Below are positions 1 through 64,000 of a DNA stretch of 64,000 nucleotides, piece by piece. The notes below the pieces were generated by a model that made no database searches, had not been told where the DNA came from, and saw nothing but the letters and a program-made list of their open reading frames with translations. The stretch covers positions 1-64,000 of the IMG/VR virus record IMGVR_UViG_3300032315_000647. One strand, given 5' to 3'. This DNA comes from a virus. Position 1 is the stretch's first letter, and each line of letters starts with the position of its first letter. The translations under genes and the position numbers were made by a program.

Positions 1-27
1 ATACAGGTTCGAATCCTGTCCTGACTA
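1..27 (+). tRNA. 3' end of a tRNA gene (truncated by window edge)
   Basis: The window opens inside a tRNA T-arm: a 5-bp stem (3-7 with 15-19) encloses the 7-nt loop TTCGAAT (8-14). It is followed by a 7-nt acceptor strand (20-26) and discriminator A at 27. CCA is not encoded (the next bases are CTA). The anticodon lies outside the window, so the amino acid cannot be told. Confidence 0.85.
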
Positions 28-40
28 CTAAAATTAAACC

Positions 41-163
41 ATGTTAAAACGAATTCATCAGTATTTGAATTGTATATTAAGACACCATAATAGAGAATAT
101 ACAGGAAACAATGGCATTCAAACAAGATGTAAAGATTGTGGCATGTTCCACAACATATTATAA
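41..163 (+). CDS. Small Cys/His protein, unknown function (40 aa)
   Basis: A 40-codon reading frame starts with ATG 13 nt after the tRNA end. It contains Cys11, two adjacent His and a late CKDCG motif, so one CxxC pair plus another Cys and His could bind a metal ion. It is the first gene of a tightly packed run of tiny plus-strand frames. No family recognised. Shortness keeps confidence moderate; compact packing and the zinc-ribbon-like half motif argue that it is translated. Confidence 0.5.
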   Translation: MLKRIHQYLNCILRHHNREYTGNNGIQTRCKDCGMFHNIL

Positions 164-181
164 AACATTGTTAGGCTGTGT

Positions 182-349
182 ATGAAAAGCAAAAAAGTAC
201 AAGAGATGCTTGACCAAATGGAAAGAGATCCTTGGTATGTCAAGCTAAGACGTTGGTGGAATGTAAAGATATGGACATACAAATGTCTATCAAGGAAATA
301 TTGGGATAAGACACACAGCGGTTACATTTTTAAAAAAAGAGATTTATGA
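182..349 (+). CDS. Small basic Trp-rich protein, unknown function (55 aa)
   Basis: A 55-codon frame from ATG at 182, rich in Lys, Arg and Trp (five Trp residues). Its stop overlaps the ATG of the next frame by 4 nt (ATGA), the standard junction in this genome, which supports both genes. The N-terminal third looks helical and charged and the rest is strongly basic. No family recognised; nucleic-acid contact is possible from charge alone but is speculation. Confidence 0.5.
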   Translation: MKSKKVQEMLDQMERDPWYVKLRRWWNVKIWTYKCLSRKYWDKTHSGYIFKKRDL

Positions 350-492
350 AAGAGTTATATGATTTGGTTGTTTTGGTAGGATTTATCAATAATCTTGCAA
401 TATGTTTTGTAGGAATAATTTTGGAGAGACGAATCAATAATCTCAGAGATGATTTTAGAAATGAAATTAGAAACTTAAAAGACAAACAATGA
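346..492 (+). CDS. Small single-span membrane protein (48 aa)
   Basis: A 48-codon frame starting at ATG 346 inside the previous stop. Residues about 5-27 form a hydrophobic stretch (runs of V, L, I, G, F) suited to one transmembrane helix. The remainder is a charged, probably helical tail rich in Arg, Asp, Asn and Lys. It overlaps the next gene by 4 nt. Function unknown; tiny inner-membrane proteins of this type are frequent in the accessory regions of phages. Confidence 0.55.
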   Translation: MKELYDLVVLVGFINNLAICFVGIILERRINNLRDDFRNEIRNLKDKQ

Positions 493-659
493 AAATAATA
501 GAAACCAAAATAATATATAGTAGACGATACCAAGATTATGTAAAACTGCATATTTGTCTGTCTGAAGGTAATCCAGTGTTACATTATTTTATAGAGTTTC
601 AAAGTGCATTGTCAAAACTTTCAAGTCTTGAATTAAGACAATTATTAGATAATGAATAA
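489..659 (+). CDS. Hypothetical protein (56 aa)
   Basis: A 56-codon frame overlapping the previous gene by 4 nt and ending 9 nt before the next ATG. The sequence alternates hydrophobic and charged residues in the first half, suggesting beta strands, with a Leu-rich helix at the end. No family recognised. Support comes from the contiguous overlapping gene chain rather than homology. Confidence 0.5.
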   Translation: MKIIETKIIYSRRYQDYVKLHICLSEGNPVLHYFIEFQSALSKLSSLELRQLLDNE

Positions 660-668
660 AATAAAAAC

Positions 669-863
669 ATGACCCAAAGATTTATCCTTAAAGATGTTGT
701 TACCAATCTGTATTGGCACGGATTTTATACCTCAAAAAATTGGACTGACGATATTTTAGGATCTCACCTATTTTACGATAGGAGTTCGATAGAAGACTTT
801 ATACGTTACAATAATAGGGTGTCAGATGGTATGGTTCTTCAAGTAATTGAAATTTGGAAATAA
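669..863 (+). CDS. Hypothetical protein (64 aa), ATGACCCAA start
   Basis: A 64-aa protein beginning Met-Thr-Gln, an N-terminus shared by many small genes of this phage. It is rich in aromatic residues (Phe, Tyr, Trp) and Asp, which looks like a small soluble alpha/beta domain. No motif recognised. It follows the previous gene after 9 nt; the next gene is better started at ATG 889 than at a TTG overlapping this one. Confidence 0.6.
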   Translation: MTQRFILKDVVTNLYWHGFYTSKNWTDDILGSHLFYDRSSIEDFIRYNNRVSDGMVLQVIEIWK

Positions 864-888
864 AAGACAAACAAACAAAAACCAGTAT

Positions 889-1188
889 ATGAACAATTTA
901 AATGGACCAGAAGTAATGCAAGAAGATGGACCTCGGACAGCTATGCTAGGAGATTTAAATGGACCCGAAGAAATTGGGCCTAAACAACGGAAAGAATCTA
1001 GGAATGAGACATTGAAAAATTGGGAAATCAACATTAAGTTCTTTAATGTAGGATGTGTAGTGAATGTAGGATGTCAGTCATTTGCTTTTGAGAGCGTAGA
1101 CAAAATGATGACAGAGCTTAAATTCTATGTTGAGAATCCTGATGAAGCTAGAGTGAAGTATCTTAAAATAAGAGAAGAACAGAAATAA
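889..1188 (+). CDS. Hypothetical protein with internal LNGPE repeat (99 aa)
   Basis: The frame is open from a TTG at 847, but ATG at 889 leaves a clean gap after the previous gene and is preferred. The N-terminal 35 residues contain two copies of LNGPE coded by near-identical DNA (897-913 and 954-970), plus related DGP and IGP turns, so a short direct repeat built this segment. The C-terminal part is a charged alpha/beta domain. No family recognised. Confidence 0.55.
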   Translation: MNNLNGPEVMQEDGPRTAMLGDLNGPEEIGPKQRKESRNETLKNWEINIKFFNVGCVVNVGCQSFAFESVDKMMTELKFYVENPDEARVKYLKIREEQK

Positions 1189-1189
1189 C

Positions 1190-1474
1190 ATGTGGACATT
1201 CATTAAAAAGCTCCTACCAGCAAGAATAATAGTCAGAAGTTGGTATTGGGTGGAGATTGAAAATGATATGGAAGAAGAGCTGAAAGACATATTTTTTATG
1301 CTAGACATAGAAGATTATGAAACAGCTAAAGCATTCATTGCAGATTTTCATAAGAAATATGGTGTTATGAAGAAACCTTATTGGCTATATGAAATGCATT
1401 CTCAGATTTGTAGAGCAGAGGGAATGTTAGCTGTATTATCACATCCTTTAATAGAAGAAAACAATGAAGACTAA
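1190..1474 (+). CDS. Hypothetical protein (94 aa)
   Basis: A 94-aa protein starting 1 nt after the previous stop and overlapping the next gene by 11 nt. The first 20 residues are basic and hydrophobic (Trp, Ile, Leu, Lys, Arg), possibly an amphipathic membrane-binding helix; the rest is acidic and helical, with Glu/Asp clusters. No conserved catalytic motif seen. Function unknown. Confidence 0.6.
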   Translation: MWTFIKKLLPARIIVRSWYWVEIENDMEEELKDIFFMLDIEDYETAKAFIADFHKKYGVMKKPYWLYEMHSQICRAEGMLAVLSHPLIEENNED

Positions 1475-1814
1475 ATTTTTTACCTATTGTCAAAACAATA
1501 GTGGAGGAAGTTTTCACATATCAGAAAAAGAAGGAATAGGTCCATATGTTATTATAGAAGCTCTAGATGCTAGACACGCTAACTCAAGAGCTGAGGAAAT
1601 TGGACTCTATTTTGATGGATGTAGGGTAGGAACAGATTGTCCTTGTTGTGGAGATAGGTGGTATGAAGCTGATGAAAGTGATGGTCACAATGTCCCTATG
1701 ATATATGGAGAACCTGTAGAAAGTGTAGAAAAAAGCTGGTATAAAGAATATGTTTATATTCATTCTTTAGACAAAACATTCAAAAAAATAGAATTTTTAG
1801 AAAATGGCAAATAA
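1464..1814 (+). CDS. Zinc-ribbon-like phage protein with CPCCGDRW motif (116 aa)
   Basis: A 116-aa protein with an N-terminal domain (residues about 1-50) followed by the compact motif CPCCGDRW near residue 60 and an acidic, aromatic C-terminus. The CPCC cluster plus nearby Cys and His residues suggest a bound zinc ion. I recall similar CPCCGxRW proteins in many phages as unnamed families, with no known role. It overlaps its neighbours on both sides, consistent with translational coupling. Confidence 0.65.
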   Translation: MKTKFFTYCQNNSGGSFHISEKEGIGPYVIIEALDARHANSRAEEIGLYFDGCRVGTDCPCCGDRWYEADESDGHNVPMIYGEPVESVEKSWYKEYVYIHSLDKTFKKIEFLENGK

Positions 1815-2013
1815 AGTATGGCATAAGATTGTTATTGCTACAGAAGAGCAAAATGTAGAAATCTATCCAACAGATGATTATGGTGGCATCATAGTGGAAA
1901 CTAAAGAACTGGATGATAAGACAGAAAGTTCACGAATGTATCTCAATGAGGATGAAATGGAAATGCTTATTCTCAAGATGAGAGAGATGATGAACTATGT
2001 AAAAGAGAAATAA
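1804..2013 (+). CDS. Hypothetical protein (69 aa)
   Basis: A 69-aa protein with an N-terminal beta-rich half (alternating V/I and polar residues) and a C-terminal Met/Glu/Lys-rich helix. Overlaps the preceding gene by 11 nt and the next by 1 nt (TAATG). No family recognised. Confidence 0.6.
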   Translation: MANKVWHKIVIATEEQNVEIYPTDDYGGIIVETKELDDKTESSRMYLNEDEMEMLILKMREMMNYVKEK

Positions 2014-2231
2014 TGCTAATAAGTAAGGAAACTCTAGAAGGACTTCGTATTGGAGAACTTACAGACGAGCAATTGGATGAAGCAATTAATCATTACAAGA
2101 TGTTAGAAAAGCTTCTTGATGTTCATGGAGATAAATATTTTCTTGTTTGGAAGGATGTCTATTATGAATTAATGAGACTTAAGAGTTATAAAGCATCTAG
2201 AAATGGAAGAAAAAGCAATACTAAAGTTTAA
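2013..2231 (+). CDS. Hypothetical helical protein (72 aa)
   Basis: A 72-aa, mostly helical protein with a basic C-terminal tail (Arg-Asn-Gly-Arg-Lys). Its ATG shares a base with the upstream stop, and it overlaps the next gene by 29 nt, so the three genes form a coupled string. No motif or family recognised. Confidence 0.6.
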   Translation: MLISKETLEGLRIGELTDEQLDEAINHYKMLEKLLDVHGDKYFLVWKDVYYELMRLKSYKASRNGRKSNTKV

Positions 2232-2397
2232 TGGTGGATTATTAGCAATTCTATGCTCTAAATGTAGCGTAATCATCAAAACAGGCAAGGATTTTACAGA
2301 ACAAGAGAAGCTATTTGTAAAAGGGGAGGTGCTACTACCTCCCCAATACTGTGAAAAATGTATATATGAAAGTAGAAATCTCATGGAACAAAATTGA
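2203..2397 (+). CDS. Two-CxxC zinc-ribbon protein (64 aa)
   Basis: A 64-aa protein carrying CSKC near residue 18 and CEKC near residue 50, the four-cysteine layout of a zinc ribbon with a spacer of about 30 residues. Such small ribbons often bind nucleic acid or act as protein adaptors; no specific family is recognised. It overlaps both flanking genes. Confidence 0.6.
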   Translation: MEEKAILKFNGGLLAILCSKCSVIIKTGKDFTEQEKLFVKGEVLLPPQYCEKCIYESRNLMEQN

Positions 2398-2512
2398 TGA
2401 CTGGTGGCTTGCTGTAGGAATATCACTGACAAAATATAATTATAGTGATCGGTATGTTCTTACACTAGAATTCTTGGTTTTCTCTGTTTATTTCAGATTT
2501 AAAATAAAATAA
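2366..2512 (+). CDS. Small hydrophobic protein (48 aa)
   Basis: A 48-codon frame starting at ATG 2366 inside the end of the zinc-ribbon gene (different frame). It is rich in Trp, Leu, Phe and Tyr with a basic C-terminus. The hydrophobic C-terminal half could form one membrane helix. It fills the gap before the gene at 2518 exactly, which supports it; no family recognised. Confidence 0.45.
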   Translation: MKVEISWNKIDDWWLAVGISLTKYNYSDRYVLTLEFLVFSVYFRFKIK

Positions 2513-2517
2513 GAGCT

Positions 2518-2742
2518 ATGACATATGTATGTGAAGTGTTTTACAAGTTTGTTTATGTCGATTCTGAAGGAAAAGATGGTTCTCAAAGCAAATGGTTCTC
2601 AAATCGTGAAGGTATGTGGCCTGAAGCACATGAGAAAGCAAGAGAATATTCAAAATTCCTTCAGAAACAAGGCTATAAGGTGACGCATACAGAATTGTTG
2701 CACACATCCCATTACAAAATAAAAGATGATGAATTATGGTGA
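2518..2742 (+). CDS. Hypothetical protein (74 aa)
   Basis: A 74-aa protein with an N-terminal beta hairpin-like segment and a central helix rich in Glu, Lys and Ala. It could be a small single-domain fold. It overlaps the next gene by 7 nt. No family recognised. Confidence 0.6.
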   Translation: MTYVCEVFYKFVYVDSEGKDGSQSKWFSNREGMWPEAHEKAREYSKFLQKQGYKVTHTELLHTSHYKIKDDELW

Positions 2743-2951
2743 ATACAATATTTAAGAAACATGTAGAGAGATATGAGGCTGGTAATGCTGGTTCCTCTTT
2801 ATGGCAAACATGGAAAGTGGTTGCTGATTTGGGGGATGGACTGTATAGCTGTGTTCGTGTAGACAGCACATATGATCCTATGGGTGCAGCTAGCCCTCAG
2901 AAACGTACATTTAAAGAGAAAGATATTCTCAAATATCTACAAAACAAATAA
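2736..2951 (+). CDS. Hypothetical protein (71 aa)
   Basis: A 71-aa protein with aromatic and glycine-rich central segment and a basic C-terminus ending in a Leu-Gln-Asn-Lys helix. It follows the upstream gene by overlap and precedes the acidic protein at 2957 by 5 nt. No family recognised. Confidence 0.55.
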   Translation: MVNTIFKKHVERYEAGNAGSSLWQTWKVVADLGDGLYSCVRVDSTYDPMGAASPQKRTFKEKDILKYLQNK

Positions 2952-2956
2952 TCGTT

Positions 2957-3385
2957 ATGCACGAATATGTAGAATTGGTACTAAAGAGCTACATGCCCAA
3001 ACAATTAGAGGTGGGTATGTGGTTTATTAGTGATGATAGACAAGTTTGGGCTCTTGATAAAGTTCCTTTAAAGAGTATAGAGGAGTTTGTTGTCACAAAT
3101 GGTGCACCTGTAGAGCCCTATCTCATCTATGAAGAACAGGTGATAGCCACTCCTGATGAGATAGGATGGTTTGATGATGGTCCAGAATTTGACAATCTCA
3201 GAGATTTACAAGTGGATGACATTAATTTCATCAATGATGAATTTGTTGGATTTGTAGATATTGAGGTGGATGAACAGAGACATTCTGAAGGTGAACTTGT
3301 ACCAATTATGTACGATGGGAAGGTGGTAATATGCTTTCCTGGAACGTATGATGAAGAAGAAGAAGAAGAAGAAGATAACAATTAA
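2957..3385 (+). CDS. Strongly acidic hypothetical protein with poly-Glu tail (142 aa)
   Basis: A 142-aa protein with a strongly acidic composition throughout and a C-terminal tail of Asp-Glu followed by seven Glu, coded by a GAA/GAAG microsatellite at about 3353-3375. Such tracts change length by slippage, so the tail length is likely variable. Very acidic small phage proteins are sometimes DNA mimics, but nothing in the sequence proves that here. Function unknown. Confidence 0.6.
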   Translation: MHEYVELVLKSYMPKQLEVGMWFISDDRQVWALDKVPLKSIEEFVVTNGAPVEPYLIYEEQVIATPDEIGWFDDGPEFDNLRDLQVDDINFINDEFVGFVDIEVDEQRHSEGELVPIMYDGKVVICFPGTYDEEEEEEEDNN

Positions 3386-3396
3386 AGACTAATCAC

Positions 3397-3597
3397 ATGA
3401 ACCTGTTTGAGAACATTACAATCGAAAGACTGCAACAAATTGAAGAAGAAAGAGAAGCAACACAATTTGATCCTGAATTTCAAAGATGGATAAAAGAGCT
3501 CAATGTTAGTAAGATGTATGTTAATAAGGATGGGATAATCAATGCAAGAAACATGATGCAAGATTATTCAATAGCAAAAACTTACAAATTGAGATAA
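3397..3597 (+). CDS. Hypothetical protein (66 aa)
   Basis: A 66-aa protein, Glu-rich and helical in its first half and basic at the C-terminus. It closes the first run of small genes; a 68-nt A-rich gap then precedes the ParB-like gene. No family recognised. Confidence 0.55.
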   Translation: MNLFENITIERLQQIEEEREATQFDPEFQRWIKELNVSKMYVNKDGIINARNMMQDYSIAKTYKLR

Positions 3598-3665
3598 ACG
3601 ACAAGAACATTTTCCATTAGTTAAAGTACAATCAAAAGTCAAAGCACAATTAACGTTTAAAGCAC

Positions 3666-4427
3666 ATGAAAAAGAAGAACGAATCTTACAAGAACACATT
3701 GCAAATTAAATGGTTGGGTAACAATGCAAAACTCACTTTCAGCTATTTGGCTGGTATCAACCGTCCCATCTATCCTGCACAGGTGACTAAACTTGCTGAG
3801 TCAATTAATAAAATGGGTGTGATTCGTCCTGTTGTTATTGCAGAGATTGACTTTATCACTGGTAAGAAGACAAAATACATTATTGATGGTCAACACCTGT
3901 TCAATGCCTTGATTAGAAATAATATGGAAATCCCATATGTCACTATTGTCATCAAGGATAAGAAAGACTTAGTTGAAACTATTGCTAAACTCAACGCATC
4001 TTCTAAGAACTGGTCATTATTAGACTATGTTACAGCTTGGGGTTCGCTGAATCCAGACTATGTTAAACTCAATCATTATTTCCAAGTGTATGATTTGGAT
4101 ATGGGTTTCTTGACAGCTGTACTCAGTGATATCACCACCGATGGTGGTAATATAACTAAGAAAATTAAAAACGGTGAGTTTAGAATCATCAATGAAAAAG
4201 AGAATGTAAAACTTCTCGATCAACTAACCGATGTTCTCAAGATAGTTCGACGTATGAACAGACGTGAAAACATATACTTGTGTAGAGAATACATAAAGTT
4301 TGCCAAGGGTTGTGCTAAGTATAATCATGATAGATTCATGAAAAACTTAGCCAGGAACAAAAATAAATTTGTTCTTGCCACGCAAGAAGAAGGTATGTTG
4401 AAAAAGTTATTTAGTAATCTTTTATAA
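3666..4427 (+). CDS. ParB/Srx-fold protein
   Basis: A 253-aa protein whose residues about 25-110 match the ParB N-terminal (Srx/ParB nuclease-like) fold: a segment selecting Asn-Arg-Pro-Ile, a helix ending in a GVIRPVV strand, and the motif DGQHLFNAL, equivalent to the GxHR/DGQHR nucleotide-binding box. The C-terminal 140 residues are helical and basic. In the family this fold binds CTP or acts as a nuclease or DNA modifier; with no partner ParA visible, genome partition is not implied. It stands just upstream of the polymerase region, so a role in replication or transcription control is a guess. Confidence 0.75.
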   Translation: MKKKNESYKNTLQIKWLGNNAKLTFSYLAGINRPIYPAQVTKLAESINKMGVIRPVVIAEIDFITGKKTKYIIDGQHLFNALIRNNMEIPYVTIVIKDKKDLVETIAKLNASSKNWSLLDYVTAWGSLNPDYVKLNHYFQVYDLDMGFLTAVLSDITTDGGNITKKIKNGEFRIINEKENVKLLDQLTDVLKIVRRMNRRENIYLCREYIKFAKGCAKYNHDRFMKNLARNKNKFVLATQEEGMLKKLFSNLL

Positions 4428-4438
4428 ACCAATGAGTT

Positions 4439-4648
4439 ATGACAGCCACACTTGTTTATCGCTCCTCTTGGAGCCCATGTAGACCCTCAGTGTACACTGA
4501 TGATTGCGAGAATCCAAATGTGAACAAGTTAATTGATGCTATTTTCAAACGAAAATCTACAAACAGATTGGTGTTTGAGAATAACAAAATGTATTATTGT
4601 CCTTCTGATGACTACAAAAAAGTTGTTAGACTGCGTAAGATAAGGTAA
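4439..4648 (+). CDS. Hypothetical protein (69 aa)
   Basis: A 69-aa protein with three cysteines and a basic C-terminus (Val-Val-Arg-Leu-Arg-Lys). It starts at ATG 4439, 11 nt after the ParB-like stop. A promoter for the next gene overlaps its 3' end. No family recognised. Confidence 0.55.
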   Translation: MTATLVYRSSWSPCRPSVYTDDCENPNVNKLIDAIFKRKSTNRLVFENNKMYYCPSDDYKKVVRLRKIR

Positions 4649-4653
4649 ATTTG
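4623..4653 (+). promoter_or_regulatory. Bacteroidota-type promoter for the gene at 4704
   Basis: TTG at 4623-4625, a 20-nt spacer, then TAAATTTG at 4646-4653 fit the Bacteroidota housekeeping consensus (TTTG / TAnnTTTG). Transcription would start near 4660, at the foot of a hairpin, and supports the start at ATG 4704. Confidence 0.65.
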
Positions 4654-4656
4654 ATG

Positions 4657-4688
4657 TCCCCACATCTCTCTAATGATAGGTGTGGGGA
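4657..4688 (+). terminator. Leader hairpin or weak terminator
   Basis: Eight-base-pair perfect stem (TCCCCACA at 4657-4664 with TGTGGGGA at 4681-4688), 16-nt loop, followed only by ATTTAAA. It could end transcription from upstream, or, because it sits immediately after the promoter at 4623-4653, be a 5' leader hairpin that stabilises or gates the mRNA. Confidence 0.5.
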
Positions 4689-4703
4689 TTTAAACCTTTA
4701 CAT

Positions 4704-4934
4704 ATGGCAAAAGATAAATGCATCTTATGTGGTGCTGAGACACCTTATGATGAAGAAACTCATGTTCATTCACGAAATGGTTATATTGAAGGAGCTGGAC
4801 AGCTTTGTAAGAATTGTAGCAACGGTAGTAATATTGTTGTTCCCTCATCTTTTATTGAGCATATTCCAAATGATCAAGAGTTAGGCGAAACTATTAGAAC
4901 TATTTATTTCACAAAGACAATTAAAAATGTCTAA
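4704..4934 (+). CDS. ClpX-type C4 zinc-finger protein (76 aa)
   Basis: From ATG 4704 (the frame is open from a GTG at 4680 inside the leader hairpin, an unlikely start). Residues 5-35 read CILCG...LCKNC, the pattern of the ClpX N-terminal C4 zinc-binding domain (two CxxC pairs about 25 residues apart). In ClpX this domain dimerises and binds adaptors and substrates; a free-standing copy in a phage could compete for the host ClpXP, which is inference. The C-terminal 35 residues have no recognised motif. Confidence 0.65.
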   Translation: MAKDKCILCGAETPYDEETHVHSRNGYIEGAGQLCKNCSNGSNIVVPSSFIEHIPNDQELGETIRTIYFTKTIKNV

Positions 4935-4956
4935 AAAGAACAAAAAGAAGTGATTT

Positions 4957-5133
4957 ATGCCTGATATATCTATGTGCCCAGGAAATGATTGTCCTCTAAA
5001 GGAAGAATGTTACAGACATAAAGCTACACCCAGCGAATATCAGTCCTATTTTGTAGAGGCTCCATATGATAGCTTCAATAAGGATTGTGATTTCTTTTGG
5101 AGAATTGAGAAAAAGAATAAAACTGAAGAATAA
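4957..5133 (+). CDS. Small four-cysteine protein (58 aa)
   Basis: A 58-aa protein with cysteines at 7, 12, 19 and 44 in the pattern CPGNDCPLKEEC ... C, followed by Tyr-Arg. I recall similar MCxxxxCPLxxxCYR proteins near DNA polymerase genes of Bacteroidota phages; the cysteines could hold zinc or an iron-sulfur cluster. The stop codon TAATG overlaps the polymerase start, so translation of the two is probably coupled. Confidence 0.65.
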   Translation: MPDISMCPGNDCPLKEECYRHKATPSEYQSYFVEAPYDSFNKDCDFFWRIEKKNKTEE

Positions 5134-7097
5134 TGGACAATGTAATCATCTATGACATAGAAACCATGAAAGAATTCTTTCTTGTTGGTGCATATATTCC
5201 TAAAACAGGAGTATATTATGAATTCAGCATCAACAAATGGGAGAATCAAATAGACAGTTTCATCAAGTTTGCAGAACAACATTCTGACTACTATTGGGTG
5301 GGCTATAACAATCTCAGGTTTGACTCTCAGGTGGTAGAATGGGTGATGCGTAATCATGAAAACTGGCATGAGCTTTCTGGTCTAGATATTACAACCAAAA
5401 TTTATCAGAAGTCTCAGGATGTTATTGATGATGCTAATCATGATGTGTTTCCTGAATATAGAGAAACAGACTTGTCTCTCAAACAGATAGACCTCTTCAG
5501 GATTCACCATTTCGATAATAAGAATCGTAGGGTGAGCTTGAAGAGACTAGAATTTGAGATGGACTTAGAGAATATTGAGGAGATGCCTATTCATCACTCT
5601 AAACTAGATTTGACACGAGAGGAGATTGTTGTTACACAGCAATATTGTCAGAATGATGTTTTAGCCACTTATCAATTTTATCTTGTCACTATTGGGGAAA
5701 CAAATCATCCTTTATATAAAGGAAATAACCAAATAGAGCTCAGACAGGATATAGAAGCAGAGTTTGGTATTCCTTGTCTCAACTATTCAGATAGTAAGAT
5801 AGGGGATGAGATGATTAAGAAGTTCTATTGTCAAGAGAAGAACTTAGACTACAAGGATCTTCCTAAGAAGGGAAAGTTTAAAAAGAGCATATCTGTTAGA
5901 AGCTGTATTGCTGATTATGTTACATTTCAAACTCCTGAGTTAAATAGCTTCCTTCAGAAGATAAAGAAAATGTCCTTAGGCATGCAAGATGATTTCAAAG
6001 AGGAGTTACATTTCTATGATAATGTATATTCCTTTATGAAAGGTGGTTTGCATACAGAGAACAAGCCTGAGATATTTGAAGCTGATGATGAGTATTTGAT
6101 TATTGATTGGGATGTGTCTAGCTATTATCCAGCCATCATCATTAACAATGGACGCTATCCTTCTCACCTAGGTAGAGAGTTTCTTCGTGGATATACAACA
6201 ATGTTTGAGAAACGATTGGAACTCAAACCTTTAGCTAAGAAGGATAAGAAAATCAAGGGTATTGTTGGTGCTCTAAAGCTTGCAGTTAATAGTGTTTACG
6301 GTAAGAGTTCTGACATGCAGAGTTGGATTTATGACAGACAGCTCACTATGTTCACCACTATTACAGGAGAACTCAGCTTGATGATGCTTATTGAGGCATA
6401 CGAACTCAAAGGTATTCATGTTATATCCGCTAACACAGATGGTGTCACTATTAGAATTAAGAAGGAAAATCTTCATCTAATGGATGCTGTTAATGAATGG
6501 TGGATGGAGCTCACAAAATATGAGCTAGAACGCACTGATTACCAGAAGATTGTGTTTTCCACTGTAAATGACTATATTGCAATAAAAACTGATGGAGAAG
6601 TTAAGAAGAAAGGTGATTTCCTCACGGATTTTGAGCTTCATAAAAACAAGTCAGCAAGGATTGTACCATTGGCTCTTGAACAATATTTTGTTCATAATAT
6701 ACCTGTTGACCATACTATTAGGAGTCATAATAATATCTTTGACTTCTGCCTAAGACAGAAAGCTAGTAAAGATTTCCATTATGAAGGATGGAATAGAGCT
6801 AGAGGTGAGAAAACTGTCTACAATAAGCTCATCAGGTATTATGTAAGCAACACAGGAGAGAAGCTTCTCAAGGTGAAGAATGCTGATAGTGAGTCTACAG
6901 CTCCAGATGTTTCTCAAGTGGAAGCAGGAGAATGGGTGTGCACTGTCTGTAACAACTTAAGAAAAGATGATCATCCTATAGGTGGTGTAAATCTGGACTA
7001 TTATTGTGAGAAAGCAGAGAGAATTATTAGGAAAATTCAAACAAAAGGTAAGAAATCAAAAATTAACGTCAATCCAAATCAACTATCGCTATGGTGA
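5133..7097 (+). CDS. DNA polymerase, family B, with 3'-5' exonuclease
   Basis: A 654-aa replicative polymerase. Exonuclease motifs: Exo I YDIET (Asp8, Glu10), Exo II NLRFD (Asp64), Exo III YCQND (Asp175). Polymerase motifs: A DVSSYYP (Asp327), B KLAVNSVYG (Lys382), C ANTDG (Asp436). Motif C differs from the usual YGDTDS: the first Asp is Asn434 and the last Ser is Gly; the essential second Asp is kept. The length is short for family B, comparable with phage enzymes. No terminal-protein gene is apparent, and the separate primase and helicase suggest RNA-primed replication. It overlaps both flanking genes. Confidence 0.95.
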   Translation: MDNVIIYDIETMKEFFLVGAYIPKTGVYYEFSINKWENQIDSFIKFAEQHSDYYWVGYNNLRFDSQVVEWVMRNHENWHELSGLDITTKIYQKSQDVIDDANHDVFPEYRETDLSLKQIDLFRIHHFDNKNRRVSLKRLEFEMDLENIEEMPIHHSKLDLTREEIVVTQQYCQNDVLATYQFYLVTIGETNHPLYKGNNQIELRQDIEAEFGIPCLNYSDSKIGDEMIKKFYCQEKNLDYKDLPKKGKFKKSISVRSCIADYVTFQTPELNSFLQKIKKMSLGMQDDFKEELHFYDNVYSFMKGGLHTENKPEIFEADDEYLIIDWDVSSYYPAIIINNGRYPSHLGREFLRGYTTMFEKRLELKPLAKKDKKIKGIVGALKLAVNSVYGKSSDMQSWIYDRQLTMFTTITGELSLMMLIEAYELKGIHVISANTDGVTIRIKKENLHLMDAVNEWWMELTKYELERTDYQKIVFSTVNDYIAIKTDGEVKKKGDFLTDFELHKNKSARIVPLALEQYFVHNIPVDHTIRSHNNIFDFCLRQKASKDFHYEGWNRARGEKTVYNKLIRYYVSNTGEKLLKVKNADSESTAPDVSQVEAGEWVCTVCNNLRKDDHPIGGVNLDYYCEKAERIIRKIQTKGKKSKINVNPNQLSLW

Positions 7098-7513
7098 AGC
7101 TACTATTTCTAGCAATGACAATTGTTCCTACAAAAAGTGATGTATGGAGTGAAATAAAGAATTCAGGTGTTAAGCATCCAAAAGTGGTATTTGCTCAAGC
7201 AATCATTGAATCAGGAGGATTCAAGAGTGTGTTATCAAAGGATTGTAACAATCTCTTTGGAATGCGCGTTCCTAAGAAGAGGCAAACATTAGCTGTAAAG
7301 AAATGTAAACATAAATCTGGTTTTGCAAAGTTTGACAGTTGGCAAGAGAGTGTGTACGATTATCTACTCTATCAGAAAAATGTTCTCAAGAATAAGGGAA
7401 AGATGACTGATGAGCAATATCTTAGATATATTTCAACATCATATGCACAAAATCCAGAATATGTCTATCTGATTACTAAAACAATGAAGAAATATTCAAA
7501 ACTAACATTATGA
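7091..7513 (+). CDS. Glucosaminidase-type peptidoglycan hydrolase (GH73/FlgJ-like)
   Basis: A 140-aa single-domain protein with the GH73-type glucosaminidase signature: AQAIIESGGFKS (catalytic Glu region, near residue 37), CNNLFGMRVP, then the FAKFDSW...SVYDYLLYQ segment. The family cleaves the glycan strand of peptidoglycan. The N-terminus is mildly hydrophobic (LLFLAMTIV), possibly a poor signal or anchor. Its position between the polymerase and replication genes, far from the lysis cassette at 43.3-44.6 kb, is odd for a lysin; it may act in the virion at entry or as an accessory lysin. Confidence 0.8.
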   Translation: MVKLLFLAMTIVPTKSDVWSEIKNSGVKHPKVVFAQAIIESGGFKSVLSKDCNNLFGMRVPKKRQTLAVKKCKHKSGFAKFDSWQESVYDYLLYQKNVLKNKGKMTDEQYLRYISTSYAQNPEYVYLITKTMKKYSKLTL

Positions 7514-7941
7514 CTATTAAAAAAGGAGACAAATATCTAGATCATCTAGGTAATTCATGTTTTATTAGTTACATGAGACTAGATGTTGTAAAGCTTACAT
7601 ATCCTTTAGACAATGGCAGAATAGATGTTTGGAAAAAGGATGATTTCATTGCTAATGTAAACAGGCTTGCATTTGTTAAACAAAAGAATGAGCCTGTTAC
7701 AAGAGAGAACGTTGGTACCCATCTTGTAGAATATCAGTTGAGCTTAGTGGGCAAAACTATGGAAGACGCTAAACAAGATGGTAAGTGGTATGATAATATC
7801 ACTATGACATCAAGACAACATGAAATGTTCAAGTCTTATGCAATTCCTCTCATAAGGAAGATATTTAAATGCAACAAGAAAAGAGCTGAGACAACATTTG
7901 CTTGGTTTGATTTAGCTCAAGGACTTAGGGTTAAAGACTGA
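7510..7941 (+). CDS. Hypothetical protein (143 aa)
   Basis: A 143-aa protein. The first 55 residues look like a small beta barrel (SH3-like: KGDKYLDHLGNSCFI strands and turns); the second half is helical and ends before a short basic cluster. No catalytic motif is evident. Overlaps the glucosaminidase stop by 4 nt, so it belongs to the same transcription unit. Confidence 0.6.
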   Translation: MTIKKGDKYLDHLGNSCFISYMRLDVVKLTYPLDNGRIDVWKKDDFIANVNRLAFVKQKNEPVTRENVGTHLVEYQLSLVGKTMEDAKQDGKWYDNITMTSRQHEMFKSYAIPLIRKIFKCNKKRAETTFAWFDLAQGLRVKD

Positions 7942-7944
7942 TAT

Positions 7945-8103
7945 ATGGAAGCTTTAGTTTATGTCCTAGTGATATTATTAGCTATATTCTACGGAATTCT
8001 TTCTTACAATATGGTGAATGGTCCTTCTGAAGAAGAAGAGATAGATGATCCCACCACTACATGCTGGCATGATGATGATCATCATCCAGACCAACCTATT
8101 TAG
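7945..8103 (+). CDS. Small membrane protein with acidic, His-rich tail (52 aa)
   Basis: A 52-codon frame 3 nt after the previous stop. Residues 3-20 are a transmembrane helix (Val/Leu/Ile/Tyr); the tail is acidic (four Glu in a row) and ends in WHDDDHHPDQ, a likely metal-binding cluster. Probably N-in or N-out single-span protein. Function unknown. Confidence 0.5.
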   Translation: MEALVYVLVILLAIFYGILSYNMVNGPSEEEEIDDPTTTCWHDDDHHPDQPI

Positions 8104-8105
8104 CC

Positions 8106-8201
8106 ATGAGCAAATATGAGAATAATGCAAAGATTACATTCTTTGGATGGGTTGGTTTAATCATCGCATTAGTAATTAGTTTTTTTCTATCCCACTGTTA
8201 A
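8106..8201 (+). CDS. Very small membrane protein (31 aa)
   Basis: A 31-codon frame with one hydrophobic helix (residues about 11-28) after a polar N-terminus with two Lys, ending His-Cys. It sits 2 nt after the previous stop and 3 nt before the next start. Compact packing is the only support. Confidence 0.4.
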   Translation: MSKYENNAKITFFGWVGLIIALVISFFLSHC

Positions 8202-8204
8202 TTT

Positions 8205-8483
8205 ATGAGTAGAAATTTGTATTACTTGATTGATACCGAAGGATGGTATAGAAGCGTTGTGTACATACTTGGAGAACCTTGGAGCACAAAACACACTGTT
8301 GACACCAGTGCTGTTAGGTACACACATGAAGAGATGCTCAGAGCAAAAGAATATCTGAGAAACAGAAAAGTTAAGGTTAATGAAATGAAAATTCATGGCG
8401 AAAGGAAGTTTGATAGATTTGGTAACAGGACAGATGTTGGTAAAAAGACCAAGAATTCTGTCAAAAAATCACAATCGAAATAG
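8205..8483 (+). CDS. Hypothetical basic protein (92 aa)
   Basis: A 92-aa protein with an aromatic N-terminal half (Tyr/Trp rich) and a Lys/Arg-rich C-terminus ending in Lys-Lys-Ser-Gln-Ser-Lys. The basic tail suggests nucleic-acid binding but no fold is recognised. It precedes the replication-like gene at 8549. Confidence 0.55.
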   Translation: MSRNLYYLIDTEGWYRSVVYILGEPWSTKHTVDTSAVRYTHEEMLRAKEYLRNRKVKVNEMKIHGERKFDRFGNRTDVGKKTKNSVKKSQSK

Positions 8484-8580
8484 AAACCGATTTCCTTCTT
8501 ACAGCAATTGGCTTAAATGGGGAATGCATAAAAAACCTATTGTATTATATGAATCTAAAAATAACGCCACATCACTTTGA
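8395..8580 (+). CDS. Possible overlapping small basic protein (61 aa)
   Basis: A 61-codon frame from ATG 8395, overlapping the end of the 8205 gene by 89 nt and the start of the 8549 gene by 32 nt. It bridges the only gap between the two. The start Met-Ala-Lys-Gly-Ser and a basic centre look protein-like, but overlaps this long are rare here, so it may be spurious. Confidence 0.25.
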   Translation: MAKGSLIDLVTGQMLVKRPRILSKNHNRNRNRFPSYSNWLKWGMHKKPIVLYESKNNATSL

Positions 8581-9172
8581 AGAGCTTATTAAAAAGGGTT
8601 ATTCTTTAGATGCTGTGTTTCTATTGAAGTTGATAGAGCAGCAGCTAGATATTCAACCTCTCTGTGAAGGGAGTATGAAAATAGCTGCTCTCTATCAAAC
8701 TTTAGTGAGAAAAGGACTCATATCTGATAGTGATAAGATAACCACAGAAGGTAATCAGCTTCTCAAGTTTATTGACACTAAAGAGGAAACAAAGATTTTA
8801 AAACGTAAACCTGCCACCACAGAATTTGAAGAGTGGTGGAAAGCATATCCAGGTACTGACACATTTACTCACAAGGGTAAGAAATTCACAGGTGCTAGAA
8901 GTCTGAGACAGAATAAAGAAGAATGTAGAATCAAGTTTGATAAGATTCTTCTAGAGGGAGAATATACAGCAGCTCAGCTAATAGAAGCTTTGAATTTTGA
9001 CATCCTTCAGAAGAAAGAAAGTTCTGTTAAGACTAACAGCAATAAGGTGACATATATGCAGAACTCCCTCACCTACCTAAACCAAAGAAGCTTTGAACCA
9101 TTCATTGAACTCATTAAAGAGGGAGCTGTAATACAAGAAACCTTCAAACCATCTGATGGTACAGACATTTAA
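8549..9172 (+). CDS. Replication-associated (initiator/helicase-loader-like) protein
   Basis: A 207-aa protein from ATG 8549 (an upstream TTG at 8540 is possible). Residues about 5-85 resemble a winged-helix module (ALYQTLVRKGLI and TTEGNQLLKF). The C-terminal half carries the FEEWWKAYPG motif followed by a basic helix and YMQNSLTYLNQRSFEPF, an arrangement I associate with C-terminal regions of phage replication initiators or helicase loaders that feed DnaB. Assignment rests on that resemblance only. It lies some 5 kb upstream of the DnaB-type helicase gene. Confidence 0.55.
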   Translation: MNLKITPHHFEELIKKGYSLDAVFLLKLIEQQLDIQPLCEGSMKIAALYQTLVRKGLISDSDKITTEGNQLLKFIDTKEETKILKRKPATTEFEEWWKAYPGTDTFTHKGKKFTGARSLRQNKEECRIKFDKILLEGEYTAAQLIEALNFDILQKKESSVKTNSNKVTYMQNSLTYLNQRSFEPFIELIKEGAVIQETFKPSDGTDI

Positions 9173-9189
9173 CTTTTCAAACATGAAAA

Positions 9190-9321
9190 ATGGACAACAG
9201 AATAATAACAAAACTTATAAGAGAGGTGATAATTCTCATCTGTCTATCAGTGGCTATAGTTTACGCACTGATTTATGTTATTGATTTCCTAACTGGATTA
9301 TACAAATTATACAGTTTCTAA
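9190..9321 (+). CDS. Small membrane protein (43 aa)
   Basis: A 43-codon frame from ATG 9190 with a long hydrophobic segment (residues about 10-36, Ile/Leu/Val/Ala/Tyr), basic before it. A second frame begins at ATG 9183 but is polar and short; the hydrophobic one is preferred. It fills most of the 177-nt gap between flanking genes. Function unknown. Confidence 0.45.
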   Translation: MDNRIITKLIREVIILICLSVAIVYALIYVIDFLTGLYKLYSF

Positions 9322-9349
9322 TGAAACACAATCTAATTAAAACAATAAC

Positions 9350-10060
9350 ATGAAAAACGTACATTTATTACCTACGGATAAACTTATAAAATCTGCTGGG
9401 GATTTAGTTAAAGACAAATATGGTAGTATTCATATTTTCACCAAAAATGATGGTAAGGAGTATGGAAAAACTACCACTAAATTAAACATCTACATCACTG
9501 ATAATTCAGAAATTAAAGAAGGAAATTATGTAGTTGTCGATTGTTCAGAAATAGAAATAGAAGAAGTAAGACTTGTAATAGGTTATTACAACGAACAATT
9601 CCTTTTTGATGATAGAGGTCAAATACACATGGATTATTGTAAAAAAGTCATTCTGACAACCGACCAAGACTTAATCAAAGATGGCGTACAAGCTATTGAC
9701 TATGAATTCTTACAATGGTTTGTTAAGAATCCAAGTTGTGAGTGGGTTGAGGTTATGCCTATCGGTTTTGAAGATAGGGATGATTATTTAATCATGATCC
9801 CACAAGAAGAACCTAAACAAGAAACACTTGAAGAAGCTGCTGAAATATTTTATTCTGAACAGTCAAAAGCTTACGAAGATGCAACAGAACCTATGTTTGA
9901 TAATTCAAGATATTTAGTTGCAGGTTTTATTGAAGGTGCTAATTGGCAAGCTGAAAGAATGTATAGTGAAAAAGAAGTGATTGCAATAGTTGAAAAAAGT
10001 AGAGAAACAGGATTAACTGCTGAATACTTACTTTTAACTGACCAATTTAAAAAGAAGTAA
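9350..10060 (+). CDS. Acidic phage accessory protein (236 aa)
   Basis: A 236-aa acidic protein preceded by an A-rich leader typical of Bacteroidota genes (AAAACAATAACATG). N-terminal residues 1-100 look beta-rich. The C-terminal 75 residues contain FIEGANWQAERMYSEKEV, a motif I recognise from many flavobacterial phage accessory proteins of unknown function. The protein is probably modular, with the C-terminal motif being a shared cassette. Confidence 0.65.
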   Translation: MKNVHLLPTDKLIKSAGDLVKDKYGSIHIFTKNDGKEYGKTTTKLNIYITDNSEIKEGNYVVVDCSEIEIEEVRLVIGYYNEQFLFDDRGQIHMDYCKKVILTTDQDLIKDGVQAIDYEFLQWFVKNPSCEWVEVMPIGFEDRDDYLIMIPQEEPKQETLEEAAEIFYSEQSKAYEDATEPMFDNSRYLVAGFIEGANWQAERMYSEKEVIAIVEKSRETGLTAEYLLLTDQFKKK

Positions 10061-10061
10061 C

Positions 10062-10457
10062 ATGAAACTAATAAACAAAGATGTATATGAGCATTATTGT
10101 TCATTGGAAATGTTGCAACTGCTCTATGATAAAGGTATGAGATATCGTGAATGGACAGATGGTGCATTTACACATAACTCATTAGCTGAACATAGGTTCA
10201 ACCAAGGTGATGTGTCTCATCTAAAGGACACTGTCACACATCAAATTGTTGTTGAGTGGTTGAGGGTTAATCACAGTATATGGATTTATACTTCTTCTCA
10301 TGAGGTAGATAAGTGGTGTTACCACATAGGAAAAACAATAGCAGGTAAAATTAGTCCAAAAGTTTGCGAAAATGGTTTTTTCGGTTTAGATGATTATGAC
10401 ACTCCACAAGAAGCGACGGAAGCTGGAATCCTTTACGTTTTAAATAATTTGATATGA
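10062..10457 (+). CDS. Conserved phage accessory protein (131 aa)
   Basis: A 131-aa protein with a conserved pattern VVEWLRVNHSIWIY ... WCYHI ... DTPQEATEAGILYVLNNLI. This arrangement recurs in small accessory proteins of Bacteroidota phages and prophages; no role is known. It overlaps the next gene by 4 nt. Confidence 0.65.
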   Translation: MKLINKDVYEHYCSLEMLQLLYDKGMRYREWTDGAFTHNSLAEHRFNQGDVSHLKDTVTHQIVVEWLRVNHSIWIYTSSHEVDKWCYHIGKTIAGKISPKVCENGFFGLDDYDTPQEATEAGILYVLNNLI

Positions 10458-10660
10458 CACAAAAAGAAATAAATCCTGAAGACTATTCCTCAATAAGCAA
10501 CAAGTGGATAGACGATAGGATAGAAGAACTACAACGAATAGCTAACACAAGAATAGAGCCATTTGTTGAAGGTAAGTATGTAGGACAGCTTAGACTGCTT
10601 AAAGAACTAAAAGAGCAGCTTATTCCATTAACAAAACTTTATAATCAAGAAGAATTATGA
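10454..10660 (+). CDS. Hypothetical helical protein, MTQKE start (68 aa)
   Basis: A 68-aa helical, Glu/Leu-rich protein. The start context TTGATATGACACAAAAAG is shared with several genes downstream. A four-base overlap links it to both neighbours (ATGA). No family recognised. Confidence 0.6.
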   Translation: MTQKEINPEDYSSISNKWIDDRIEELQRIANTRIEPFVEGKYVGQLRLLKELKEQLIPLTKLYNQEEL

Positions 10661-10761
10661 CACAGGAGGAAAAACAACAACTTATAATAGTTTTGGTATT
10701 AATAGGAATACCATTCTCAGCTTTAGTTTATGCTTTATTAACAAACCTTCAGGTATGTTAA
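10657..10761 (+). CDS. Small membrane protein, MTQEE start (34 aa)
   Basis: A 34-codon frame in which the shared ATGACACA start leads into one transmembrane helix (residues about 9-29; Ile/Val/Leu/Ala). Overlaps the previous stop by 4 nt. The stop lies just before the preferred start of the next gene. Confidence 0.5.
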   Translation: MTQEEKQQLIIVLVLIGIPFSALVYALLTNLQVC

Positions 10762-10775
10762 AAAACAAACAAAAT

Positions 10776-11090
10776 ATGACACAAGAAGAATTTATGGAAA
10801 GAAATGAGTTCTTAGAAATGGATGGACTTTTTTGGGAGAGTGGAACTCATGAATGGTTCCATGACAGAAGCTCTACCCAATATGCACAAAAGAAATCTGT
10901 TCTTTCGGGAACAGGAGAAGTAGATGATGCTTTAAACGTGGCTTGTTTTGTAGTGAGGAACAAGCAAACTGGGGAATATGACAGAGTTATGATGGATGTG
11001 AAATCTAATGAAGTCATATATGAAACCAAACAATTAGAAGATTTGGGATATCATATAGATTCATTAAAAGTTAAAAAAAGATTTGAGTGA
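10776..11090 (+). CDS. Hypothetical protein, MTQEEF start (104 aa)
   Basis: Start chosen at ATG 10776 rather than 10755, because it carries the same ATGACACAAGAAG sequence as the gene at 11116. The 104-aa protein has an aromatic N-terminus (Trp, Phe, His) and a beta-rich C-terminal half. No family recognised. Confidence 0.6.
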   Translation: MTQEEFMERNEFLEMDGLFWESGTHEWFHDRSSTQYAQKKSVLSGTGEVDDALNVACFVVRNKQTGEYDRVMMDVKSNEVIYETKQLEDLGYHIDSLKVKKRFE

Positions 11091-11115
11091 AGTTTGGAAA
11101 ATAATACAACTAATT

Positions 11116-11481
11116 ATGACACAAGAAGAAACACAAGAACGCAACAAGCAGATTGCGTTGATGCTTGGTTGGAAAGAAGCTACATTAGAATACAAACTAA
11201 AATGGTGTTCTGTTAAAACAGAAGAAAGGCTAAACAGAATAAACCCAGAATACGTTCCAGTTTTAATGAAGGAAAAGGAAGAACCTCTTTTTGAAAGTTC
11301 TTTAAAATGGCATTCAGATTGGAATTGGCTAATGGAAGCAGTTCAATTTTTATATAAACACTTTGAAAGTAAAGAAAGGAGTTGGACTTCAATTGAGAGG
11401 TATCCGCTTTATACAGATATTGAAACTGTTTTTGTTTTAGTATGTGATTTTGCTAAACATTATAACGAAGGAAAATTATGA
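11116..11481 (+). CDS. Hypothetical protein, MTQEE start (121 aa)
   Basis: Start at ATG 11116 with the shared ATGACACAAGAAG context; an upstream in-frame TTG at 11083 would overlap the previous gene. A 121-aa protein, Trp-rich (WKEAT, KWCSVK, WHSDWNW), with an alpha-helical C-terminus. The Trp-rich pattern recurs in Bacteroidota phage accessory proteins; the role is unknown. Confidence 0.6.
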   Translation: MTQEETQERNKQIALMLGWKEATLEYKLKWCSVKTEERLNRINPEYVPVLMKEKEEPLFESSLKWHSDWNWLMEAVQFLYKHFESKERSWTSIERYPLYTDIETVFVLVCDFAKHYNEGKL

Positions 11482-11765
11482 CACAAAAAGAATTTAACGA
11501 GAAATACAAACAATACATACCTAAGGGTTGGTACGGATTATCATTTGACATTCCAGAGGTGACAATCTATCTTGATGGTGTGATGCAAGACCTCATCACC
11601 ATGCCTGAGTTTGAGCTGAAACAGATTAAACTGAAGTATAATATGGCAAGGTTCTATTTTAATACTAGTTGGGAACAGAAGCATTTGGAACTTGCTTTGC
11701 AAGCTCGTATTGAATATAAGATTAACGAAATAGTAAAAAAGATAGACGATGATGCTAAGTCATGA
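11478..11765 (+). CDS. Hypothetical protein, MTQKEF start (95 aa)
   Basis: A 95-aa helical protein overlapping its upstream neighbour by 4 nt. Start context ATTATGACACAAAAAG again. The C-terminal 30 residues are Glu/Lys/Ile-rich and helical. No family recognised. Confidence 0.55.
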   Translation: MTQKEFNEKYKQYIPKGWYGLSFDIPEVTIYLDGVMQDLITMPEFELKQIKLKYNMARFYFNTSWEQKHLELALQARIEYKINEIVKKIDDDAKS

Positions 11766-11958
11766 AGAAGAAGCTTTTGAATTAGTAGTTCTGTTCCAAG
11801 ATAAGAGTAATGGAATAAGAAAAGAATTGGCTAAGAAACATGCAATAATGGCAGCCAGTCTAATTAAAGAAGAGGTGTTGAAAGTGGTGAGTGAGGAAGA
11901 CTCTACTGTTCATGCCATCTATTGGGATAGAGTGATTGATAAAATACAAAAACTGTAA
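11749..11958 (+). CDS. Hypothetical helical protein (69 aa)
   Basis: A 69-aa protein (start ATG 11749 or 11752, consecutive). The layout EEEAFELVVLFQ ... AKKHAIMAASLIKEEVLKVV resembles the next gene product (KEKAEELVSRF ... AKKCALIAVDEILNDL), so the two are probably diverged tandem paralogues. Helical; function unknown. Confidence 0.6.
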   Translation: MMLSHEEEAFELVVLFQDKSNGIRKELAKKHAIMAASLIKEEVLKVVSEEDSTVHAIYWDRVIDKIQKL

Positions 11959-11960
11959 TT

Positions 11961-12227
11961 ATGACACCGAAAGAAAAGGCAGAAGAGTTAGTATCAAGAT
12001 TTATTGTTCATACTAACCTGTTTAATCCTGATAATCCAAATAACAACGGATGGGAAAAGGATATTGATTCTGCTAAAAAATGTGCATTAATAGCAGTGGA
12101 TGAGATATTAAACGATTTGAAGGAATCACTTGAAATAGCAGAAGGTTTACATCCACATGCTAAAGGTCTTATTTCAGGTTCTTTAGTAGCTTGGCAGAAG
12201 GTAAAAACTGAAATAGAAAAGCTATGA
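11961..12227 (+). CDS. Hypothetical helical protein, paralogue of the preceding gene (88 aa)
   Basis: An 88-aa protein with KEKAEELVSRF at the N-terminus and AKKCALIAVDEILNDL in the middle, a pattern I recognise from many flavobacterial phages and prophages. It is two nucleotides after its likely paralogue and overlaps the next gene by 4 nt. Role unknown. Confidence 0.65.
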   Translation: MTPKEKAEELVSRFIVHTNLFNPDNPNNNGWEKDIDSAKKCALIAVDEILNDLKESLEIAEGLHPHAKGLISGSLVAWQKVKTEIEKL

Positions 12228-12406
12228 AAGAAGAAAAATACTTTCTTGATTTTAGCAAAACCATTAGAAAATGCATCATTATGTACGAAGTGAAGGGAAG
12301 TGTTCACAGCCCTATAATGTACATTAAAAAACCAAAATGGAGATCGGAAGAGGAATTTGTTGAATTTGTTAAGTCATTACAAATATATATAACGAAAAAG
12401 CCATGA
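12224..12406 (+). CDS. Hypothetical protein (60 aa)
   Basis: A 60-aa basic, aromatic protein (Lys, Tyr, Phe rich) overlapping both neighbours by 4 nt. Nothing further can be recognised. Confidence 0.5.
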   Translation: MKEEKYFLDFSKTIRKCIIMYEVKGSVHSPIMYIKKPKWRSEEEFVEFVKSLQIYITKKP

Positions 12407-12750
12407 AAGACTTTATCCCATACAAAGAAGCAGTAGCAGTTAAGAAACTTGGGTTTAATGAACCTTGTTTCAGATTTCAAAATAATATATCACATACTAT
12501 TGAAGAAAGGGGATGGCTAAATTGGAATTATGTTGAAAAATTTATTTCATTACCACTATTCTCACAAGCATTTAGATTTTTTCGTGAGAAGTATAATTTA
12601 CATTCATATATTGAAGGTGCATATCCTTGGTTCAGATTCTATATAAACTCTGAAGATGATAGATGGGAAGGTCATAAAGAAATGACTTACGAAGAAGCAG
12701 AACTTGCTTGTCTTCGTAAACTTATTGAAATAGTAAAACAAAAACAATGA
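12403..12750 (+). CDS. Conserved Bacteroidota phage accessory protein (115 aa)
   Basis: A 115-aa protein with the order EAVAVKKLGFNEPCF ... LPLFSQAFRFFREKY ... TYEEAELACLRKLIEIVK. I recognise this order from a widespread family of small proteins in Bacteroidota phages and prophages, without known function. The length and all conserved blocks seem complete. Confidence 0.7.
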   Translation: MKDFIPYKEAVAVKKLGFNEPCFRFQNNISHTIEERGWLNWNYVEKFISLPLFSQAFRFFREKYNLHSYIEGAYPWFRFYINSEDDRWEGHKEMTYEEAELACLRKLIEIVKQKQ

Positions 12751-12989
12751 ACTTATACAGATATAGAGTGGTGGAGAGAACTATCACCACTATAATAGCA
12801 GGCAATTCTACTGAGCGTATTGAGTATTATGTACAGCAATCTCTGTTAGGTGTTATGTGGGTGGATATGGTTGATAAACATTCTATTCCGTATTATTGGG
12901 CTTATCCACAAGGTGCTATTGAGCACTACAATAACCTCACCAAGAAACAAACAACAAAAGACAAAGTGGTTCATCCAATAAAACAATAA
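12747..12989 (+). CDS. Hypothetical protein (80 aa)
   Basis: An 80-aa beta-rich protein (alternating V/T/I, Tyr-rich), overlapping the previous gene by 4 nt. Basic C-terminus. No family recognised. Confidence 0.5.
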   Translation: MNLYRYRVVERTITTIIAGNSTERIEYYVQQSLLGVMWVDMVDKHSIPYYWAYPQGAIEHYNNLTKKQTTKDKVVHPIKQ

Positions 12990-12993
12990 CACC

Positions 12994-13233
12994 ATGACAC
13001 AACAAACAAAGGGCAATGACCCAATATCTGCAACACAAGAATACCATAGTAAAAATTTTGGTGTCGTTCTTGCAAAAACAGGCTTAACAAAAAGAGAATA
13101 TTTCGCAGCAATGGCTATGCAAGGTATATGTGGGAATAGTAGTCTTGCCGAAATATCATCCTATAATTCATTTGCTGAATGGTCGGTTCAACAAGCCGAC
13201 GCATTAATCGAAGCACTAAATAAAGAGAAATAA
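12994..13233 (+). CDS. Conserved phage accessory protein (79 aa), MTQQT start
   Basis: A 79-aa protein with the block GLTKREYFAAMAMQG followed by a C-terminal helix (VQQADALIEALNKEK). I recognise this block from many Bacteroidetes phages and prophages; function unknown. Starts with the shared ATGACACAACAAAC sequence. Confidence 0.65.
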   Translation: MTQQTKGNDPISATQEYHSKNFGVVLAKTGLTKREYFAAMAMQGICGNSSLAEISSYNSFAEWSVQQADALIEALNKEK

Positions 13234-13234
13234 C

Positions 13235-13327
13235 ATGACGGAAGAAACATTAACAATCGTAGTAAAATTTCTTATTGGGTTTGTCTTTGGATTTTTATTA
13301 GGAACAGCATTGTTTAAAAAGAAATAA
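13235..13327 (+). CDS. Very small membrane protein (30 aa)
   Basis: A 30-codon frame with one helix of Val/Phe/Leu/Ile/Gly containing small-residue spacing (GFVFGFLLG), followed by Phe-Lys-Lys-Lys. The Gly-xxx-Gly pattern suggests helix packing. It fits exactly between two genes. The same G..G..LLG plus Lys tail is common in tiny phage membrane proteins. Confidence 0.5.
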   Translation: MTEETLTIVVKFLIGFVFGFLLGTALFKKK

Positions 13328-13328
13328 C

Positions 13329-13553
13329 ATGACACAACAAACGGCAGTTGACTGGTTGGTGCAGCAGTTAAAAACAATATATGATATAGATATTGAACGG
13401 CTATCTGTAACCGATAAAGCCAAACAAATGGAGGAAGAGCAGCATAAAAATACTTGGTTTGACTCTACTCTCCAATTTGATAATTCCGCAGGAATAGTCT
13501 TTACAAGTGGTTTTGAACAATACTACAACGAAACTTATGGAGGTAATAAATGA
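13329..13553 (+). CDS. Conserved phage protein with QTAVDWLVQQL motif (74 aa)
   Basis: A 74-aa acidic protein starting MTQQTAVDWLVQQLK. The QTAVxWL module is common at the N-terminus of small flavobacterial phage proteins, and a second copy starts the gene at 13692 (EKQTATDWL), so these are diverged paralogues. C-terminal segment FEQYYNETYGG matches the end of the paralogue (YYTETFG). Confidence 0.65.
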   Translation: MTQQTAVDWLVQQLKTIYDIDIERLSVTDKAKQMEEEQHKNTWFDSTLQFDNSAGIVFTSGFEQYYNETYGGNK

Positions 13554-13714
13554 AATGCCAACACGAAAATTGCACAAGAGACGCAAAAATTAAAAACCTA
13601 GAATACCATCCTGATAAATGGTTGTGTACTTTTCACGCTAATAAAGCAAAAGTTGCTGGTAGAATAAATCAGAAGATAAACAAAAAAAAGTATGGAAAAA
13701 CAGACAGCAACTGA
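13550..13714 (+). CDS. Small zinc-type Cys/His protein (54 aa)
   Basis: A 54-codon frame from ATG 13550, overlapping the previous gene by 4 nt and the next by 23 nt. Cys3, His5, Cys8 and the later CTFH motif (Cys27, His29) form a possible zinc site; the C-terminus is very basic (Lys-rich), so nucleic-acid binding is plausible. I recall similar small proteins in related phages. Confidence 0.5.
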   Translation: MKCQHENCTRDAKIKNLEYHPDKWLCTFHANKAKVAGRINQKINKKKYGKTDSN

Positions 13715-13973
13715 TTGGTTAGCTGAAAAGTATAACTACATAACATGGATGAGAAATAGAGACGAAATGTCGGCTGAAACAGCTGATATATTAAGAGCTC
13801 AGTATATAGAAGAAGCTAATCAAATGCATAAAGAGCAAACTAAAGCAGCTTACAACAAAGGTTATCAAGACGGAGAAATTGATAGTCTTGATGCGAAGGA
13901 TGGTGATGTTCAATATTTTGAGGATGCTGAAAATTATTACACCGAAACTTTTGGCAAAGAGAATATCGTCTAA
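13692..13973 (+). CDS. QTAxDWL-type accessory protein (93 aa)
   Basis: A 93-aa acidic helical protein, paralogue of the product at 13329: both begin with a QTAxDWL block and end with a Tyr-Tyr-x-Glu-Thr-(Y/F)-Gly block. The middle (YNKGYQDGEIDSLDAKDGD) is an insertion. Function unknown. Confidence 0.6.
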   Translation: MEKQTATDWLAEKYNYITWMRNRDEMSAETADILRAQYIEEANQMHKEQTKAAYNKGYQDGEIDSLDAKDGDVQYFEDAENYYTETFGKENIV

Positions 13974-14008
13974 TTACACGATGATTTGAAATTATCGCCT
14001 AAATACAC
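13964..14008 (+). repeat. Imperfect direct repeat upstream of the DnaA-domain gene
   Basis: TATCGTCTAATTACAC (13964-13979) and TATCGCCTAAATACAC (13993-14008) agree at 14 of 16 positions and are spaced 29 nt start to start. They lie across the end of the previous gene and the leader of the gene at 14013, a natural place for an operator or binding sites. Confidence 0.5.
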
Positions 14009-14012
14009 TATA

Positions 14013-14450
14013 ATGAAAAAGTTAACTAGCGAGCAGCAACTAATTTTGGATGTTGTAATGAAACATTCAGAATTCACAAAAGAGGAAATTTGCAGTGCAA
14101 GTAGAGATTCAGCATTGATTAAGACAAAGCATCTTTTGATGTATCTTTACAGAGAATGTCTTGGGATGTCTTTAGTGAACATAGGAAACATTATGCAATC
14201 TGGTGATCTTACATATCACCATTCAACCATTTTAACTGGTTGTAGAAGAGCAAAAGATAGATTGCGTGAGAAGGATACAGCTTTCTGCTACCTTCATAAC
14301 AAAGTGGTGCAGGACCTTATAAATCATGGAATTGGGTTTAAGAAAGAGGGTGAGTCTCTCATCATACGCTATCCAAAAGGATATCGCATCCATGATGTTG
14401 TAAAAGTGTTGATGAGTAATTTTAAAGAATTGAATTATGAATTTGTATGA
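14013..14450 (+). CDS. DnaA domain IV-like DNA-binding protein
   Basis: A 145-aa protein from ATG 14013 (an upstream TTG at 13986 falls between the two repeats and is unlikely). Residues about 25-85 match the DnaA C-terminal DNA-binding domain: a helix RDSALIKTKHLLMYLYRE, then LVNIGNIM, then YHHSTILTGCRRAKDRL, the equivalent of the DHTTVLHA signature. No AAA+ module is present, so it cannot act like host DnaA; it may bind DnaA-box-like sites as a regulator or origin-binding factor. It overlaps the helicase gene by 4 nt, which ties it to replication. Confidence 0.75.
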   Translation: MKKLTSEQQLILDVVMKHSEFTKEEICSASRDSALIKTKHLLMYLYRECLGMSLVNIGNIMQSGDLTYHHSTILTGCRRAKDRLREKDTAFCYLHNKVVQDLINHGIGFKKEGESLIIRYPKGYRIHDVVKVLMSNFKELNYEFV

Positions 14451-15511
14451 GTTTTGAACTACTTAAACATGAGGTTGAGTTAGGACTGGATGGTCGTAAT
14501 AGTGGTATTCCTATGGGTTTTAATAGACTCAATAGGTATATTGGCATACGTAGAGGTGTTTATTTTTTGGTGGGTGGTTTAACAGGTTCTGGTAAGACAT
14601 CCTTTATAGATGATGCATTTGTTTTGAACCCTTTTGACTGGTATATCAGTCATAAAGACCCAAAATTGAAGTTACGACTGATTTATCGTTCAATGGAGAG
14701 GTCTAGAACCTATAAACTTGCTAAATGGGTGAGTAGGAAGATATTCATTGACCAGGGAGTAATCATTCCTGTAAGTAAACTTCTTGGTTGGACCGAAAGG
14801 CTTACGAAGGATGAGCATGATCTGTTTCTGATGTATGAAGACTATATTGGACAAATGGATGATGTCATCACTATTATTGATGGACCAGAGAATGCTGTAG
14901 GTATTGCTAAAGAATTAAAGGCGCATGCTCTGAAAAATGGGCGCATTGAGCAGATAGATGAGTATAATAAGCGCTACATTCCTAATAATGAGAATGAGAT
15001 TACAATTGTCATTATTGACCACATTGGTTTGTTGAAAACCACTAAGGATCAATCCACTAAGAAACAGGCTATTGATAAGATGAGTGATGAGCTCAGATAT
15101 GCTCGTGACTTTTATGGATATACGCCTGTTGCGGTGAGTCAGTTCAATCGTGATATTAGTAATCCAATAAGGATTAAGAATGGTGATGTTGAGCCTCAAT
15201 TGGAAGATTTTGCTGATAGTTCACAAACTCAAAATGATGCTGATGTGGTGTTAGCTCTATTTGATCCTATGCGTTATAAAGTGCCTGATCCTAGTGGATA
15301 TGCATTAGATAAGCTGAAAGATGAGTTTGGTGCTAAGTATTTTAGGAGTTTAAGACTGATTAAGAATTCCTATGGGGAAGATGATGTTCGTATTGGTTTA
15401 GGCTTTATGGGCCAGATTGGTATGTTCAAGGAGCTTAAGAAGAGAAAAGACATGACAGATAATGATTATGAATCAGTTACAAACAAATCCTACTTTTTAA
15501 ACAATAAATAA
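14447..15511 (+). CDS. Replicative DNA helicase, DnaB-type (C-terminal ATPase domain)
   Basis: A 354-aa RecA-fold helicase. Walker A: GLTGSGKTSFI (near residue 42-52). A VIIDHIGLL segment gives Walker B, and VAVSQFNRDI ... EDFADSSQTQNDADVV matches the DnaB motif 3/4 region with the sensor Gln and the DSSQ turn. The N-terminal DnaB domain is absent or replaced by about 30 residues, as in several phage helicases. It would unwind the fork, working with the primase at 18697. It overlaps the DnaA-like gene by 4 nt. Confidence 0.85.
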   Translation: MSFELLKHEVELGLDGRNSGIPMGFNRLNRYIGIRRGVYFLVGGLTGSGKTSFIDDAFVLNPFDWYISHKDPKLKLRLIYRSMERSRTYKLAKWVSRKIFIDQGVIIPVSKLLGWTERLTKDEHDLFLMYEDYIGQMDDVITIIDGPENAVGIAKELKAHALKNGRIEQIDEYNKRYIPNNENEITIVIIDHIGLLKTTKDQSTKKQAIDKMSDELRYARDFYGYTPVAVSQFNRDISNPIRIKNGDVEPQLEDFADSSQTQNDADVVLALFDPMRYKVPDPSGYALDKLKDEFGAKYFRSLRLIKNSYGEDDVRIGLGFMGQIGMFKELKKRKDMTDNDYESVTNKSYFLNNK

Positions 15512-15514
15512 TTT

Positions 15515-15697
15515 ATGAATTTTAAATTCTTTTCTACTGTTCCTAATGAGAAAGATCTATTTTGGCAGATTATTCTATTTCCAAACATCACTATTCTTAG
15601 GAGTCCAAATCCTCTTGACAGATATACAGCTATAAATTTTGAATGGCTCTTCTGGAGCTTTACAATTGTTTCAAATGACAAGAAAAGAGTATATTAA
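15515..15697 (+). CDS. Hypothetical protein (60 aa)
   Basis: A 60-aa aromatic-rich protein starting 3 nt after the helicase stop and overlapping the next gene by 23 nt. Trp, Phe and Ile dominate, with no clear membrane helix. The gene order fits but no family is recognised. Confidence 0.45.
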   Translation: MNFKFFSTVPNEKDLFWQIILFPNITILRSPNPLDRYTAINFEWLFWSFTIVSNDKKRVY

Positions 15698-15926
15698 TCA
15701 TAGGGGTGGTAATCTAGGATTGATTATTTACGAGTATTACAAAGAGAAAGCTAGTGTAAATGTTGTTCCTGATATGAACATGTTTCTAATGTATCTCAAT
15801 ATGTGGTGTGCACAAAAAGGGACGGGATTAGGACATTTATATCAAGTTGCTGTACAATATTATGATGCAAAGTTTAATATAACTACAGTGATAGGAAGGG
15901 ATAACGAGTTTATTATGTGTGTATGA
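15675..15926 (+). CDS. Hypothetical protein (83 aa)
   Basis: Start chosen at ATG 15675; a TTG at 15639 would overlap the preceding gene more. An 83-aa alpha/beta protein with GTGLGHLYQVAVQYYDAKFN. It overlaps the SF2 helicase start by 4 nt. No family recognised. Confidence 0.5.
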   Translation: MTRKEYINHRGGNLGLIIYEYYKEKASVNVVPDMNMFLMYLNMWCAQKGTGLGHLYQVAVQYYDAKFNITTVIGRDNEFIMCV

Positions 15927-17002
15927 CACTAAGAGACAAACGACAGCAAGAGTTTGCTGATCAATGGATAAATGCTGGTAAGTTTGGTATTCTGAATCTA
16001 TGTCCCAGGTTTGGAAAGATTCGCACCACCATCAACATTCTCAAAAAGCTTAAGCCTAAGAGTATTCTTATTGCCTATCCAGATAATAAGATTAAAGACT
16101 CTTGGATGGCTGATTTTGAAGAGATGGGGTATGTGAATGATAATATCACTTACACTACGCATCTATCTTTACATAAGCACAAAGAGGATAGTTTTGATTT
16201 CGTTGTAATAGATGAAATACATCTCCTCTCTGAGGCTCAAATAGAGGCAGCTAGAGAGCTTATTGAGAATAATGAGAATGTATTAGGGCTCACAGGTACA
16301 CTGTCTAGATGGACAGAGGAAACGCTAGAGAGCGAGCTTGATTTGCGTGTGATAGCACACTATCCAATCAGTCTTGCTATTGAGGAAGGTGTTATTGTGG
16401 ATTATGAAATAATTGTAAAACTGGTTCCTTTAGATGACAAAACGAAGCAAAACTTTAAAGGTAAACTTCGTACAGAGAAGAAACAGTTTGATGCTATTAC
16501 ATGGGCCATTAATCAGTCTGAGAGAGAAGGTAGAAATACAATGTTTCTCAGGCTAGCCAGGATGAGGATTATACAAAACAGTATTGCTAAACTTGAATAC
16601 ACCAAGAGAATATTACAACAGTATAAGGATGAACGTATTTTAGTTTTCTGTGGTGTCACCAAGATAGCTGACTCATTAGGTATTCCTTCATATCACAGTA
16701 AGAAAGGAGAGAAGGATATGTTTGATAAGTTTGCTGCTGGTGAGGGATTGAATCACATGGCTGTAGTGAAGATTGGTAACACAGGGGTTACATACAAACC
16801 TCTTAACAAGGTGGTGATCAATTATTTTGACAGCAATGCAGAGAATCTTGCACAGAAGATTAATAGATGCATGGCTATGGAATATAATAATCCTGATAAG
16901 AAAGCCAACATTTACATTATTTGTACGACTGAGGATGCTGAAAAGAAATGGTTGAAAAAAGCGTTAGAGTTCTTTGACAATAGCAAGATAAAATTTGCTT
17001 AA
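15923..17002 (+). CDS. SF2 DEAD-like helicase
   Basis: A 359-aa protein (ATG 15923). Motif I is atypical: LCPRFGKIRTT, in place of GxGKT, as in several phage SF2 enzymes. Motif II is VVIDEIHLL, motif III LGLTGTLSRW, and motif VI LAQKINRCMAM (Q...R). The C-terminal RecA-like domain contains a VFCGVTKIADSLGI strand and helix. It probably translocates on DNA, possibly as a UvsW- or recombination-type helicase; the exact role is inferred. Its end carries the promoter for the next gene. Confidence 0.8.
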   Translation: MTLRDKRQQEFADQWINAGKFGILNLCPRFGKIRTTINILKKLKPKSILIAYPDNKIKDSWMADFEEMGYVNDNITYTTHLSLHKHKEDSFDFVVIDEIHLLSEAQIEAARELIENNENVLGLTGTLSRWTEETLESELDLRVIAHYPISLAIEEGVIVDYEIIVKLVPLDDKTKQNFKGKLRTEKKQFDAITWAINQSEREGRNTMFLRLARMRIIQNSIAKLEYTKRILQQYKDERILVFCGVTKIADSLGIPSYHSKKGEKDMFDKFAAGEGLNHMAVVKIGNTGVTYKPLNKVVINYFDSNAENLAQKINRCMAMEYNNPDKKANIYIICTTEDAEKKWLKKALEFFDNSKIKFA

Positions 17003-17025
17003 TGAGTAGGAATTTTGTATCTTTA
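16994..17025 (+). promoter_or_regulatory. Bacteroidota-type promoter for the Sak4-like gene
   Basis: TTTG at 16994-16997, 20-nt spacer, TATCTTTA at 17018-17025 (one mismatch to TAnnTTTG). It overlaps the stop of the SF2 helicase and shows that the true start of the next gene is ATG 17054, not the TTG at 17015 inside the -7 region. Confidence 0.7.
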
Positions 17026-17053
17026 CAATCCTTCATTAACTAAATTAAAGCAC

Positions 17054-17725
17054 ATGTCAAGTAAACTCATCGCAATTGTTGGTCAAACAGGTACAGGAAA
17101 GTCCACATCTATTAAACATCTAGATCCTAAGGAAACGTACATTATTAATGTAGCAAAGAAAGAGCTTCCTTTCAAAGGAGCAGACAAGTTGTACAACACA
17201 GAGAATAAGAATTACAAAGAGATTGATGATGCAAACGAGATTACACGTTTGTTGAAAACACTCTCAGAGAAAGCGCCTCACATCAAGAATATCGTAATTG
17301 AGGACAGTAATTACATTATGGGTTTCAATCTCATGGCTAAAGCTACAGAAGTGGGTTTCACAAAATTCACTCTTATGGCTAGAGACATGGTGGATTTGTT
17401 CAAAGCAACACGTTTATTGCGTGATGATCTGAAAATCTTCTATTTCACACATCCTGAAATCATTGAGGATGGTGGCGAAATTATTGGATATAAGATCAAG
17501 ACCGCTGGTAAAATGATTGATAACCAGATTGGACTAGAAGGTTTGTTCACTATATGTCTGTACACACATGTTGAAGAAGCAAAAGATGGTGTGTGTAGCT
17601 ATTATTTTGTAACAAACAGGTTCAAAAAGTATCCTGCAAAGAGCCCAGATGGTATGTTTGAGGAGATTAAAATCCCTAACAACTTGAAGGTTGTAGCAGA
17701 GAAAATAGATGAGTATTATAAGTAA
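17054..17725 (+). CDS. Sak4-like RecA-fold ATPase
   Basis: A 223-aa P-loop protein. Walker A: GQTGTGKSTS (residues about 9-18); Walker B: NIVIEDSNYI. The following segment and late HVEEAKDGVCSYYFVTNRF fit Sak4-type phage ATPases, single-domain RecA-like proteins that anneal or exchange single strands, usually with an SSB. The SSB-like gene follows directly, as is typical of that pair. The promoter overlapping the previous gene fixes this start. Confidence 0.7.
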   Translation: MSSKLIAIVGQTGTGKSTSIKHLDPKETYIINVAKKELPFKGADKLYNTENKNYKEIDDANEITRLLKTLSEKAPHIKNIVIEDSNYIMGFNLMAKATEVGFTKFTLMARDMVDLFKATRLLRDDLKIFYFTHPEIIEDGGEIIGYKIKTAGKMIDNQIGLEGLFTICLYTHVEEAKDGVCSYYFVTNRFKKYPAKSPDGMFEEIKIPNNLKVVAEKIDEYYK

Positions 17726-17763
17726 ACAACAACAAACGTTCATTAACAGTTAAATTCAAAACC

Positions 17764-18627
17764 ATGATTCAAGGTAATCAGAGAGAGCAAAAGCAAACAC
17801 AGGACTTTTCAAAGAAGGTAGGATTGTTTGAAGCAGAAGTTGTAGCAATCAATCCAACAGCACAAGAGTACAAGGAAATTCTAGACATTGAACTTCCTTC
17901 AGAAAGTAAAGCAACAGAATATCTTGGTAAGAGCAGAGATGGTAACACCTATTTGCGTGTTGATGTATGGCTCAAAGAAGTTAAGAATGGTGACAAACTG
18001 AAAGTGTCATTCTTCTTGGAGGATAAAGAGCGTGAGAATAAGGATGGTAGCAAAAAGCAGTATATCAATAATATTGGTAGGTGTGCTTGGGCAGATGATC
18101 CCAACAACTTGGCTGAGTGGTTCTCAAAACGTGACTATCGTGTAGCTTATGTAGGTGAGGAAGAACTGTATGAATTCCTTCGCACATGGTTGGGCAAACT
18201 TGACTATATGAAGGATGATTCTGTTCTTCAGGCTGATTGGAAGAAGCTCATGAGAGGTAATGTTAGCGAACTGAAGTCTCAAGTGGAAGGTGCATATTGC
18301 ACAAACATTGGAGCTCTTGCTACAATCATCATGAAAGAGAAAGATGGTGAGCATAAGGAGTATCAGGGTGTGTATAATAAGGCATTCTTGCCAGCTTATG
18401 CTCTCAAGAACTTCCGTCTCATCAACTATAATGATGTCACTGTACAAACCACTCTTCGCAATAAAAAGCTTAAGGAGCTCAAGCCTCATGAGCGTTTTGT
18501 AGTGAATGTAAGTGGTGAATATGGATGCCGTGATTATTACATTCTTCGTGATATCAAGGACTATAATGCAAATGATAATCTCGTAGCGTCTGATGCAGCT
18601 ATTGCTGATGATGATGGTGGTTATTAA
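17764..18627 (+). CDS. Single-stranded DNA-binding protein-like
   Basis: A 287-aa protein with a beta-rich core (EILDIELPSESKATEYLG ..., TYLRVDVWLKEV, KLKVSFFLED strands) suggesting an OB fold, and an acidic C-terminal tail ending in DDDGGY, like the acidic tip of SSBs that recruits partners. Position right after the Sak4-like ATPase and before the primase supports the SSB role. No sequence signature beyond fold and tail, so the call is partly by context. Confidence 0.6.
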   Translation: MIQGNQREQKQTQDFSKKVGLFEAEVVAINPTAQEYKEILDIELPSESKATEYLGKSRDGNTYLRVDVWLKEVKNGDKLKVSFFLEDKERENKDGSKKQYINNIGRCAWADDPNNLAEWFSKRDYRVAYVGEEELYEFLRTWLGKLDYMKDDSVLQADWKKLMRGNVSELKSQVEGAYCTNIGALATIIMKEKDGEHKEYQGVYNKAFLPAYALKNFRLINYNDVTVQTTLRNKKLKELKPHERFVVNVSGEYGCRDYYILRDIKDYNANDNLVASDAAIADDDGGY

Positions 18628-18645
18628 TTAATGTATAAAACCTAA

Positions 18646-18682
18646 AATAACCCCTCATCAGAATTTCTGGTGGGGGGTTATT
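18646..18682 (+). terminator. Strong hairpin terminator, possibly bidirectional
   Basis: A 16-bp uninterrupted stem (18646-18661 with 18667-18682, two G-U pairs) with a 5-nt loop AATTT. The stem has a G-rich right arm and is followed by a weak T-rich tail (TATAT). On the other strand, the A-rich left flank gives T-rich sequence. It separates the SSB-like and primase genes. Confidence 0.7.
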
Positions 18683-18696
18683 TATATCAGCTATAT

Positions 18697-19701
18697 ATGA
18701 TTCAAGGTGATGTTAAGGTGAGATTAACTCCAAAAGCTGTATTGAATAAAGTATCAGAGTATGATATATTTAGGTTTTACATGCCAGATAAGTCTTGGAA
18801 GATAAATCATGTGACACTATCTCCCTTCAGAAATGAAAACAATCCTTCTTTCTTAATAGGCAGTAGAAGTGGTTATCTCACATTCATAGATTTTGCTGAC
18901 ACTAGCAAACGTGGAGACTGCTTTACGTTTGTAAAGATGTTATTCAATCTGAATAGTATGGATGATGTCCTTAGGATGATTGATAAAGACTTTGGACTAG
19001 GATTTCTACCAGGAACTTCTACAGAGAGATATAAATCCATTCAAAAGGAATATAAACAACCAGAAGAATTAGGTAAGAGATATTCTTTGATTCAGGTGAT
19101 AACTAGAAGATTCAATAATGATGAACTAGCTTATTGGAACAACTATCATCAAAGCTTAGATGATCTAAGAGCTAATAATGTTTACGCTATAAAGGATTTG
19201 TATTTCAACAAAAAGAGATTTCCTCTAAAGGAAACAGATTTGAGATTTGGCTATCTGTATGATGGTCATTGGAAGATATATAGACCTTTTGCTGACAAGA
19301 AGAATAAATGGGTGCCTAATAATGTTCCTATTACAACAATGGATGGTAAAGAGGATATTGTAAATTGTAATGTAGCATTCATTAACAAGAGCAAGAAGGA
19401 TTATATGGTGATGAAAAAAATATTTCCTTGTTGTTGTGCTGTCCAGAATGAGGGTGTAGCATGTTTCTCTCATGAGAATGTTGAATATCTGAAAGCCAAT
19501 TCTGATAGGCAAATATTGAGCTTTGATGCAGATGATGTAGGTGTTAGGAATAGTCAAATGATAACAAAGATGTTTGATTTTGAATATGCTAACGTTCCAC
19601 GTAAGTATTTGACAGAAGGAATCAAAGATTGGGCTGATTTAGTTAAAGCACATGGATATAATGTTATTGAAAACTATCTAAAAGAAAAACAACTATTATG
19701 A
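18697..19701 (+). CDS. DnaG-like primase (TOPRIM)
   Basis: A 334-aa protein from ATG 18697 (a GTG at 18670 lies inside the terminator stem). N-terminal residues 25-80 follow the CHC2 fold pattern (LSPFRNENNPSF, GYLTFIDFAD, GDCFTFVKMLF) but lack most zinc cysteines. The TOPRIM core has ILSFDADDVGVRNS (catalytic Asp pair) and a later KDWADL segment. It synthesises primers for the family B polymerase at the DnaB-driven fork. The missing zinc site is common in phage primases. Confidence 0.8.
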   Translation: MIQGDVKVRLTPKAVLNKVSEYDIFRFYMPDKSWKINHVTLSPFRNENNPSFLIGSRSGYLTFIDFADTSKRGDCFTFVKMLFNLNSMDDVLRMIDKDFGLGFLPGTSTERYKSIQKEYKQPEELGKRYSLIQVITRRFNNDELAYWNNYHQSLDDLRANNVYAIKDLYFNKKRFPLKETDLRFGYLYDGHWKIYRPFADKKNKWVPNNVPITTMDGKEDIVNCNVAFINKSKKDYMVMKKIFPCCCAVQNEGVACFSHENVEYLKANSDRQILSFDADDVGVRNSQMITKMFDFEYANVPRKYLTEGIKDWADLVKAHGYNVIENYLKEKQLL

Positions 19702-19874
19702 CACTAGCAGATTTGACAAAATGGGTGAAAGAAGAAACTATTAAACATCCAGAGCACAAAGAAGAAATAATTGATCTGTACCAACTTTGTATAGATGAGA
19801 TTGCAGATGGTGGATCAGCTTTTAATGAAATTCATCTTTGTAAAGAATCAATTGAACAATTAATAAATGGCTGA
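19698..19874 (+). CDS. Hypothetical helical protein (58 aa)
   Basis: A 58-codon frame overlapping the primase stop by 4 nt and the next gene by 8 nt. Rich in Glu, Ile and Lys with a Cys near the middle, helical throughout. No family recognised. Confidence 0.5.
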   Translation: MTLADLTKWVKEETIKHPEHKEEIIDLYQLCIDEIADGGSAFNEIHLCKESIEQLING

Positions 19875-20031
19875 ACTGGATGATTTAATAGGAGAAATAT
19901 CTCTCCATGCAGAATGGCTTAGCACTACAGAAGGAGATGAAGTAGAATGTATCTCCATAGAGAATCTAGAAGGTATATTGAGTAATTATTTTAACAAAAC
20001 AATAAAAATCAACACAGATGGCGAACTCTAA
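19867..20031 (+). CDS. Hypothetical acidic protein (54 aa)
   Basis: A 54-codon acidic frame starting inside the end of the preceding gene and overlapping the DUF932 gene by 14 nt. Contains one Cys; helical N-terminal half. No family recognised. Confidence 0.45.
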   Translation: MAELDDLIGEISLHAEWLSTTEGDEVECISIENLEGILSNYFNKTIKINTDGEL

Positions 20032-20824
20032 AGACACGTACAATGTAACAAAGGACATTTTATTGAAAGCAGAAGTTCCTCAACAGACACGCACGTACAA
20101 GCCTATTTCACACCAACAGCTTATGGACCTGACATTAGAGAGCATACACAATGCAGGATTTGAGCTTGAAGTGGAAACATATTCTGCAGCAATGGAGGGT
20201 AGTATTGCTAATGGTAGGTACACTATTAAGAATGTAGCTGATAGTGAAATGCAATTACAGATTGGTTGGCAGAATAGCTACAATAAGTCTCTCAGTTTGA
20301 AATTTGCTATTGGTACACGTATTATTGTTTGTTCTAATGGTTGTGTATCAGGAGATTATGGTGCCTTTAAGAAGAAGCATCAGGGTGAGGTGCAAACATT
20401 CACTCCTAATGCCATCACTGAATATATCAAACAAGCTGGTGATGCATTCCAAAAGATGCAGAATGAGCGTGAGATGATGAAAGAAAGAGAAGTGACTAAG
20501 CGTGTAGCAGCTGAACTCATAGGAAGGATGATTGTAGAAGAGGAAATCATTGAGAGCTCACAGCTGAACATCATCAGGAGTCAGATGCATAAGCCTTCTT
20601 TTGATTACGGTGCTCCAGGTAGTATGTGGGAACTCTATCAGCACACCACTTATGCTATGAAAGAGACACATCCCTCCCTTTGGATGAATAGACACATTAA
20701 CGCTCATACGTTCTTTGTGAATGCTGCAGGGATTATTGTTAATAGTCCTATAACCATCACATCTCCCACTGTAAGTGTTGGTGGAGAGATTGAACGTTTT
20801 ACACAACTTAAAATGGAATTCTAA
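20018..20824 (+). CDS. DUF932-type protein
   Basis: A 268-aa protein. The core motif YNKSLSLKFAIGTRIIVCSNGCV (here quoted in part: SLKFAIGTRIIVCSNGCV) with the adjoining GQNSYNK segment is characteristic of DUF932 proteins, common in phages and plasmids and often near replication or recombination genes. The second half is helical with a Glu/Met/Arg-rich segment. No biochemical activity is established for the family; a role in DNA metabolism is only contextual. Confidence 0.75.
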   Translation: MANSKDTYNVTKDILLKAEVPQQTRTYKPISHQQLMDLTLESIHNAGFELEVETYSAAMEGSIANGRYTIKNVADSEMQLQIGWQNSYNKSLSLKFAIGTRIIVCSNGCVSGDYGAFKKKHQGEVQTFTPNAITEYIKQAGDAFQKMQNEREMMKEREVTKRVAAELIGRMIVEEEIIESSQLNIIRSQMHKPSFDYGAPGSMWELYQHTTYAMKETHPSLWMNRHINAHTFFVNAAGIIVNSPITITSPTVSVGGEIERFTQLKMEF

Positions 20825-20825
20825 T

Positions 20826-21539
20826 ATGAATTGGGAGAAATTCAAAGATCAGTTTCATGAGAGTTGGCATGCTAAAATGCAACCTTTTATAGAGAGCAAG
20901 GAGTGTGATGGGATATATGAATTTCTCAAGAAAGAATCAAGGAGGGGCAAGATGATTGCCCCTCTTTCTTCTAACACTTTCAGAGCATTCAAAGAAACTC
21001 CTTTTGATAATATAAAGGTGGTGATGATGGGCATGTGTCCCTATCACACAGCTAAGTTTGGAACATGTGTGGCTGATGGATTACTAATGGGCTGCTCCAT
21101 TACAAATAGTTTACAACCCTCTTTAGAAAAGTTTTATGAAGGATTGAAACAAGAACTCAAGCCAGATTACAAGTTTGATGAAACACCTGATGTATCCTAT
21201 CTAGCTAAGCAAGGAGTGCTGATGCTTAATGCTGCTCTCACTACAGAGATTAACAAAGCAGGATCACACATTGCTCTATGGGAACCTTTCACAAAATACC
21301 TATTTGAAGAGGTGTTGGATATTACAGGTGCTCCTGTTGTATTTCTAGGTAAGGATGCTGCTAAGTATCAACGATATGTACAACCATTTACATGGTCTTT
21401 TACATTGAGTCACCCAGCAAGCGCAGCGTATAAACAATCTGACTGGGATACAGAGGGTGTGTTCACTAAGGTGAACAAGATAATTAAGGATAGTAACAAC
21501 GAAACAATCAATTGGCTTTACGAATTACCACCTTTCTAA
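20826..21539 (+). CDS. Uracil-DNA glycosylase family 1 fold with altered catalytic motif
   Basis: A 237-aa UDG-like protein from ATG 20826. It keeps the substrate-pocket Asn (VLMLNAALT, Asn135), the His-Pro loop (SHPAS, His196) and the overall order of motifs, but the GQDPYH water-activating motif reads GMCPYH: Gln to Met70 and Asp to Cys71. In family 1 enzymes that Asp activates the nucleophilic water, so catalysis should be weak or absent. It may have become a DNA-binding or uracil-sensing protein. The dUTPase at 32531 acts in the same pathway. Confidence 0.8.
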   Translation: MNWEKFKDQFHESWHAKMQPFIESKECDGIYEFLKKESRRGKMIAPLSSNTFRAFKETPFDNIKVVMMGMCPYHTAKFGTCVADGLLMGCSITNSLQPSLEKFYEGLKQELKPDYKFDETPDVSYLAKQGVLMLNAALTTEINKAGSHIALWEPFTKYLFEEVLDITGAPVVFLGKDAAKYQRYVQPFTWSFTLSHPASAAYKQSDWDTEGVFTKVNKIIKDSNNETINWLYELPPF

Positions 21540-21550
21540 AACAAACATTT

Positions 21551-21865
21551 ATGGAAATTAATGTATCAGAATTACAAGTGGGAGATGAGTTTCTCTTTGC
21601 TTCAAATGGAACTATCACTAGAGCTAAGGTGATTAGACCTATAAAGGTTAAGAAAAATCAACCTGAGTACAATCCGAGAAATGTTATTTATTACGCATCA
21701 GTAAAATGTAAAGTGGCTGTTGAAGATGCAAGTTACACTTATACATTCCGTGGTTCAATACGCACAGTTACAAAAACAAAGTGTAACGCTTCAGATAAAT
21801 TCACTGTAGAGAAATTTATTAATCTGAATTATAAAAATCTTTGGCTTGTTAAAAGAGATGACTAA
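21551..21865 (+). CDS. Hypothetical protein (104 aa)
   Basis: From ATG 21551 (the longer TTG frame overlaps the UDG gene). A basic 104-aa protein with an N-terminal SH3-like strand pattern (ELQVGDEFLFASNGTITRAKVI) and a Lys-rich C-terminus. Function unknown. Confidence 0.55.
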   Translation: MEINVSELQVGDEFLFASNGTITRAKVIRPIKVKKNQPEYNPRNVIYYASVKCKVAVEDASYTYTFRGSIRTVTKTKCNASDKFTVEKFINLNYKNLWLVKRDD

Positions 21866-22257
21866 TGAAAATAAGACATGGCGGTGAATTAGAGATTGGT
21901 GATTTTATAGCAGTGGGTGATGGTATTCATCTATCCTTCGGATGGTATAGAGGGACTGGTAGAAACACTGTTCAGTTCTACCATTATAAAACGCCAGGAA
22001 TAGTGTATGGTGATTGGGAAGATGCTGTAGCTGATCCTCAACGACATAATGGTAATTATTATAGAAAACTTAGAGAAAGAGGTTTTTCTTCAAAAGCTCT
22101 AGGTGTATGTTATGTGTATGGAGAAGGCATTAGCGATAAAGGATCCCGTGTAATAAAACTAGAAAATCCAGAGAGCATATTCACAGAGCAAGACGACCTA
22201 GAAGCATATCGTAAATCAAAAGAAGCATTGTTAACTATCAAATTTCCAGTAAAATGA
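21865..22257 (+). CDS. Hypothetical protein (130 aa)
   Basis: A 130-aa protein with a beta-rich N-terminus (GGELEIGDFIAVGDGIHLSF, similar in style to a small SH3-like barrel) and a charged helix at the C-terminus. It overlaps rIIA by 4 nt, so it is probably cotranslated with it. No family recognised. Confidence 0.55.
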   Translation: MKIRHGGELEIGDFIAVGDGIHLSFGWYRGTGRNTVQFYHYKTPGIVYGDWEDAVADPQRHNGNYYRKLRERGFSSKALGVCYVYGEGISDKGSRVIKLENPESIFTEQDDLEAYRKSKEALLTIKFPVK

Positions 22258-24551
22258 TCTTAGAAAAACAGAAAGAAGCACTTGTTCACCAAGATGGTGA
22301 AGCATCAGAGTCTATTGGTATGTCTCTTGATCTTGATTCAGCACAGGTGCTGATGCAGATGTTGAGCAAAAACTTGTATTCAGATGCAATTGGTTCCACT
22401 ATTCGTGAGTGTGCATCAAATGCTTTGGACAGTCACAGAAGAGCAGGAGTTGATAAACCTATTGTTGTCAGTTTGCAGACAACAGGTAGTTACACTTATG
22501 AGTTTAGTGTAGAGGACTTTGGATTAGGTTTGGATGCTGATGATGTAAAGAACATCATTAGTAAGTATGGTAAGTCCACTAAACGCAATAGCTCTACAGA
22601 GCTGGGCATGATGGGGTTAGGTTTTAAAGCCCCACTAGCATACACATCAAGTTTCTATTTTGTCTGTCGTAAGGATGGAATAGAACGTAAATACATGATG
22701 TATGAAGGAGAGGATGTCAACACTATTGACCTTCTTTATGAAACTCCTACAGATCAGCCCAATGGTGTAAAGGTTATCATTCCTGTGGGCTATAGTGACA
22801 GGCGTGAATTTATGAACAAGATTAAGGAACAGCTGGCATATTTTGAGAATGTGTATTTCAATGTTGAAGGAATTGATAATTCTTTTAACATTGTACGCCA
22901 TGAATATTTCCAGTTCTCTCCTCTTGCTAGTGATAAAAGTTTGCACATCTGTCTGGATAATGTCTACTATCCTATAGACTTTGGTAAACTTGGTATTGAT
23001 CGTATATCTCTTCCTGTTGGTTTGAGGTTTAGTTTGACAGATGGTATATTCCCCACTCCAAACAGAGAGTCTATTCGATATACACAAGAGGCTAAAGATG
23101 TGATAATCAATCGTCTGAAGGAAGCGTCTAACTATTTCATTGAGAAATACAATGAGACAGTTACAGAAACAGATGATATTCATGTTATTGTTACATATTA
23201 TGAGAGTACTTGTCGCAATCTGAAAATTGGTGGATCTTCATGGGATGTGCATCCTTTGGCTAAGTTCTCAAACATTCCTGTAGCTGAGCCTAAGTTTAAG
23301 GGTGTGCAACTTCTTGATATGGCTCGTATTGCTAAGGTGGGTAATTATATTCTTGGTGAATATGACACAAGGTTCATTCTCAAGAATAATACAATTCGTG
23401 ACACCAAACATTATCATTTCAATTCAGTAAGTATCAGGAGGTTGCCTGAAAAGGTGTATGTGTTTACATCAGATAAGGTTAGTGGACTGAAAAAGGACTA
23501 TCTGAAGAGTTTACATCCCTACTCTAGAAAGGAAGTGGCTATTGTAAAGAAGAATAAACCATTTAAATTGTCTAATAAAACAGGAGATTATGACAATTAT
23601 GTGAATATTCTTGCACTTAAAAGACATCCTAAGAGTGGATGGAGACAACGCATTCAGGAGTTTCAACTGATATTGGAAAGTGTTACAAAGCAATTTGTCA
23701 ATCTTGATGAACTTGAAGTTCCACAGAGCTTTATTGATTCAAGGAAGAAACAAAGAGCAGCTGCTATAGCATCTACTGGAAAAGAGAGACGTATAAAGCT
23801 GAAAGGAGAAATCATCTGCAAACAGGCTGAGCATTTGGAACGTTGGGTGGATGGTAAGAGTTGTAAATGGGTGAGTACAACATATGATATGTCCAAGTTT
23901 CACCAGAATAAGTTTATTTTGGTGTATGGTAAGCAGGAAGATGCTGAAAAAATGGACAAGTGGTACAAACCTGGACGTGAACACAACATTAAGTTTGCAA
24001 TTCTTAGCGATCGTGAACTTAAGGTGGTGAGCGGAATACAATTACATAACTTTATATCCTTCAATGATTTTATGAAAGGAAAGACCAAGCCTTTTCAAAG
24101 AATAGCTACAGCTTGTATTATTAATAAGTTGAAAGATGAGTTTCCGTATGTCTTCCGTGCTGGAGAATCGTTGAAGACCATTTCTTTTGATTTATCAAAT
24201 AAGATTGACACTCTTGCAGACTATCATCGTAATAATTTCAAGAATATTGATGATGAGTTTAGAAATGGAATTGTTGAGCATGCAAAAGAAATCAATGCTT
24301 TTGACCCAGAAATCTATGTTATTTACAAACAAGTTGAAGAAATATGTAGAAAGTTCCCGTTCCTGAATGCACTTATGGAGGACATGAGAGGATATGACAC
24401 TTCTAGAACTAATATCCTCAAGCAAGCACTTGTAGATCTATTCAAATATCACAAGCATAGAATAGATTGGAAGAATTATAACATACGTTTGAATGAAGAT
24501 CTTCCTTTAGAACAAGAATTGAAAGAGGAAACTGTTGAAGAATTAATCTAA
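22254..24551 (+). CDS. rIIA: rIIA-like GHKL ATPase
   Basis: A 765-aa protein. The N-terminal GHKL ATP-binding domain has the N-box IRECASNALDSHR (Glu52, Asn56), the G1 box VEDFGLGLD and the G2 box GMMGLGFKAP, as in T4 rIIA. The middle and C-terminal regions are helical and charged. In T4, rIIA and rIIB protect infected cells from exclusion by resident prophages and affect lysis timing; the adjacent rIIB-like gene makes the same role likely here. Length is close to T4 rIIA (about 725 aa). Confidence 0.85.
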   Translation: MILEKQKEALVHQDGEASESIGMSLDLDSAQVLMQMLSKNLYSDAIGSTIRECASNALDSHRRAGVDKPIVVSLQTTGSYTYEFSVEDFGLGLDADDVKNIISKYGKSTKRNSSTELGMMGLGFKAPLAYTSSFYFVCRKDGIERKYMMYEGEDVNTIDLLYETPTDQPNGVKVIIPVGYSDRREFMNKIKEQLAYFENVYFNVEGIDNSFNIVRHEYFQFSPLASDKSLHICLDNVYYPIDFGKLGIDRISLPVGLRFSLTDGIFPTPNRESIRYTQEAKDVIINRLKEASNYFIEKYNETVTETDDIHVIVTYYESTCRNLKIGGSSWDVHPLAKFSNIPVAEPKFKGVQLLDMARIAKVGNYILGEYDTRFILKNNTIRDTKHYHFNSVSIRRLPEKVYVFTSDKVSGLKKDYLKSLHPYSRKEVAIVKKNKPFKLSNKTGDYDNYVNILALKRHPKSGWRQRIQEFQLILESVTKQFVNLDELEVPQSFIDSRKKQRAAAIASTGKERRIKLKGEIICKQAEHLERWVDGKSCKWVSTTYDMSKFHQNKFILVYGKQEDAEKMDKWYKPGREHNIKFAILSDRELKVVSGIQLHNFISFNDFMKGKTKPFQRIATACIINKLKDEFPYVFRAGESLKTISFDLSNKIDTLADYHRNNFKNIDDEFRNGIVEHAKEINAFDPEIYVIYKQVEEICRKFPFLNALMEDMRGYDTSRTNILKQALVDLFKYHKHRIDWKNYNIRLNEDLPLEQELKEETVEELI

Positions 24552-24571
24552 AAAACTTAAACAAAAGAACA

Positions 24572-25936
24572 ATGAGCATTTTTAGCCTGAATTGGTTTAA
24601 ATCCAAGAAAAGAACAGAAGTATCTATTGAAGAGAAGATAGACAGTCTGAACAATCAAGTGAATAATACAACCCCTCCTGCAAAGGAGGTGGTTGTTGCT
24701 AAGCATTATAGGAAAGTGAAGCTTGTGAATAATGTCCTCACTGTTGTGTTTAACGATGGGGCTGTTATTTCTAAGCCTAATGCAACAGTGGAAGATTTCA
24801 CTAATGTTCGCAACTCAACATCTGAAAAACAGATTATGGCAATAGTTGCAACAGAGGAGATTTATGAACAAAGGAAGAAGGAGATACATGAGGCTCAAAG
24901 AGCCACTGCTCTTCGTAATGGCATTCAAATTCTTGCTAATTTAGATGATTTTGTATTGGATGGCAATTCTGTCTATCTGAAAGGAATCAATCGTACACTT
25001 CCTCAGCTTTTAGTTGAAGAATTTGTTGGTATTGTAGATGGGTATATTCCAGGTGAGCATTTGCAAGATGCTTTGAATGAAGATGAGCAGTATCAATCTC
25101 TTAAGCGTTTCTTTATGTGGTGCTGTTTGAATCCTCGTGCTGAAGTGGCTGATAAGCTTTACAACTTCCTTAGGAAGAATAGCTTTAAGATTAATAAGCA
25201 GGGTTTCTTTGTTGCACTGAGGAATGTTGTCACTGTTAGTGAGGATACAGAACTGGTTCAGTTTGTCAGCAATGCCTATAACAAGGTGAAAGCTGTATGG
25301 AAGAAGAATCCTTCTCATTTCCGTGTAGTGATGAACGATGAAGGTGTGTACAGTATGGAAAAGACCACTAACACTGATTCTAAAGGAACAATTGTTGGTA
25401 ATCTGGACACTCTGTATGCAGATATGCCAAACATGAAAGGTAATCGTTTTACAGATGATTATACACGCACATTTGATATTCGTGTGGGTAAGCCTGTAAA
25501 CATGAATCCTGGTGAATGTCGTTGGAATACAGATGATTGTGGAGCAGAGGGTTTGCATTTCACAGCTGATGAGATTCACTATGTAGGATGCGGTGATCAG
25601 TCTGTACTGGTACTCATCAATCCTATGAAGGTTGTGGGTATTGGTGAGACCAAAGGTAGATGCTGGGAATATCTTCCAATCATGACTGTTCCTCGTGATG
25701 AGGCTACAGAGATTCTGCATGATTTGGATTTTGACACAATGCAGCTTGATGAAAGTTATGCTGTACGTGAACTTGAAGGTCTTGCAGATAAGGCTAAGGA
25801 TGGTTTTGTTTATGAATCCACTAAGCATGAGTTCAATCTTCCTCATATATCCACTAAAGAAATTGAGAACATCGTTTCTTCTTTGGATAAAATGAAGAGT
25901 GAAATTAGTTCTAGGGTTCAGATGATTGCTGATTGA
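24572..25936 (+). CDS. rIIB: rIIB-like protein
   Basis: A 454-aa protein directly downstream of rIIA. Residues about 45-90 contain the conserved rIIB core (KVNVLTVVFNDGAVI ... ATVEDF). The rest is helical with a Cys-poor alpha/beta domain. T4 rIIB is 312 aa, so this copy is about 140 residues longer; the extra length is mainly in the C-terminal half. Function as partner of rIIA is inferred by synteny and motif. Confidence 0.75.
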   Translation: MSIFSLNWFKSKKRTEVSIEEKIDSLNNQVNNTTPPAKEVVVAKHYRKVKLVNNVLTVVFNDGAVISKPNATVEDFTNVRNSTSEKQIMAIVATEEIYEQRKKEIHEAQRATALRNGIQILANLDDFVLDGNSVYLKGINRTLPQLLVEEFVGIVDGYIPGEHLQDALNEDEQYQSLKRFFMWCCLNPRAEVADKLYNFLRKNSFKINKQGFFVALRNVVTVSEDTELVQFVSNAYNKVKAVWKKNPSHFRVVMNDEGVYSMEKTTNTDSKGTIVGNLDTLYADMPNMKGNRFTDDYTRTFDIRVGKPVNMNPGECRWNTDDCGAEGLHFTADEIHYVGCGDQSVLVLINPMKVVGIGETKGRCWEYLPIMTVPRDEATEILHDLDFDTMQLDESYAVRELEGLADKAKDGFVYESTKHEFNLPHISTKEIENIVSSLDKMKSEISSRVQMIAD

Positions 25937-25941
25937 TAAAT

Positions 25942-25990
25942 AAGAGGGGCTGTCCTAAATTTTTACTATTTTTGTGACAGCCCCCTTTTT
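25942..25990 (+). terminator. Terminator after rIIB
   Basis: A 9-bp GC-rich stem (GGGGCTGTC at 25946-25954 with GACAGCCCC at 25976-25984) with a 21-nt AT-rich loop, followed by five T. The loop contains TATTTTTG (25967-25974), a -7-like box, but no -33 element at the right spacing. It isolates rIIAB from the HNH gene. Confidence 0.8.
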
Positions 25991-25998
25991 ATAACTAT

Positions 25999-26409
25999 AT
26001 GGCAATCAAGAAGAAACGAGCAACTAGAAAACCAAGAGTTGCTAAGACGAGGAACAGTGGAACAATGACAGAAAGTGCTTTCTGGTCATTCATTCGCAGT
26101 GCACTAAGACAGAAGAGCAGATGGTGGAAACCTATAATGGAATGTAAATTAGCTGCACGAAGAGAATATAATGGGTCATTAAAGAGGCAAAAGTGGGAGT
26201 ATTTGTGTAATGAATGTAACAAATGGTTCCCTGAGAAGAAGATTAACGTAGACCATATTGTTCCTGCAGGTGCATTAAATTGTGCAGCTGATTTGCCAGC
26301 TTTTGTAGAAAGACTATTCTGTGAGGTGGATAATCTTCAAGTGCTTTGTGAAGGATGTCACAATGAAAAAACAAAATTAGAAAAGGATGGAAAAACAAGA
26401 AGAGATTAA
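25999..26409 (+). CDS. HNH endonuclease
   Basis: A 136-aa protein with a basic N-terminal 50 residues (Lys/Arg rich) and a C-terminal HNH fold: CNECNKWFPEKKINVDHIVP, then FCEVDNLQVLCEGCHNEKT. Two CxxC pairs bind structural zinc and the DH...N...H residues bind the catalytic metal. Such small HNH proteins are homing or DNA-processing enzymes in phages; the gene follows a strong terminator and overlaps the next gene in another frame. Confidence 0.8.
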   Translation: MAIKKKRATRKPRVAKTRNSGTMTESAFWSFIRSALRQKSRWWKPIMECKLAARREYNGSLKRQKWEYLCNECNKWFPEKKINVDHIVPAGALNCAADLPAFVERLFCEVDNLQVLCEGCHNEKTKLEKDGKTRRD

Positions 26410-26635
26410 TCAGATAGTGATTAATAAAGAAGCCTCTTTTGTAGAGGTGTGGCATGAGGGCTATATAGAATCTAATGGAGAGCGTCATTACTTTTGGCTT
26501 ATTGATCCTCAAGGTGTAGATCCTAGAGGTAATGAATATGCTCCAGAGGTGAGATGGTTCTTTGCAAGGGTTCCTAGAGAAGTGAGAGCAATGCATAATT
26601 CTATTATTGAAGCTTTTAAACAAACCAAGAAATGA
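26387..26635 (+). CDS. Hypothetical protein (82 aa)
   Basis: An 82-aa protein starting 23 nt before the HNH stop in another frame. Beta-rich and aromatic, with WHEGYIESNGERHYFWLIDPQG in the first half; it could be a small beta sandwich. It overlaps the exonuclease gene by 4 nt. No family recognised. Confidence 0.6.
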   Translation: MEKQEEINQIVINKEASFVEVWHEGYIESNGERHYFWLIDPQGVDPRGNEYAPEVRWFFARVPREVRAMHNSIIEAFKQTKK

Positions 26636-27678
26636 TTACAGGAACAGCAAAAACAGAAGCTATCTATCGGGCTAACATGCTTGATAGTTCGTCTAGCTTG
26701 AAAGAGTTTAGTTTAGACAGGAAGAAGTATTACAGGAAGTATGTCCTGGGTGAGCAAGTGGATGATAAGGATACACAAGCTGCCACTACAGGAAGAGTGG
26801 TAGAAACACTGCTACTAGAGCCTGAGGAGTTTGATAATAAGTTCTATATGTCTGCATGTGCTTCAGCTCCTACAGGACTGATGCTTGCATTTGTAGAAGC
26901 GTTGTATAGCTTCACTAAACAAGCAACTGATGATGATGGAAATGTGACTAGAGACTTTGAAGCTATATCAAAAGATGCTTACGTAGAAAGTGGATTCAAG
27001 ATTAAATACGATGCTGTAATTGCTAAGTTTGCAGGATCTGATGCTGAAATCTATTACAATGAGATTAGGAAGGTGAGGACTCAAAACCTCACTGTCATAA
27101 CAGCTGAAGATGTAACCAATGCTGAAAGGATTGTAGAAGAACTTCGTACCAATCCTGTTACAAAGGATGTAGTTAATCTTGTAAGCAGTAAGAGGTATAG
27201 CGTTTTCCATCAGATGCAAGTGGAAGGATATGTGGTGAACAATCACATGTTCAAGAGCATGATGGATAAGGTGGTAGTTGATCACGAAGAGCAAACTATT
27301 CAGGTGTATGACCTAAAGTGCACATGGAGTGTAGAGAACTTTGTTGAAGAATACTATCTCTATCGTAGAGCATACATTCAAGCCTATTTGTATTTCCATG
27401 CAGCTAAGCATTTTGGAATTGAGAATCTTGAATTGAATGATTATAAAGTGTTACCTCCCAAGTTCATTGTATGTGATAGCATAAACTATTACAATCCTCT
27501 TATATATACATTGAGTTACGATGATTTGGATGATATATACAAAGGATTTACATACAAGAATAGAGAATATAGGGGAGTGCGACTTATGATTGAGGACCTT
27601 AAATGGGCAATTGCAAACAACACTTGGAACATTTCTAGAGAGAATAGTGAGAATCAAGGACTTGTAAAAATATTTTGA
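26632..27678 (+). CDS. RecE-like PD-(D/E)XK exonuclease
   Basis: A 348-aa protein. The N-terminal helical part has the typical TTGRVVETLLLEPEEF block of phage exonucleases (YqaJ/RecE-type); the catalytic core is KSMMDKVVVD followed by QVYDLKCTW (Asp and Glu/Asp-x-Lys), with a later EYYLYRRAYIQAYLY helix. It would resect double-stranded ends for the Sak4/SSB annealing pair, the usual phage recombination set. It overlaps neighbours on both sides. Confidence 0.85.
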   Translation: MITGTAKTEAIYRANMLDSSSSLKEFSLDRKKYYRKYVLGEQVDDKDTQAATTGRVVETLLLEPEEFDNKFYMSACASAPTGLMLAFVEALYSFTKQATDDDGNVTRDFEAISKDAYVESGFKIKYDAVIAKFAGSDAEIYYNEIRKVRTQNLTVITAEDVTNAERIVEELRTNPVTKDVVNLVSSKRYSVFHQMQVEGYVVNNHMFKSMMDKVVVDHEEQTIQVYDLKCTWSVENFVEEYYLYRRAYIQAYLYFHAAKHFGIENLELNDYKVLPPKFIVCDSINYYNPLIYTLSYDDLDDIYKGFTYKNREYRGVRLMIEDLKWAIANNTWNISRENSENQGLVKIF

Positions 27679-28244
27679 TGGAGTTGAAGAAGACAATTAC
27701 TAGCATTTTTATGGTACCAACGCTTAAGATTCCTAAAGAAGCGTTAAAGAGTAATGGATTTATTAATGGTTATGTGAAGGATGTAGGCAGAGATGTGCAA
27801 TATGAAGGATGCATCTATCTGCTATTCCAACCTAAAAACCTAGATAAGTTCAGAGAGTTTTTGATGGATGAGTATGAAAGAACAAAGTCTGTGATAGATG
27901 ATTATGACTATCCAGATGGATATGTGGTTATAGTTTACAAGCTAGATAGTAAGTTTTCTAAAGATTTTAATCTCATTAAGAAGGGTAAGTATTCCAAAAC
28001 TTCTATAGAATTCCAGAATCTGTTTCCCAAGGTGGTGAAGATTAATAAGAATGGTGCACAGAGAGATGAAATCAGTCTTCAATATCGTGTGTTTAATAGA
28101 ACAGAGGATCTTGTGAGGTTCTGGGAAGATAGACTAGGTGTAGAGTTTGATGATAATCAGGAAGTGTGGCATATATTTGAGGAACAGAATGAGATATTGA
28201 ACATTCAAAAAATTAAAGAAGATGTCCAATCGGGAATTGTTTAA
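27678..28244 (+). CDS. Hypothetical protein (188 aa)
   Basis: Starts at ATG 27678 (a TTG is adjacent). A 188-aa alpha/beta protein rich in Asp, Lys and Tyr with the segment DDYDYPDGYVVIVYKLDSKF, which I do not recognise. It follows the exonuclease with a 1-nt overlap, so it may be part of the recombination operon. Confidence 0.6.
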   Translation: MELKKTITSIFMVPTLKIPKEALKSNGFINGYVKDVGRDVQYEGCIYLLFQPKNLDKFREFLMDEYERTKSVIDDYDYPDGYVVIVYKLDSKFSKDFNLIKKGKYSKTSIEFQNLFPKVVKINKNGAQRDEISLQYRVFNRTEDLVRFWEDRLGVEFDDNQEVWHIFEEQNEILNIQKIKEDVQSGIV

Positions 28245-28422
28245 TAAAATGAGTGAATTATATTCACCACAAAAGATGATAGAGTTTGCAGAGATGTTAC
28301 TATCTATGTATAACATTCTTATGAATGAAGAAATGACCTCTGAGGAGCGTCTTCTAGATCTTCAATATGATCACTACTGGTGGACTGAAAGAATTGAAAT
28401 CCTTAAATCTGCAACAGAATGA
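28222..28422 (+). CDS. Hypothetical helical protein (66 aa)
   Basis: A 66-aa acidic, Met/Glu/Leu-rich helical protein starting within the end of the previous gene (23 nt overlap). Overlaps the next gene by 4 nt. No motif recognised. Confidence 0.55.
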   Translation: MSNRELFNKMSELYSPQKMIEFAEMLLSMYNILMNEEMTSEERLLDLQYDHYWWTERIEILKSATE

Positions 28423-28814
28423 TTACCAATGAGTTGTTACAAAACCATCCTTTTGCTACAGAAGTTGTGAGAGAATGGTTTATAGAAAAGATGCAAAAGT
28501 CTTTTGTTAGCTCAGATGTTCCTGAAGACTTTAAAGAAATGATGAGGAAACAAGGGCTTCCTGATGAGAAGCTAATAAAAATGTTTCAAAACAGTCCTAG
28601 GGTGTTATTTGATGTGTTTGATGAAAACGGCATTAGAATTAACATTGTCTATGATTATTTCAAGGAGATGTTTAAATGGGGCATTAACAGCTTTACATCT
28701 GAAGAACGTTATCCCTCAAGAATAGAGGCTGAACATGCTAGTGTTAAAGTTGCATTTGCTACATTAGAGGATAAACTATTGTGTATTCGTGACACAAACA
28801 AATTAAATGCTTGA
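28419..28814 (+). CDS. Hypothetical protein (131 aa)
   Basis: A 131-aa mainly helical protein with hydrophobic and Lys/Glu-rich stretches. Overlaps both neighbours (4 and 8 nt). No recognised family or motif. Confidence 0.6.
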   Translation: MITNELLQNHPFATEVVREWFIEKMQKSFVSSDVPEDFKEMMRKQGLPDEKLIKMFQNSPRVLFDVFDENGIRINIVYDYFKEMFKWGINSFTSEERYPSRIEAEHASVKVAFATLEDKLLCIRDTNKLNA

Positions 28815-29259
28815 GTTTCAACATCCTATTCCTGTAGTGGTTGAAGGAGACAAAAATGGATATGCCATTTATGTCACAAACAGCGGTACATTTGAGAATG
28901 ATGTATGGTGTGTAACTCTCTGTGATGGAGGACACGTTAGACATTATACATCAGATCAGGTGAAGATTTATGCAAACGCTACATTTGAAATTAAAAAACC
29001 AGACATTATGACAGATGAAATTGTTGAACAAGTGGTTCAAAAGTTTAAACAAAGAAGTTCTGTAGGAATCAATAAGTATGGAACCACTCTTCATGATAAC
29101 AATCATGATAACTATCTTCTACATTTGCAACAAGAGTTACAAGATGCTACATTGTACATTGAAAAACTTATGACGCAAAATGCAGAAATAACAAATTTAG
29201 TTAACACCATACCAGATAACGAATCGCTTGGTGCTAAAATAAGAAGTTTGGTTAGTTAG
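28807..29259 (+). CDS. Hypothetical protein with MazG/NTP-PPase-like C-terminus
   Basis: A 150-aa protein. The first 65 residues are beta-rich. The C-terminal part has the order KQRSSVGINKYGTTL ... LLHLQQELQDATLYIEKLM, reminiscent of all-alpha NTP pyrophosphatase or phage nucleotide-pool proteins, where the Glu-x-x-Asp helix binds Mg. The typical ExxE pairs are not clearly present, so the assignment is tentative. Position just upstream of the ribonucleotide reductase fits nucleotide metabolism. Confidence 0.5.
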   Translation: MLEFQHPIPVVVEGDKNGYAIYVTNSGTFENDVWCVTLCDGGHVRHYTSDQVKIYANATFEIKKPDIMTDEIVEQVVQKFKQRSSVGINKYGTTLHDNNHDNYLLHLQQELQDATLYIEKLMTQNAEITNLVNTIPDNESLGAKIRSLVS

Positions 29260-29273
29260 AATTATTGTTTTCT

Positions 29274-29305
29274 TTTGGAGGATAAGGGGTTGCAGACTAT
29301 ATTTG
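29274..29305 (+). promoter_or_regulatory. Promoter of the ribonucleotide reductase gene, overlapping a terminator
   Basis: TTTG at 29274-29277, a 20-nt spacer, TATATTTG at 29298-29305: a perfect match to the Bacteroidota consensus. The -7 box sits in the loop and right arm of the hairpin at 29282-29316, so one sequence both ends upstream transcription and starts downstream transcription. Confidence 0.8.
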
Positions 29306-29321
29306 CAATCCCTTATTTTTT
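29282..29321 (+). terminator. Intrinsic terminator with a promoter -7 box in its loop
   Basis: A 13-bp stem (29282-29294 with 29304-29316, one G-U pair) with a 9-nt loop, followed by TTTTT. It would stop transcripts from the upstream operon. Transcripts started at the overlapping promoter contain only the 3' part of the hairpin and so should escape it. Confidence 0.85.
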
Positions 29322-29344
29322 CACCCCTAAAAGATTATAGCATT

Positions 29345-31436
<2,092 letters not shown>

Positions 31437-31454
31437 TTTATGGGTTAATAATGC

Positions 31455-31488
31455 ACCCCTGGTGTGTCTACACTGGGGGTTTTCTTTT
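31455..31488 (+). terminator. Terminator of the RNR operon
   Basis: An 11-bp stem (31455-31465 with 31470-31480, two G-U pairs) with loop GTCT, followed by TTTCTTTT. It ends immediately before, and shares its T-tract with, the -33 element of the recA promoter. Confidence 0.85.
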
Positions 31489-31517
31489 GTTAACCTCCTT
31501 AAAATTTTGTAAATTTG
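31486..31517 (+). promoter_or_regulatory. Bacteroidota-type promoter of recA
   Basis: TTTG at 31486-31489, 20-nt spacer, TAAATTTG at 31510-31517; consensus match. Transcription would start near 31524, 10 nt before the ATG of recA. Confidence 0.85.
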
Positions 31518-31533
31518 AAAACAATAACTACAT

Positions 31534-32571
31534 ATGGCAAAGCAAAAATCTGAAAGCTCTGGAAAGGGTAAGTTGCAAGACACACTTGACAAATTGAATA
31601 AAGCTTATGGTGTAAACACTGTGCTTGCACTAGACTCAAAAACAAATGGTGATTATGATGTAATTAGCACTGGGTCAATTGGATTTGACTACATCACTCT
31701 AGGAGTGGGTGGATTTGTAAAAGGCAGGCTCTATGAACTTATGGGATGGGAGGGTACAGGTAAGTCTACCATCTGTGGTCATGCAACTGCTGAGTGTCAG
31801 AAGAAAGGAGGCACTGTTTTGTATATAGATGGTGAGCATGCTGTTGATAAGAACTATTTCCAAGTCTTGGGTGTAGACACTGAGAAGTTGTTGATTTCTC
31901 AACCTAGTTGTGGTGAGGAAGGGTTTAACATTGCTATTGAAATGATCAACACTGGAGAGATTGATTTGGTGATTATTGACAGTGATAGCAGCTTGATTCC
32001 TAAGAAGGTGCTTGATGGTGAGGTGGGTGATAGTTCTATTGGTAAAAAGGCTGTATTGAATAGCAATGCCTATCCTAAGCTTAAGACAGCTCTATCTGCA
32101 AAAGATGTATGTGTTATAGTGATTAGTCAATATCGTGAGAAGATTGGTGTGATGTTTGGCAATCCTACAACAACACAAGGTGGTCATGCTCTTAAGTTTT
32201 ATTCTGATATTCGTGTAGAAGTGAGTAGATCTTTGGCTAAAGAAGGAGATGTCACTTATGGCAATCTTACAAAAGTGAAGGCTACAAAGAATAAACTCAA
32301 TCCTCCTTATCGTGTAGCAAGTTTTGACATTGTTTATGGTGAAGGGATTGACAAAGTGGCAGAAGTGATGGAGCTTGGTAATGAATATGAGGTGCTTAAA
32401 AAGTGGGGTCAAACTGTCACATTCAATGAAACCAAATATGATTTGGAAGATTTCAAAAGGATGTTGTTGGACAATCCAGAGTTTTACGATGCTATTAAAC
32501 AATCAATTGTTAACAAAATAAAGAATATAGATGTCAAAGTTATTGAAGATTCAGTTCAAGAAAATTTATGA
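31534..32571 (+). CDS. recA: RecA recombinase
   Basis: A 345-aa RecA/UvsX-like protein. Walker A: GWEGTGKST (residues 71-79); the catalytic Glu is in YIDGEHA; Walker B: LVIIDSDSSL; the L2-containing segment REKIGVMFGNPTTTQGG and the MAW-type helix are present. The C-terminal region is a helical domain with acidic end. It catalyses strand exchange and repair in phage recombination. It is preceded by its own terminator and promoter and overlaps the dUTPase start by 41 nt. Confidence 0.95.
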   Translation: MAKQKSESSGKGKLQDTLDKLNKAYGVNTVLALDSKTNGDYDVISTGSIGFDYITLGVGGFVKGRLYELMGWEGTGKSTICGHATAECQKKGGTVLYIDGEHAVDKNYFQVLGVDTEKLLISQPSCGEEGFNIAIEMINTGEIDLVIIDSDSSLIPKKVLDGEVGDSSIGKKAVLNSNAYPKLKTALSAKDVCVIVISQYREKIGVMFGNPTTTQGGHALKFYSDIRVEVSRSLAKEGDVTYGNLTKVKATKNKLNPPYRVASFDIVYGEGIDKVAEVMELGNEYEVLKKWGQTVTFNETKYDLEDFKRMLLDNPEFYDAIKQSIVNKIKNIDVKVIEDSVQENL

Positions 32572-32980
32572 GCAATCTAAACTACCTGTTAAGGGTAGTT
32601 TAGGTGCTGCAGCTTATGATGCATACGCACACAGCATCACATTTGAAAAGAATAACACTGTTGTCATAGGGCTAGGATTTGCCACAGCTATTCCTATTGG
32701 CTATAAAGGAATGGTTGTTCCTAGGAGCGGATTTACAAAGATGCCCTGGGTAATGAATAACAATGTGGGAGTGATAGATAGTGACTATCGTGGAGAGTGG
32801 ATGATGAAAATAAAACCTTTACACGGAAGTATATCAGAAACTCCTCTTCCTTTCAGTGTTGGTGATAGGTGCTGTCAGATATACTTTGAAGAAGTGTTGG
32901 ACGTAGAATTTGAAGAAGTGAAATATCTTCCTGAAACAGATCGTGGAGAAGGAGGCTTCGGTAGTACGGGGGTGTCTTAA
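32531..32980 (+). CDS. dut: dUTPase
   Basis: A 149-aa trimeric-type dUTP diphosphatase. All five motifs are visible: 1 AAYDAYA, 2 PRSGF, 3 GVIDSDYRGEW, 4 GDRCCQIYF, 5 RGEGGFGSTG. It hydrolyses dUTP to dUMP and PPi, keeping uracil out of DNA. It starts within recA in another frame (41-nt overlap) and is complete. Confidence 0.95.
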   Translation: MSKLLKIQFKKIYEQSKLPVKGSLGAAAYDAYAHSITFEKNNTVVIGLGFATAIPIGYKGMVVPRSGFTKMPWVMNNNVGVIDSDYRGEWMMKIKPLHGSISETPLPFSVGDRCCQIYFEEVLDVEFEEVKYLPETDRGEGGFGSTGVS

Positions 32981-33008
32981 TAATTTTACATTATTTTCCG
33001 TTTATTTT

Positions 33009-33040
33009 TTTGGAAATGTCAAATAATCTTTTTACATTTG
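33009..33040 (+). promoter_or_regulatory. Promoter of the HNH homing-type gene
   Basis: TTTG at 33009-33012, 20-nt spacer, TACATTTG at 33033-33040. A TTG start at 33010 would lie in the -33 box, so translation must begin at ATG 33055, about 8 nt after the expected transcription start. Confidence 0.75.
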
Positions 33041-33054
33041 CCAAAATCTATGAT

Positions 33055-33687
33055 ATGAATGTAAAAATAGGCTCTCAAGTAGGTAACTGGGAGGTTACTT
33101 CTGAGAAGTATAAAAAGGACGGAATTTATGTAAATGACTGCATTTGTATCTGTGGAACAGCTAGACCTGTACCAACGTGGAGTTTAAACAATTCAAAATC
33201 AAAAGGTTGTGGATGTACTAATGTAAAAGGGCGATTCAAAGCTAAATGTGTTGGAGACCTATCAGCTTCATATTATACTAGCTTTAAACACAACAGAAAA
33301 GCTAAAGAAATTGAGTTTTCTGATGATTTAAGCATGGAGCATCTATGGTACTTGTATGAACAACAAGGAGGCAGATGTGCAATATCAGGAATACCGATCT
33401 CTTTAAATCCTCAATGGTCTCAACAGAATAAAGGAAGACCTACAAAGATAGTACAAACTGCATCTATTGATAGAATTGATAACTCCAAGGGATATGTTGT
33501 AGGCAATGTTCAATGGGTACATAAAGATATAAATTATATGAGAGGTGGTCTATCTATCATGGAGTTTATAATCTTTTGCAGACAAGTGGTAAAACACAAC
33601 ACTAACGTTAATCTTAGTGAAATTAATTTTGATGAAGTAACGTTCTCTGGAAAGAGAAAATACTTCGGATCTACAGGTAAAAACTAA
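33055..33687 (+). CDS. HNH homing endonuclease-like protein
   Basis: A 210-aa protein. Residues 1-70 form a DNA-binding-like N-terminal domain with CxC motifs (CICICG, KGCGC). The C-terminal domain has the HNH signature: GRCAISGIPIS, ASIDRIDNSKGYVVGNVQWV, then an LSIMEFIIFC helix. It has its own consensus promoter and separates the dUTPase from the next small gene, as expected for a free-standing mobile endonuclease gene. Confidence 0.8.
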   Translation: MNVKIGSQVGNWEVTSEKYKKDGIYVNDCICICGTARPVPTWSLNNSKSKGCGCTNVKGRFKAKCVGDLSASYYTSFKHNRKAKEIEFSDDLSMEHLWYLYEQQGGRCAISGIPISLNPQWSQQNKGRPTKIVQTASIDRIDNSKGYVVGNVQWVHKDINYMRGGLSIMEFIIFCRQVVKHNTNVNLSEINFDEVTFSGKRKYFGSTGKN

Positions 33688-33691
33688 CAAC

Positions 33692-33919
33692 ATGGCTAAG
33701 TTGATAGTATCATTAGAAGAGGAGAATACAAGTTTGTTTTCTAAGCAATATCTCAGCCTTCCAGAGCTTCATGAAGAAATTGAGAATAAGTTAGAGGGTC
33801 TGAAGGTGATGGATAAGAGAAAGAAGAGAGAGATACAGAAAGCAAAGGATGATGTCAACTTTCTGATTAAAATGTATAATGCCAAGGCTAAGTTTAAGAC
33901 TTATGATATTGTAAAATAA
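33692..33919 (+). CDS. Hypothetical charged helical protein (75 aa)
   Basis: A 75-aa highly charged protein (Lys/Glu) predicted as one or two long helices, possibly a coiled coil. Starts 4 nt after the HNH stop. No family recognised. Confidence 0.55.
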   Translation: MAKLIVSLEEENTSLFSKQYLSLPELHEEIENKLEGLKVMDKRKKREIQKAKDDVNFLIKMYNAKAKFKTYDIVK

Positions 33920-33938
33920 AAACCTCCAAAAGTGTAAA

Positions 33939-34349
33939 ATGAGCACATGCCCCACATGTGGAGCAAAGTGTGAAGGATCACATTGTTTCAGGCACAAGCC
34001 AAGAAAACCACTACCTAAAACGTCCAGTAGATTTGTTAAAAAACAGGACAATTCTCGGAATATTTCCGAAATGAGAGACTTCTTCTTACAAGTTTGGAGG
34101 AGACGTTCTCATCATTCTGAAGTGAGTGGTAAATATTTAGGGTCTGAACCTTTGACAGTGTTCTTTCATCACATCCTTCCTAAGGAAAAATATCCTCAAG
34201 CTGCGCTAGATGAAGAAAACATCATACTTTTGACATTAGAAGAGCACGATCAAGTGGAGATGGATGTATATAGATATGAAGAAGTTAACACTAGACGTAA
34301 TGTTTTAAAACTGAAATATGAACCCACCGAAAAGAGAATACAAGAATGA
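33939..34349 (+). CDS. HNH-like protein with zinc-ribbon N-terminus
   Basis: A 136-aa protein beginning CPTCGAKCEGSHC, a four-Cys ribbon. The middle block RRSHHSEVSGKYLG ... TVFFHHILPKEKYP ... ENIILLTLEEHDQVE is an HNH-type/NinG-like pattern (HH then N then H). Phage proteins of this type are small nucleases acting on branched DNA or packaging intermediates. It overlaps PhoH by 32 nt. Confidence 0.6.
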   Translation: MSTCPTCGAKCEGSHCFRHKPRKPLPKTSSRFVKKQDNSRNISEMRDFFLQVWRRRSHHSEVSGKYLGSEPLTVFFHHILPKEKYPQAALDEENIILLTLEEHDQVEMDVYRYEEVNTRRNVLKLKYEPTEKRIQE

Positions 34350-34974
34350 CATTAAGTATAAAGTCACTCTTAACGATGAACAAAAAGAGGCTAAGAGACT
34401 CATCATTGAGAACCAGATAGTGATCATCACTGGTAGGGCAGGAAGTGGTAAGTCTCTTGTTGGTGCACAGTGCGCTCTTGACTTCTTGTTTAAGAAGCAG
34501 TGTGAGAAGATTTTTGTCACAAGAGCCACTATTGAGGTGGGTAATAGTTTAGGTTATCTTCCTGGTGGTATAGATGAAAAATTCAATCCTTATCTAGAAG
34601 CATTTCAAGAGAACCTTCTAAAGTGTCATGATCCACTGAAAATTCAAGAGCTCATTGCTGCAAAAAAGATTCTCACCTATCCTGTACAATTCATCAGAGG
34701 TAAAACTATTGATGATTTACTTATTGTAGAGGAGGCTCAGAACTTATCTAAAGCACAGATGTTGGCTATTCTTACACGCCTTGGTAAGACAGGAAAGATT
34801 ATTATCAACGGAGATTTGGAACAAACAGATATTCGTGATAATGGCATGAACGGACTATCGTATGTAATTGAGATGTCCAAAAGAATAGCTGATATCAAAT
34901 GGATTAAGCTGAAGGAAAATCACAGAAGTGACTTAGTTGGTAAAATATTGGATTATGAATATTCAAAGAACTAG
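34318..34974 (+). CDS. phoH: PhoH-like ATPase
   Basis: A 218-aa protein with Walker A GRAGSGKSLVG, the RATIEVGNSLGYLPG motif, Walker B DLLIVEEAQNL and IINGDLEQTD, all typical of PhoH. It is an RNA-helicase-like ATPase common in phages; the physiological role in infection is not settled. Its ATG lies 32 nt inside the previous gene. Confidence 0.9.
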   Translation: MNPPKREYKNDIKYKVTLNDEQKEAKRLIIENQIVIITGRAGSGKSLVGAQCALDFLFKKQCEKIFVTRATIEVGNSLGYLPGGIDEKFNPYLEAFQENLLKCHDPLKIQELIAAKKILTYPVQFIRGKTIDDLLIVEEAQNLSKAQMLAILTRLGKTGKIIINGDLEQTDIRDNGMNGLSYVIEMSKRIADIKWIKLKENHRSDLVGKILDYEYSKN

Positions 34975-34976
34975 TT

Positions 34977-35321
34977 ATGGAATTGTATAATTACAAAGCC
35001 ACTGTATTGAGAATACTTGATGGTGACACCATAGAACTCAATATAGATCTTGGATTTACAGTTCATTGGAAATCTACATGCAGGTTCTATGGAATAAACA
35101 CTCCTGAGCTAAAAAGCAAAGACGCTCAAGAGAGAAAAAGAGCAAAAGAGGCAAGAGACTTTACAAGTGAATGTCTTCCTATAGGAGCTTCAGTGATTGT
35201 GAAAAGTAAAGAGCTGGATAAGTATGGAAGACCTCTTGTGGATTTGTATTACGGAGAAGATAACATTCATTTAAATCAGCTTCTATTAGACAAGAAGCTT
35301 GCAAACATTCTTAATTATTAA
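34977..35321 (+). CDS. Thermonuclease-like (SNase) protein
   Basis: A 114-aa protein with the OB-fold SNase pattern: VLRILDGDTIEL, RFYGINTPEL, AKEARDFTSECL, KELDKYGRPLVDLYY. The order of the catalytic Arg/Glu/Arg residues is preserved (Asp, Arg in FYGINTPE, Arg in YGRP), so a Ca-dependent nuclease is likely. It is 2 nt after PhoH; no signal peptide, so it acts in the cytoplasm or virion. Confidence 0.85.
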   Translation: MELYNYKATVLRILDGDTIELNIDLGFTVHWKSTCRFYGINTPELKSKDAQERKRAKEARDFTSECLPIGASVIVKSKELDKYGRPLVDLYYGEDNIHLNQLLLDKKLANILNY

Positions 35322-35334
35322 ACCAATAGAGTTT

Positions 35335-35685
35335 ATGACAGTAGAACAAGTGGCTCAAGTGGCTCACGAAATCAACATGGCTTATTGCCAAGCAATTGGT
35401 GATAATAGTCAACCAACGTGGGAAGATGCTCCTGAATGGCAAAAAAGTTCAGCAATTAAAGGTGTAGAGTTTCATCTAGCAAATCCAGATGCTGGTCCAG
35501 ACGCATCTCATGTAAGTTGGATGAAGCAAAAAACAGAGGAAGGCTGGAAATATGGCCCCATAAAGGATGCAGAAAAAAAAGAACATCCTTGTTATGTTCC
35601 TTATGAAGAACTTCCAACAGAGCAGAAAGCAAAAGATTATTTGTTTAAGCAAATAGTACATTCATTAAAAAACCAAATAGTATGA
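35335..35685 (+). CDS. RyR-domain protein
   Basis: A 116-aa protein from ATG 35335. The sequence VEQVAQVAHEINMAYC ... PTWEDAPEWQKSSAIKGVEF ... WKYGPIKDAEKKEHPCYVPYEELP ... KDYLFKQIVHSL is the RyR repeat (Pfam PF02026), first described in ryanodine receptors and seen in bacteria and phages. Molecular function in phages is unknown; a ligand- or protein-binding role is possible. It is cotranscribed with the next gene (4 nt overlap). Confidence 0.8.
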   Translation: MTVEQVAQVAHEINMAYCQAIGDNSQPTWEDAPEWQKSSAIKGVEFHLANPDAGPDASHVSWMKQKTEEGWKYGPIKDAEKKEHPCYVPYEELPTEQKAKDYLFKQIVHSLKNQIV

Positions 35686-35984
35686 GCAATCAATTTTTCT
35701 ACACTCGTAAAGAGTTGAAGAGCGGTACACCTGAGAATCCTGTGTACAATGTGTTTCGTGATAGCTTCAATGTGAACAAGGTGATACGCACCGTAGCTAT
35801 TGAAGATGGTAGAGTGATGGTGCTTCTGGATGATTTGCATGAGCGTGCACAAGATGTACCTGACATGGATGCTAAGACTAATAAGATTAAGGGGTATAAG
35901 CGTCAAAGGAACACCTTCCAGAGTGAGATATATTTGGAGGGAGAGGATGTCGAAAGGTTTTACATAACAACATCTATTAATTAA
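35682..35984 (+). CDS. Hypothetical protein (100 aa)
   Basis: A 100-aa protein overlapping RyR by 4 nt and the GT32-like gene by 1 nt. Beta-rich with a basic central segment (KRQRNTFQ). Not recognised. Confidence 0.55.
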   Translation: MSNQFFYTRKELKSGTPENPVYNVFRDSFNVNKVIRTVAIEDGRVMVLLDDLHERAQDVPDMDAKTNKIKGYKRQRNTFQSEIYLEGEDVERFYITTSIN

Positions 35985-36979
35985 TGAGACCTATTTTCTT
36001 CTACTGGGATGGTGGGATAAGCAATAGTAGGATGAAAGTCTTACAAGATTGTATGTATTCTACAAGAGTGCACAATCCTGAATGTCCTATTGTATTAGTG
36101 AGCAATAGTATATCAAGCAGTTCGTTTGATGACACTTATAGAATAAGTGTTATGAAATGGGACAGATCATTGATAATGCAATCTCCATTTCCAAAGGATA
36201 AGATTGATCTCTATCTGGATGGTGATAGGTGTATTACAGGTTATAGAGAGCTTTCTGATTTAATAAGATTGGCAGTTCTTTATAGATATGGTGGTTCCTA
36301 CATAGATACAGACGATCTTTGCATCAAACCTATTCCAGTAGAAGAAAATATTATTTGTCGTTCGTACGATCCTCACACTGCACATTACAATCTCGTAACT
36401 CCTGAAGATTGTATTCCTGGAGTGTACAGAGAAATACGTGGGTATGATCACATCAACTTCTTTCCAAGAAACGACTGTTGGTTAAACTTTGTACCAAAGC
36501 ATCCTTTGATACGTGATATATTAAGCAACCCTAAACTAAATGGGATAAACAAACCTGTTTATATTGGGGACGGATTCTCATGGCAATCTCTTACATTAGA
36601 GGCATGTATGAAATACATCATGCACATAAATGACATATTCAGAACATCTCTTACACTTCTCTATCTATTTGAGGATTTTGTGTCAGCAAGTTCTTTCTGG
36701 GACAGGTGTCATCATGGAGGAGAAATGTGTGATTTGTACAATGAAATATTTCCTGATCTTAAGGAATATGAATGGGGATTCTATAAGTGCACTAAAGACG
36801 TAGCAGAGAGATTCCTAGAAACAGTGATAGACAAATATCCTCATCTGTCACACATGTGGCTTCATAGAAAGGATGAGAATCCAGAATGGATGTTAGAAGA
36901 CCTAGATGCTGAAGGTAAGTATGCTGTATCTACATGGATTTATAAAATTCAAAAAGACAAAATAAAGAGCTATATATGA
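35984..36979 (+). CDS. GT32-like glycosyltransferase
   Basis: A 331-aa protein with the GT32/Gly_transf_sug core: IRLAVLYRYGGSYIDTDD (Asp-x-Asp metal site) preceded by YLDGDR, and a C-terminal WLHRKDE region. These enzymes transfer sugars from nucleotide donors with metal help. Likely acceptors in this phage are virion proteins or host surface glycans. It overlaps the GT2 gene by 4 nt, making a two-gene glycosylation unit at the end of the plus-strand operon. Confidence 0.75.
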   Translation: MRPIFFYWDGGISNSRMKVLQDCMYSTRVHNPECPIVLVSNSISSSSFDDTYRISVMKWDRSLIMQSPFPKDKIDLYLDGDRCITGYRELSDLIRLAVLYRYGGSYIDTDDLCIKPIPVEENIICRSYDPHTAHYNLVTPEDCIPGVYREIRGYDHINFFPRNDCWLNFVPKHPLIRDILSNPKLNGINKPVYIGDGFSWQSLTLEACMKYIMHINDIFRTSLTLLYLFEDFVSASSFWDRCHHGGEMCDLYNEIFPDLKEYEWGFYKCTKDVAERFLETVIDKYPHLSHMWLHRKDENPEWMLEDLDAEGKYAVSTWIYKIQKDKIKSYI

Positions 36980-37668
36980 TTTCCGTATTGACACTAACAT
37001 ACAAGAGACCTCATCTTTTAGAAGAAGCTATTGAATCATTTCTTAGACAATACACCACTCATCCAAAGGAAATGGTTATCATAAACGATAACAAAGATGT
37101 AGACTATGTTTACAATCATCCTGATGTAACAATCATCAATTGTAAAGAAAGGTTCTCATCTGTATCTAAAAAACTTCAATGGGGATTTAGTCAGTGTAAG
37201 TATGATTACATTTACAGACTGGACGATGATGATTTGTTAACAGAAAATGGGTTACAGAAAGCTTGTGATTACATCATCAACAATCCAGGATATGATATAT
37301 ACAGAGCTTCTGGTTTCTATTTCTTTGTGAATAATAAACTAGATGGGTGGACAACTAGTATCAATAATGGAAACATCTATAGCAAAAGCTTTGTTGAAAG
37401 AATTGAGTTTCCTGATACATGTATAGGAGAAGATGCAGACATCACGTTCCATAAAGGAGGAACTTGGTGGGAACCAAAAGAGAAAGATGCAACAATGATC
37501 TACCGTTGGGGAATGGGAACACTTCACATATCAGGGATGGGGAATCAACCTAATGACATCATCTTAAACAAGGCTGATAAAGTGTTAGACAATAGAGTGG
37601 GTACAATAACGCTACATCCAAAGTTTTTATCAGATTATTATGAACAAATAAAAAAAGCCCCTATTTAG
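36976..37668 (+). CDS. GT2-family glycosyltransferase
   Basis: A 230-aa GT-A fold protein: start ISVLTLTYKRPHLLEEAI, donor-binding YIYRLDDDDLL (Asp triad), and a C-terminal EDADITFHKGG block. Family 2 enzymes use UDP- or GDP-sugars. It is the last gene of the plus-strand block and is followed directly by a bidirectional terminator. Confidence 0.8.
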   Translation: MISVLTLTYKRPHLLEEAIESFLRQYTTHPKEMVIINDNKDVDYVYNHPDVTIINCKERFSSVSKKLQWGFSQCKYDYIYRLDDDDLLTENGLQKACDYIINNPGYDIYRASGFYFFVNNKLDGWTTSINNGNIYSKSFVERIEFPDTCIGEDADITFHKGGTWWEPKEKDATMIYRWGMGTLHISGMGNQPNDIILNKADKVLDNRVGTITLHPKFLSDYYEQIKKAPI

Positions 37669-37680
37669 AGGCTTTTCTTT
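37653..37680. terminator. Bidirectional terminator between converging gene blocks
   Basis: AAAAGCC (37653-37659) pairs with GGCTTTT (37670-37676), inner CT/AG pairs, short loop; T-rich after it on the plus strand and A-rich before it, giving T on the minus strand. It lies between the plus-strand operon and the minus-strand structural block. The next 80 nt (37681-37758) hold no clear gene. Confidence 0.75.
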
Positions 37681-37758
37681 TATATTGCTTCCAAAGAATA
37701 GCTGTTCTAGACCAACTATTCACCCTGTTGTGCATCGTTGAGAGGCATGTGAAGCTAA

Positions 37759-37896
37759 TTATTTAGAAAGTCTTTTCTGTTTCATAGGCCATTGAGGACT
37801 CTTGAGTCTGAGTTTCGTATCAGCCTCTTTCATATAATTGTCCTTTGGTCTAGGATTGTTCACCTTTGGAGCCTTTCTTGGTTTGCCACTTTTCAT
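37759..37896 (-). CDS. Small Lys-rich protein (45 aa)
   Basis: A 45-aa basic protein (14 Lys/Arg, several Pro), minus strand. It starts at ATG 37896-37894 and the stop of the upstream gene overlaps (TAATG). It belongs to a run of Lys/Gly-rich small proteins that probably are virion or DNA-condensing proteins. No family recognised. Confidence 0.55.
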   Translation of the reverse strand: MKSGKPRKAPKVNNPRPKDNYMKEADTKLRLKSPQWPMKQKRLSK

Positions 37897-38288
37897 TAGC
37901 AACCATTTTTACACTTCTTCATACCACCTTTACCACTAGTGTTCTTACCAATAGTGCGACCATAAGTAGACAAACGAGTGGATGTGCTACTCTTAGAAGG
38001 AGAAAGAGTTGCTCCATTACGAGCTTTCTTAATCTTACCACCTTTACGCATACCTCCTACTTCAGGAACTTCGGGTCTCAGTTTAGCCATATTCTTCTGG
38101 AGATATTCTTTACCACGTTCTGAACGAGTTGCTCTTTCTACTACTCTTTTAGTGACACGTTCAGCCCTATCAGGATTCTTAGCACTCAACCTACCAATCC
38201 TTTTAAGTTGCCCACGCCTAAGGTAAACCTTCTTACCACCTTGAGCCTTTTCACCATCAGCTCCGCTTTTAGCAGCAGTCTTTTTCAT
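37896..38288 (-). CDS. Basic Lys/Gly-rich protein (130 aa)
   Basis: A 130-aa strongly basic protein: N-terminal third Lys/Ala, middle with KRVVERATRSERGKEYLQ, C-terminal half with repeated Gly-Lys motifs (GGMRKGGKIKK, GKGGMKKCKNGC). No catalytic motif; low-complexity charge suggests a DNA- or RNA-binding or capsid-interior protein. Not identified. Confidence 0.65.
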   Translation of the reverse strand: MKKTAAKSGADGEKAQGGKKVYLRRGQLKRIGRLSAKNPDRAERVTKRVVERATRSERGKEYLQKNMAKLRPEVPEVGGMRKGGKIKKARNGATLSPSKSSTSTRLSTYGRTIGKNTSGKGGMKKCKNGC

Positions 38289-38296
38289 TGTATATA

Positions 38297-38629
38297 TTAT
38301 TTAGATTTTTTTAGTTTACCACCATTCTTAATGACACCACGTCCTTTAAGAACATCAGCACGAGTCACTTTACCATCTCCTGTGAGATCAGGAAAGCTCT
38401 TTCCAGACTTAGCTTTCATTATACCACCACTCTTCATTTTCTTCTTAGGAGCAGGTTTAGCTTTGGCTTTAGTTTTATTATAAGTGCTAGGCCCTACCAC
38501 ATCTTGCAAAGCAGATCTAGGAATCATTTTACCAGGAAACATCTCACTAGGAACAGAATCTACAGCAGCCTTTTTCTTTGCAGGGCTCATTATCTTAGTT
38601 CCTTTCTGAGCCTTCTTAATTGTTTTCAT
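38297..38629 (-). CDS. Basic protein with dockerin/EF-hand-like Ca loop (110 aa)
   Basis: A 110-aa protein rich in Lys with a C-terminal DLTGDGKVTRADVL, a canonical EF-hand/dockerin calcium-binding loop (D-x-T/N-x-D-G-x-V). The rest is Lys/Pro/Ala low complexity (KPAPKKKMKSGG). Suggests a structural protein that uses calcium, such as a tail or decoration component; which one is unknown. Confidence 0.65.
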   Translation of the reverse strand: MKTIKKAQKGTKIMSPAKKKAAVDSVPSEMFPGKMIPRSALQDVVGPSTYNKTKAKAKPAPKKKMKSGGIMKAKSGKSFPDLTGDGKVTRADVLKGRGVIKNGGKLKKSK

Positions 38630-38650
38630 TACTATCTATAATTTTAATTG

Positions 38651-38932
38651 TTAACAATTCCATTTACGAAGAGACTTATTAATCCTGCTGTTGGGATCAT
38701 TAGCAGTTTTAGCAGAGGTGAGGCGCTTCTTCATACCAGACATTCTAGCACAAAATGATTTACGTCTACTAGCAGCTTTACTTCCTGGTTTAAGTTTGGA
38801 AGGTTTAGTAGTGACAGCAGTTTTGAGTTTGGATCCAGGGTTAGCTTTTCTATAGGAAGCAACACCTTTAGCATTCAATCCTCCAGAAGGATTCTTACCC
38901 TCTTTTCTTTGCCAAGCTGGACTCTTTGCCAT
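38651..38932 (-). CDS. DUF6321-like basic structural protein (93 aa)
   Basis: A 93-aa very basic protein: SPAWQRKEGKNPSGGLNAKG ..., NPGSKLKTAVTT, SFCARMSGMKKRLTSAKT. I recognise this order from DUF6321-like proteins in many marine and freshwater phages. It is predicted disordered and DNA-compatible; virion association is likely. Position among other Lys-rich genes supports this. Confidence 0.75.
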   Translation of the reverse strand: MAKSPAWQRKEGKNPSGGLNAKGVASYRKANPGSKLKTAVTTKPSKLKPGSKAASRRKSFCARMSGMKKRLTSAKTANDPNSRINKSLRKWNC

Positions 38933-38934
38933 AT

Positions 38935-39093
38935 CTATTTCTTTTTAGCTTTAGCCATCTTCTTGAATGTCTTAGCAAGAGCCTTAGCTCTTCCTGTACA
39001 TCCAGGCTTTGTAATAGGGGTACATTTACCTTCAGTTCCTCTACGTTTAATAGAGGCTGTGGCTTTCTGTATCCACTTTTTGTCTGTAGCCAT
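38935..39093 (-). CDS. Small basic protein (52 aa)
   Basis: A 52-aa protein, Lys/Ala-rich with two Cys (KCTP, GCTG) and a C-terminal KKMAKAKKK tail. It sits between two similar small basic genes. No family recognised. Confidence 0.6.
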   Translation of the reverse strand: MATDKKWIQKATASIKRRGTEGKCTPITKPGCTGRAKALAKTFKKMAKAKKK

Positions 39094-39095
39094 GA

Positions 39096-39242
39096 CTATT
39101 TCTTTTTAACCTTTCCACCCTTTTTCATATTACCAAGAGTGCGTTCTTGCACCTTTGTCCAAGCACCCTTGGGATCAACCATAGGGGCTTTCTTGGTGGT
39201 TTTTGTTACACCACCAGCTTGTGCCTTTTTTAACTTTGCCAT
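39096..39242 (-). CDS. Small basic protein (48 aa)
   Basis: A 48-aa Lys/Gly-rich protein ending KKGGKVKKK. Its ATG shares bases with the upstream stop (TAATG). Same style as the flanking genes; may be a paralogous set. Confidence 0.55.
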   Translation of the reverse strand: MAKLKKAQAGGVTKTTKKAPMVDPKGAWTKVQERTLGNMKKGGKVKKK

Positions 39243-39472
39243 TATGCTTCAGTTTTCAGGAGTTCGTCCTTGCTGTTAGTAAGGAAGTTTTTAGCCAAAT
39301 AAGCAACAGCTGCCTTACCAGCAACAACAGCAATATCCAGAAGTTGCTGTACAGTGGGAAGAGAACCTGCATCAAGAATAGTGTAAATGCCTTGTGTAAT
39401 AACAAGCAGTACAGCTACAACAATACCGTTAGACAGATCCTTAAAATTCAGATTGAGAAAACCGCTTTTCAT
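39242..39472 (-). CDS. Putative holin / two-helix membrane protein (76 aa)
   Basis: A 76-aa protein with two hydrophobic segments: residues about 14-34 (SNGIVVAVLLVITQGIYTIL) and about 45-62 (DIAVVAGKAAVAYLAKNF), separated by a short turn and with a charged C-terminus. The size and topology fit a small holin. It lies 4 kb from the endolysin, so the role is only suggested. Confidence 0.55.
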   Translation of the reverse strand: MKSGFLNLNFKDLSNGIVVAVLLVITQGIYTILDAGSLPTVQQLLDIAVVAGKAAVAYLAKNFLTNSKDELLKTEA

Positions 39473-39484
39473 ATATTATAGTTT

Positions 39485-39652
39485 TTATTTACCTTTTGCC
39501 TTTATCTTACGCTCCTGTTTGAGCATAGCTGCTGTAGGCTTTTTACCAGACTTACCAGCAGCTTTGTTTTTCTTAGCTGCTGCACGAATGTTATCCCAAA
39601 GTCCTCTTTGAGAAACACTTCCGTCAGCACGCTTCATCATTTGTTTTGCCAT
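39485..39652 (-). CDS. Conserved basic phage protein (55 aa)
   Basis: A 55-aa Lys/Ala-rich protein beginning MAKQMMKRADGSVSQRGLWDNI. I recognise this N-terminus from several phage genomes (unnamed family). Mostly helical and basic; likely virion-associated or DNA-binding. Confidence 0.65.
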   Translation of the reverse strand: MAKQMMKRADGSVSQRGLWDNIRAAAKKNKAAGKSGKKPTAAMLKQERKIKAKGK

Positions 39653-39658
39653 AACACA

Positions 39659-39904
39659 TTATTTAGACATGCTAAGAACTCTAGGTTCTTCAGCAGTTTC
39701 TTTAACAATACCAGCTTCTACAGCTGATGCAAGAGCACGTTCAACAGCTTGATTTGCTTCACTAATCTGAAGAATACGTGCAGCTTCTTCTGTGCTTAAT
39801 ATAGAACGAAATGCATTTAAAATCATACCGAATTCAGAACCTGTCAATTCAAACTTGTCTTGAGGAGTCCATGTGTACCTTTTACTTGGATCATAAGATG
39901 CCAT
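39659..39904 (-). CDS. Conserved phage protein (81 aa)
   Basis: An 81-aa protein with YTWTPQDKFELTGSEFGMILNA and a C-terminal helix, a pattern known to me from other phages without function. Probably structural, given the gene neighbourhood. Confidence 0.6.
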   Translation of the reverse strand: MASYDPSKRYTWTPQDKFELTGSEFGMILNAFRSILSTEEAARILQISEANQAVERALASAVEAGIVKETAEEPRVLSMSK

Positions 39905-39909
39905 AAAAT

Positions 39910-40233
39910 TTATTTTTTGGTTTGAACAAAATTATGTATAGGACTTGAATCTACCAAATTTATTTCAAAGGCTATTGTTGCAGACGTTTTGATACTCTTA
40001 GACAAGTTGAGCTTTATATGGAAGATGTTATGTAGTTTGAGTATTTCTTCCAATAGCATTGGGTTATATTTAGGAAGACTAGGTACTAGTCTAAAGTGAT
40101 ATGAAGTTGGTGTTTTGGTTATCTCAAGAGTGCTTAGTTCATCTACAGAGTCAATCACTCCCTCTAGATGTGCAAAATAAACCATTTCATTATCGGGCAT
40201 CACTTCAGGGAAGAACCTCTTGTTGACAACCAT
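39910..40233 (-). CDS. Hypothetical protein (107 aa)
   Basis: A 107-aa beta-rich protein with Met, Leu and Ile strands; shares its start with the upstream stop (overlap of one base). No family recognised. Confidence 0.5.
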   Translation of the reverse strand: MVVNKRFFPEVMPDNEMVYFAHLEGVIDSVDELSTLEITKTPTSYHFRLVPSLPKYNPMLLEEILKLHNIFHIKLNLSKSIKTSATIAFEINLVDSSPIHNFVQTKK

Positions 40234-40637
40234 TAGGATAGAGTTAGTAGATATTTTGTTTTAGCTGCTTCTCCACTTAGCGCATCAGCTAAATTAGCTA
40301 TATCGTGATAGCTGTTTGATTCAGCATATCTTTTTAAGTTACTAGAGAAGTCCATAAGTGCTGTGACAACTGAATTAGAGTCTGCACTACTCAATGCTTC
40401 TATTGTATATACACCAGGACGCTTACCTGTATAACCCATAAGCTTTTCTATCACACCATCTTTAAAGTCATGTACATAATCATACAATCCTCCAAGAGCT
40501 TGATGCTCAGCATAACTCTTTGTCTGCCAATGCAATAGATGTAGTTGCTCATGGAAATATGTAAGCTTCCCAGCTATTGTTTCCAAGTTTAGTTCTCCTG
40601 ATTTCATCATCTCTTCAGGGAATAATGATTTTGCCAT
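40233..40637 (-). CDS. DUF5856-like ferritin-fold protein (134 aa)
   Basis: A 134-aa all-helical protein. YFHEQLHLLHWQTKSYAEHQ is a Dps/ferritin-type helix, and KDGVIEKLMGYTGKRPG follows. I recognise the DUF5856 family, found in T4-like and cyanophages, with a ferritin-like fold. The role is unknown; it may bind metal or act as a structural protein. Confidence 0.75.
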   Translation of the reverse strand: MAKSLFPEEMMKSGELNLETIAGKLTYFHEQLHLLHWQTKSYAEHQALGGLYDYVHDFKDGVIEKLMGYTGKRPGVYTIEALSSADSNSVVTALMDFSSNLKRYAESNSYHDIANLADALSGEAAKTKYLLTLS

Positions 40638-40651
40638 GTTGTTTGGTTTTA

Positions 40652-40924
40652 TTATCCAGGACTAGTTGTTGTTGTAGTTGTAGTAACAGGTCTAGTTGTT
40701 GTTGTGGTAGTTGTGCTAGTAGAAGTGCTAGTAGTAGTAGTTGTACTTGTGCTACTAGTAGATGTTGTAGTTGTTGTTGGATTACAACACTCATAAGCAT
40801 CAATTTCCTCCCAGTTACCTACAGCAGGCTTAAACCTATTGAGGATTAAACTACCAGAGATTACACGACCTGTACCATCATAACGTACAAATGCTTTTAA
40901 CGGTCTTTTATTTATACTTGCCAT
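40652..40924 (-). CDS. Structural-type protein with Thr-rich tail, copy 2 (90 aa)
   Basis: A 90-aa protein: N-terminal 50-residue domain (ASINKRPLKAFVRYDGTGRV ... ECCNP) followed by about 40 residues that are almost all Thr and Ser. The domain is about two-thirds identical to the upstream gene product (40937-41212), a tandem duplication. The Thr/Ser tail looks like a mucin-like O-glycosylation stretch or a flexible linker. Likely virion surface. Confidence 0.75.
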   Translation of the reverse strand: MASINKRPLKAFVRYDGTGRVISGSLILNRFKPAVGNWEEIDAYECCNPTTTTTSTSSTSTTTTTSTSTSTTTTTTTRPVTTTTTTTSPG

Positions 40925-40936
40925 ATTATATTAGTT

Positions 40937-41212
40937 TTAAAGGGCTGTTGTAGTTGTGGTGGTAGTGGTTAGTTCTGCAGTGGTTGTGGTAGTAGTGGTA
41001 GTAGGAGTTCTAGTAGTACTAGTTGTAGTAGTAGTAGGTACACCTGTGGTGGTAGTAGTGGTAGTAGGATTGCAGCACTCATATGCTGGTATCTCTACCC
41101 AATTACCAACCTTAGGTTTCTTTCTTCTTAGAATCAGGCTGCTAGGAACGATTCTCCCAGTACCATCAAAGCGTACATAAGCTTTGAGAGGGCGTTTGTC
41201 AATTGATGCCAT
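40937..41212 (-). CDS. Structural-type protein with Thr-rich tail, copy 1 (91 aa)
   Basis: A 91-aa paralogue of the gene at 40652-40924: N-terminal domain (ASIDKRPLKAYVRFDGTGRI ... AYECCNP) plus a Thr-rich tail broken by Pro, Ala and Arg. The gene just upstream in the operon (41215-42231) is a glycosyltransferase 3 nt away, which makes these tails plausible acceptor sites (inference). Confidence 0.75.
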   Translation of the reverse strand: MASIDKRPLKAYVRFDGTGRIVPSSLILRRKKPKVGNWVEIPAYECCNPTTTTTTTGVPTTTTTSTTRTPTTTTTTTTAELTTTTTTTTAL

Positions 41213-41214
41213 GA

Positions 41215-42231
41215 TTAGTAATTTAAATTATACTTGTTAAATAATGTTTTCAGTTCATTTGCGTAATACCATGTGCATCTTTTCTTGGAATTCTCATCAT
41301 TTAGAATAACATCTAAATGAGGATCTTTTGAAGGATCTGCACCTGTATGATATTTACCTTTATAGAAACAGTTATAACCATCCATAAAGGTGTTTACAAT
41401 TCCTGCATTATGAAGAATAGGATGAGTTTCTAGTTTTTCCACCATGTCAGGACTCCAACTAAATCCCATTTCAGGAATAATCTTTACATCCTTTCCTCTC
41501 ACCCAAAGATTCCAAAGAACTGCCCACATATCTGCACACCAACTTTGAAATCCTTTATTCTCATTTTCAAAATACAACTTGTTTATATGCTGTAGATATC
41601 TCCTAATCAGTATGCAATCATTCATCACCTTGCTCCAAAAGTCTGCATCTATATTCTTAAGGAGATATTGAGCTCCACCACTATCATCATTCTTTCCCTC
41701 AGCTTCCTCTCTACTAATACCAATTACGCTACCTATCTCAGCAAGGATGTCTCTTGTTTTGTATTCATCAAGTTTTTCAGGAAGTACATCCCTCACCTTG
41801 CTATCAAAATAGGAAGCTCCAATGTAGCTCACTGTATCAGAAACATAACAAACATCATCATTAATAAACTGTTGAACATCAAACTTTTCTGTAAAAAGAA
41901 TGTCTGAGTCACAGTAGAATATAGCTTGGTTGCTTAATTCAGGATGTTCTCTCCAGTGTCTCCATAATGTATAAGGTCGTAACACTGGAATATACACACC
42001 TAATTGTGAACTAATTTGATGTTCATCTTTGTAAAAATGAAACTCAGCTTCTGGATATAAGTCCACTATCTGTTTCCAATTCTCATTCTTCTCTCTAAAG
42101 TTGGGAGTGAACACTAGAACAATTGCTTTGTCTGATTCATTCCTTTTCTTCAGACTTTCCAACCACAGATGCACTTGCCATGTGTAATAAGTGTCATCTG
42201 GCTGAACGCATACATACTTCAGATCCTTCAT
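41215..42231 (-). CDS. Glycosyltransferase, HPAT-like GT-A fold
   Basis: A 338-aa protein with a Rossmann/GT-A N-terminus and a DxD metal site in FYCDSDILF. The C-terminal block WAVLWNLWVRGKDVKII ... ETHPILHNAG resembles hydroxyproline O-arabinosyltransferases (GT95-like). It ends 3 nt before the first Thr-tailed gene in the transcription direction, suggesting that it modifies those products. Specificity unknown. Confidence 0.7.
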   Translation of the reverse strand: MKDLKYVCVQPDDTYYTWQVHLWLESLKKRNESDKAIVLVFTPNFREKNENWKQIVDLYPEAEFHFYKDEHQISSQLGVYIPVLRPYTLWRHWREHPELSNQAIFYCDSDILFTEKFDVQQFINDDVCYVSDTVSYIGASYFDSKVRDVLPEKLDEYKTRDILAEIGSVIGISREEAEGKNDDSGGAQYLLKNIDADFWSKVMNDCILIRRYLQHINKLYFENENKGFQSWCADMWAVLWNLWVRGKDVKIIPEMGFSWSPDMVEKLETHPILHNAGIVNTFMDGYNCFYKGKYHTGADPSKDPHLDVILNDENSKKRCTWYYANELKTLFNKYNLNY

Positions 42232-42251
42232 AATGTAGTTTATTGGTTTAT

Positions 42252-42294
42252 AAAAAATTTGCGAAAGATAGCGTTTTTCACTACTTTTCGCAAA
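42252..42294 (-). terminator. Minus-strand terminator after the gene at 42296
   Basis: Arms TTTGCGAAA (42258-42266) and TTTCGCAAA (42286-42294) form a 9-bp perfect stem plus further inner pairs; on the minus strand it is followed by TTTTTT (42257-42252). It separates the fibre-type genes from the glycosyltransferase. Confidence 0.75.
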
Positions 42295-42295
42295 A

Positions 42296-42442
42296 TTAAG
42301 GTGTTATTGTGGTGGTGGTTGTGGTGGTGAAGTTACCATTTGCTTGAGCTAGTTGACCAGAGATTTTCTCTAGCTGCTTACTAATTTGCCACAACAGATT
42401 CTCTGTAGTGCCCCAACCTATTCCTCTAGATGGTATTGGCAT
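42296..42442 (-). CDS. Small protein with duplicated IPSRxIGW module and Thr tail (48 aa)
   Basis: A 48-aa protein with N-terminus IPSRGIGWGTTENLLWQISKQLE nearly matching the start of the 42457-43041 product (IPSRQIGWSTQDNLLWQIAKQME), then a short linker and Thr run TTTTTTTI. The shared module could be an anchor to the virion. Partial duplication of its neighbour. Confidence 0.6.
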   Translation of the reverse strand: MPIPSRGIGWGTTENLLWQISKQLEKISGQLAQANGNFTTTTTTTITP

Positions 42443-42456
42443 TATCTTATATTTTA

Positions 42457-43041
42457 TTATCCAACATTAAATATGGAAAGGTTAACAGATGGAGATGCAG
42501 GTCTAGTTGGATTACTTCCTGCAGCAGTTGGTAAAAGTCTCATACCAGTGGCTTGTGACCACCAATAAAACTTAAGATATTGTCCAGCAGTCAATGGGAT
42601 TGTATCTGTTATTTTTGCAAGTGTCTGATCATTTTGTGCTCCAGTGGTAGTGAATGTAAATGCTGAATTAGGCACAATTACATCATTAACCGTATACCAA
42701 ACAGTTACATTATAATTTGATGCACCACCTGTAAATGCAAGTTGAAGACCAAGACTTAAAAAGTAAGTTCCTGCATTAATAACATCTATTCTATTACTAG
42801 TCAATGTAAACCCATTAGCAATTTGTGTTGAATTAATTAACACCTGATTAGCTGTGGTTGCTCCACCATTTGTTTGTAAGGTGGTATCAAAAAAGGTTGC
42901 AGAATAAAGACTAACTTTTGATGCAGCAATGTTGTCGTTAAGGGTACAGAGCTGACAGCTAGCTTGCTCCATTTGCTTAGCAATCTGCCACAACAGGTTG
43001 TCCTGTGTGCTCCAACCGATCTGTCTTGATGGAATAGCCAT
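42457..43041 (-). CDS. Fibre or spike protein with jelly-roll-like domain (194 aa)
   Basis: A 194-aa protein: residues 1-25 carry the shared IPSRxIGW/NLLWQI module, then a short Cys-containing linker, then a beta-sandwich (TFFDTTLQTNG ... IDVINAGTYFLSLGLQLAF ... NVTVWYTVNDVIV ... TLAKITDTIPLTAGQYLKFYWW) of the C1q/TNF-like jelly-roll type, common at phage fibre tips. It likely binds a surface receptor. A consensus promoter lies just upstream. Confidence 0.7.
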   Translation of the reverse strand: MAIPSRQIGWSTQDNLLWQIAKQMEQASCQLCTLNDNIAASKVSLYSATFFDTTLQTNGGATTANQVLINSTQIANGFTLTSNRIDVINAGTYFLSLGLQLAFTGGASNYNVTVWYTVNDVIVPNSAFTFTTTGAQNDQTLAKITDTIPLTAGQYLKFYWWSQATGMRLLPTAAGSNPTRPASPSVNLSIFNVG

Positions 43042-43048
43042 AAGTAAA

Positions 43049-43078
43049 CAAAACTATGATGTTTATAATAAAAAACAA
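43049..43078 (-). promoter_or_regulatory. Minus-strand promoter of the jelly-roll fibre gene
   Basis: On the minus strand TTG (43078-43076), 19-nt spacer, TAGTTTTG (43056-43049): a Bacteroidota-type match. The transcription start would be about 43042, very close to the ATG at 43041, so the mRNA is nearly leaderless. Confidence 0.6.
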
Positions 43079-43133
43079 TGAACCTTAGTAAATTGTAATA
43101 ACGAAATAGGTTAAGCAACTCTAACTAAACTTA

Positions 43134-43259
43134 TTAGCCTTGACCTCTATACTTAGACATGGGTTTATCTTTAGGACCCTTTCTCTTAGAAGCCTTTCCA
43201 TTCTTTCTTCTACCAAATGTAATCTTGTGTGATTCACTTGATCCTTTACCCTTTGCCAT
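43134..43259 (-). CDS. Small basic protein (41 aa)
   Basis: A 41-aa Lys/Gly/Ser-rich protein; its initiator ATG shares a base with the stop of the endolysin gene upstream. Ends with KYRGQG. Probably of the same virion-basic class as genes at 37.8-39.7 kb. Confidence 0.5.
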   Translation of the reverse strand: MAKGKGSSESHKITFGRRKNGKASKRKGPKDKPMSKYRGQG

Positions 43260-43678
43260 TATATTGATTTTAATTGGAAATGCATACCGTCCTTTCTAGC
43301 CCATGTGCCTCCCCAATCAAATCCATTGTCTGTGAAGCATTTAACAAATCCTGCACTGAGTTTTGGAGTTTGATTGAGACCGTTTTCAAAAGCGTTTACA
43401 TCTATGGCTATTCCCCAACTATGTAAACTCATGGAAGAAAGTCCACGTTTCTTACGAATGTTGAAACAACCATCCCAGGTTTTAAGTTCTTTTACATGCC
43501 CTGTAGCTATCAGAGCTTTGAAAGCCTTGGACAGAGGTAATACTAAATCTTTATTACAATATATCTTCTTAGGAATTACACCTATCTCTAGTTCTGTAGG
43601 AACATCCCACAGGATTAAATGTGGGTTGGAGTTTGAAGGTTGTCCGTATTTCTTAAGTGCCTGTGCTGATGATACCAT
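43259..43678 (-). CDS. M15 peptidase endolysin
   Basis: A 139-aa protein with the VanY/M15 zinc-peptidase motifs SLHSWGIAID (His86, Asp93) and DGMHF (His133). This family cleaves D-Ala-D-Ala or L-Ala-D-Glu bonds in peptidoglycan; phage members are endolysins. It has no signal peptide, so it needs a holin to reach the wall. The spanin-like and coiled-coil/TM genes lie directly upstream in the same operon. Confidence 0.85.
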   Translation of the reverse strand: MVSSAQALKKYGQPSNSNPHLILWDVPTELEIGVIPKKIYCNKDLVLPLSKAFKALIATGHVKELKTWDGCFNIRKKRGLSSMSLHSWGIAIDVNAFENGLNQTPKLSAGFVKCFTDNGFDWGGTWARKDGMHFQLKSI

Positions 43679-43681
43679 TTA

Positions 43682-44290
43682 TCATTTGAATTTAAGTTTC
43701 CAATAAGCATTCACACCATACATAGCATCTCCGTATGTGTTTATTCCAAAGGATCCTCCAATCATAAAGTCATTCTTTGTCTTTAGGATGCCTCCCACTC
43801 CAATCTGATGGTAGTTGAGGTTTGTTTGTAAAATGCCTCCTAAATATATCTGACTGGTTTTTCTCTCAGGCATCATTACTGTTTCAGTGATGGTGGGATA
43901 TTTAATGTTTAGTAGAGTGGATCTTCCTACTAACATATTATTCTGAACAGTGTCAATAATTTTTACATACCCATTGGTGTCAATTCTGATTGTATCATGG
44001 AATATGTTCATTGCGAGCAGTTTGTTTACCACTTCATAATACTGAGCTACGAGTTTTGAATAGTTTGTATCTGGTATGTAATTGTTCTGGATGATTGTAG
44101 TGTCATTAGAAGAAATAGATTCAGTGAATTGAGGCGTAGAGTATATAACTGTATCCTTTTCTATCCAAACTGTGTCTCTTTTTGTGATTGGTTCATCAAT
44201 TGTCTGGGGCTTTCTCCACCTATCAAGGAGAAGAAGAATTACCACGATGAGTATTAGAATCCCAATTATGTTATTCTTTAAGAATTTCAT
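43682..44290 (-). CDS. Spanin-like protein with N-terminal TM and C-terminal beta strands
   Basis: A 202-aa protein. Residues 7-24 form a transmembrane helix; residues 25-145 are a periplasmic linker with coiled-coil-like and beta segments; residues 145-200 contain alternating hydrophobic strands with Gly (YLGGILQTNLNYHQ, GVGGILKTKNDF, IGGSFGINTYG) ending with an aromatic (KLKFK). This looks like a protein fixed in the inner membrane with strands that could enter the outer membrane, a candidate one-protein spanin. It precedes the endolysin by 3 nt. Confidence 0.6.
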   Translation of the reverse strand: MKFLKNNIIGILILIVVILLLLDRWRKPQTIDEPITKRDTVWIEKDTVIYSTPQFTESISSNDTTIIQNNYIPDTNYSKLVAQYYEVVNKLLAMNIFHDTIRIDTNGYVKIIDTVQNNMLVGRSTLLNIKYPTITETVMMPERKTSQIYLGGILQTNLNYHQIGVGGILKTKNDFMIGGSFGINTYGDAMYGVNAYWKLKFK

Positions 44291-44607
44291 GCTTTTATAT
44301 TAGCATAGATACCACTTATGTACTGACCAAGTAGTAAAAGTCCTCCTAAGATAGCAATCACCCAATACACCTTTTTTTTAAACTCCTCATGTCCTTCCAC
44401 CTTCTTTTCCAAATCTTGGATTTTCTTTTTCAGAACATCAATGTCACTAACAAACCCTCCAGTTTTTGTCAGGGGGTTGCCTAAGATAGCATCCACTACC
44501 TGTGTTAACTTCGTATCTATGGATACAATCTTTTCCTCCATGTCATACAGACGCTGGTCCATACTTTTAAGTTCGCCTTTTACTTGTTCTTCAAAAAGAT
44601 TCTCCAT
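44287..44607 (-). CDS. Coiled-coil protein with C-terminal TM helix, holin-like (106 aa)
   Basis: A 106-aa protein from ATG 44607. A longer frame begins at 44658, inside the hairpin terminator, and is unlikely. Residues 1-75 are a coiled coil (EEQVKGELKSMDQRLYDMEEK, LKKKIQDLEKKVE in part); residues about 80-100 form a transmembrane helix (WVIAILGGLLLLGQYI). It overlaps the spanin-like gene by 4 nt. Together these suggest a holin, or a holin partner, of the lysis cassette. Confidence 0.6.
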   Translation of the reverse strand: MENLFEEQVKGELKSMDQRLYDMEEKIVSIDTKLTQVVDAILGNPLTKTGGFVSDIDVLKKKIQDLEKKVEGHEEFKKKVYWVIAILGGLLLLGQYISGIYANIKA

Positions 44608-44643
44608 AATATTGGTATCTATCACATGGATGATGAAAGATTT

Positions 44644-44691
44644 AAAAAAAAAAAACACGCCAATCCCTCTCCGAAACAGGAATCAGCGTGT
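44644..44691 (-). terminator. Terminator or attenuator in the lysis operon leader
   Basis: On the minus strand, a 13-bp stem (44691-44679 with 44667-44655, three G-U pairs) with an 11-nt loop is followed by 11-12 T. The G-U pairs become A-C mismatches on the plus strand, so the hairpin works as a terminator only for minus-strand RNA. It sits after the minus promoter (44724-44755) and before the first gene, so it must be bypassed for lysis genes to be made. Confidence 0.85.
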
Positions 44692-44723
44692 ATATAGTTT
44701 TTTGACAGAGTAGTGTCTGTGTG

Positions 44724-44755
44724 CAAACCTATGTAATTCTTTTGAAACTACCAAA
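44724..44755 (-). promoter_or_regulatory. Minus-strand promoter of the lysis operon
   Basis: On the minus strand TTTG (44755-44752), 20-nt spacer, TAGGTTTG (44731-44724): a full consensus match. It overlaps the plus-strand promoter at 44741-44773 by 15 nt, so RNA polymerase can only occupy one of them at a time. Confidence 0.75.
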
Positions 44756-44773
44756 TATTTTTTTATACCTTTG
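44741..44773 (+). promoter_or_regulatory. Plus-strand promoter of the GT/methyltransferase fusion
   Basis: TTTG at 44741-44744, 21-nt spacer, TACCTTTG at 44766-44773; consensus match. The transcription start would be near 44780, 14 nt before the ATG at 44794. It is divergent to, and overlaps, the lysis operon promoter. Confidence 0.75.
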
Positions 44774-44793
44774 TAACAGAAAACCAAACAGTT

Positions 44794-47700
44794 ATGCCTA
44801 ATAGTTATACATTCTTTAAAGCTGAAATTAGACAGTGGTTTATTGATAATATTCCTTCTGATACAAGGATTTTAGATGTTGGTCCTGGTCAAGGCACTTA
44901 TTCAGATTTACTTAGAGATCTTGGATATAGAATAGATGCTGTTGAGATATGGGCTCCCTATGTAGAACAGTTTAACCTCAGGGCCAAATATGATAATGTT
45001 TATGTAAAAGACATATTGAACTTTAATGTTAGCTCTTACGACTTTATTATTCTGGGAGATGTATTAGAACACATTCCTACAGAAGATGCTCAGGAACTTC
45101 TTACCAAGTTCGATTTGATGGAAAAGAGATTCATGGTTGCTGTTCCTTACATGATGCCTCAAGATGGAGCAGAATACGGGAATGAGCATGAAACTCATCA
45201 TCAGGAAGACCTTACGCCAGATGTAATGTTAGAACGTTATCCAGGACTAGAGAAACTTTATGATAATCAGTGGTATGGATATTATGTAAACGTTGACACT
45301 AGGTTTGAGAAAGCCTATGTTTTATATGCTACAGAGAGTTATAAAGACACTGTACAAGCATGTGTTTATTCTATAAAAGCATATAGTAAGATTCCTATAA
45401 TTGTTTACATGCTCAACTCAGATGAAGAGATCAATGGAGCTGTTACAATAAGTTGGGACTGCAAAGTTAAAAATGTTCCTCAGCAGAAGTATATCAATAG
45501 AGATGACAGAGATATATACAACATACTGATACAAAGACCAGCTATTGTAAAAGATGCTCTTAAATATGCTAAAACTGTAGCATATGTGGATAGTGATAGT
45601 GTAGCCACTAGGTTTGTAGATAGAATGTTTGATCTCTATCCTACTAAATCTACTCATCCATATTTTACAGAAGGTATTTATGAATGGATGCATCACAATG
45701 GTAGAGGAGGTGCTGAAAGTATGGATGATCTAAGTACAACGTTAGAGCATCCAGCTTGTGAGTTGTTTGGTGTAAACCAGTATGTTAGAAAGAAATACGT
45801 ACAGACAGGATATTTTGTAGCTGGACAATGGTGTAAAACATTCTTAGAAGAGTGGCAGTGGATGTGTAATCATCCTAAGGTTGTAAAAAATCCACAATAC
45901 TATGCCCCTTATCATGAAGAAACTATAGTTAATGTCCTCCTTTGGAAGTATGATGTAAATGATGGGCTTCCATACATATACATCAATGGGTCTTTGGACG
46001 TAGTGAATAGCTCAGAGTTTACAGGACAAAAAGAACACATAGGACATTTCATCGCCACTCCTGCAGAAAAGAAAGACCTGTTGTTCTATCATGGAGAAAA
46101 AGATCCTCTTACAATGTACAGAATGTTGGAACGTATGAAGAATAGACCTAATATATTGTTTCTAGCTCCTCATCTATCTACAGGTGGTATGCCAGCTTTC
46201 TTGTTAAAGAGAATAAAGGCATTGATGCAATTCACTGATGTAGAAATAGTTGTTGTGGAATATGCCAATCATAGCGATGATTATGTGGTCCAGAAGAACC
46301 AGATAAGAAACTTAGTGAAGTATTTCTATACACTAGGTGAGAACAAGATGGAAGTGATAGACATTATCAAAAAACATGGAATAGATGTAGTGCACATTGA
46401 TGAGATGGTAGAAGATGGTTGGAATAATTGGCCAGAAGAACTTAGGGAAGCTTTGTATGTAGATGACAGAGCTTGGAGAGTAGTGGAGACATGTCATAAT
46501 ATTGTATTCAATCCAGATATTGAAAAGCGCTATCACCCAGATGCATATGCATTCTGTACTCCCCATCACTTGAAAACATTTGCTAACATGCCTTCTAGAA
46601 AGGAAGTGATTGAGTTTCCTATAGAAAGGAAGGATGATATAGCTCTCAATTTTGGTAAAGGTTATCATGTATTGAATGTAGGACTATGGACCCCTGGCAA
46701 AAACCAAGGAGAAGCTGTAGAGCTGGCTAAACAAATGCCAGATGTACAGTTTCACTTTGTAGGTAATCAGGCTGGTAACTTCCAACACTATTGGGAACCA
46801 ATCATGAAAGATCTTCCTTCTAATGTGCATGTGTGGGGAGAGCGTGATGATGTAGGTAGCTTTATGAAAGGATGTGATGTCTTCATGTTCAACAGTACAT
46901 TTGAGTGTAATCCGTTGGTAATTAGGGAAGCTATAGGATATGGTAAACCAATTCTTGCAAGAAATCTTCCTCAGTATGGAGATATGTTCACTAAGTATAT
47001 TACACATCTAGAGCCTGATAGGATGAAAGAGCAATTGTATGACTTATTGAAAAATGATACCACTTACACTATTCCTGAGAATCAAACAGAGGAATTTGGT
47101 AAGCGTCACTTACAGTTATATCAGGAAGTTGTAAGTAATGGTTGTCAAACTGACGTTGAAAACATTACAATTGCTCATTATTTTGTTCATGAACCTTTCT
47201 TGGAAATAACAGGAAACTCTGATAGTAAGTTTACAGTGAAATATTTTGATGAGAGTGGTAAGTGTTATTATGATAATGTAATAGGAATTAATAGTTGGGT
47301 GAGAATCAACAGAAGATGGTTTACTAGATGGACAATAAAAATATGGAAGGATGAAGAGATGTATTATGAATACACTCTTAATTACGAGAATCAACGTGTT
47401 TATATATCCTTTGATAGTAAATCGTTAGGAGATACAATAGCATGGATGCCTTATGTTCTTAAGTTTAAGAAGAAACATAACTGTCATGTTATAGTGAGCA
47501 CATTCAAGAACTTCCTCTTTAAAGATGTCTACCCAGAACTTGAATTTGTAGATCCTGGTTCAAGAGTAGATAATATTTTTGGAATGTACACATTAGGTTG
47601 GTTTTATAATCCAGATAAAGAACCTGAACTTTGTAACACTATTCCTCTTCAGAAAGCAGCATCTAACATCTTAGGTGTTGATTATCAGGAACTCAAACCA

Positions 47701-48216
47701 CGGATAGCATTTACACCTAGTAACAAATTATATGATAAATTTGTTACAATAGCTACTAATTCCACAGCTGCTTGTAAGTTTTGGACTAAGGAAGGATGGC
47801 AAGAAGTTATTAATTTTCTCCACGAGAAGGGATATAAAGTGATAAATGTATCTATAGAAAGGAACTCATTTGACAACTGTGAGCAACTAGAAGATACATC
47901 TATGGAGAACACTATGAATACTATTCATCATAGTGAGTTTTTCATAGGACTTTCTAGTGGTTTGAGTTGGTTAGCCTGGGCTCTGGATAAGAAAGTGGTT
48001 ATGATAAGTAACTTTACAGAAGCTGATCATGAGTTCCAATGTATCAGGGTGAGTAAAAAGGATGTGTGTAATGGATGTTGGAATAAATCACACAACAGAT
48101 TCAATCCAGGAGATTGGTATTGGTGCCCTGAACATAAAGGAACAGACAGACAATTTGAATGTCACACATCAATAACAGCTAGTGATGTTATTAATCAAAT
48201 ACAACATTTGTTATGA
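44794..48216 (+). CDS. Methyltransferase - GT-A - GT4 - autotransporter heptosyltransferase-like fusion (1140 aa)
   Basis: A 1140-aa four-module protein. Residues 10-120: SAM methyltransferase (motif I ILDVGPGQG at 26-34). 170-420: GT-A domain with AYVDSDSV (DxD 266-268). 452-760: GT4-type GT-B with FECNPLVIREA (E704...E712). 800-1140: a domain matching autotransporter strand-loop-strand O-heptosyltransferases (TibC/AAH type): ISFDSKSLGDTIAW, IGLSSGLSWLAWAL, and a four-Cys iron-finger-like motif (Cys1092, 1095, 1111, 1123). Those enzymes add heptose to Ser of repeat proteins. Here the likely targets are virion fibre repeats, an inference. It has its own divergent promoter and is followed by FkbM. 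Confidence 0.85.
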   Translation: MPNSYTFFKAEIRQWFIDNIPSDTRILDVGPGQGTYSDLLRDLGYRIDAVEIWAPYVEQFNLRAKYDNVYVKDILNFNVSSYDFIILGDVLEHIPTEDAQELLTKFDLMEKRFMVAVPYMMPQDGAEYGNEHETHHQEDLTPDVMLERYPGLEKLYDNQWYGYYVNVDTRFEKAYVLYATESYKDTVQACVYSIKAYSKIPIIVYMLNSDEEINGAVTISWDCKVKNVPQQKYINRDDRDIYNILIQRPAIVKDALKYAKTVAYVDSDSVATRFVDRMFDLYPTKSTHPYFTEGIYEWMHHNGRGGAESMDDLSTTLEHPACELFGVNQYVRKKYVQTGYFVAGQWCKTFLEEWQWMCNHPKVVKNPQYYAPYHEETIVNVLLWKYDVNDGLPYIYINGSLDVVNSSEFTGQKEHIGHFIATPAEKKDLLFYHGEKDPLTMYRMLERMKNRPNILFLAPHLSTGGMPAFLLKRIKALMQFTDVEIVVVEYANHSDDYVVQKNQIRNLVKYFYTLGENKMEVIDIIKKHGIDVVHIDEMVEDGWNNWPEELREALYVDDRAWRVVETCHNIVFNPDIEKRYHPDAYAFCTPHHLKTFANMPSRKEVIEFPIERKDDIALNFGKGYHVLNVGLWTPGKNQGEAVELAKQMPDVQFHFVGNQAGNFQHYWEPIMKDLPSNVHVWGERDDVGSFMKGCDVFMFNSTFECNPLVIREAIGYGKPILARNLPQYGDMFTKYITHLEPDRMKEQLYDLLKNDTTYTIPENQTEEFGKRHLQLYQEVVSNGCQTDVENITIAHYFVHEPFLEITGNSDSKFTVKYFDESGKCYYDNVIGINSWVRINRRWFTRWTIKIWKDEEMYYEYTLNYENQRVYISFDSKSLGDTIAWMPYVLKFKKKHNCHVIVSTFKNFLFKDVYPELEFVDPGSRVDNIFGMYTLGWFYNPDKEPELCNTIPLQKAASNILGVDYQELKPRIAFTPSNKLYDKFVTIATNSTAACKFWTKEGWQEVINFLHEKGYKVINVSIERNSFDNCEQLEDTSMENTMNTIHHSEFFIGLSSGLSWLAWALDKKVVMISNFTEADHEFQCIRVSKKDVCNGCWNKSHNRFNPGDWYWCPEHKGTDRQFECHTSITASDVINQIQHLL

Positions 48217-48881
48217 GAGAGTTTCTATGGGAACCTGAATGTTATCCAGGATTTAGAGAGCATGTAGAAAAAGAAATCTTTGTAGATAGAATCTATGAGA
48301 GATATTTTGAGGTTGAGAAAGGGGATGTTGTGTTCGATGTTGGTGCTAGTCTAGGACCATTCACCTATTCAATACTTGAAAAACAACCTTCTCATGTCTT
48401 TGCATTTGAACCAAGCTTTGAGGAATATAAGACGTTAGTGTTGAACACTCGTAAAGGACCTGTTACACATATTAACAAGGGTGTATCAAATCATATTGGA
48501 GAATTCAATTTTGAATATGTGTTCAGTGTTGGTGAGAATGAAATACAGTATTCAACCACCTTCAAAAAAGTGATTGATGATTACAATATTCAAAAGATAG
48601 ACTTTCTAAAAACAGATTGTGAAGGAGGAGAATATGATATATTCAATCTGGAAAACCTTATTTGGATTAAACAGAATGTCAGAAAGATTGCTGGTGAGTG
48701 GCATTTAGGAACTCCAGAATTGAAAGATAAGTTCAGAGTGTTTAGAGACACCTATCTTAGGATGTTTCCTAATTTTAAGATTAGATCTTTCAATGGATTC
48801 AATGTTGAAGAAAATCTTTGGACAGAACCATTTATTGAAGTGTTCACTGAACTCATCATCTATATTGATAATAGGCACTAA
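48213..48881 (+). CDS. FkbM-family methyltransferase
   Basis: A 222-aa protein. SAM-binding motif VVFDVGASLGPFTYS, acidic loop AFEPSFEEY, then KIDFLKTDCEGGEYDI, all typical of the FkbM family, which O-methylates sugars or small molecules. It overlaps the preceding GT fusion by 4 nt, so both are translated together and act on the same product, probably a glycan. Its end overlaps the minus-strand APS kinase by 26 nt (convergent). Confidence 0.85.
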   Translation: MREFLWEPECYPGFREHVEKEIFVDRIYERYFEVEKGDVVFDVGASLGPFTYSILEKQPSHVFAFEPSFEEYKTLVLNTRKGPVTHINKGVSNHIGEFNFEYVFSVGENEIQYSTTFKKVIDDYNIQKIDFLKTDCEGGEYDIFNLENLIWIKQNVRKIAGEWHLGTPELKDKFRVFRDTYLRMFPNFKIRSFNGFNVEENLWTEPFIEVFTELIIYIDNRH

Positions 48882-49320
48882 TCTTTTTGTAAACAAAATT
48901 GTTTACTAAGTGTAAACAATACTGTATAGGTAGGGAGGATGTATCAATATGTAGAACATCCTCCCCCTCTATTGGTTTTTCAAAATCTTTAACTTGATAA
49001 TCTTCTTTTTCTCTATCTTCTTCATAAGTCAAATAGATCCAAGAAACATCACTTGTTAAAGTTCTTAAATAGTCTCTGGCTTCCTTATAAGGATAGACAA
49101 GTGATAGGATTACATTCTTTCCTGTACTATTTAGGAAGTGGGCTATATCACTAGCCCTGTTCAGGTTCTTGATTCTTCCTTCTCTAGAATAGTCTTTGTT
49201 TGCAAACAATTCTCTCAAAGCATCACCATCTATATTCACATATGTACTATCGTTAGCCAATATCTGACTTGCTAATGTGGTTTTTCCACTACCAGGTTGT
49301 CCAAATAGTACGATTATCAT
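48856..49320 (-). CDS. Adenylylsulfate (APS) kinase-like protein
   Basis: A 154-aa P-loop kinase: Walker A GQPGSGKTT, then NIDGDALRELF (APS kinase signature DGDxxR), and RIKNLNRASDIAHF. APS kinase phosphorylates APS to PAPS, the sulfate donor of sulfotransferases. The sulfotransferase gene at 49317 overlaps this start by 4 nt, so PAPS production and use are coupled. Related small kinases with other substrates exist, so APS specificity is inferred from the DGD motif and the neighbour. Confidence 0.75.
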   Translation of the reverse strand: MIIVLFGQPGSGKTTLASQILANDSTYVNIDGDALRELFANKDYSREGRIKNLNRASDIAHFLNSTGKNVILSLVYPYKEARDYLRTLTSDVSWIYLTYEEDREKEDYQVKDFEKPIEGEDVLHIDTSSLPIQYCLHLVNNFVYKKISAYYQYR

Positions 49321-50132
49321 TTGTAGTTGAATCTATTAAAATACCATTGAAAGTTATCTTTTATCCATTTACAAACGTCAGCTCCTAATATTTTTTGAGC
49401 ATCGCTTCTTAAAGGTTCCACTTTCTTTCTAATTGTATGATCTCCAAAGATTCCATGAATTTCATCATCTTCCTGTGTCACTTGCTCTACATTATCAAAA
49501 TCATGAATGAAGTCTTCAATTCCAAGATATTGATATAACTGTGTCATTGTTGTCTGTGGATAGAGACACAAGTCTTCATACTTTATAAAATGAATATGTT
49601 TATCAATTCCTTGTCTGAATATTTCATTTAGTCTTTCAATTGCAAGTCCTACAGGAGGACCTGCTAACCATGCATCAATTCTTTTTGGTGTGGTAGTTCC
49701 TTGACCTGTTGTCCAGTTGAGAATCTTATCTTGCTTATCAGGATGTTTCCTAAAGTTTTTCTCCATGCTACAGAAGATATCTCGTAAGTCTCTTACCATA
49801 CAAACTATCTTAGGTTGAGGATATACAAAGTTGAGAAAATCATAATGTATTCCCCATCCTCTAGACTTGTCTAGAATATATCTTTTGTCTGTAATTGCAT
49901 TGTAATATCCTTTAAGACCTTCATGACAAAAGCCTTTAAAAGCTTCCTTCATAATAGCAGGATCTTGAGCTTTGAACTCACCGCTGTCTGTGTAATTAGA
50001 TCTTGCTGCATAAATCAGTTCAAGTACACCGCTGGTAGGAGTACAATAAAAATCAGGTCTCTGTGCAACAATGTTTTGCAAAAGAGTGCTACCAGTTCTT
50101 GGAAGTGAACTCTGAAAGAATATTTTCTCCAT
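49317..50132 (-). CDS. Sulfotransferase
   Basis: A 271-aa protein with the PAPS-binding 5'-PSB loop SSLPRTGSTLLQN near the N-terminus and the 3'-PB motif IVCMVRDLRDIFCSM in the middle; the C-terminal region is helical with several His/Arg. Both are hallmarks of cytosolic-type sulfotransferases. It would transfer sulfate from PAPS to a hydroxyl on a glycan or protein. Flanked by the APS kinase and a GT9-like transferase, so a sulfated glycan is the likely product. Confidence 0.85.
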   Translation of the reverse strand: MEKIFFQSSLPRTGSTLLQNIVAQRPDFYCTPTSGVLELIYAARSNYTDSGEFKAQDPAIMKEAFKGFCHEGLKGYYNAITDKRYILDKSRGWGIHYDFLNFVYPQPKIVCMVRDLRDIFCSMEKNFRKHPDKQDKILNWTTGQGTTTPKRIDAWLAGPPVGLAIERLNEIFRQGIDKHIHFIKYEDLCLYPQTTMTQLYQYLGIEDFIHDFDNVEQVTQEDDEIHGIFGDHTIRKKVEPLRSDAQKILGADVCKWIKDNFQWYFNRFNYK

Positions 50133-51014
50133 TTAGTTGGTTTTGAGAGATTCAATTATCTCTTCAGCATTGAATATCTCTGTTTCATTATTATATGGAA
50201 ACTCTACTGGGTTTCCTACAATATTAAACTTCTGTAGGTAACTACCTCTTAAGTCAGGTTCTATAGTGAAAGGATTTGCAAGAATATTATGATTCCAATC
50301 ATATCCAAACACTGTAGGACTATTCACTATCCAACACACTGTTGAAGGAAGTTTATATGCAGCAGCTGTATGTTGAGCAAAGCTATCCATGAATAACCTC
50401 TTATCACTTCTTTCAATAACAGCAGCAATCTCTCTAAAGGTAGCAGTTAAAGTGGTTGTATGTGGAATAAAAGGTTGATTCTCTCTTCTAATTTGCATTA
50501 TAAAATAATCATCCTTCAGAGCATTAACAACATCTTGTGCCACTCCAAATGGAATATCTCTAGACCAACTATATAAAACATCTTGATTCTCAGCTCCTCC
50601 ATTAGTTTGAATAATCAATAGAGGCTTGTCAATATTGAAGTTACGAAGATAGAATTCTCTTTCTCTCTGTGTAATAAACAACTCAGGAGCTTCCCCATCA
50701 TAAGAAAGACCATACATCTCACACCATATTTTAATAAGATGCTCCTCACAATAGAGATGTTTTTTCTCTAGATAAGGATCTTGTAAAAAAAAGTGTTCTG
50801 TAAGTTTATCCTCAATAAAGTCTTTATAGAAATAAGATGTTTCACCAAAGTGTAGTATCCTGTCTATATTAGGGTTACCTCTAAAAACATCAGGAAATCC
50901 AGAAACAACAATCAACAGATGATTTGGATATTTCTTTTTAATAGCAGAGCATACAGCTGTTGCCATAATACTCTTTCCTATTCCTCCGTTAATCTGGAAG
51001 ATTATACGCTTCAT
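50133..51014 (-). CDS. GT9-like (heptosyltransferase-type) glycosyltransferase
   Basis: A 293-aa protein: the N-terminus FQINGGIGKSIMATAVCSAIKKKYP is typical of GT9 heptosyltransferases, with a Rossmann domain; the second half has AAVIERSDKRLFMDSFAQHTAAAY, the acceptor/donor region of this fold. GT9 enzymes usually transfer heptose from ADP-heptose to lipid A or glycans. It begins directly before the sulfotransferase in the transcription order, supporting a common pathway. Confidence 0.75.
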   Translation of the reverse strand: MKRIIFQINGGIGKSIMATAVCSAIKKKYPNHLLIVVSGFPDVFRGNPNIDRILHFGETSYFYKDFIEDKLTEHFFLQDPYLEKKHLYCEEHLIKIWCEMYGLSYDGEAPELFITQREREFYLRNFNIDKPLLIIQTNGGAENQDVLYSWSRDIPFGVAQDVVNALKDDYFIMQIRRENQPFIPHTTTLTATFREIAAVIERSDKRLFMDSFAQHTAAAYKLPSTVCWIVNSPTVFGYDWNHNILANPFTIEPDLRGSYLQKFNIVGNPVEFPYNNETEIFNAEEIIESLKTN

Positions 51015-51048
51015 GTAGAAATTATTGGTTTTACAAATTTACAAAATA

Positions 51049-51396
51049 TTATACAGTTATAATATCTGGACGATTTACAAATTCTACAACTTGCGTACCA
51101 ACAGTATTTGCAATTGCTGTTAAAACTACACTATCATCTTCACCCCAATCAGAAAGCTGTTCTTGTGTAAGAACAATATATTGTTCATACACCACATTAA
51201 ATGGTGGTAATGCTGGATCTGCAGGGGTACCTCCGTTATTAAATATTCCAAATACCACTCTAAAATTAGTAGACTCTCCTCCTAAAATATATGGACGAGC
51301 ATAGGCACTCATATATTCAGCATCAACAACTTTAAATTCAAATGCTGAAGTTTGAAATACAATTTTTCCTGTAGGATTGATCTTAGCAAATAACAT
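51049..51396 (-). CDS. Putative tail or virion protein (115 aa)
   Basis: A 115-aa beta-rich protein with segments FAKINPTGKIVFQTSAFEF and NNGGTPADPALPPFNVVYEQYI that look like a small beta sandwich. Between the glycan-modification genes and the fibre genes; no family recognised. Structural role by context. Confidence 0.55.
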   Translation of the reverse strand: MLFAKINPTGKIVFQTSAFEFKVVDAEYMSAYARPYILGGESTNFRVVFGIFNNGGTPADPALPPFNVVYEQYIVLTQEQLSDWGEDDSVVLTAIANTVGTQVVEFVNRPDIITV

Positions 51397-51407
51397 AGTT
51401 TATGTTT

Positions 51408-52112
51408 TTAAATGATTCCAATACTAAACCTATTCTTAAATACATTGAAATTTTGTAACTCCTCATCAGGAGTTAGTGCTCTAGTATAAAAAAGAGCAGT
51501 TCCAATCCTTCCTCTTAGCTGAACACTACTTCCATTACTATTACGATTAATCATCCAAGCATTAGTGAAATTGACAGTTCCTAAGGATCCGTATGTGTTC
51601 GTAATCCTACTAGTATTATTTATTCTAATTGACATAGATAAAGTGGATGTGTCTCTCACTCCTGATACAAAATTCCAAACGTTTTGAGTTAATGTAGCGC
51701 TTGCAGACCTTCCACCACCGTCTGATACCATAGTGATATTACTAGGAGCAGTTGTTGTTAATCCAAATGTGTTCCCACCACTATTACTTGATGTAAATAG
51801 TCCAGCATTGTCATATTGTCCTTCTGTGTACATTATAACAACTTGCATAGTTAATCCTGAAAGACCAGTGTAAGATGCTGCACTGTTTATATTGAATACA
51901 GAAGAGAAAGGTGAGAAGTCACTGAAGTATATACCATTAAAAACATTGGGATAGAACGTAAATGTACCATTCATTGTGGCATCATAACCACTAATCAAAT
52001 CTTTCCAAGTTGTTCCTGTTCCTCCATAAGACCTTGTTTGGGCAGCATCGTACCACAATGCTAGTCCATTAGTAACCACTGGTATTCCTGAACTTGCTGC
52101 TATACCAAGCAT
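51408..52112 (-). CDS. LamG-like lectin-domain tail protein (234 aa)
   Basis: A 234-aa protein with a LamG/concanavalin-type beta sandwich: GLALWYDAAQTRSYGGTGTTWKD, DATMNGTFTF, and IGTALFYTRALTPDEELQNF, the last being a typical end of this fold in phage tail proteins. It probably binds carbohydrates on the host. It is 9 nt downstream of the fibre gene and would be cotranscribed. Confidence 0.8.
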   Translation of the reverse strand: MLGIAASSGIPVVTNGLALWYDAAQTRSYGGTGTTWKDLISGYDATMNGTFTFYPNVFNGIYFSDFSPFSSVFNINSAASYTGLSGLTMQVVIMYTEGQYDNAGLFTSSNSGGNTFGLTTTAPSNITMVSDGGGRSASATLTQNVWNFVSGVRDTSTLSMSIRINNTSRITNTYGSLGTVNFTNAWMINRNSNGSSVQLRGRIGTALFYTRALTPDEELQNFNVFKNRFSIGII

Positions 52113-52121
52113 TTTTAAGTT

Positions 52122-55100
52122 TTAAGCTGTTAAGTTACCAATTAAATACCATTCGTCAGTAGCCACCTTCATAAGTGTTACAGCACCATATTGGGCATTG
52201 AGCTTACGCCAACTGTTAGCGCTTCGCAAAGTTACGCCAGCACAAGCACAAACAGTAGTTTGACCAGCACCATATTGCGTAACATTCAAACAAGTACCAA
52301 TTGGGAAAGCCACTTGACTACATGCTGGAACACATATGTTGTTTGCAGCTCCGACATTCATTTCAACCGTCTTACCAGAATCAGCCAAAACTAATGCATA
52401 AGAAGCAGCTTGTCTATTGAACTGTGTCAGTCCATTAAGTTTACCACAAGAACAAACGTTATTGAAATATGCTGTACAAGCATCAAGACCAGTGAGTCCA
52501 CAGCCCATAACAATTGTATAATTGTTACAAGCTAAACTGCTCTGACCAAATGCTAAGGATCCACAACAGAATGCCTTGTTTGATTGTCCTCCTATAATAG
52601 CACTACTTCTACCAAGAGCACAGTTGTCAAATCCTCCTCCTACACTAGCATAAACACCTGATGCAGAGTTAGCACTACCTCCTGCTACAGTTGCATAAGT
52701 GCCTGCAATATTAACTGCACCCCCACCGACAGTACCGTAGTTTGAACACACACAATTTCGTGATCCACCTCCAACTGTTGCTGCTACAGCTGAACCAGCA
52801 AATGGACATATTAATCTATTTCTGTCTCCACCACCAATAGATCCAAAAGGTGTGTTGACATCTATTATATTACAAAAACCTCCACTTATTACCGAACAAC
52901 AGCTGTTCAGTATATTACAATTACCTCCTCCTATTGTACTATGTACTACATTACAAAGCTTATTTGAAGATCCTCCAACAATAGCTGAATAATATCCACC
53001 GTCAATTGCATTAGTACATCCTGATCCTATTAATGAAAATTGTCCAAAAAGCATTGAGTTGCCCTGACCTGAACTTATTCCAGAACCATTACTGTAAGTT
53101 GATATAGTATTACCATAACCGCCTGATATTACTGATTGACCAGAGAAATTTAATATTAAGTTAAGACTACCTCCTCCAACAGTTGAATCAGTTGAATTAA
53201 TACTGACACAATTTCCACTACCTCCTGAGATTGTTGAATAGTATCCTGAGGCTGTGTTATTACATCCTCCACTAACAGTGGCATAATTTCCTGTAGTGGT
53301 GTTGAGTTGACCACAACGAACACTAGAACCAGTCCCTGCACCAAGTATAATTACAGGCGCACTTCCTGAAAATGATGTACCAGAACTTCCAGAAGTTCCA
53401 GACGTACCAGCCCCTCCAGTAACACCGCTTGTTCCACTAGTTCCACTAGTTCCAGTTCCACCATTAACTCCAGAAGTACCTGATGTACCGTTATTACCAT
53501 TAACTCCAGAGGTACCGCTAGTACCTCTAGTACCTGATGTTCCAGACGTACCTGAAGAACCAGCAGCACCATTAACTCCACTGGTTCCACTCGTACCACT
53601 TGTACCTGCTGCACCAGTTCCACCATTTACACCAGATGTACCTGAAGTTCCTGAAGAACCTGCTGCACCGTTGATTCCTGACGTACCACTAGTTCCATTG
53701 TTACCATTAACACCGCTAGTACCAGATGTTCCATTTACACCAGAGGTTCCAGACGTTCCATTATTACCGTTCACTCCAGAAGTTCCACTTGTTCCCCTAG
53801 TGCCCGATGTTCCTGATGTACCACTTGTTCCAGCAACACCGTTAACACCACTTGTACCTGAAGTGCCAGAACTACCTGCTACACCGTTAACTCCTGAAGT
53901 GCCAGAAGTACCACTGCTTCCAGCTGCACCATTTACTCCTGATGTTCCGCTTGTTCCTGAACTGCCAGCAGCTCCATTAACACCACTAGTCCCACTAGTA
54001 CCATTTACACCCGAAGTACCTGATGTGCCAGCTGCGCCATTCACACCAGACGTTCCACTTGTTCCGTTAACACCTGAAGTTCCTGAAGTTCCGTTCACTC
54101 CACTAGTTCCAGAAGTTCCGTTATTTCCATTCACCCCAGATGTACCAGAGGTTCCTCGTGTACCTGATGTACCAGAAGTCCCTGTTGTACCACTAGTTCC
54201 AGATGTACCAGATGACCCTGCTGCACCGTTAACACCTGATGTACCGCTAGTACCTGATGATCCTGCAGCTCCGTTAGCTCCACTAGTGCCACTTGTTCCA
54301 GATGTTCCATTCACTCCACTTGTACCACTAGTCCCAGAGGTGCCATTATTTCCGTTAACACCAGAGGTCCCAGAAGTCCCTGTAGTACCAGAGGTTCCAC
54401 TAGTACCAGATATACCTGACGTACCGCTACTACCATTTGCACCAGAAGTTCCAGATGTGCCATTCACACCTGAAGTACCGCTCGTTCCTGAAGTGCCGTT
54501 AGCTCCAGATGTCCCAGAGGTTCCATTTATACCAGAAGTTCCGCTAGTTCCATTGTTACCAGAAGTACCAGACGTACCTGTAGTTCCACTAGTGCCAGAC
54601 GTACCATTAATCCCTGAAGTACCACTTGTACCATTAATGCCACTAGTCCCTGATGTACCATTGATTCCACTGGTTCCTGAAGTACCATTGACACCAGAGG
54701 TTCCATTTGTACCGTTGATTCCACTAGTGCCACTCGTTCCTCTAGTTCCACTAGTTCCTGATGTTCCACTAGTTCCATTCACTCCAGAGCTACCCGAAGT
54801 GCCTGTGGTACCACTTGTACCTGAGGTTCCATTGATTCCTGAACTACCAGAAGTACCGTTCACTCCAGACGTACCGCTCGTACCATTAACTCCACTCGTA
54901 CCACTCGTTCCTGATGTGCCAGCTAAGCCTGAAGTACCACTAGTTCCATTAATTCCAGATGTGCCTGATGTACCAGTTGTACCACTAGTGCCATTTAAGC
55001 CTGAAGTTCCAGATGTTCCGTTCGTTCCATTAATTCCAGAAGACCCACTGGTTCCACTTGTGCCATTTATTCCTGACGTGCCACTTGTACCTGAAGAACC

Positions 55101-57527
55101 ATTATTACCAGAAGTGCCACTTGTACCATTTATCCCAGAGCTACCAGATGTCCCACTTGTTCCTGTAACACCACTAGTTCCAGATGTACCGTTTGCGCCT
55201 GAGGTTCCACTTGTTCCATTAGTTCCATTTGCACCTGAAGACCCACTAGAGCCAGATGTTCCGCTGGTTCCATTAGCCCCACTGCTTCCAGAGGTACCGC
55301 TAGTTCCTGTGGTGCCTGAAGTTCCACTGCTACCAGATATTCCACTAGAACCCGAAGTTCCAGAACTTCCACTTGAACCAGATGTACCATTAGTGCCATT
55401 ATTTCCATTAACACCACTAGTTCCACTTGTTCCATTTGCGCCTGACGATCCACTACTTCCACTAGTTCCTGAAGTCCCATTTATTCCTGACGTACCGTTA
55501 GTTCCAGATAAACCTGATGTTCCACTCGTACCTGTGCTGCCTGAAGTTCCAGAGGTACCGTTTATACCAGAGGTCCCACTAGTTCCGTTAATTCCAGATG
55601 AGCCAGAACTGCCAGATGTACCGTTGATTCCAGATGTACCAGACGTTCCGTTTATACCTGAACTACCTGCTGTTCCTGAAGATCCACTAGATCCAGAACT
55701 ACCGTTTGTTCCACTAACACCACTTGTACCTGAGCTACCGTTTGAACCAGAAGTTCCTGATGTCCCATTATTACCGCTAGTTCCAGAGGAACCAGATAAT
55801 CCTGAAGTTCCACTACTACCTGATGAACCACTTGTTCCTGATGTTCCAGGTAAACCATTATTACCTGAAGTTCCACTTGAACCTGAAGTTCCTGAGGTTC
55901 CAGAAGAACCGCTCGTCCCTGTTATACCTGAAGAACCAGATGTTCCTGAAACTCCACTAGTCCCTGAAGACCCACTTATACCAGACGTACCATTAGTTCC
56001 GTTACTACCAGATGTACCAGAAGTTCCGTTGTTTCCTGAAGTTCCACTTGACCCACTGGTTCCAGAACTACCATTTATTCCAGAACTGCCAGATGTTCCA
56101 TTTATTCCTGAGCTTCCGCTCGATCCTGAGGTACCATTTATTCCACTAGTACCAGACGTGCCATTCAATCCTGATGAACCTGAACTACCAGACGTACCAC
56201 TTGTACCATTAGTTCCTGAACTACCTGAGGATCCATTAGTCCCATTTATACCTGAGCTACCACTTGAACCAGATGATCCACTAGTGCCTGAAGTGCCGTT
56301 GTTACCACTCGTGCCAGATGAACCGTTTATTCCTGATGTACCTGAGGTTCCATTAGAACCACTTGTTCCTGAACTTCCACTAGTTCCTGCAGTTCCTGGT
56401 AAACCACTACTTCCACTTGATCCACTTGTTCCTGACAAACCAGATGTACCAGATGTACCATTGGAACCTGAAGAACCACTAGTTCCTGCTGTACCATTAA
56501 TTCCAGATGTCCCACTAGACCCTGAACTACCGCTCGTACCAGCACTACCGTTTATTCCACTTGAACCAGAAGTTCCATTTATACCCGAAGATCCTGATGA
56601 TCCATTAGTACCAGATATTCCACTGCTACCAGATGTACCATTGAGCCCACTTGTTCCAGAGCTACCAGATGTTCCTGAGGTTCCATTACCACCTGAGGTG
56701 CCACTTGATCCGCTAGTGCCAGAGGTTCCTGAAGTGCCACTAGTTCCTGATCCTCCACCACCTGTTATTACCACTTGAGCATCACCACCTCCCAAATCAT
56801 TCACTGTAGCACCTGAGAATGTAATTTTGTCAACGTTAGTCACTGTGGTTGTGCCATCAGTCACTTCAACTATTGAAGATGTCCCACTGCTACCAGAGGT
56901 GCCAGAGGTGCCTCTTGTTCCTGAACTACCTGAACTGCCTGAACTTCCATTTGTGCCTGATACTCCACTTGATCCTGATGTTCCATTGCTACCTGACACA
57001 CCACTAGACCCTGAGGTTCCGTTACTACCTTGTATTCCGCTTATTCCAGAGGATCCAGAAGATCCAGATGTACCATTAGAACCACTCAATCCAGAAGTTC
57101 CTGAACTTCCAGATGTTCCAGCTGTTCCTGATATACCAGAGCTTCCACTAGTGCCGTTAGACCCTGATGTTCCTGATGTTCCTGAGCTACCGCTAGTGCC
57201 TGAACGTCCAGAGGATCCTGATGTACCACTACTTCCTGAACCACCTGATCCTGAACCACCTGATTCACAAACAGCCTCTAGTTTTTGTAATATTACCTCA
57301 AGATTATCATTTGTTCTAATCCCTGTACAGATTAAATTGGGTCCTTCATAGAAGACACAAGTTGCGTTCAATATGACAGGGCATGGCTTTATGGAACACA
57401 GCACTGTAGGTGTTGTGGGTATATTTATAGGAGGGCAGTAAATAGGAACATGGATACTACCAGAAGTACCAGAGGATCCACTAGATCCTGAACCACCATA
57501 AGATAATATAGAAGGTAGTACGTTCAT
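52122..57527 (-). CDS. Giant collagen-like fibre with beta-roll head (1801 aa)
   Basis: An 1801-aa fibre. Residues 1-88: N-terminal domain with several Cys and Pro. 89-216 and 256-1387: Gly-X-Y collagen-like triplets, mostly GTS, GSS, GNG, GIN, GVN, without proline. 217-255: short non-collagen insert. 1388-1700: about 16 repeats of (S/T)-x-x-S-G-G-x-x-N, as in YadA-type beta rolls, with unusual Cys-rich stretches. 1700-1801: compact C-terminal domain ending DEWYLIGNLTA. Such fibres trimerise and carry receptor-binding tips. It has its own promoter upstream. Confidence 0.85.
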   Translation of the reverse strand: MNVLPSILSYGGSGSSGSSGTSGSIHVPIYCPPINIPTTPTVLCSIKPCPVILNATCVFYEGPNLICTGIRTNDNLEVILQKLEAVCESGGSGSGGSGSSGTSGSSGRSGTSGSSGTSGTSGSNGTSGSSGISGTAGTSGSSGTSGLSGSNGTSGSSGSSGISGIQGSNGTSGSSGVSGSNGTSGSSGVSGTNGSSGSSGSSGTRGTSGTSGSSGTSSIVEVTDGTTTVTNVDKITFSGATVNDLGGGDAQVVITGGGGSGTSGTSGTSGTSGSSGTSGGNGTSGTSGSSGTSGLNGTSGSSGISGTNGSSGSSGINGTSGSSGINGSAGTSGSSGSSGTSGINGTAGTSGSSGSNGTSGTSGLSGTSGSSGSSGLPGTAGTSGSSGTSGSNGTSGTSGINGSSGTSGNNGTSGTSGSSGSSGSSGINGTNGSSGSSGTNGTSGTSGSSGSSGLNGTSGTSGINGTSGSSGSSGINGTSGSSGINGSSGTSGSSGTSGNNGTSGTSGSNGTNGTSGISGSSGTSGVSGTSGSSGITGTSGSSGTSGTSGSSGTSGNNGLPGTSGTSGSSGSSGTSGLSGSSGTSGNNGTSGTSGSNGSSGTSGVSGTNGSSGSSGSSGTAGSSGINGTSGTSGINGTSGSSGSSGINGTSGTSGINGTSGTSGSTGTSGTSGLSGTNGTSGINGTSGTSGSSGSSGANGTSGTSGVNGNNGTNGTSGSSGSSGTSGSSGISGSSGTSGTTGTSGTSGSSGANGTSGTSGSSGSSGANGTNGTSGTSGANGTSGTSGVTGTSGTSGSSGINGTSGTSGNNGSSGTSGTSGINGTSGTSGSSGINGTNGTSGTSGLNGTSGTTGTSGTSGINGTSGTSGLAGTSGTSGTSGVNGTSGTSGVNGTSGSSGINGTSGTSGTTGTSGSSGVNGTSGTSGTSGTRGTSGTSGINGTNGTSGVNGTSGTSGINGTSGTSGINGTSGTSGINGTSGTSGTTGTSGTSGNNGTSGTSGINGTSGTSGANGTSGTSGTSGVNGTSGTSGANGSSGTSGISGTSGTSGTTGTSGTSGVNGNNGTSGTSGTSGVNGTSGTSGTSGANGAAGSSGTSGTSGVNGAAGSSGTSGTSGTTGTSGTSGTRGTSGTSGVNGNNGTSGTSGVNGTSGTSGVNGTSGTSGVNGAAGTSGTSGVNGTSGTSGVNGAAGSSGTSGTSGVNGAAGSSGTSGTSGVNGVAGSSGTSGTSGVNGVAGTSGTSGTSGTRGTSGTSGVNGNNGTSGTSGVNGTSGTSGVNGNNGTSGTSGINGAAGSSGTSGTSGVNGGTGAAGTSGTSGTSGVNGAAGSSGTSGTSGTRGTSGTSGVNGNNGTSGTSGVNGGTGTSGTSGTSGVTGGAGTSGTSGSSGTSFSGSAPVIILGAGTGSSVRCGQLNTTTGNYATVSGGCNNTASGYYSTISGGSGNCVSINSTDSTVGGGSLNLILNFSGQSVISGGYGNTISTYSNGSGISSGQGNSMLFGQFSLIGSGCTNAIDGGYYSAIVGGSSNKLCNVVHSTIGGGNCNILNSCCSVISGGFCNIIDVNTPFGSIGGGDRNRLICPFAGSAVAATVGGGSRNCVCSNYGTVGGGAVNIAGTYATVAGGSANSASGVYASVGGGFDNCALGRSSAIIGGQSNKAFCCGSLAFGQSSLACNNYTIVMGCGLTGLDACTAYFNNVCSCGKLNGLTQFNRQAASYALVLADSGKTVEMNVGAANNICVPACSQVAFPIGTCLNVTQYGAGQTTVCACAGVTLRSANSWRKLNAQYGAVTLMKVATDEWYLIGNLTA
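53367..57263 (-). repeat. Gly-Thr/Ser-Ser triplet repeat tract coding for the collagen-like shaft
   Basis: About 420 Gly-X-Y triplets coded over 3.9 kb, interrupted once near 56760-56880. The nucleotide copies vary synonymously (Gly GGA/GGT/GGC, Thr and Ser by many codons) while the amino-acid pattern stays strict. The antisense frame is open for 1035 codons only because these codons read as stop-free Pro/Val triplets. Confidence 0.9.
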
Positions 57528-57573
57528 AATTTGAGTGATGTATAATTTTTAATATATACGATGTATATATTAA

Positions 57574-57603
57574 CAAAATTATCTGTTAGTAATATATATT
57601 CAA
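57574..57603 (-). promoter_or_regulatory. Minus-strand promoter of the giant fibre gene
   Basis: On the minus strand TTG (57603-57601), 19-nt spacer, TAATTTTG (57581-57574). A leader of about 40 nt follows before ATG 57527. The match is good, though the region is AT-rich and chance matches are possible. Confidence 0.6.
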
Positions 57604-57640
57604 TGACTTATGAAAAATTAAACTACATAATATAGCGATA

Positions 57641-60600
57641 TCATCTTCTACTTTCCTTCTGAATAGTAATGTCAAATTCTTTAGCGAATTCAGGATCCAG
57701 GATACCACCGTAGGTAAAGATAGATTTTGTGAAAGGAAACATCTTACCGAAATTCTTAATAGGTTGAGCTTTCTTTCTAACCTGTTCAACAGTGAGATCA
57801 GAATCTGATGTATCCACTCCAGTCATTTCCATCATAGCGTGATCAACAAATCTTCCCATGTCTGAGAATATACCAATCGCAGGGAACAGTGATCCACTAA
57901 GAATCTTTTGAAATTCAGCAGGATTGTAGAAGAACGAAAGCTCACTAATGAATTTATCAATTACACGAAGCTGATATCTATAAAAATTCTTACTAGCTCT
58001 ATCATCTTCATCATCAGGAGCAGCAAATCCTAAAGCAAACATTGCGCCAAACATAGACATGAGAATAGAAAGTTCCTTAACCTGGTTTCTGAGATTGATT
58101 CTAATCATGTCTATAAACTCATCTCTATCCATCTCCAAAGGTTTGCCTGTACGTTTTTCATACTTTTCAGCAAACTCTTCGTACATCTTATTCATCAATT
58201 CAACACCTTTATCATTGACAGCCAAGATGTTATAGATGTTAGTTGATCTGTCTCTTATAGATGTACCTAATACATAAGCAAAGAGTCTAATCCTACCAAT
58301 GTCATATTTCTGTCCTGTTGTTATTCCATCTTCTCCTATTTCTACAGAGAAGTCATCACTCACCTTTCTAAACTCTCCAAAACGTGTATCCACTAGTTTA
58401 GGAATCCAGTTTTTGAACACCATCATTGATTTTGTCCAGACACTCATTCCCATACGATTGAGATCACTATCTGAAAGTCCACCAGTAGCATTTCTTGATA
58501 TACGTCTGGTTAAGTTAGTAAGACGTTGAAGCTCATCTATATTAGATAAATCAAGACCAGGGATTACAAGTTTACCATTTTCAAGTTTCTTTGTAACACT
58601 TATGGCTTTGGTTTTCTTCAATTCTTCTATTTCTTCATTAATCTTTGAAGCCACTTCTTTATACTTTGAAGAAGAATCATACCTGTCTTTATACTTCCTT
58701 TTGACGAACTCACGAATGTTGACAATCTTTCCATTGTCTATCATTGTGTTATCAAGAAGAGTGAGGAATATAGACTTCTCAATGTGCTGTTCAGGATGCT
58801 TCATGAAGAAATATAGCATGTCTGAAAAGTTCTGTCTTGTGAGAACTGTTAAACCTGCCTCCTGAAGTTTGTCATACGTAGGATCATCTTTCAGAGGCAT
58901 AAATATATTCACAAGTTGAATAAACATTTCACGTTCTTCATCATTCTTGAACTTATTTCCAACAAGCTTTGTTTCATTAGCTAGCACTTCTCTAGCCTTG
59001 AAGTAGTTACCAGCTTGTGTAGCAATCTGTATGTTAGCACCAAATGCATTCACAGCACCAGAAACAAACTCAAGTCCAAGTGCTTTTAACTGAAATGCTC
59101 TGTTTGCAGCATCCATAGTTTTCACCAGAGATGTAGCAGAAGGATTCTCATCTATTTTGAACACCTCTCTATTGGCTACATTATTCACTGCACTCTTCAT
59201 AAAGTTCATCACCTTACCTACACCAAGTGGTGTGTCACTATCAGACAAGGGATACTTCTGTTCATATAGTAGTGCTCTAAGGAAGTCATTGAAGATTTTT
59301 GCATTACCCTCACTAGTAACTTCTCCTTTAGCCATTACCTTTGGTCCACGTTCATCGTAAACAACTTCACCAACATTATTTGTATTAAGATAGCCTTTGA
59401 AAGTTTCAATAGTTTTAACAAGCTGCAATTGATCCTCCACTTCAGAAAGATATTTGTACTTCTCCATGTGGTTGATGTACAATATCATATTCTTGAAGAT
59501 GTCCTCACTTACATCAGAATAGTCATTTGTACCATCTTCCTTACGAGTGAAGTCATACGTGTAGTATTTAGGAATTGCATTTTCCAATTCACCTGTTAAC
59601 TCGTTTATTTTTCCATATCCTACATCATCAGTTTGTATCTGTAGACTCTTACCAAAGTTCATTACAGCAGAGACATCAAAGTCCCATGCAAGACTTTCTG
59701 CCATTCCTTTCCTTATAAAAGGAAGGAATGTAGAAGCCACCTTATTACTAATATATCCAGACTCTTTAGCTTTATTATTCATCTCATTGATGAAGTTGTA
59801 AAGCTCAAACAGATCATTATCTTTTAGAAGTTCTTTATATTCTTCTGACTGCCATTTAGCTAGAGGATGTCTTTTAATAATGTAATTCTTCCAACCATTG
59901 AAATCTTTCCTATCAATATCCCATTTACGTTTTTCCTCAAGTATCATCTCATCCATTCTATCAGGATCATCATCATACAACTTTTTGATTCTTTCTATCT
60001 TCTTATCAAGCAGTTCTTTTGCTTCTTTCCTATATGCATCTACATCAATGTTATTTAACAACCAGTTTTTATCATGATTTCCTTCGAGTGCATTGTTATC
60101 TACACCTTCAAAGAATTCTTTCTTGAACTTGTATATTAGCTTGTTAACCGTTTTGTTTTTATCATCCTTCTGATAGATTTGTTGAACTAGTTTTCTAACA
60201 TCCCCACCTCTATCAACAAGTTTTTTACGAATAGCCATGAGTCTATCCACTTCACCAAGTGCATCTCTAGAGGCTCTTCCTTTTGCATTTGTGACAAGTT
60301 TGAACAACACTTCCAATGATGCCATAGGAAGTTCTGATATTCCTCTAAAGTTTGAAGACAAACCTTTTACAACAGCTTCAGCATTTAACAGTCCCTTTAC
60401 AAGATTTCGCTCACCTATGAATTTATCAGCAAACTTTCCAGACACCTCTCCAATTTGCTCTGCAGAAAGACGAATCTTTCTAGCTTCATCACTAATGTCT
60501 TTAAGTAGATTCTTGTTAAATGCAACACCCTCCTTAGCTTCTTCAGTGGTAGCATCTTTTTCCATTTGTTCATTATAGATGAGCTCACCGATTAAGTCAT

Positions 60601-62914
60601 CTATTCTACCAAATACAGTGGCAAACGCATTGTACTCTCGCATGTCTGCAGCCATTTCAGAGAGTTTCTCATCTGTAAAGTCTTCACCTTTTGTATTAGC
60701 GGGTCTATCCTTATAAATGGTGTTATAGTCATTGAGTATTCGTTGACCTTCTTTCTTCATCTCTTTAATTACATCTACAAGAGGAGCAATGTTGAGAGTT
60801 CCCTGGGCTGCACGAATTGCTTCCTTTAGAATGTTCAACCTATCACGTTTGAATTCACGCTCATCTTCATCTGTCACCACCTTCTTAGAAATCTGTTTGT
60901 AAGAAGCATTGAGTAGTGAGATGAGTTTATCAAGACGTTCAAAACCAGTGGTTTCTGTTTCTTCAGATACAGGAACCAAACGTAAGTCTTCAATCTCTTC
61001 TGTGTTTACAGATCCTATTGAAATTCCTGTAACCTTAACAGGAGATTTTTTATCTCTAGGATTTTCTTGTTTAATATCCATCAGAATAGGAATTGCCCTA
61101 TTCATCCCCATTTCTTTCACTCCATATCTATCACGAAGAATATCTTTATATCGTCCGAGCTGAACATTATATGCTCCTTGTTTATACCAAGCAACATCTT
61201 TAGCACCAGCAGCAACACTCATGAACTTCCAGTCAATGATATTACCTTTGCCATTCTCTTCTACAATCAACAAGTCTATTGTACCAGCTTCTTTCTCTTT
61301 AGGATCATATATAATCACCTCAGAGAACACAAGAGGATTCTTACCATCCTTTGAGAACTTAGCTATTAACTCAGTGTAATACTTCTCAAGTTTGTCATAT
61401 ATCTGTTCATCTACATCTGAAAGTTTTAATGTACGAGGTTCAGGATTTACCTTTCTTGTTCCATCAGAATTGAAATATCTTCCATGTATCTCTTCAAAAT
61501 ATCCATGCCCTTTAACACCAAACTCTCTTTTGAACTCATTGAATTTCTTCTCTTCTTCTGTAAAAGTCTTATCACCAAAACGTTGCCTATACCAAGCTTT
61601 TACACGATCAGTTACCCTTTTAGTAACACGTTGAAACGTACCATCAGGTTGCTTTACCTCATACCAGTTAGATGCTTCTTCAGTGTCTACCAAAAGAGGA
61701 TCAATAGATTTCTTATCTTCAACCTTCTTAATACTATCTTTTGTCTGAAGGATGCGTTGTTGTATTTCTTTTTGAGCATTAGAGATTTGATAATAAACTC
61801 CTTCTCCAACAAGTTCACCTTCAACACCTTCCTCTATAAGAGCAGCAGCTTCCTTGAACACATCAATGTTAGCTGCTTTATACATCCCTCTGAACCAATC
61901 AAGAATCTTCTGCCACCAGTTGTGTACAATGGTTCTGTTGGTCTCATTCATCAGTTCAGGGAATTCTGTAGTGCCCTGATTATTATTAATAATTAGTTCA
62001 GCAATCAGTTTATCAACAGCTTCTTTCTTAATCTTACGAATGTCTGGCTTTCCATTAGGAAGTTGATAAGCAGGATTGTTTTTGTATTGTTCAAATGTTT
62101 GTTTGTATATAGAAAATCTATCAATCTTGGATATCATTTCTGTAACTAGATTGGGATTCTTCTTCTCAATAATGGCTGTAGCTATGTGCACCATCTCTTC
62201 TGTAAGAGCAACATCCTCTTTACCCTCTGCAACAGCAATTATCCTACTTGTCAAATCAGCAATAGCATTAACACTATTTTCAACAGCAAGCTTTGTCCCT
62301 TTCAAATACTCAGAGAGATCCTTAACATCCACGCCCATTTTCTTCAAAAGCTCTTTCACTTTTGAAATAGTTTCTGGAGAAGCAATTGAGGAAGGCATTC
62401 CTTCCATTTGCATCATTGTCTGAGGAATAACCTCAAAGTAATCTCCTCTATCAACAGCTAAACCTTTATTTAATAAAGATTTCCAAACCCTATTTGCAGA
62501 ATTATTTATATCTTGTTTACCAAAAAATTCTGATTTTAAAGTTTTACCTTCTTTTGCTAATTTATTTGCAAGAGCTAAATAAACTTTTGTACCAAATCCT
62601 TTACCTTGAAATTCTTCATATAATTCTACTCCAGCCATTCCTATAGAAGAAGATATGTAACCTTCATTATCTACAGAAATAACTCCTGCATATCTACCAT
62701 TTATTTTAATAGGATAACTTGTTGCTTCTGGATTATCTGGATTAAATCTTGGGTTATCTAAAGTTAGATCAGGAGTTGAATCAAATAGTTCTTCCACTCC
62801 TTGTTTAATACCTTGCTGTTCCCTATCAACTTCTATCTCAGCCAATAAACGATTGCCCCCTGTTCTCTCAAGAGCAGCTTTGAATTCTGGGCTATTTGGA
62901 TTTATACATGCCAT
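57641..62914 (-). CDS. Large polyvalent protein: GNAT + PD-(D/E)XK-like nuclease + helical/membrane region (1757 aa)
   Basis: A 1757-aa protein starting MACINPNSPEF, typical of phage large polyvalent proteins. Residues 65-165: GNAT acetyltransferase fold (VISVDNEGYIS, then EFQGKGFGTKVY acetyl-CoA loop, Q103-G108). Residues 505-600: PD-(D/E)XK pattern (FSEVIIYD, GTIDLLIV Asp547, IIDWKFM Asp561/Lys563). The rest is long helical stretches with Lys/Glu, and a hydrophobic patch near residue 1660 (ILMSMFGAMFALGFAA). Proteins like this are packaged in the virion and injected. It lies 2 nt from the partial protein at 62916. Confidence 0.75.
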   Translation of the reverse strand: MACINPNSPEFKAALERTGGNRLLAEIEVDREQQGIKQGVEELFDSTPDLTLDNPRFNPDNPEATSYPIKINGRYAGVISVDNEGYISSSIGMAGVELYEEFQGKGFGTKVYLALANKLAKEGKTLKSEFFGKQDINNSANRVWKSLLNKGLAVDRGDYFEVIPQTMMQMEGMPSSIASPETISKVKELLKKMGVDVKDLSEYLKGTKLAVENSVNAIADLTSRIIAVAEGKEDVALTEEMVHIATAIIEKKNPNLVTEMISKIDRFSIYKQTFEQYKNNPAYQLPNGKPDIRKIKKEAVDKLIAELIINNNQGTTEFPELMNETNRTIVHNWWQKILDWFRGMYKAANIDVFKEAAALIEEGVEGELVGEGVYYQISNAQKEIQQRILQTKDSIKKVEDKKSIDPLLVDTEEASNWYEVKQPDGTFQRVTKRVTDRVKAWYRQRFGDKTFTEEEKKFNEFKREFGVKGHGYFEEIHGRYFNSDGTRKVNPEPRTLKLSDVDEQIYDKLEKYYTELIAKFSKDGKNPLVFSEVIIYDPKEKEAGTIDLLIVEENGKGNIIDWKFMSVAAGAKDVAWYKQGAYNVQLGRYKDILRDRYGVKEMGMNRAIPILMDIKQENPRDKKSPVKVTGISIGSVNTEEIEDLRLVPVSEETETTGFERLDKLISLLNASYKQISKKVVTDEDEREFKRDRLNILKEAIRAAQGTLNIAPLVDVIKEMKKEGQRILNDYNTIYKDRPANTKGEDFTDEKLSEMAADMREYNAFATVFGRIDDLIGELIYNEQMEKDATTEEAKEGVAFNKNLLKDISDEARKIRLSAEQIGEVSGKFADKFIGERNLVKGLLNAEAVVKGLSSNFRGISELPMASLEVLFKLVTNAKGRASRDALGEVDRLMAIRKKLVDRGGDVRKLVQQIYQKDDKNKTVNKLIYKFKKEFFEGVDNNALEGNHDKNWLLNNIDVDAYRKEAKELLDKKIERIKKLYDDDPDRMDEMILEEKRKWDIDRKDFNGWKNYIIKRHPLAKWQSEEYKELLKDNDLFELYNFINEMNNKAKESGYISNKVASTFLPFIRKGMAESLAWDFDVSAVMNFGKSLQIQTDDVGYGKINELTGELENAIPKYYTYDFTRKEDGTNDYSDVSEDIFKNMILYINHMEKYKYLSEVEDQLQLVKTIETFKGYLNTNNVGEVVYDERGPKVMAKGEVTSEGNAKIFNDFLRALLYEQKYPLSDSDTPLGVGKVMNFMKSAVNNVANREVFKIDENPSATSLVKTMDAANRAFQLKALGLEFVSGAVNAFGANIQIATQAGNYFKAREVLANETKLVGNKFKNDEEREMFIQLVNIFMPLKDDPTYDKLQEAGLTVLTRQNFSDMLYFFMKHPEQHIEKSIFLTLLDNTMIDNGKIVNIREFVKRKYKDRYDSSSKYKEVASKINEEIEELKKTKAISVTKKLENGKLVIPGLDLSNIDELQRLTNLTRRISRNATGGLSDSDLNRMGMSVWTKSMMVFKNWIPKLVDTRFGEFRKVSDDFSVEIGEDGITTGQKYDIGRIRLFAYVLGTSIRDRSTNIYNILAVNDKGVELMNKMYEEFAEKYEKRTGKPLEMDRDEFIDMIRINLRNQVKELSILMSMFGAMFALGFAAPDDEDDRASKNFYRYQLRVIDKFISELSFFYNPAEFQKILSGSLFPAIGIFSDMGRFVDHAMMEMTGVDTSDSDLTVEQVRKKAQPIKNFGKMFPFTKSIFTYGGILDPEFAKEFDITIQKESRR

Positions 62915-62915
62915 A

Positions 62916-64000
62916 TCAATAACATTCTTTTAGTTTTTTAATTGCCATCTGTCCTTCCAAAGTAATACATTCCATTATCTCTCCAAGAGCCTCATCTTCT
63001 GTCATTTTGTATTTAGCACTATAGTTTTTGAGGATTTGCTTTTGCCTCTCAGGAGAGAATGCTTTTTCAAATGTCAAAGGAACTCTAGGAGCTGTAGGAG
63101 CTTGTTGTGTGGGAACTGACCTCTTATAACTCTTAGGATCTTGCAAGAACTTGCTGATGATTACATTATTATCAACATCCTCCACTTGTATAAATCCATT
63201 CTCAATTACAGACTTGTGATCAACATCATAGAACTCATTAGCTCTGAAGCTGTCTCCCCATGCATTTACAGCTTTGTAGACAAAGTATTTCTTACCCTCT
63301 TGATCGGAATGTTCTAGAGGTGTACCAGAATTATCATACACTTTCCTGAACAAACCTTTATTCATAAAAGAGAAGTCTCCAGCTTTACGCATTTTAGCCT
63401 TCTTATCCTTTATCACTTTATACAATTCAATACCTCTAGCGTTTGCTTGTTCTATTTCTTCCTTTGTAAGAAGATCATTTTCCTTCTCCCAGGTGTACAC
63501 TATGTAATCAAAACTTGCTTCTCTGTTGTTCTTAGAACGTGTAAGTACAGGAGGAATCTCTCCTTTGGCTACAGCATCTTGTACAGGATTAGGCAAGAAC
63601 TTCATTGATGGATTGTAATACTTCTTACCTGTTTTCTTTGATGTAATCAATGCTGCTTTCAAATAAGGAGTGATATCATCATTGTTCCAGTTGTTCCTTT
63701 CAAACACACCAAGCTTATAGAAGTCATCTAAGTTAGACAATCCTTCCAACTTGGAGAGAGTTGCGTTATAAATTTTCTCAAAGTCTTCATAAGGAATAAG
63801 AGATGTGAATGATATTGGAGAACTTGACAAACCGCTTTGAAGAATTGCTAAGGTGACAATTCTGTCATACAGAGGATTCTTATCATCTTTCAAACGATCT
63901 CTAAGTTCACGGAAGGCATATATCACATTGTTCTGATCATACACCTTGTTCTCTGCCATGTTCAGCTTAACGTTATTCACCCCACCTTTTGCAGCTCTCA
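62916..64000 (-). CDS. Large protein, 5' end outside the window (at least 361 aa)
   Basis: The reading frame is open to the right edge of the window on the minus strand (upstream of GTG 63980 the codons RAAKGG are still open), so the gene starts beyond it. The visible C-terminal 361 residues are helical with Lys/Glu/Asn and contain VPLTFEKAFSPERQKQILKNY. It overlaps nothing and is separated by 1 nt from the gene downstream. Probably another large virion or polyvalent protein, not identified. Confidence 0.7.
   Translation of the reverse strand, partial: RAAKGGVNNVKLNMAENKVYDQNNVIYAFRELRDRLKDDKNPLYDRIVTLAILQSGLSSSPISFTSLIPYEDFEKIYNATLSKLEGLSNLDDFYKLGVFERNNWNNDDITPYLKAALITSKKTGKKYYNPSMKFLPNPVQDAVAKGEIPPVLTRSKNNREASFDYIVYTWEKENDLLTKEEIEQANARGIELYKVIKDKKAKMRKAGDFSFMNKGLFRKVYDNSGTPLEHSDQEGKKYFVYKAVNAWGDSFRANEFYDVDHKSVIENGFIQVEDVDNNVIISKFLQDPKSYKRSVPTQQAPTAPRVPLTFEKAFSPERQKQILKNYSAKYKMTEDEALGEIMECITLEGQMAIKKLKECY

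Follow-up and report, generated by a model that had tools for sequence, protein, structure and literature searches.

A phage multi-module enzyme with a TibC-like end and its probable, still inferred, role in building a glycan on the phage's own fibre

Why would a phage carry a relative of a bacterial enzyme that puts heptose on adhesins, fused to three other enzyme modules and encoded close to its own giant fibre gene? This question is raised by one ORF in a 64,000-nucleotide stretch of the IMG/VR virus record IMGVR_UViG_3300032315_000647 (positions 1 to 64,000; the window hereafter). A sequence-only reading of this ORF had claimed that a 1140 aa protein joins a SAM methyltransferase, a GT-A, a GT4 and a domain like TibC/AAH that includes SSGLSWLAW and a four-Cys iron-finger-like motif and that a repetitive Ser/Thr fibre with a YadA-like beta roll is coded 4 kb away, and had taken this to suggest that the phage decorates its own fibre with an assembled, methylated glycan. 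The features of the locus are as follows.

44741..44773 (+), Bacteroidota-type promoter match, TTTG-N21-TAnnTTTG, 20 nt before the ATG
44794..48216 (+), four-module enzyme MT-GTA-GT4-BAHT, 1140 aa
44794..45288 (+), SAM methyltransferase module, aa 1-165
45289..46158 (+), GT-A glycosyltransferase module, aa 166-455, DxD at 266-268
46159..47163 (+), GT4 glycosyltransferase module, aa 456-790, EX7E at 704-712
47164..48213 (+), BAHT (TibC/AAH) domain, aa 791-1140
48213..48881 (+), FkbM-family methyltransferase, whose ATG overlaps the stop of the enzyme (ATGA)
48856..49320 (-), APS-kinase-like P-loop kinase
49317..50132 (-), sulfotransferase (Sulfotransfer_3, NoeE-like)
50133..51014 (-), weakly GT9/heptosyltransferase-like protein
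52122..57527 (-), 1801-aa fibre, proposed acceptor

We found that what had been seen in the sequence is real, with one detail only partly borne out. The ORF is uninterrupted, and each module could be recognized by profile or by fold. The methyltransferase (aa ~1-165) matches PF08241 (E 1.3e-7) and PF13489 and has the motif DVGPGQG at 28. The GT-A module (aa ~166-455) has no family HMM match, but its AlphaFold model is confident (pLDDT 89.6) and Foldseek matches it to GT-A enzymes (E ~1e-6), although these matches are all near TM 0.5 and spread over several GT-A families. The GT4 module (aa ~456-790) matches PF00534 (E 1.1e-10) and PF13692 and keeps its invariant residues. The C-terminal domain matches TIGR04414, autotransporter strand-loop-strand O-heptosyltransferase, at 276.8 bits against a curated cut-off of 200 (E 2.6e-82), and all 30 of 30 contigs searched are over this cut-off; the absence of such a match had been named beforehand as a condition that would refute the reading. 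TibC (4rb4) is matched by phmmer at E 3e-49. The full-length AlphaFold model has a mean pLDDT of 87.5, its C-terminal domain has the N-terminal beta-barrel (strands 791-861) and the GT-B catalytic domain of TibC, and its 21 best PDB matches in Foldseek are all TibC chains (best E 3.8e-29, TM 0.83; TM 0.82-0.85 on TibC over the set). The detail that is only partly borne out is the YadA-like beta roll: the window fibre itself has no Pfam match of the YadA-head or beta-roll kind, but homologous repeats in relatives match a beta-roll family over its cut-off. A sequence artefact was considered and rejected, since the same four-module fusion recurs in 30 other contigs, of which a few may be near-duplicates.

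Does the domain retain what TibC needs? In the TibC structure paper (PMC4358343) Asp110 is the base, Arg286, Trp305, Thr226 and Lys230 bind ADP-heptose, Cys339/342/358/370 hold iron, Phe265/Val266 form the thumb contact and residue 300 sets epimer selectivity. Here the corresponding residues are Asp880, Thr991, Lys995 and Trp1059, the motif SSGLSWLAW is at 1054-1062 (with Ser1054), and Cys1092, 1095, 1111 and 1123 align with the four iron-finger Cys of TibC. The Asp, Thr, Lys, Trp and four Cys are invariant in 25 of 25 phage sequences, and residue 300 is Ser or Gly, where Ser is as in AAH, which takes both ADP-heptose epimers (PMC4358343). Yet, two features that are needed for TibC activity are missing. 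Arg286, which contacts the adenine and whose Ala mutant loses most activity, is Thr1040 in the window; no Arg is found in the 25 phage sequences (Thr in 22), against Arg in 33 of 38 bacterial ones, although one huge phage (L222; L-numbers denote the stretches of contigs that were taken for comparison) appears by eye to keep Arg. The beta-hairpin thumb, which TibC needs for its dodecamer, is absent from all 25 phage sequences, with a 9-residue gap over TibC 265/266. It is also absent in about ten bacterial and archaeal members (a group within L086-L097, mostly gammaproteobacterial MAGs), so that the thumb is not universal in TIGR04414. The enzyme is therefore a member of the family by profile, fold and active site, but the dodecameric ring of TibC is not expected here, and both assembly and donor may differ. 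Phages that carry heptose-like genes (L002 and L006) have the same Thr, so this change need not exclude ADP-heptose.

How widespread is this enzyme? One scan of viral contigs found 97 relatives, and the best 80 of these were kept (49-79% identity over the domain). Among these 80 loci, 30 are MT-GTA-GT4-BAHT, 26 are GT4-BAHT, 14 are GTA-GT4-BAHT, 5 are BAHT alone and 5 are cut at the 5' end; GT4-BAHT is the usual core, whilst other modules come and go. Some relatives add a pyruvyltransferase, or FkbM plus GT25-like or DXD-sugar-transferase-like domains. In a few (L050, L061, L074 and L075) the missing modules stand as separate genes directly upstream, which ties them to one pathway. A search for a named phage with the full architecture gave only partial matches. 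A tree places 24 phage sequences in one clade (96/86, with one bacterial MAG as sister) and Microcystis phage Mel-JY01 apart, beside a Methylomicrobium sequence, so phages probably took up the domain at least twice.

The phage itself is crAss-like by its terminase, portal and capsid. Its terminase is 40% identical to that of Leptolyngbya phage Lbo-JY46, 34% to that of Cellulophaga phi17:2 and 25-29% to those of crAss-like phages, and PHROG terminase, portal and major head families are matched. The enzyme gene stands against the strand of the tail operon and is preceded by the promoter match listed above. This pattern occurs 9 times in the window against 2.7 expected, and a looser form of the site is found before the gene in 30 of 74 relatives against 1.4 expected in single-base shuffles, although related sequences are not independent. 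Together these observations point to a Bacteroidota host. In L004, L008, L009, L012 and L017 the site lies at or inside the start of the longest ORF, so that their true start is probably the MPN(S)Y methionine, as in the window.

Downstream of the enzyme the FkbM methyltransferase scores 56.3 bits with TIGR01444, over its cut-off, and FkbM directly follows the enzyme in about 15 relatives. On the opposite strand lie the APS-kinase-like protein (PF01583, E 2.3e-13; in 16 of 80 relatives), the sulfotransferase (PF13469, E 7.6e-19; in 15 of 80), the weakly GT9-like protein (RfaQ model, E 0.007 only; in 11 of 80) and then, after two small genes, the fibre. These genes recur between enzyme and fibre in a subset of relatives. 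The APS-kinase-like and sulfotransferase genes (48856-50132), in some relatives with an NMNAT-like nucleotidyltransferase (L033:11010-11393), suggest a phage sulfation pathway. The fibre contains long GTSG collagen-like repeats (PF01391, E 5e-165; PHROG tail fibre) and, from about aa 1440, C-terminal Ser/Gly/Asn-rich repeats that are beta-roll-like and similar to those in the fibres of L003, L006, L033, L055 and L061, of which L003 and L033 match a beta-roll family. At 57641-62914 a 1757-aa protein has no Pfam match at E 0.001 and no PHROG match at 1e-5, and its homologues lie near the enzyme in four relatives.

Is the closeness of enzyme and fibre more than chance? In the window the two are 3.9 kb apart. 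Of 12 contigs read whole, 11 hold at least one giant repetitive ORF (583-5210 aa) and the enzyme gene lies 0.7-6.1 kb from the nearest in all 11, running on the opposite strand and towards it in 10 of 11; the combined Fisher p is 4e-4 if contigs were independent, which they are not, so this value overstates the case. The twelfth contig, G006, has no giant repetitive ORF by the same measure. A collagen-like and repetitive fibre ORF of 5210 aa lies near a BAHT gene in contig G011 (42235-57867, L185-L186; the contig of L046). Of 35 loci with enough flank, 33 have a repetitive ORF of 300 aa or more nearby. Collagen-like repeats occur in 29 of 30 contigs with the gene, a count that stands without a baseline from similar phages that lack it. 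The fibres differ, being GTSG collagen-like, or ASG beta-roll (LbR_Ice_bind over its cut-off, with Peptidase_S74; L003 and L033), or made of NTAVG repeats with S74 (L009), and in the jumbo-phage group the neighbour is a Pro/Thr-rich protein instead. The same pairing is seen in a 735-kb metagenomic phage (L222), where a BAHT fusion lies about 4 kb from a convergent GTSG repeat gene, but a 636-kb one (L223) has BAHT alone and no repetitive gene within 12 kb. In Mel-JY01 a collagen-like ORF of at least 1016 aa on the + strand (L082:1-3052) overlaps a gene annotated on the other strand, and this annotation may be on the wrong strand. In bacteria, BAHT genes are often followed by their autotransporter substrate (PMC4358343); the phage fibre is not an autotransporter and is a substrate by inference only.

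If the first sugar is heptose, where would the donor come from? In L003, three consecutive genes between enzyme and fibre have as best matches the ADP-heptose 6-epimerase (168 bits, cut-off 274.6), heptose-7-phosphate kinase (120.6, cut-off 345; the gene is short) and heptose-1-phosphate adenylyltransferase (101.5, cut-off 181.5) models of TIGR02197/8/9, followed by a HAD phosphatase and a cupin, and L002, L006 and L007 have homologues of the same set beside the enzyme. No single match reaches its curated cut-off, but three adjacent steps of one pathway are hard to explain otherwise. The window's own contig has no TIGR02199 match, so this phage would need host ADP-heptose or another donor.

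The explanation that we consider likely, though unproven, is that the protein is a glycan assembly line for a virion protein. In this view the BAHT domain would transfer a first sugar, most likely heptose from an ADP-heptose, onto Ser (or Thr) residues of the giant repetitive fibre; the GT4 and GT-A modules would extend it; the N-terminal methyltransferase, and probably the translationally coupled FkbM enzyme, would methylate it; and the neighbouring sulfotransferase may sulfate it. Fusing the steps would keep the growing glycan at one place on a fibre with many sites. Our computations establish the membership of the BAHT family, the intact catalytic and iron-finger residues, the modular core, the recurrent position beside the fibre gene and the ADP-heptose-pathway-like genes in four close relatives, whereas enzyme activity, iron binding, donor, acceptor, the order of steps and the benefit (probably masking or tuning of fibre binding) are inferred, without any glycan or glycopeptide data. 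The strongest further reasons for doubt are the missing thumb and Arg286 and Burkholderia BimC, a BAHT-like protein that binds BimA and was reported to lack glycosyltransferase activity (PMC6439308); for this reason BimA/BimC was also dropped as a precedent that such adhesins are heptosylated by BAHTs. Known BAHT acceptors, moreover, are beta-helix autotransporters and not collagen-like or beta-roll fibres. The sequence-only interpretation is thus supported in part: the family assignment passes the profile, fold and active-site tests, and decoration of the phage's own fibre is strengthened by synteny over many relatives and by the heptose-like genes but is not shown, while the adjacent sulfotransferase, FkbM methyltransferase and GT9-like genes suggest a more elaborate glycan than was described.

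Other options fit parts of the data, although we regard each as unlikely. The same enzyme may modify Thr/Ser/Pro-rich tails or linkers of other structural proteins, the closeness to the fibre being incidental; this is the least improbable of them. Candidates here are two small Thr-tailed proteins (40652-41212, TTTTTTST tails) or a 2112-aa virion structural protein with very long Thr/Ser runs in its C-terminal half (L084:1932-8270, own contig about 83.9-90.3 kb). Thr-tailed proteins stand near the enzyme in many relatives, and the Pro/Thr-rich neighbour in the jumbo-phage group fits this option. Yet, a separate gene for a 338-aa protein that looks like a GT-A enzyme (41215-42231, phrog_4417) sits right beside the Thr-tailed proteins and recurs in 24 relatives, often beside Thr-tailed genes, so they may have their own enzyme and form a second glycosylation system, and the BAHT gene converges on the fibre cluster and not on these genes.

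Somewhat less likely still, the enzyme may remodel a host surface glycan or lipopolysaccharide, to block superinfection or change receptors. GT4, GT9-like, FkbM and pyruvyltransferase modules are typical of surface polysaccharide synthesis, and the putative promoter of the gene is opposite to the tail operon; but the BAHT domain belongs to a protein-modifying family distinct from the LPS heptosyltransferases, which match it far more weakly, and in most relatives the gene is placed inside the tail operon and beside the fibre. Very unlikely is that the C-terminal domain is a BimC-like inactive scaffold or adaptor that only brings the other modules to the fibre while another enzyme, possibly the GT9-like protein, primes the glycan. 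The missing thumb and Arg286 and the BimC precedent can be read in this way, but an inactive scaffold would not need the Asp, Thr, Lys and Trp that are invariant in all phage copies, and the heptose-like genes in relatives also speak against it.

A bolder view, which remains possible but which we hold only tentatively, is that phages have turned a bacterial adhesin heptosyltransferase into a modular, single-chain protein-glycan assembly line, in some lineages with its own ADP-heptose supply, that hyperglycosylates kilo-residue fibres with methylated and possibly sulfated glycans, using a thumbless BAHT that works without the TibC ring. If fibre heptosylation is true, protein O-heptosylation, known from enterobacterial adhesins, is also a common phage strategy, and the fused modules suggest which steps of glycan assembly belong together. 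It would give a directly testable case of a virus that builds and methylates glycans on its own receptor-binding fibres, may explain why many environmental phages carry clusters of sugar genes beside giant Ser/Thr/Gly-rich fibres, and would offer phage enzymes for glycoprotein engineering. The family is known, while the phage-borne, fused and thumbless form with its context is apparently undescribed: we found no paper on BAHT enzymes in phages in the literature searched, which covers few subscription journals and is not proof, and searches on crAss-like fibres, virion glycosylation and sulfotransferases found nothing on this system.

How does the enzyme compare with known systems? Phage-coded glycosyltransferases thought to modify virion proteins have been proposed for mycobacteriophages (for example PMC11256854), but these are not BAHT-based and are not known to have a fused assembly line or to come with heptose genes. 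The BAHT genes of Mel-JY01 and of the 735-kb and 636-kb metagenomic phages are 35-41% identical over the domain, and in Mel-JY01 and the 735-kb phage the domain is likewise at the C-terminus of a larger ORF, although Mel-JY01 branches apart from the main phage clade. BimC is likewise of the BAHT family, binds iron and has its gene beside its partner, as is inferred for the phage enzyme, but was reported inactive and has no fused modules. TibC and AAH, the bacterial autotransporter heptosyltransferases, share with the phage enzyme the N-terminal beta-barrel, the GT-B fold, the Asp/Thr/Lys/Trp active site, the iron-finger Cys4, the SGLSW motif and a gene near a giant repetitive surface fibre; the phage enzyme differs from them in being phage-encoded and fused to GT4, GT-A and methyltransferase modules, in lacking the beta-hairpin thumb, in having Thr for Arg286, and in having as its putative partner a collagen-like or beta-roll fibre and not an autotransporter.
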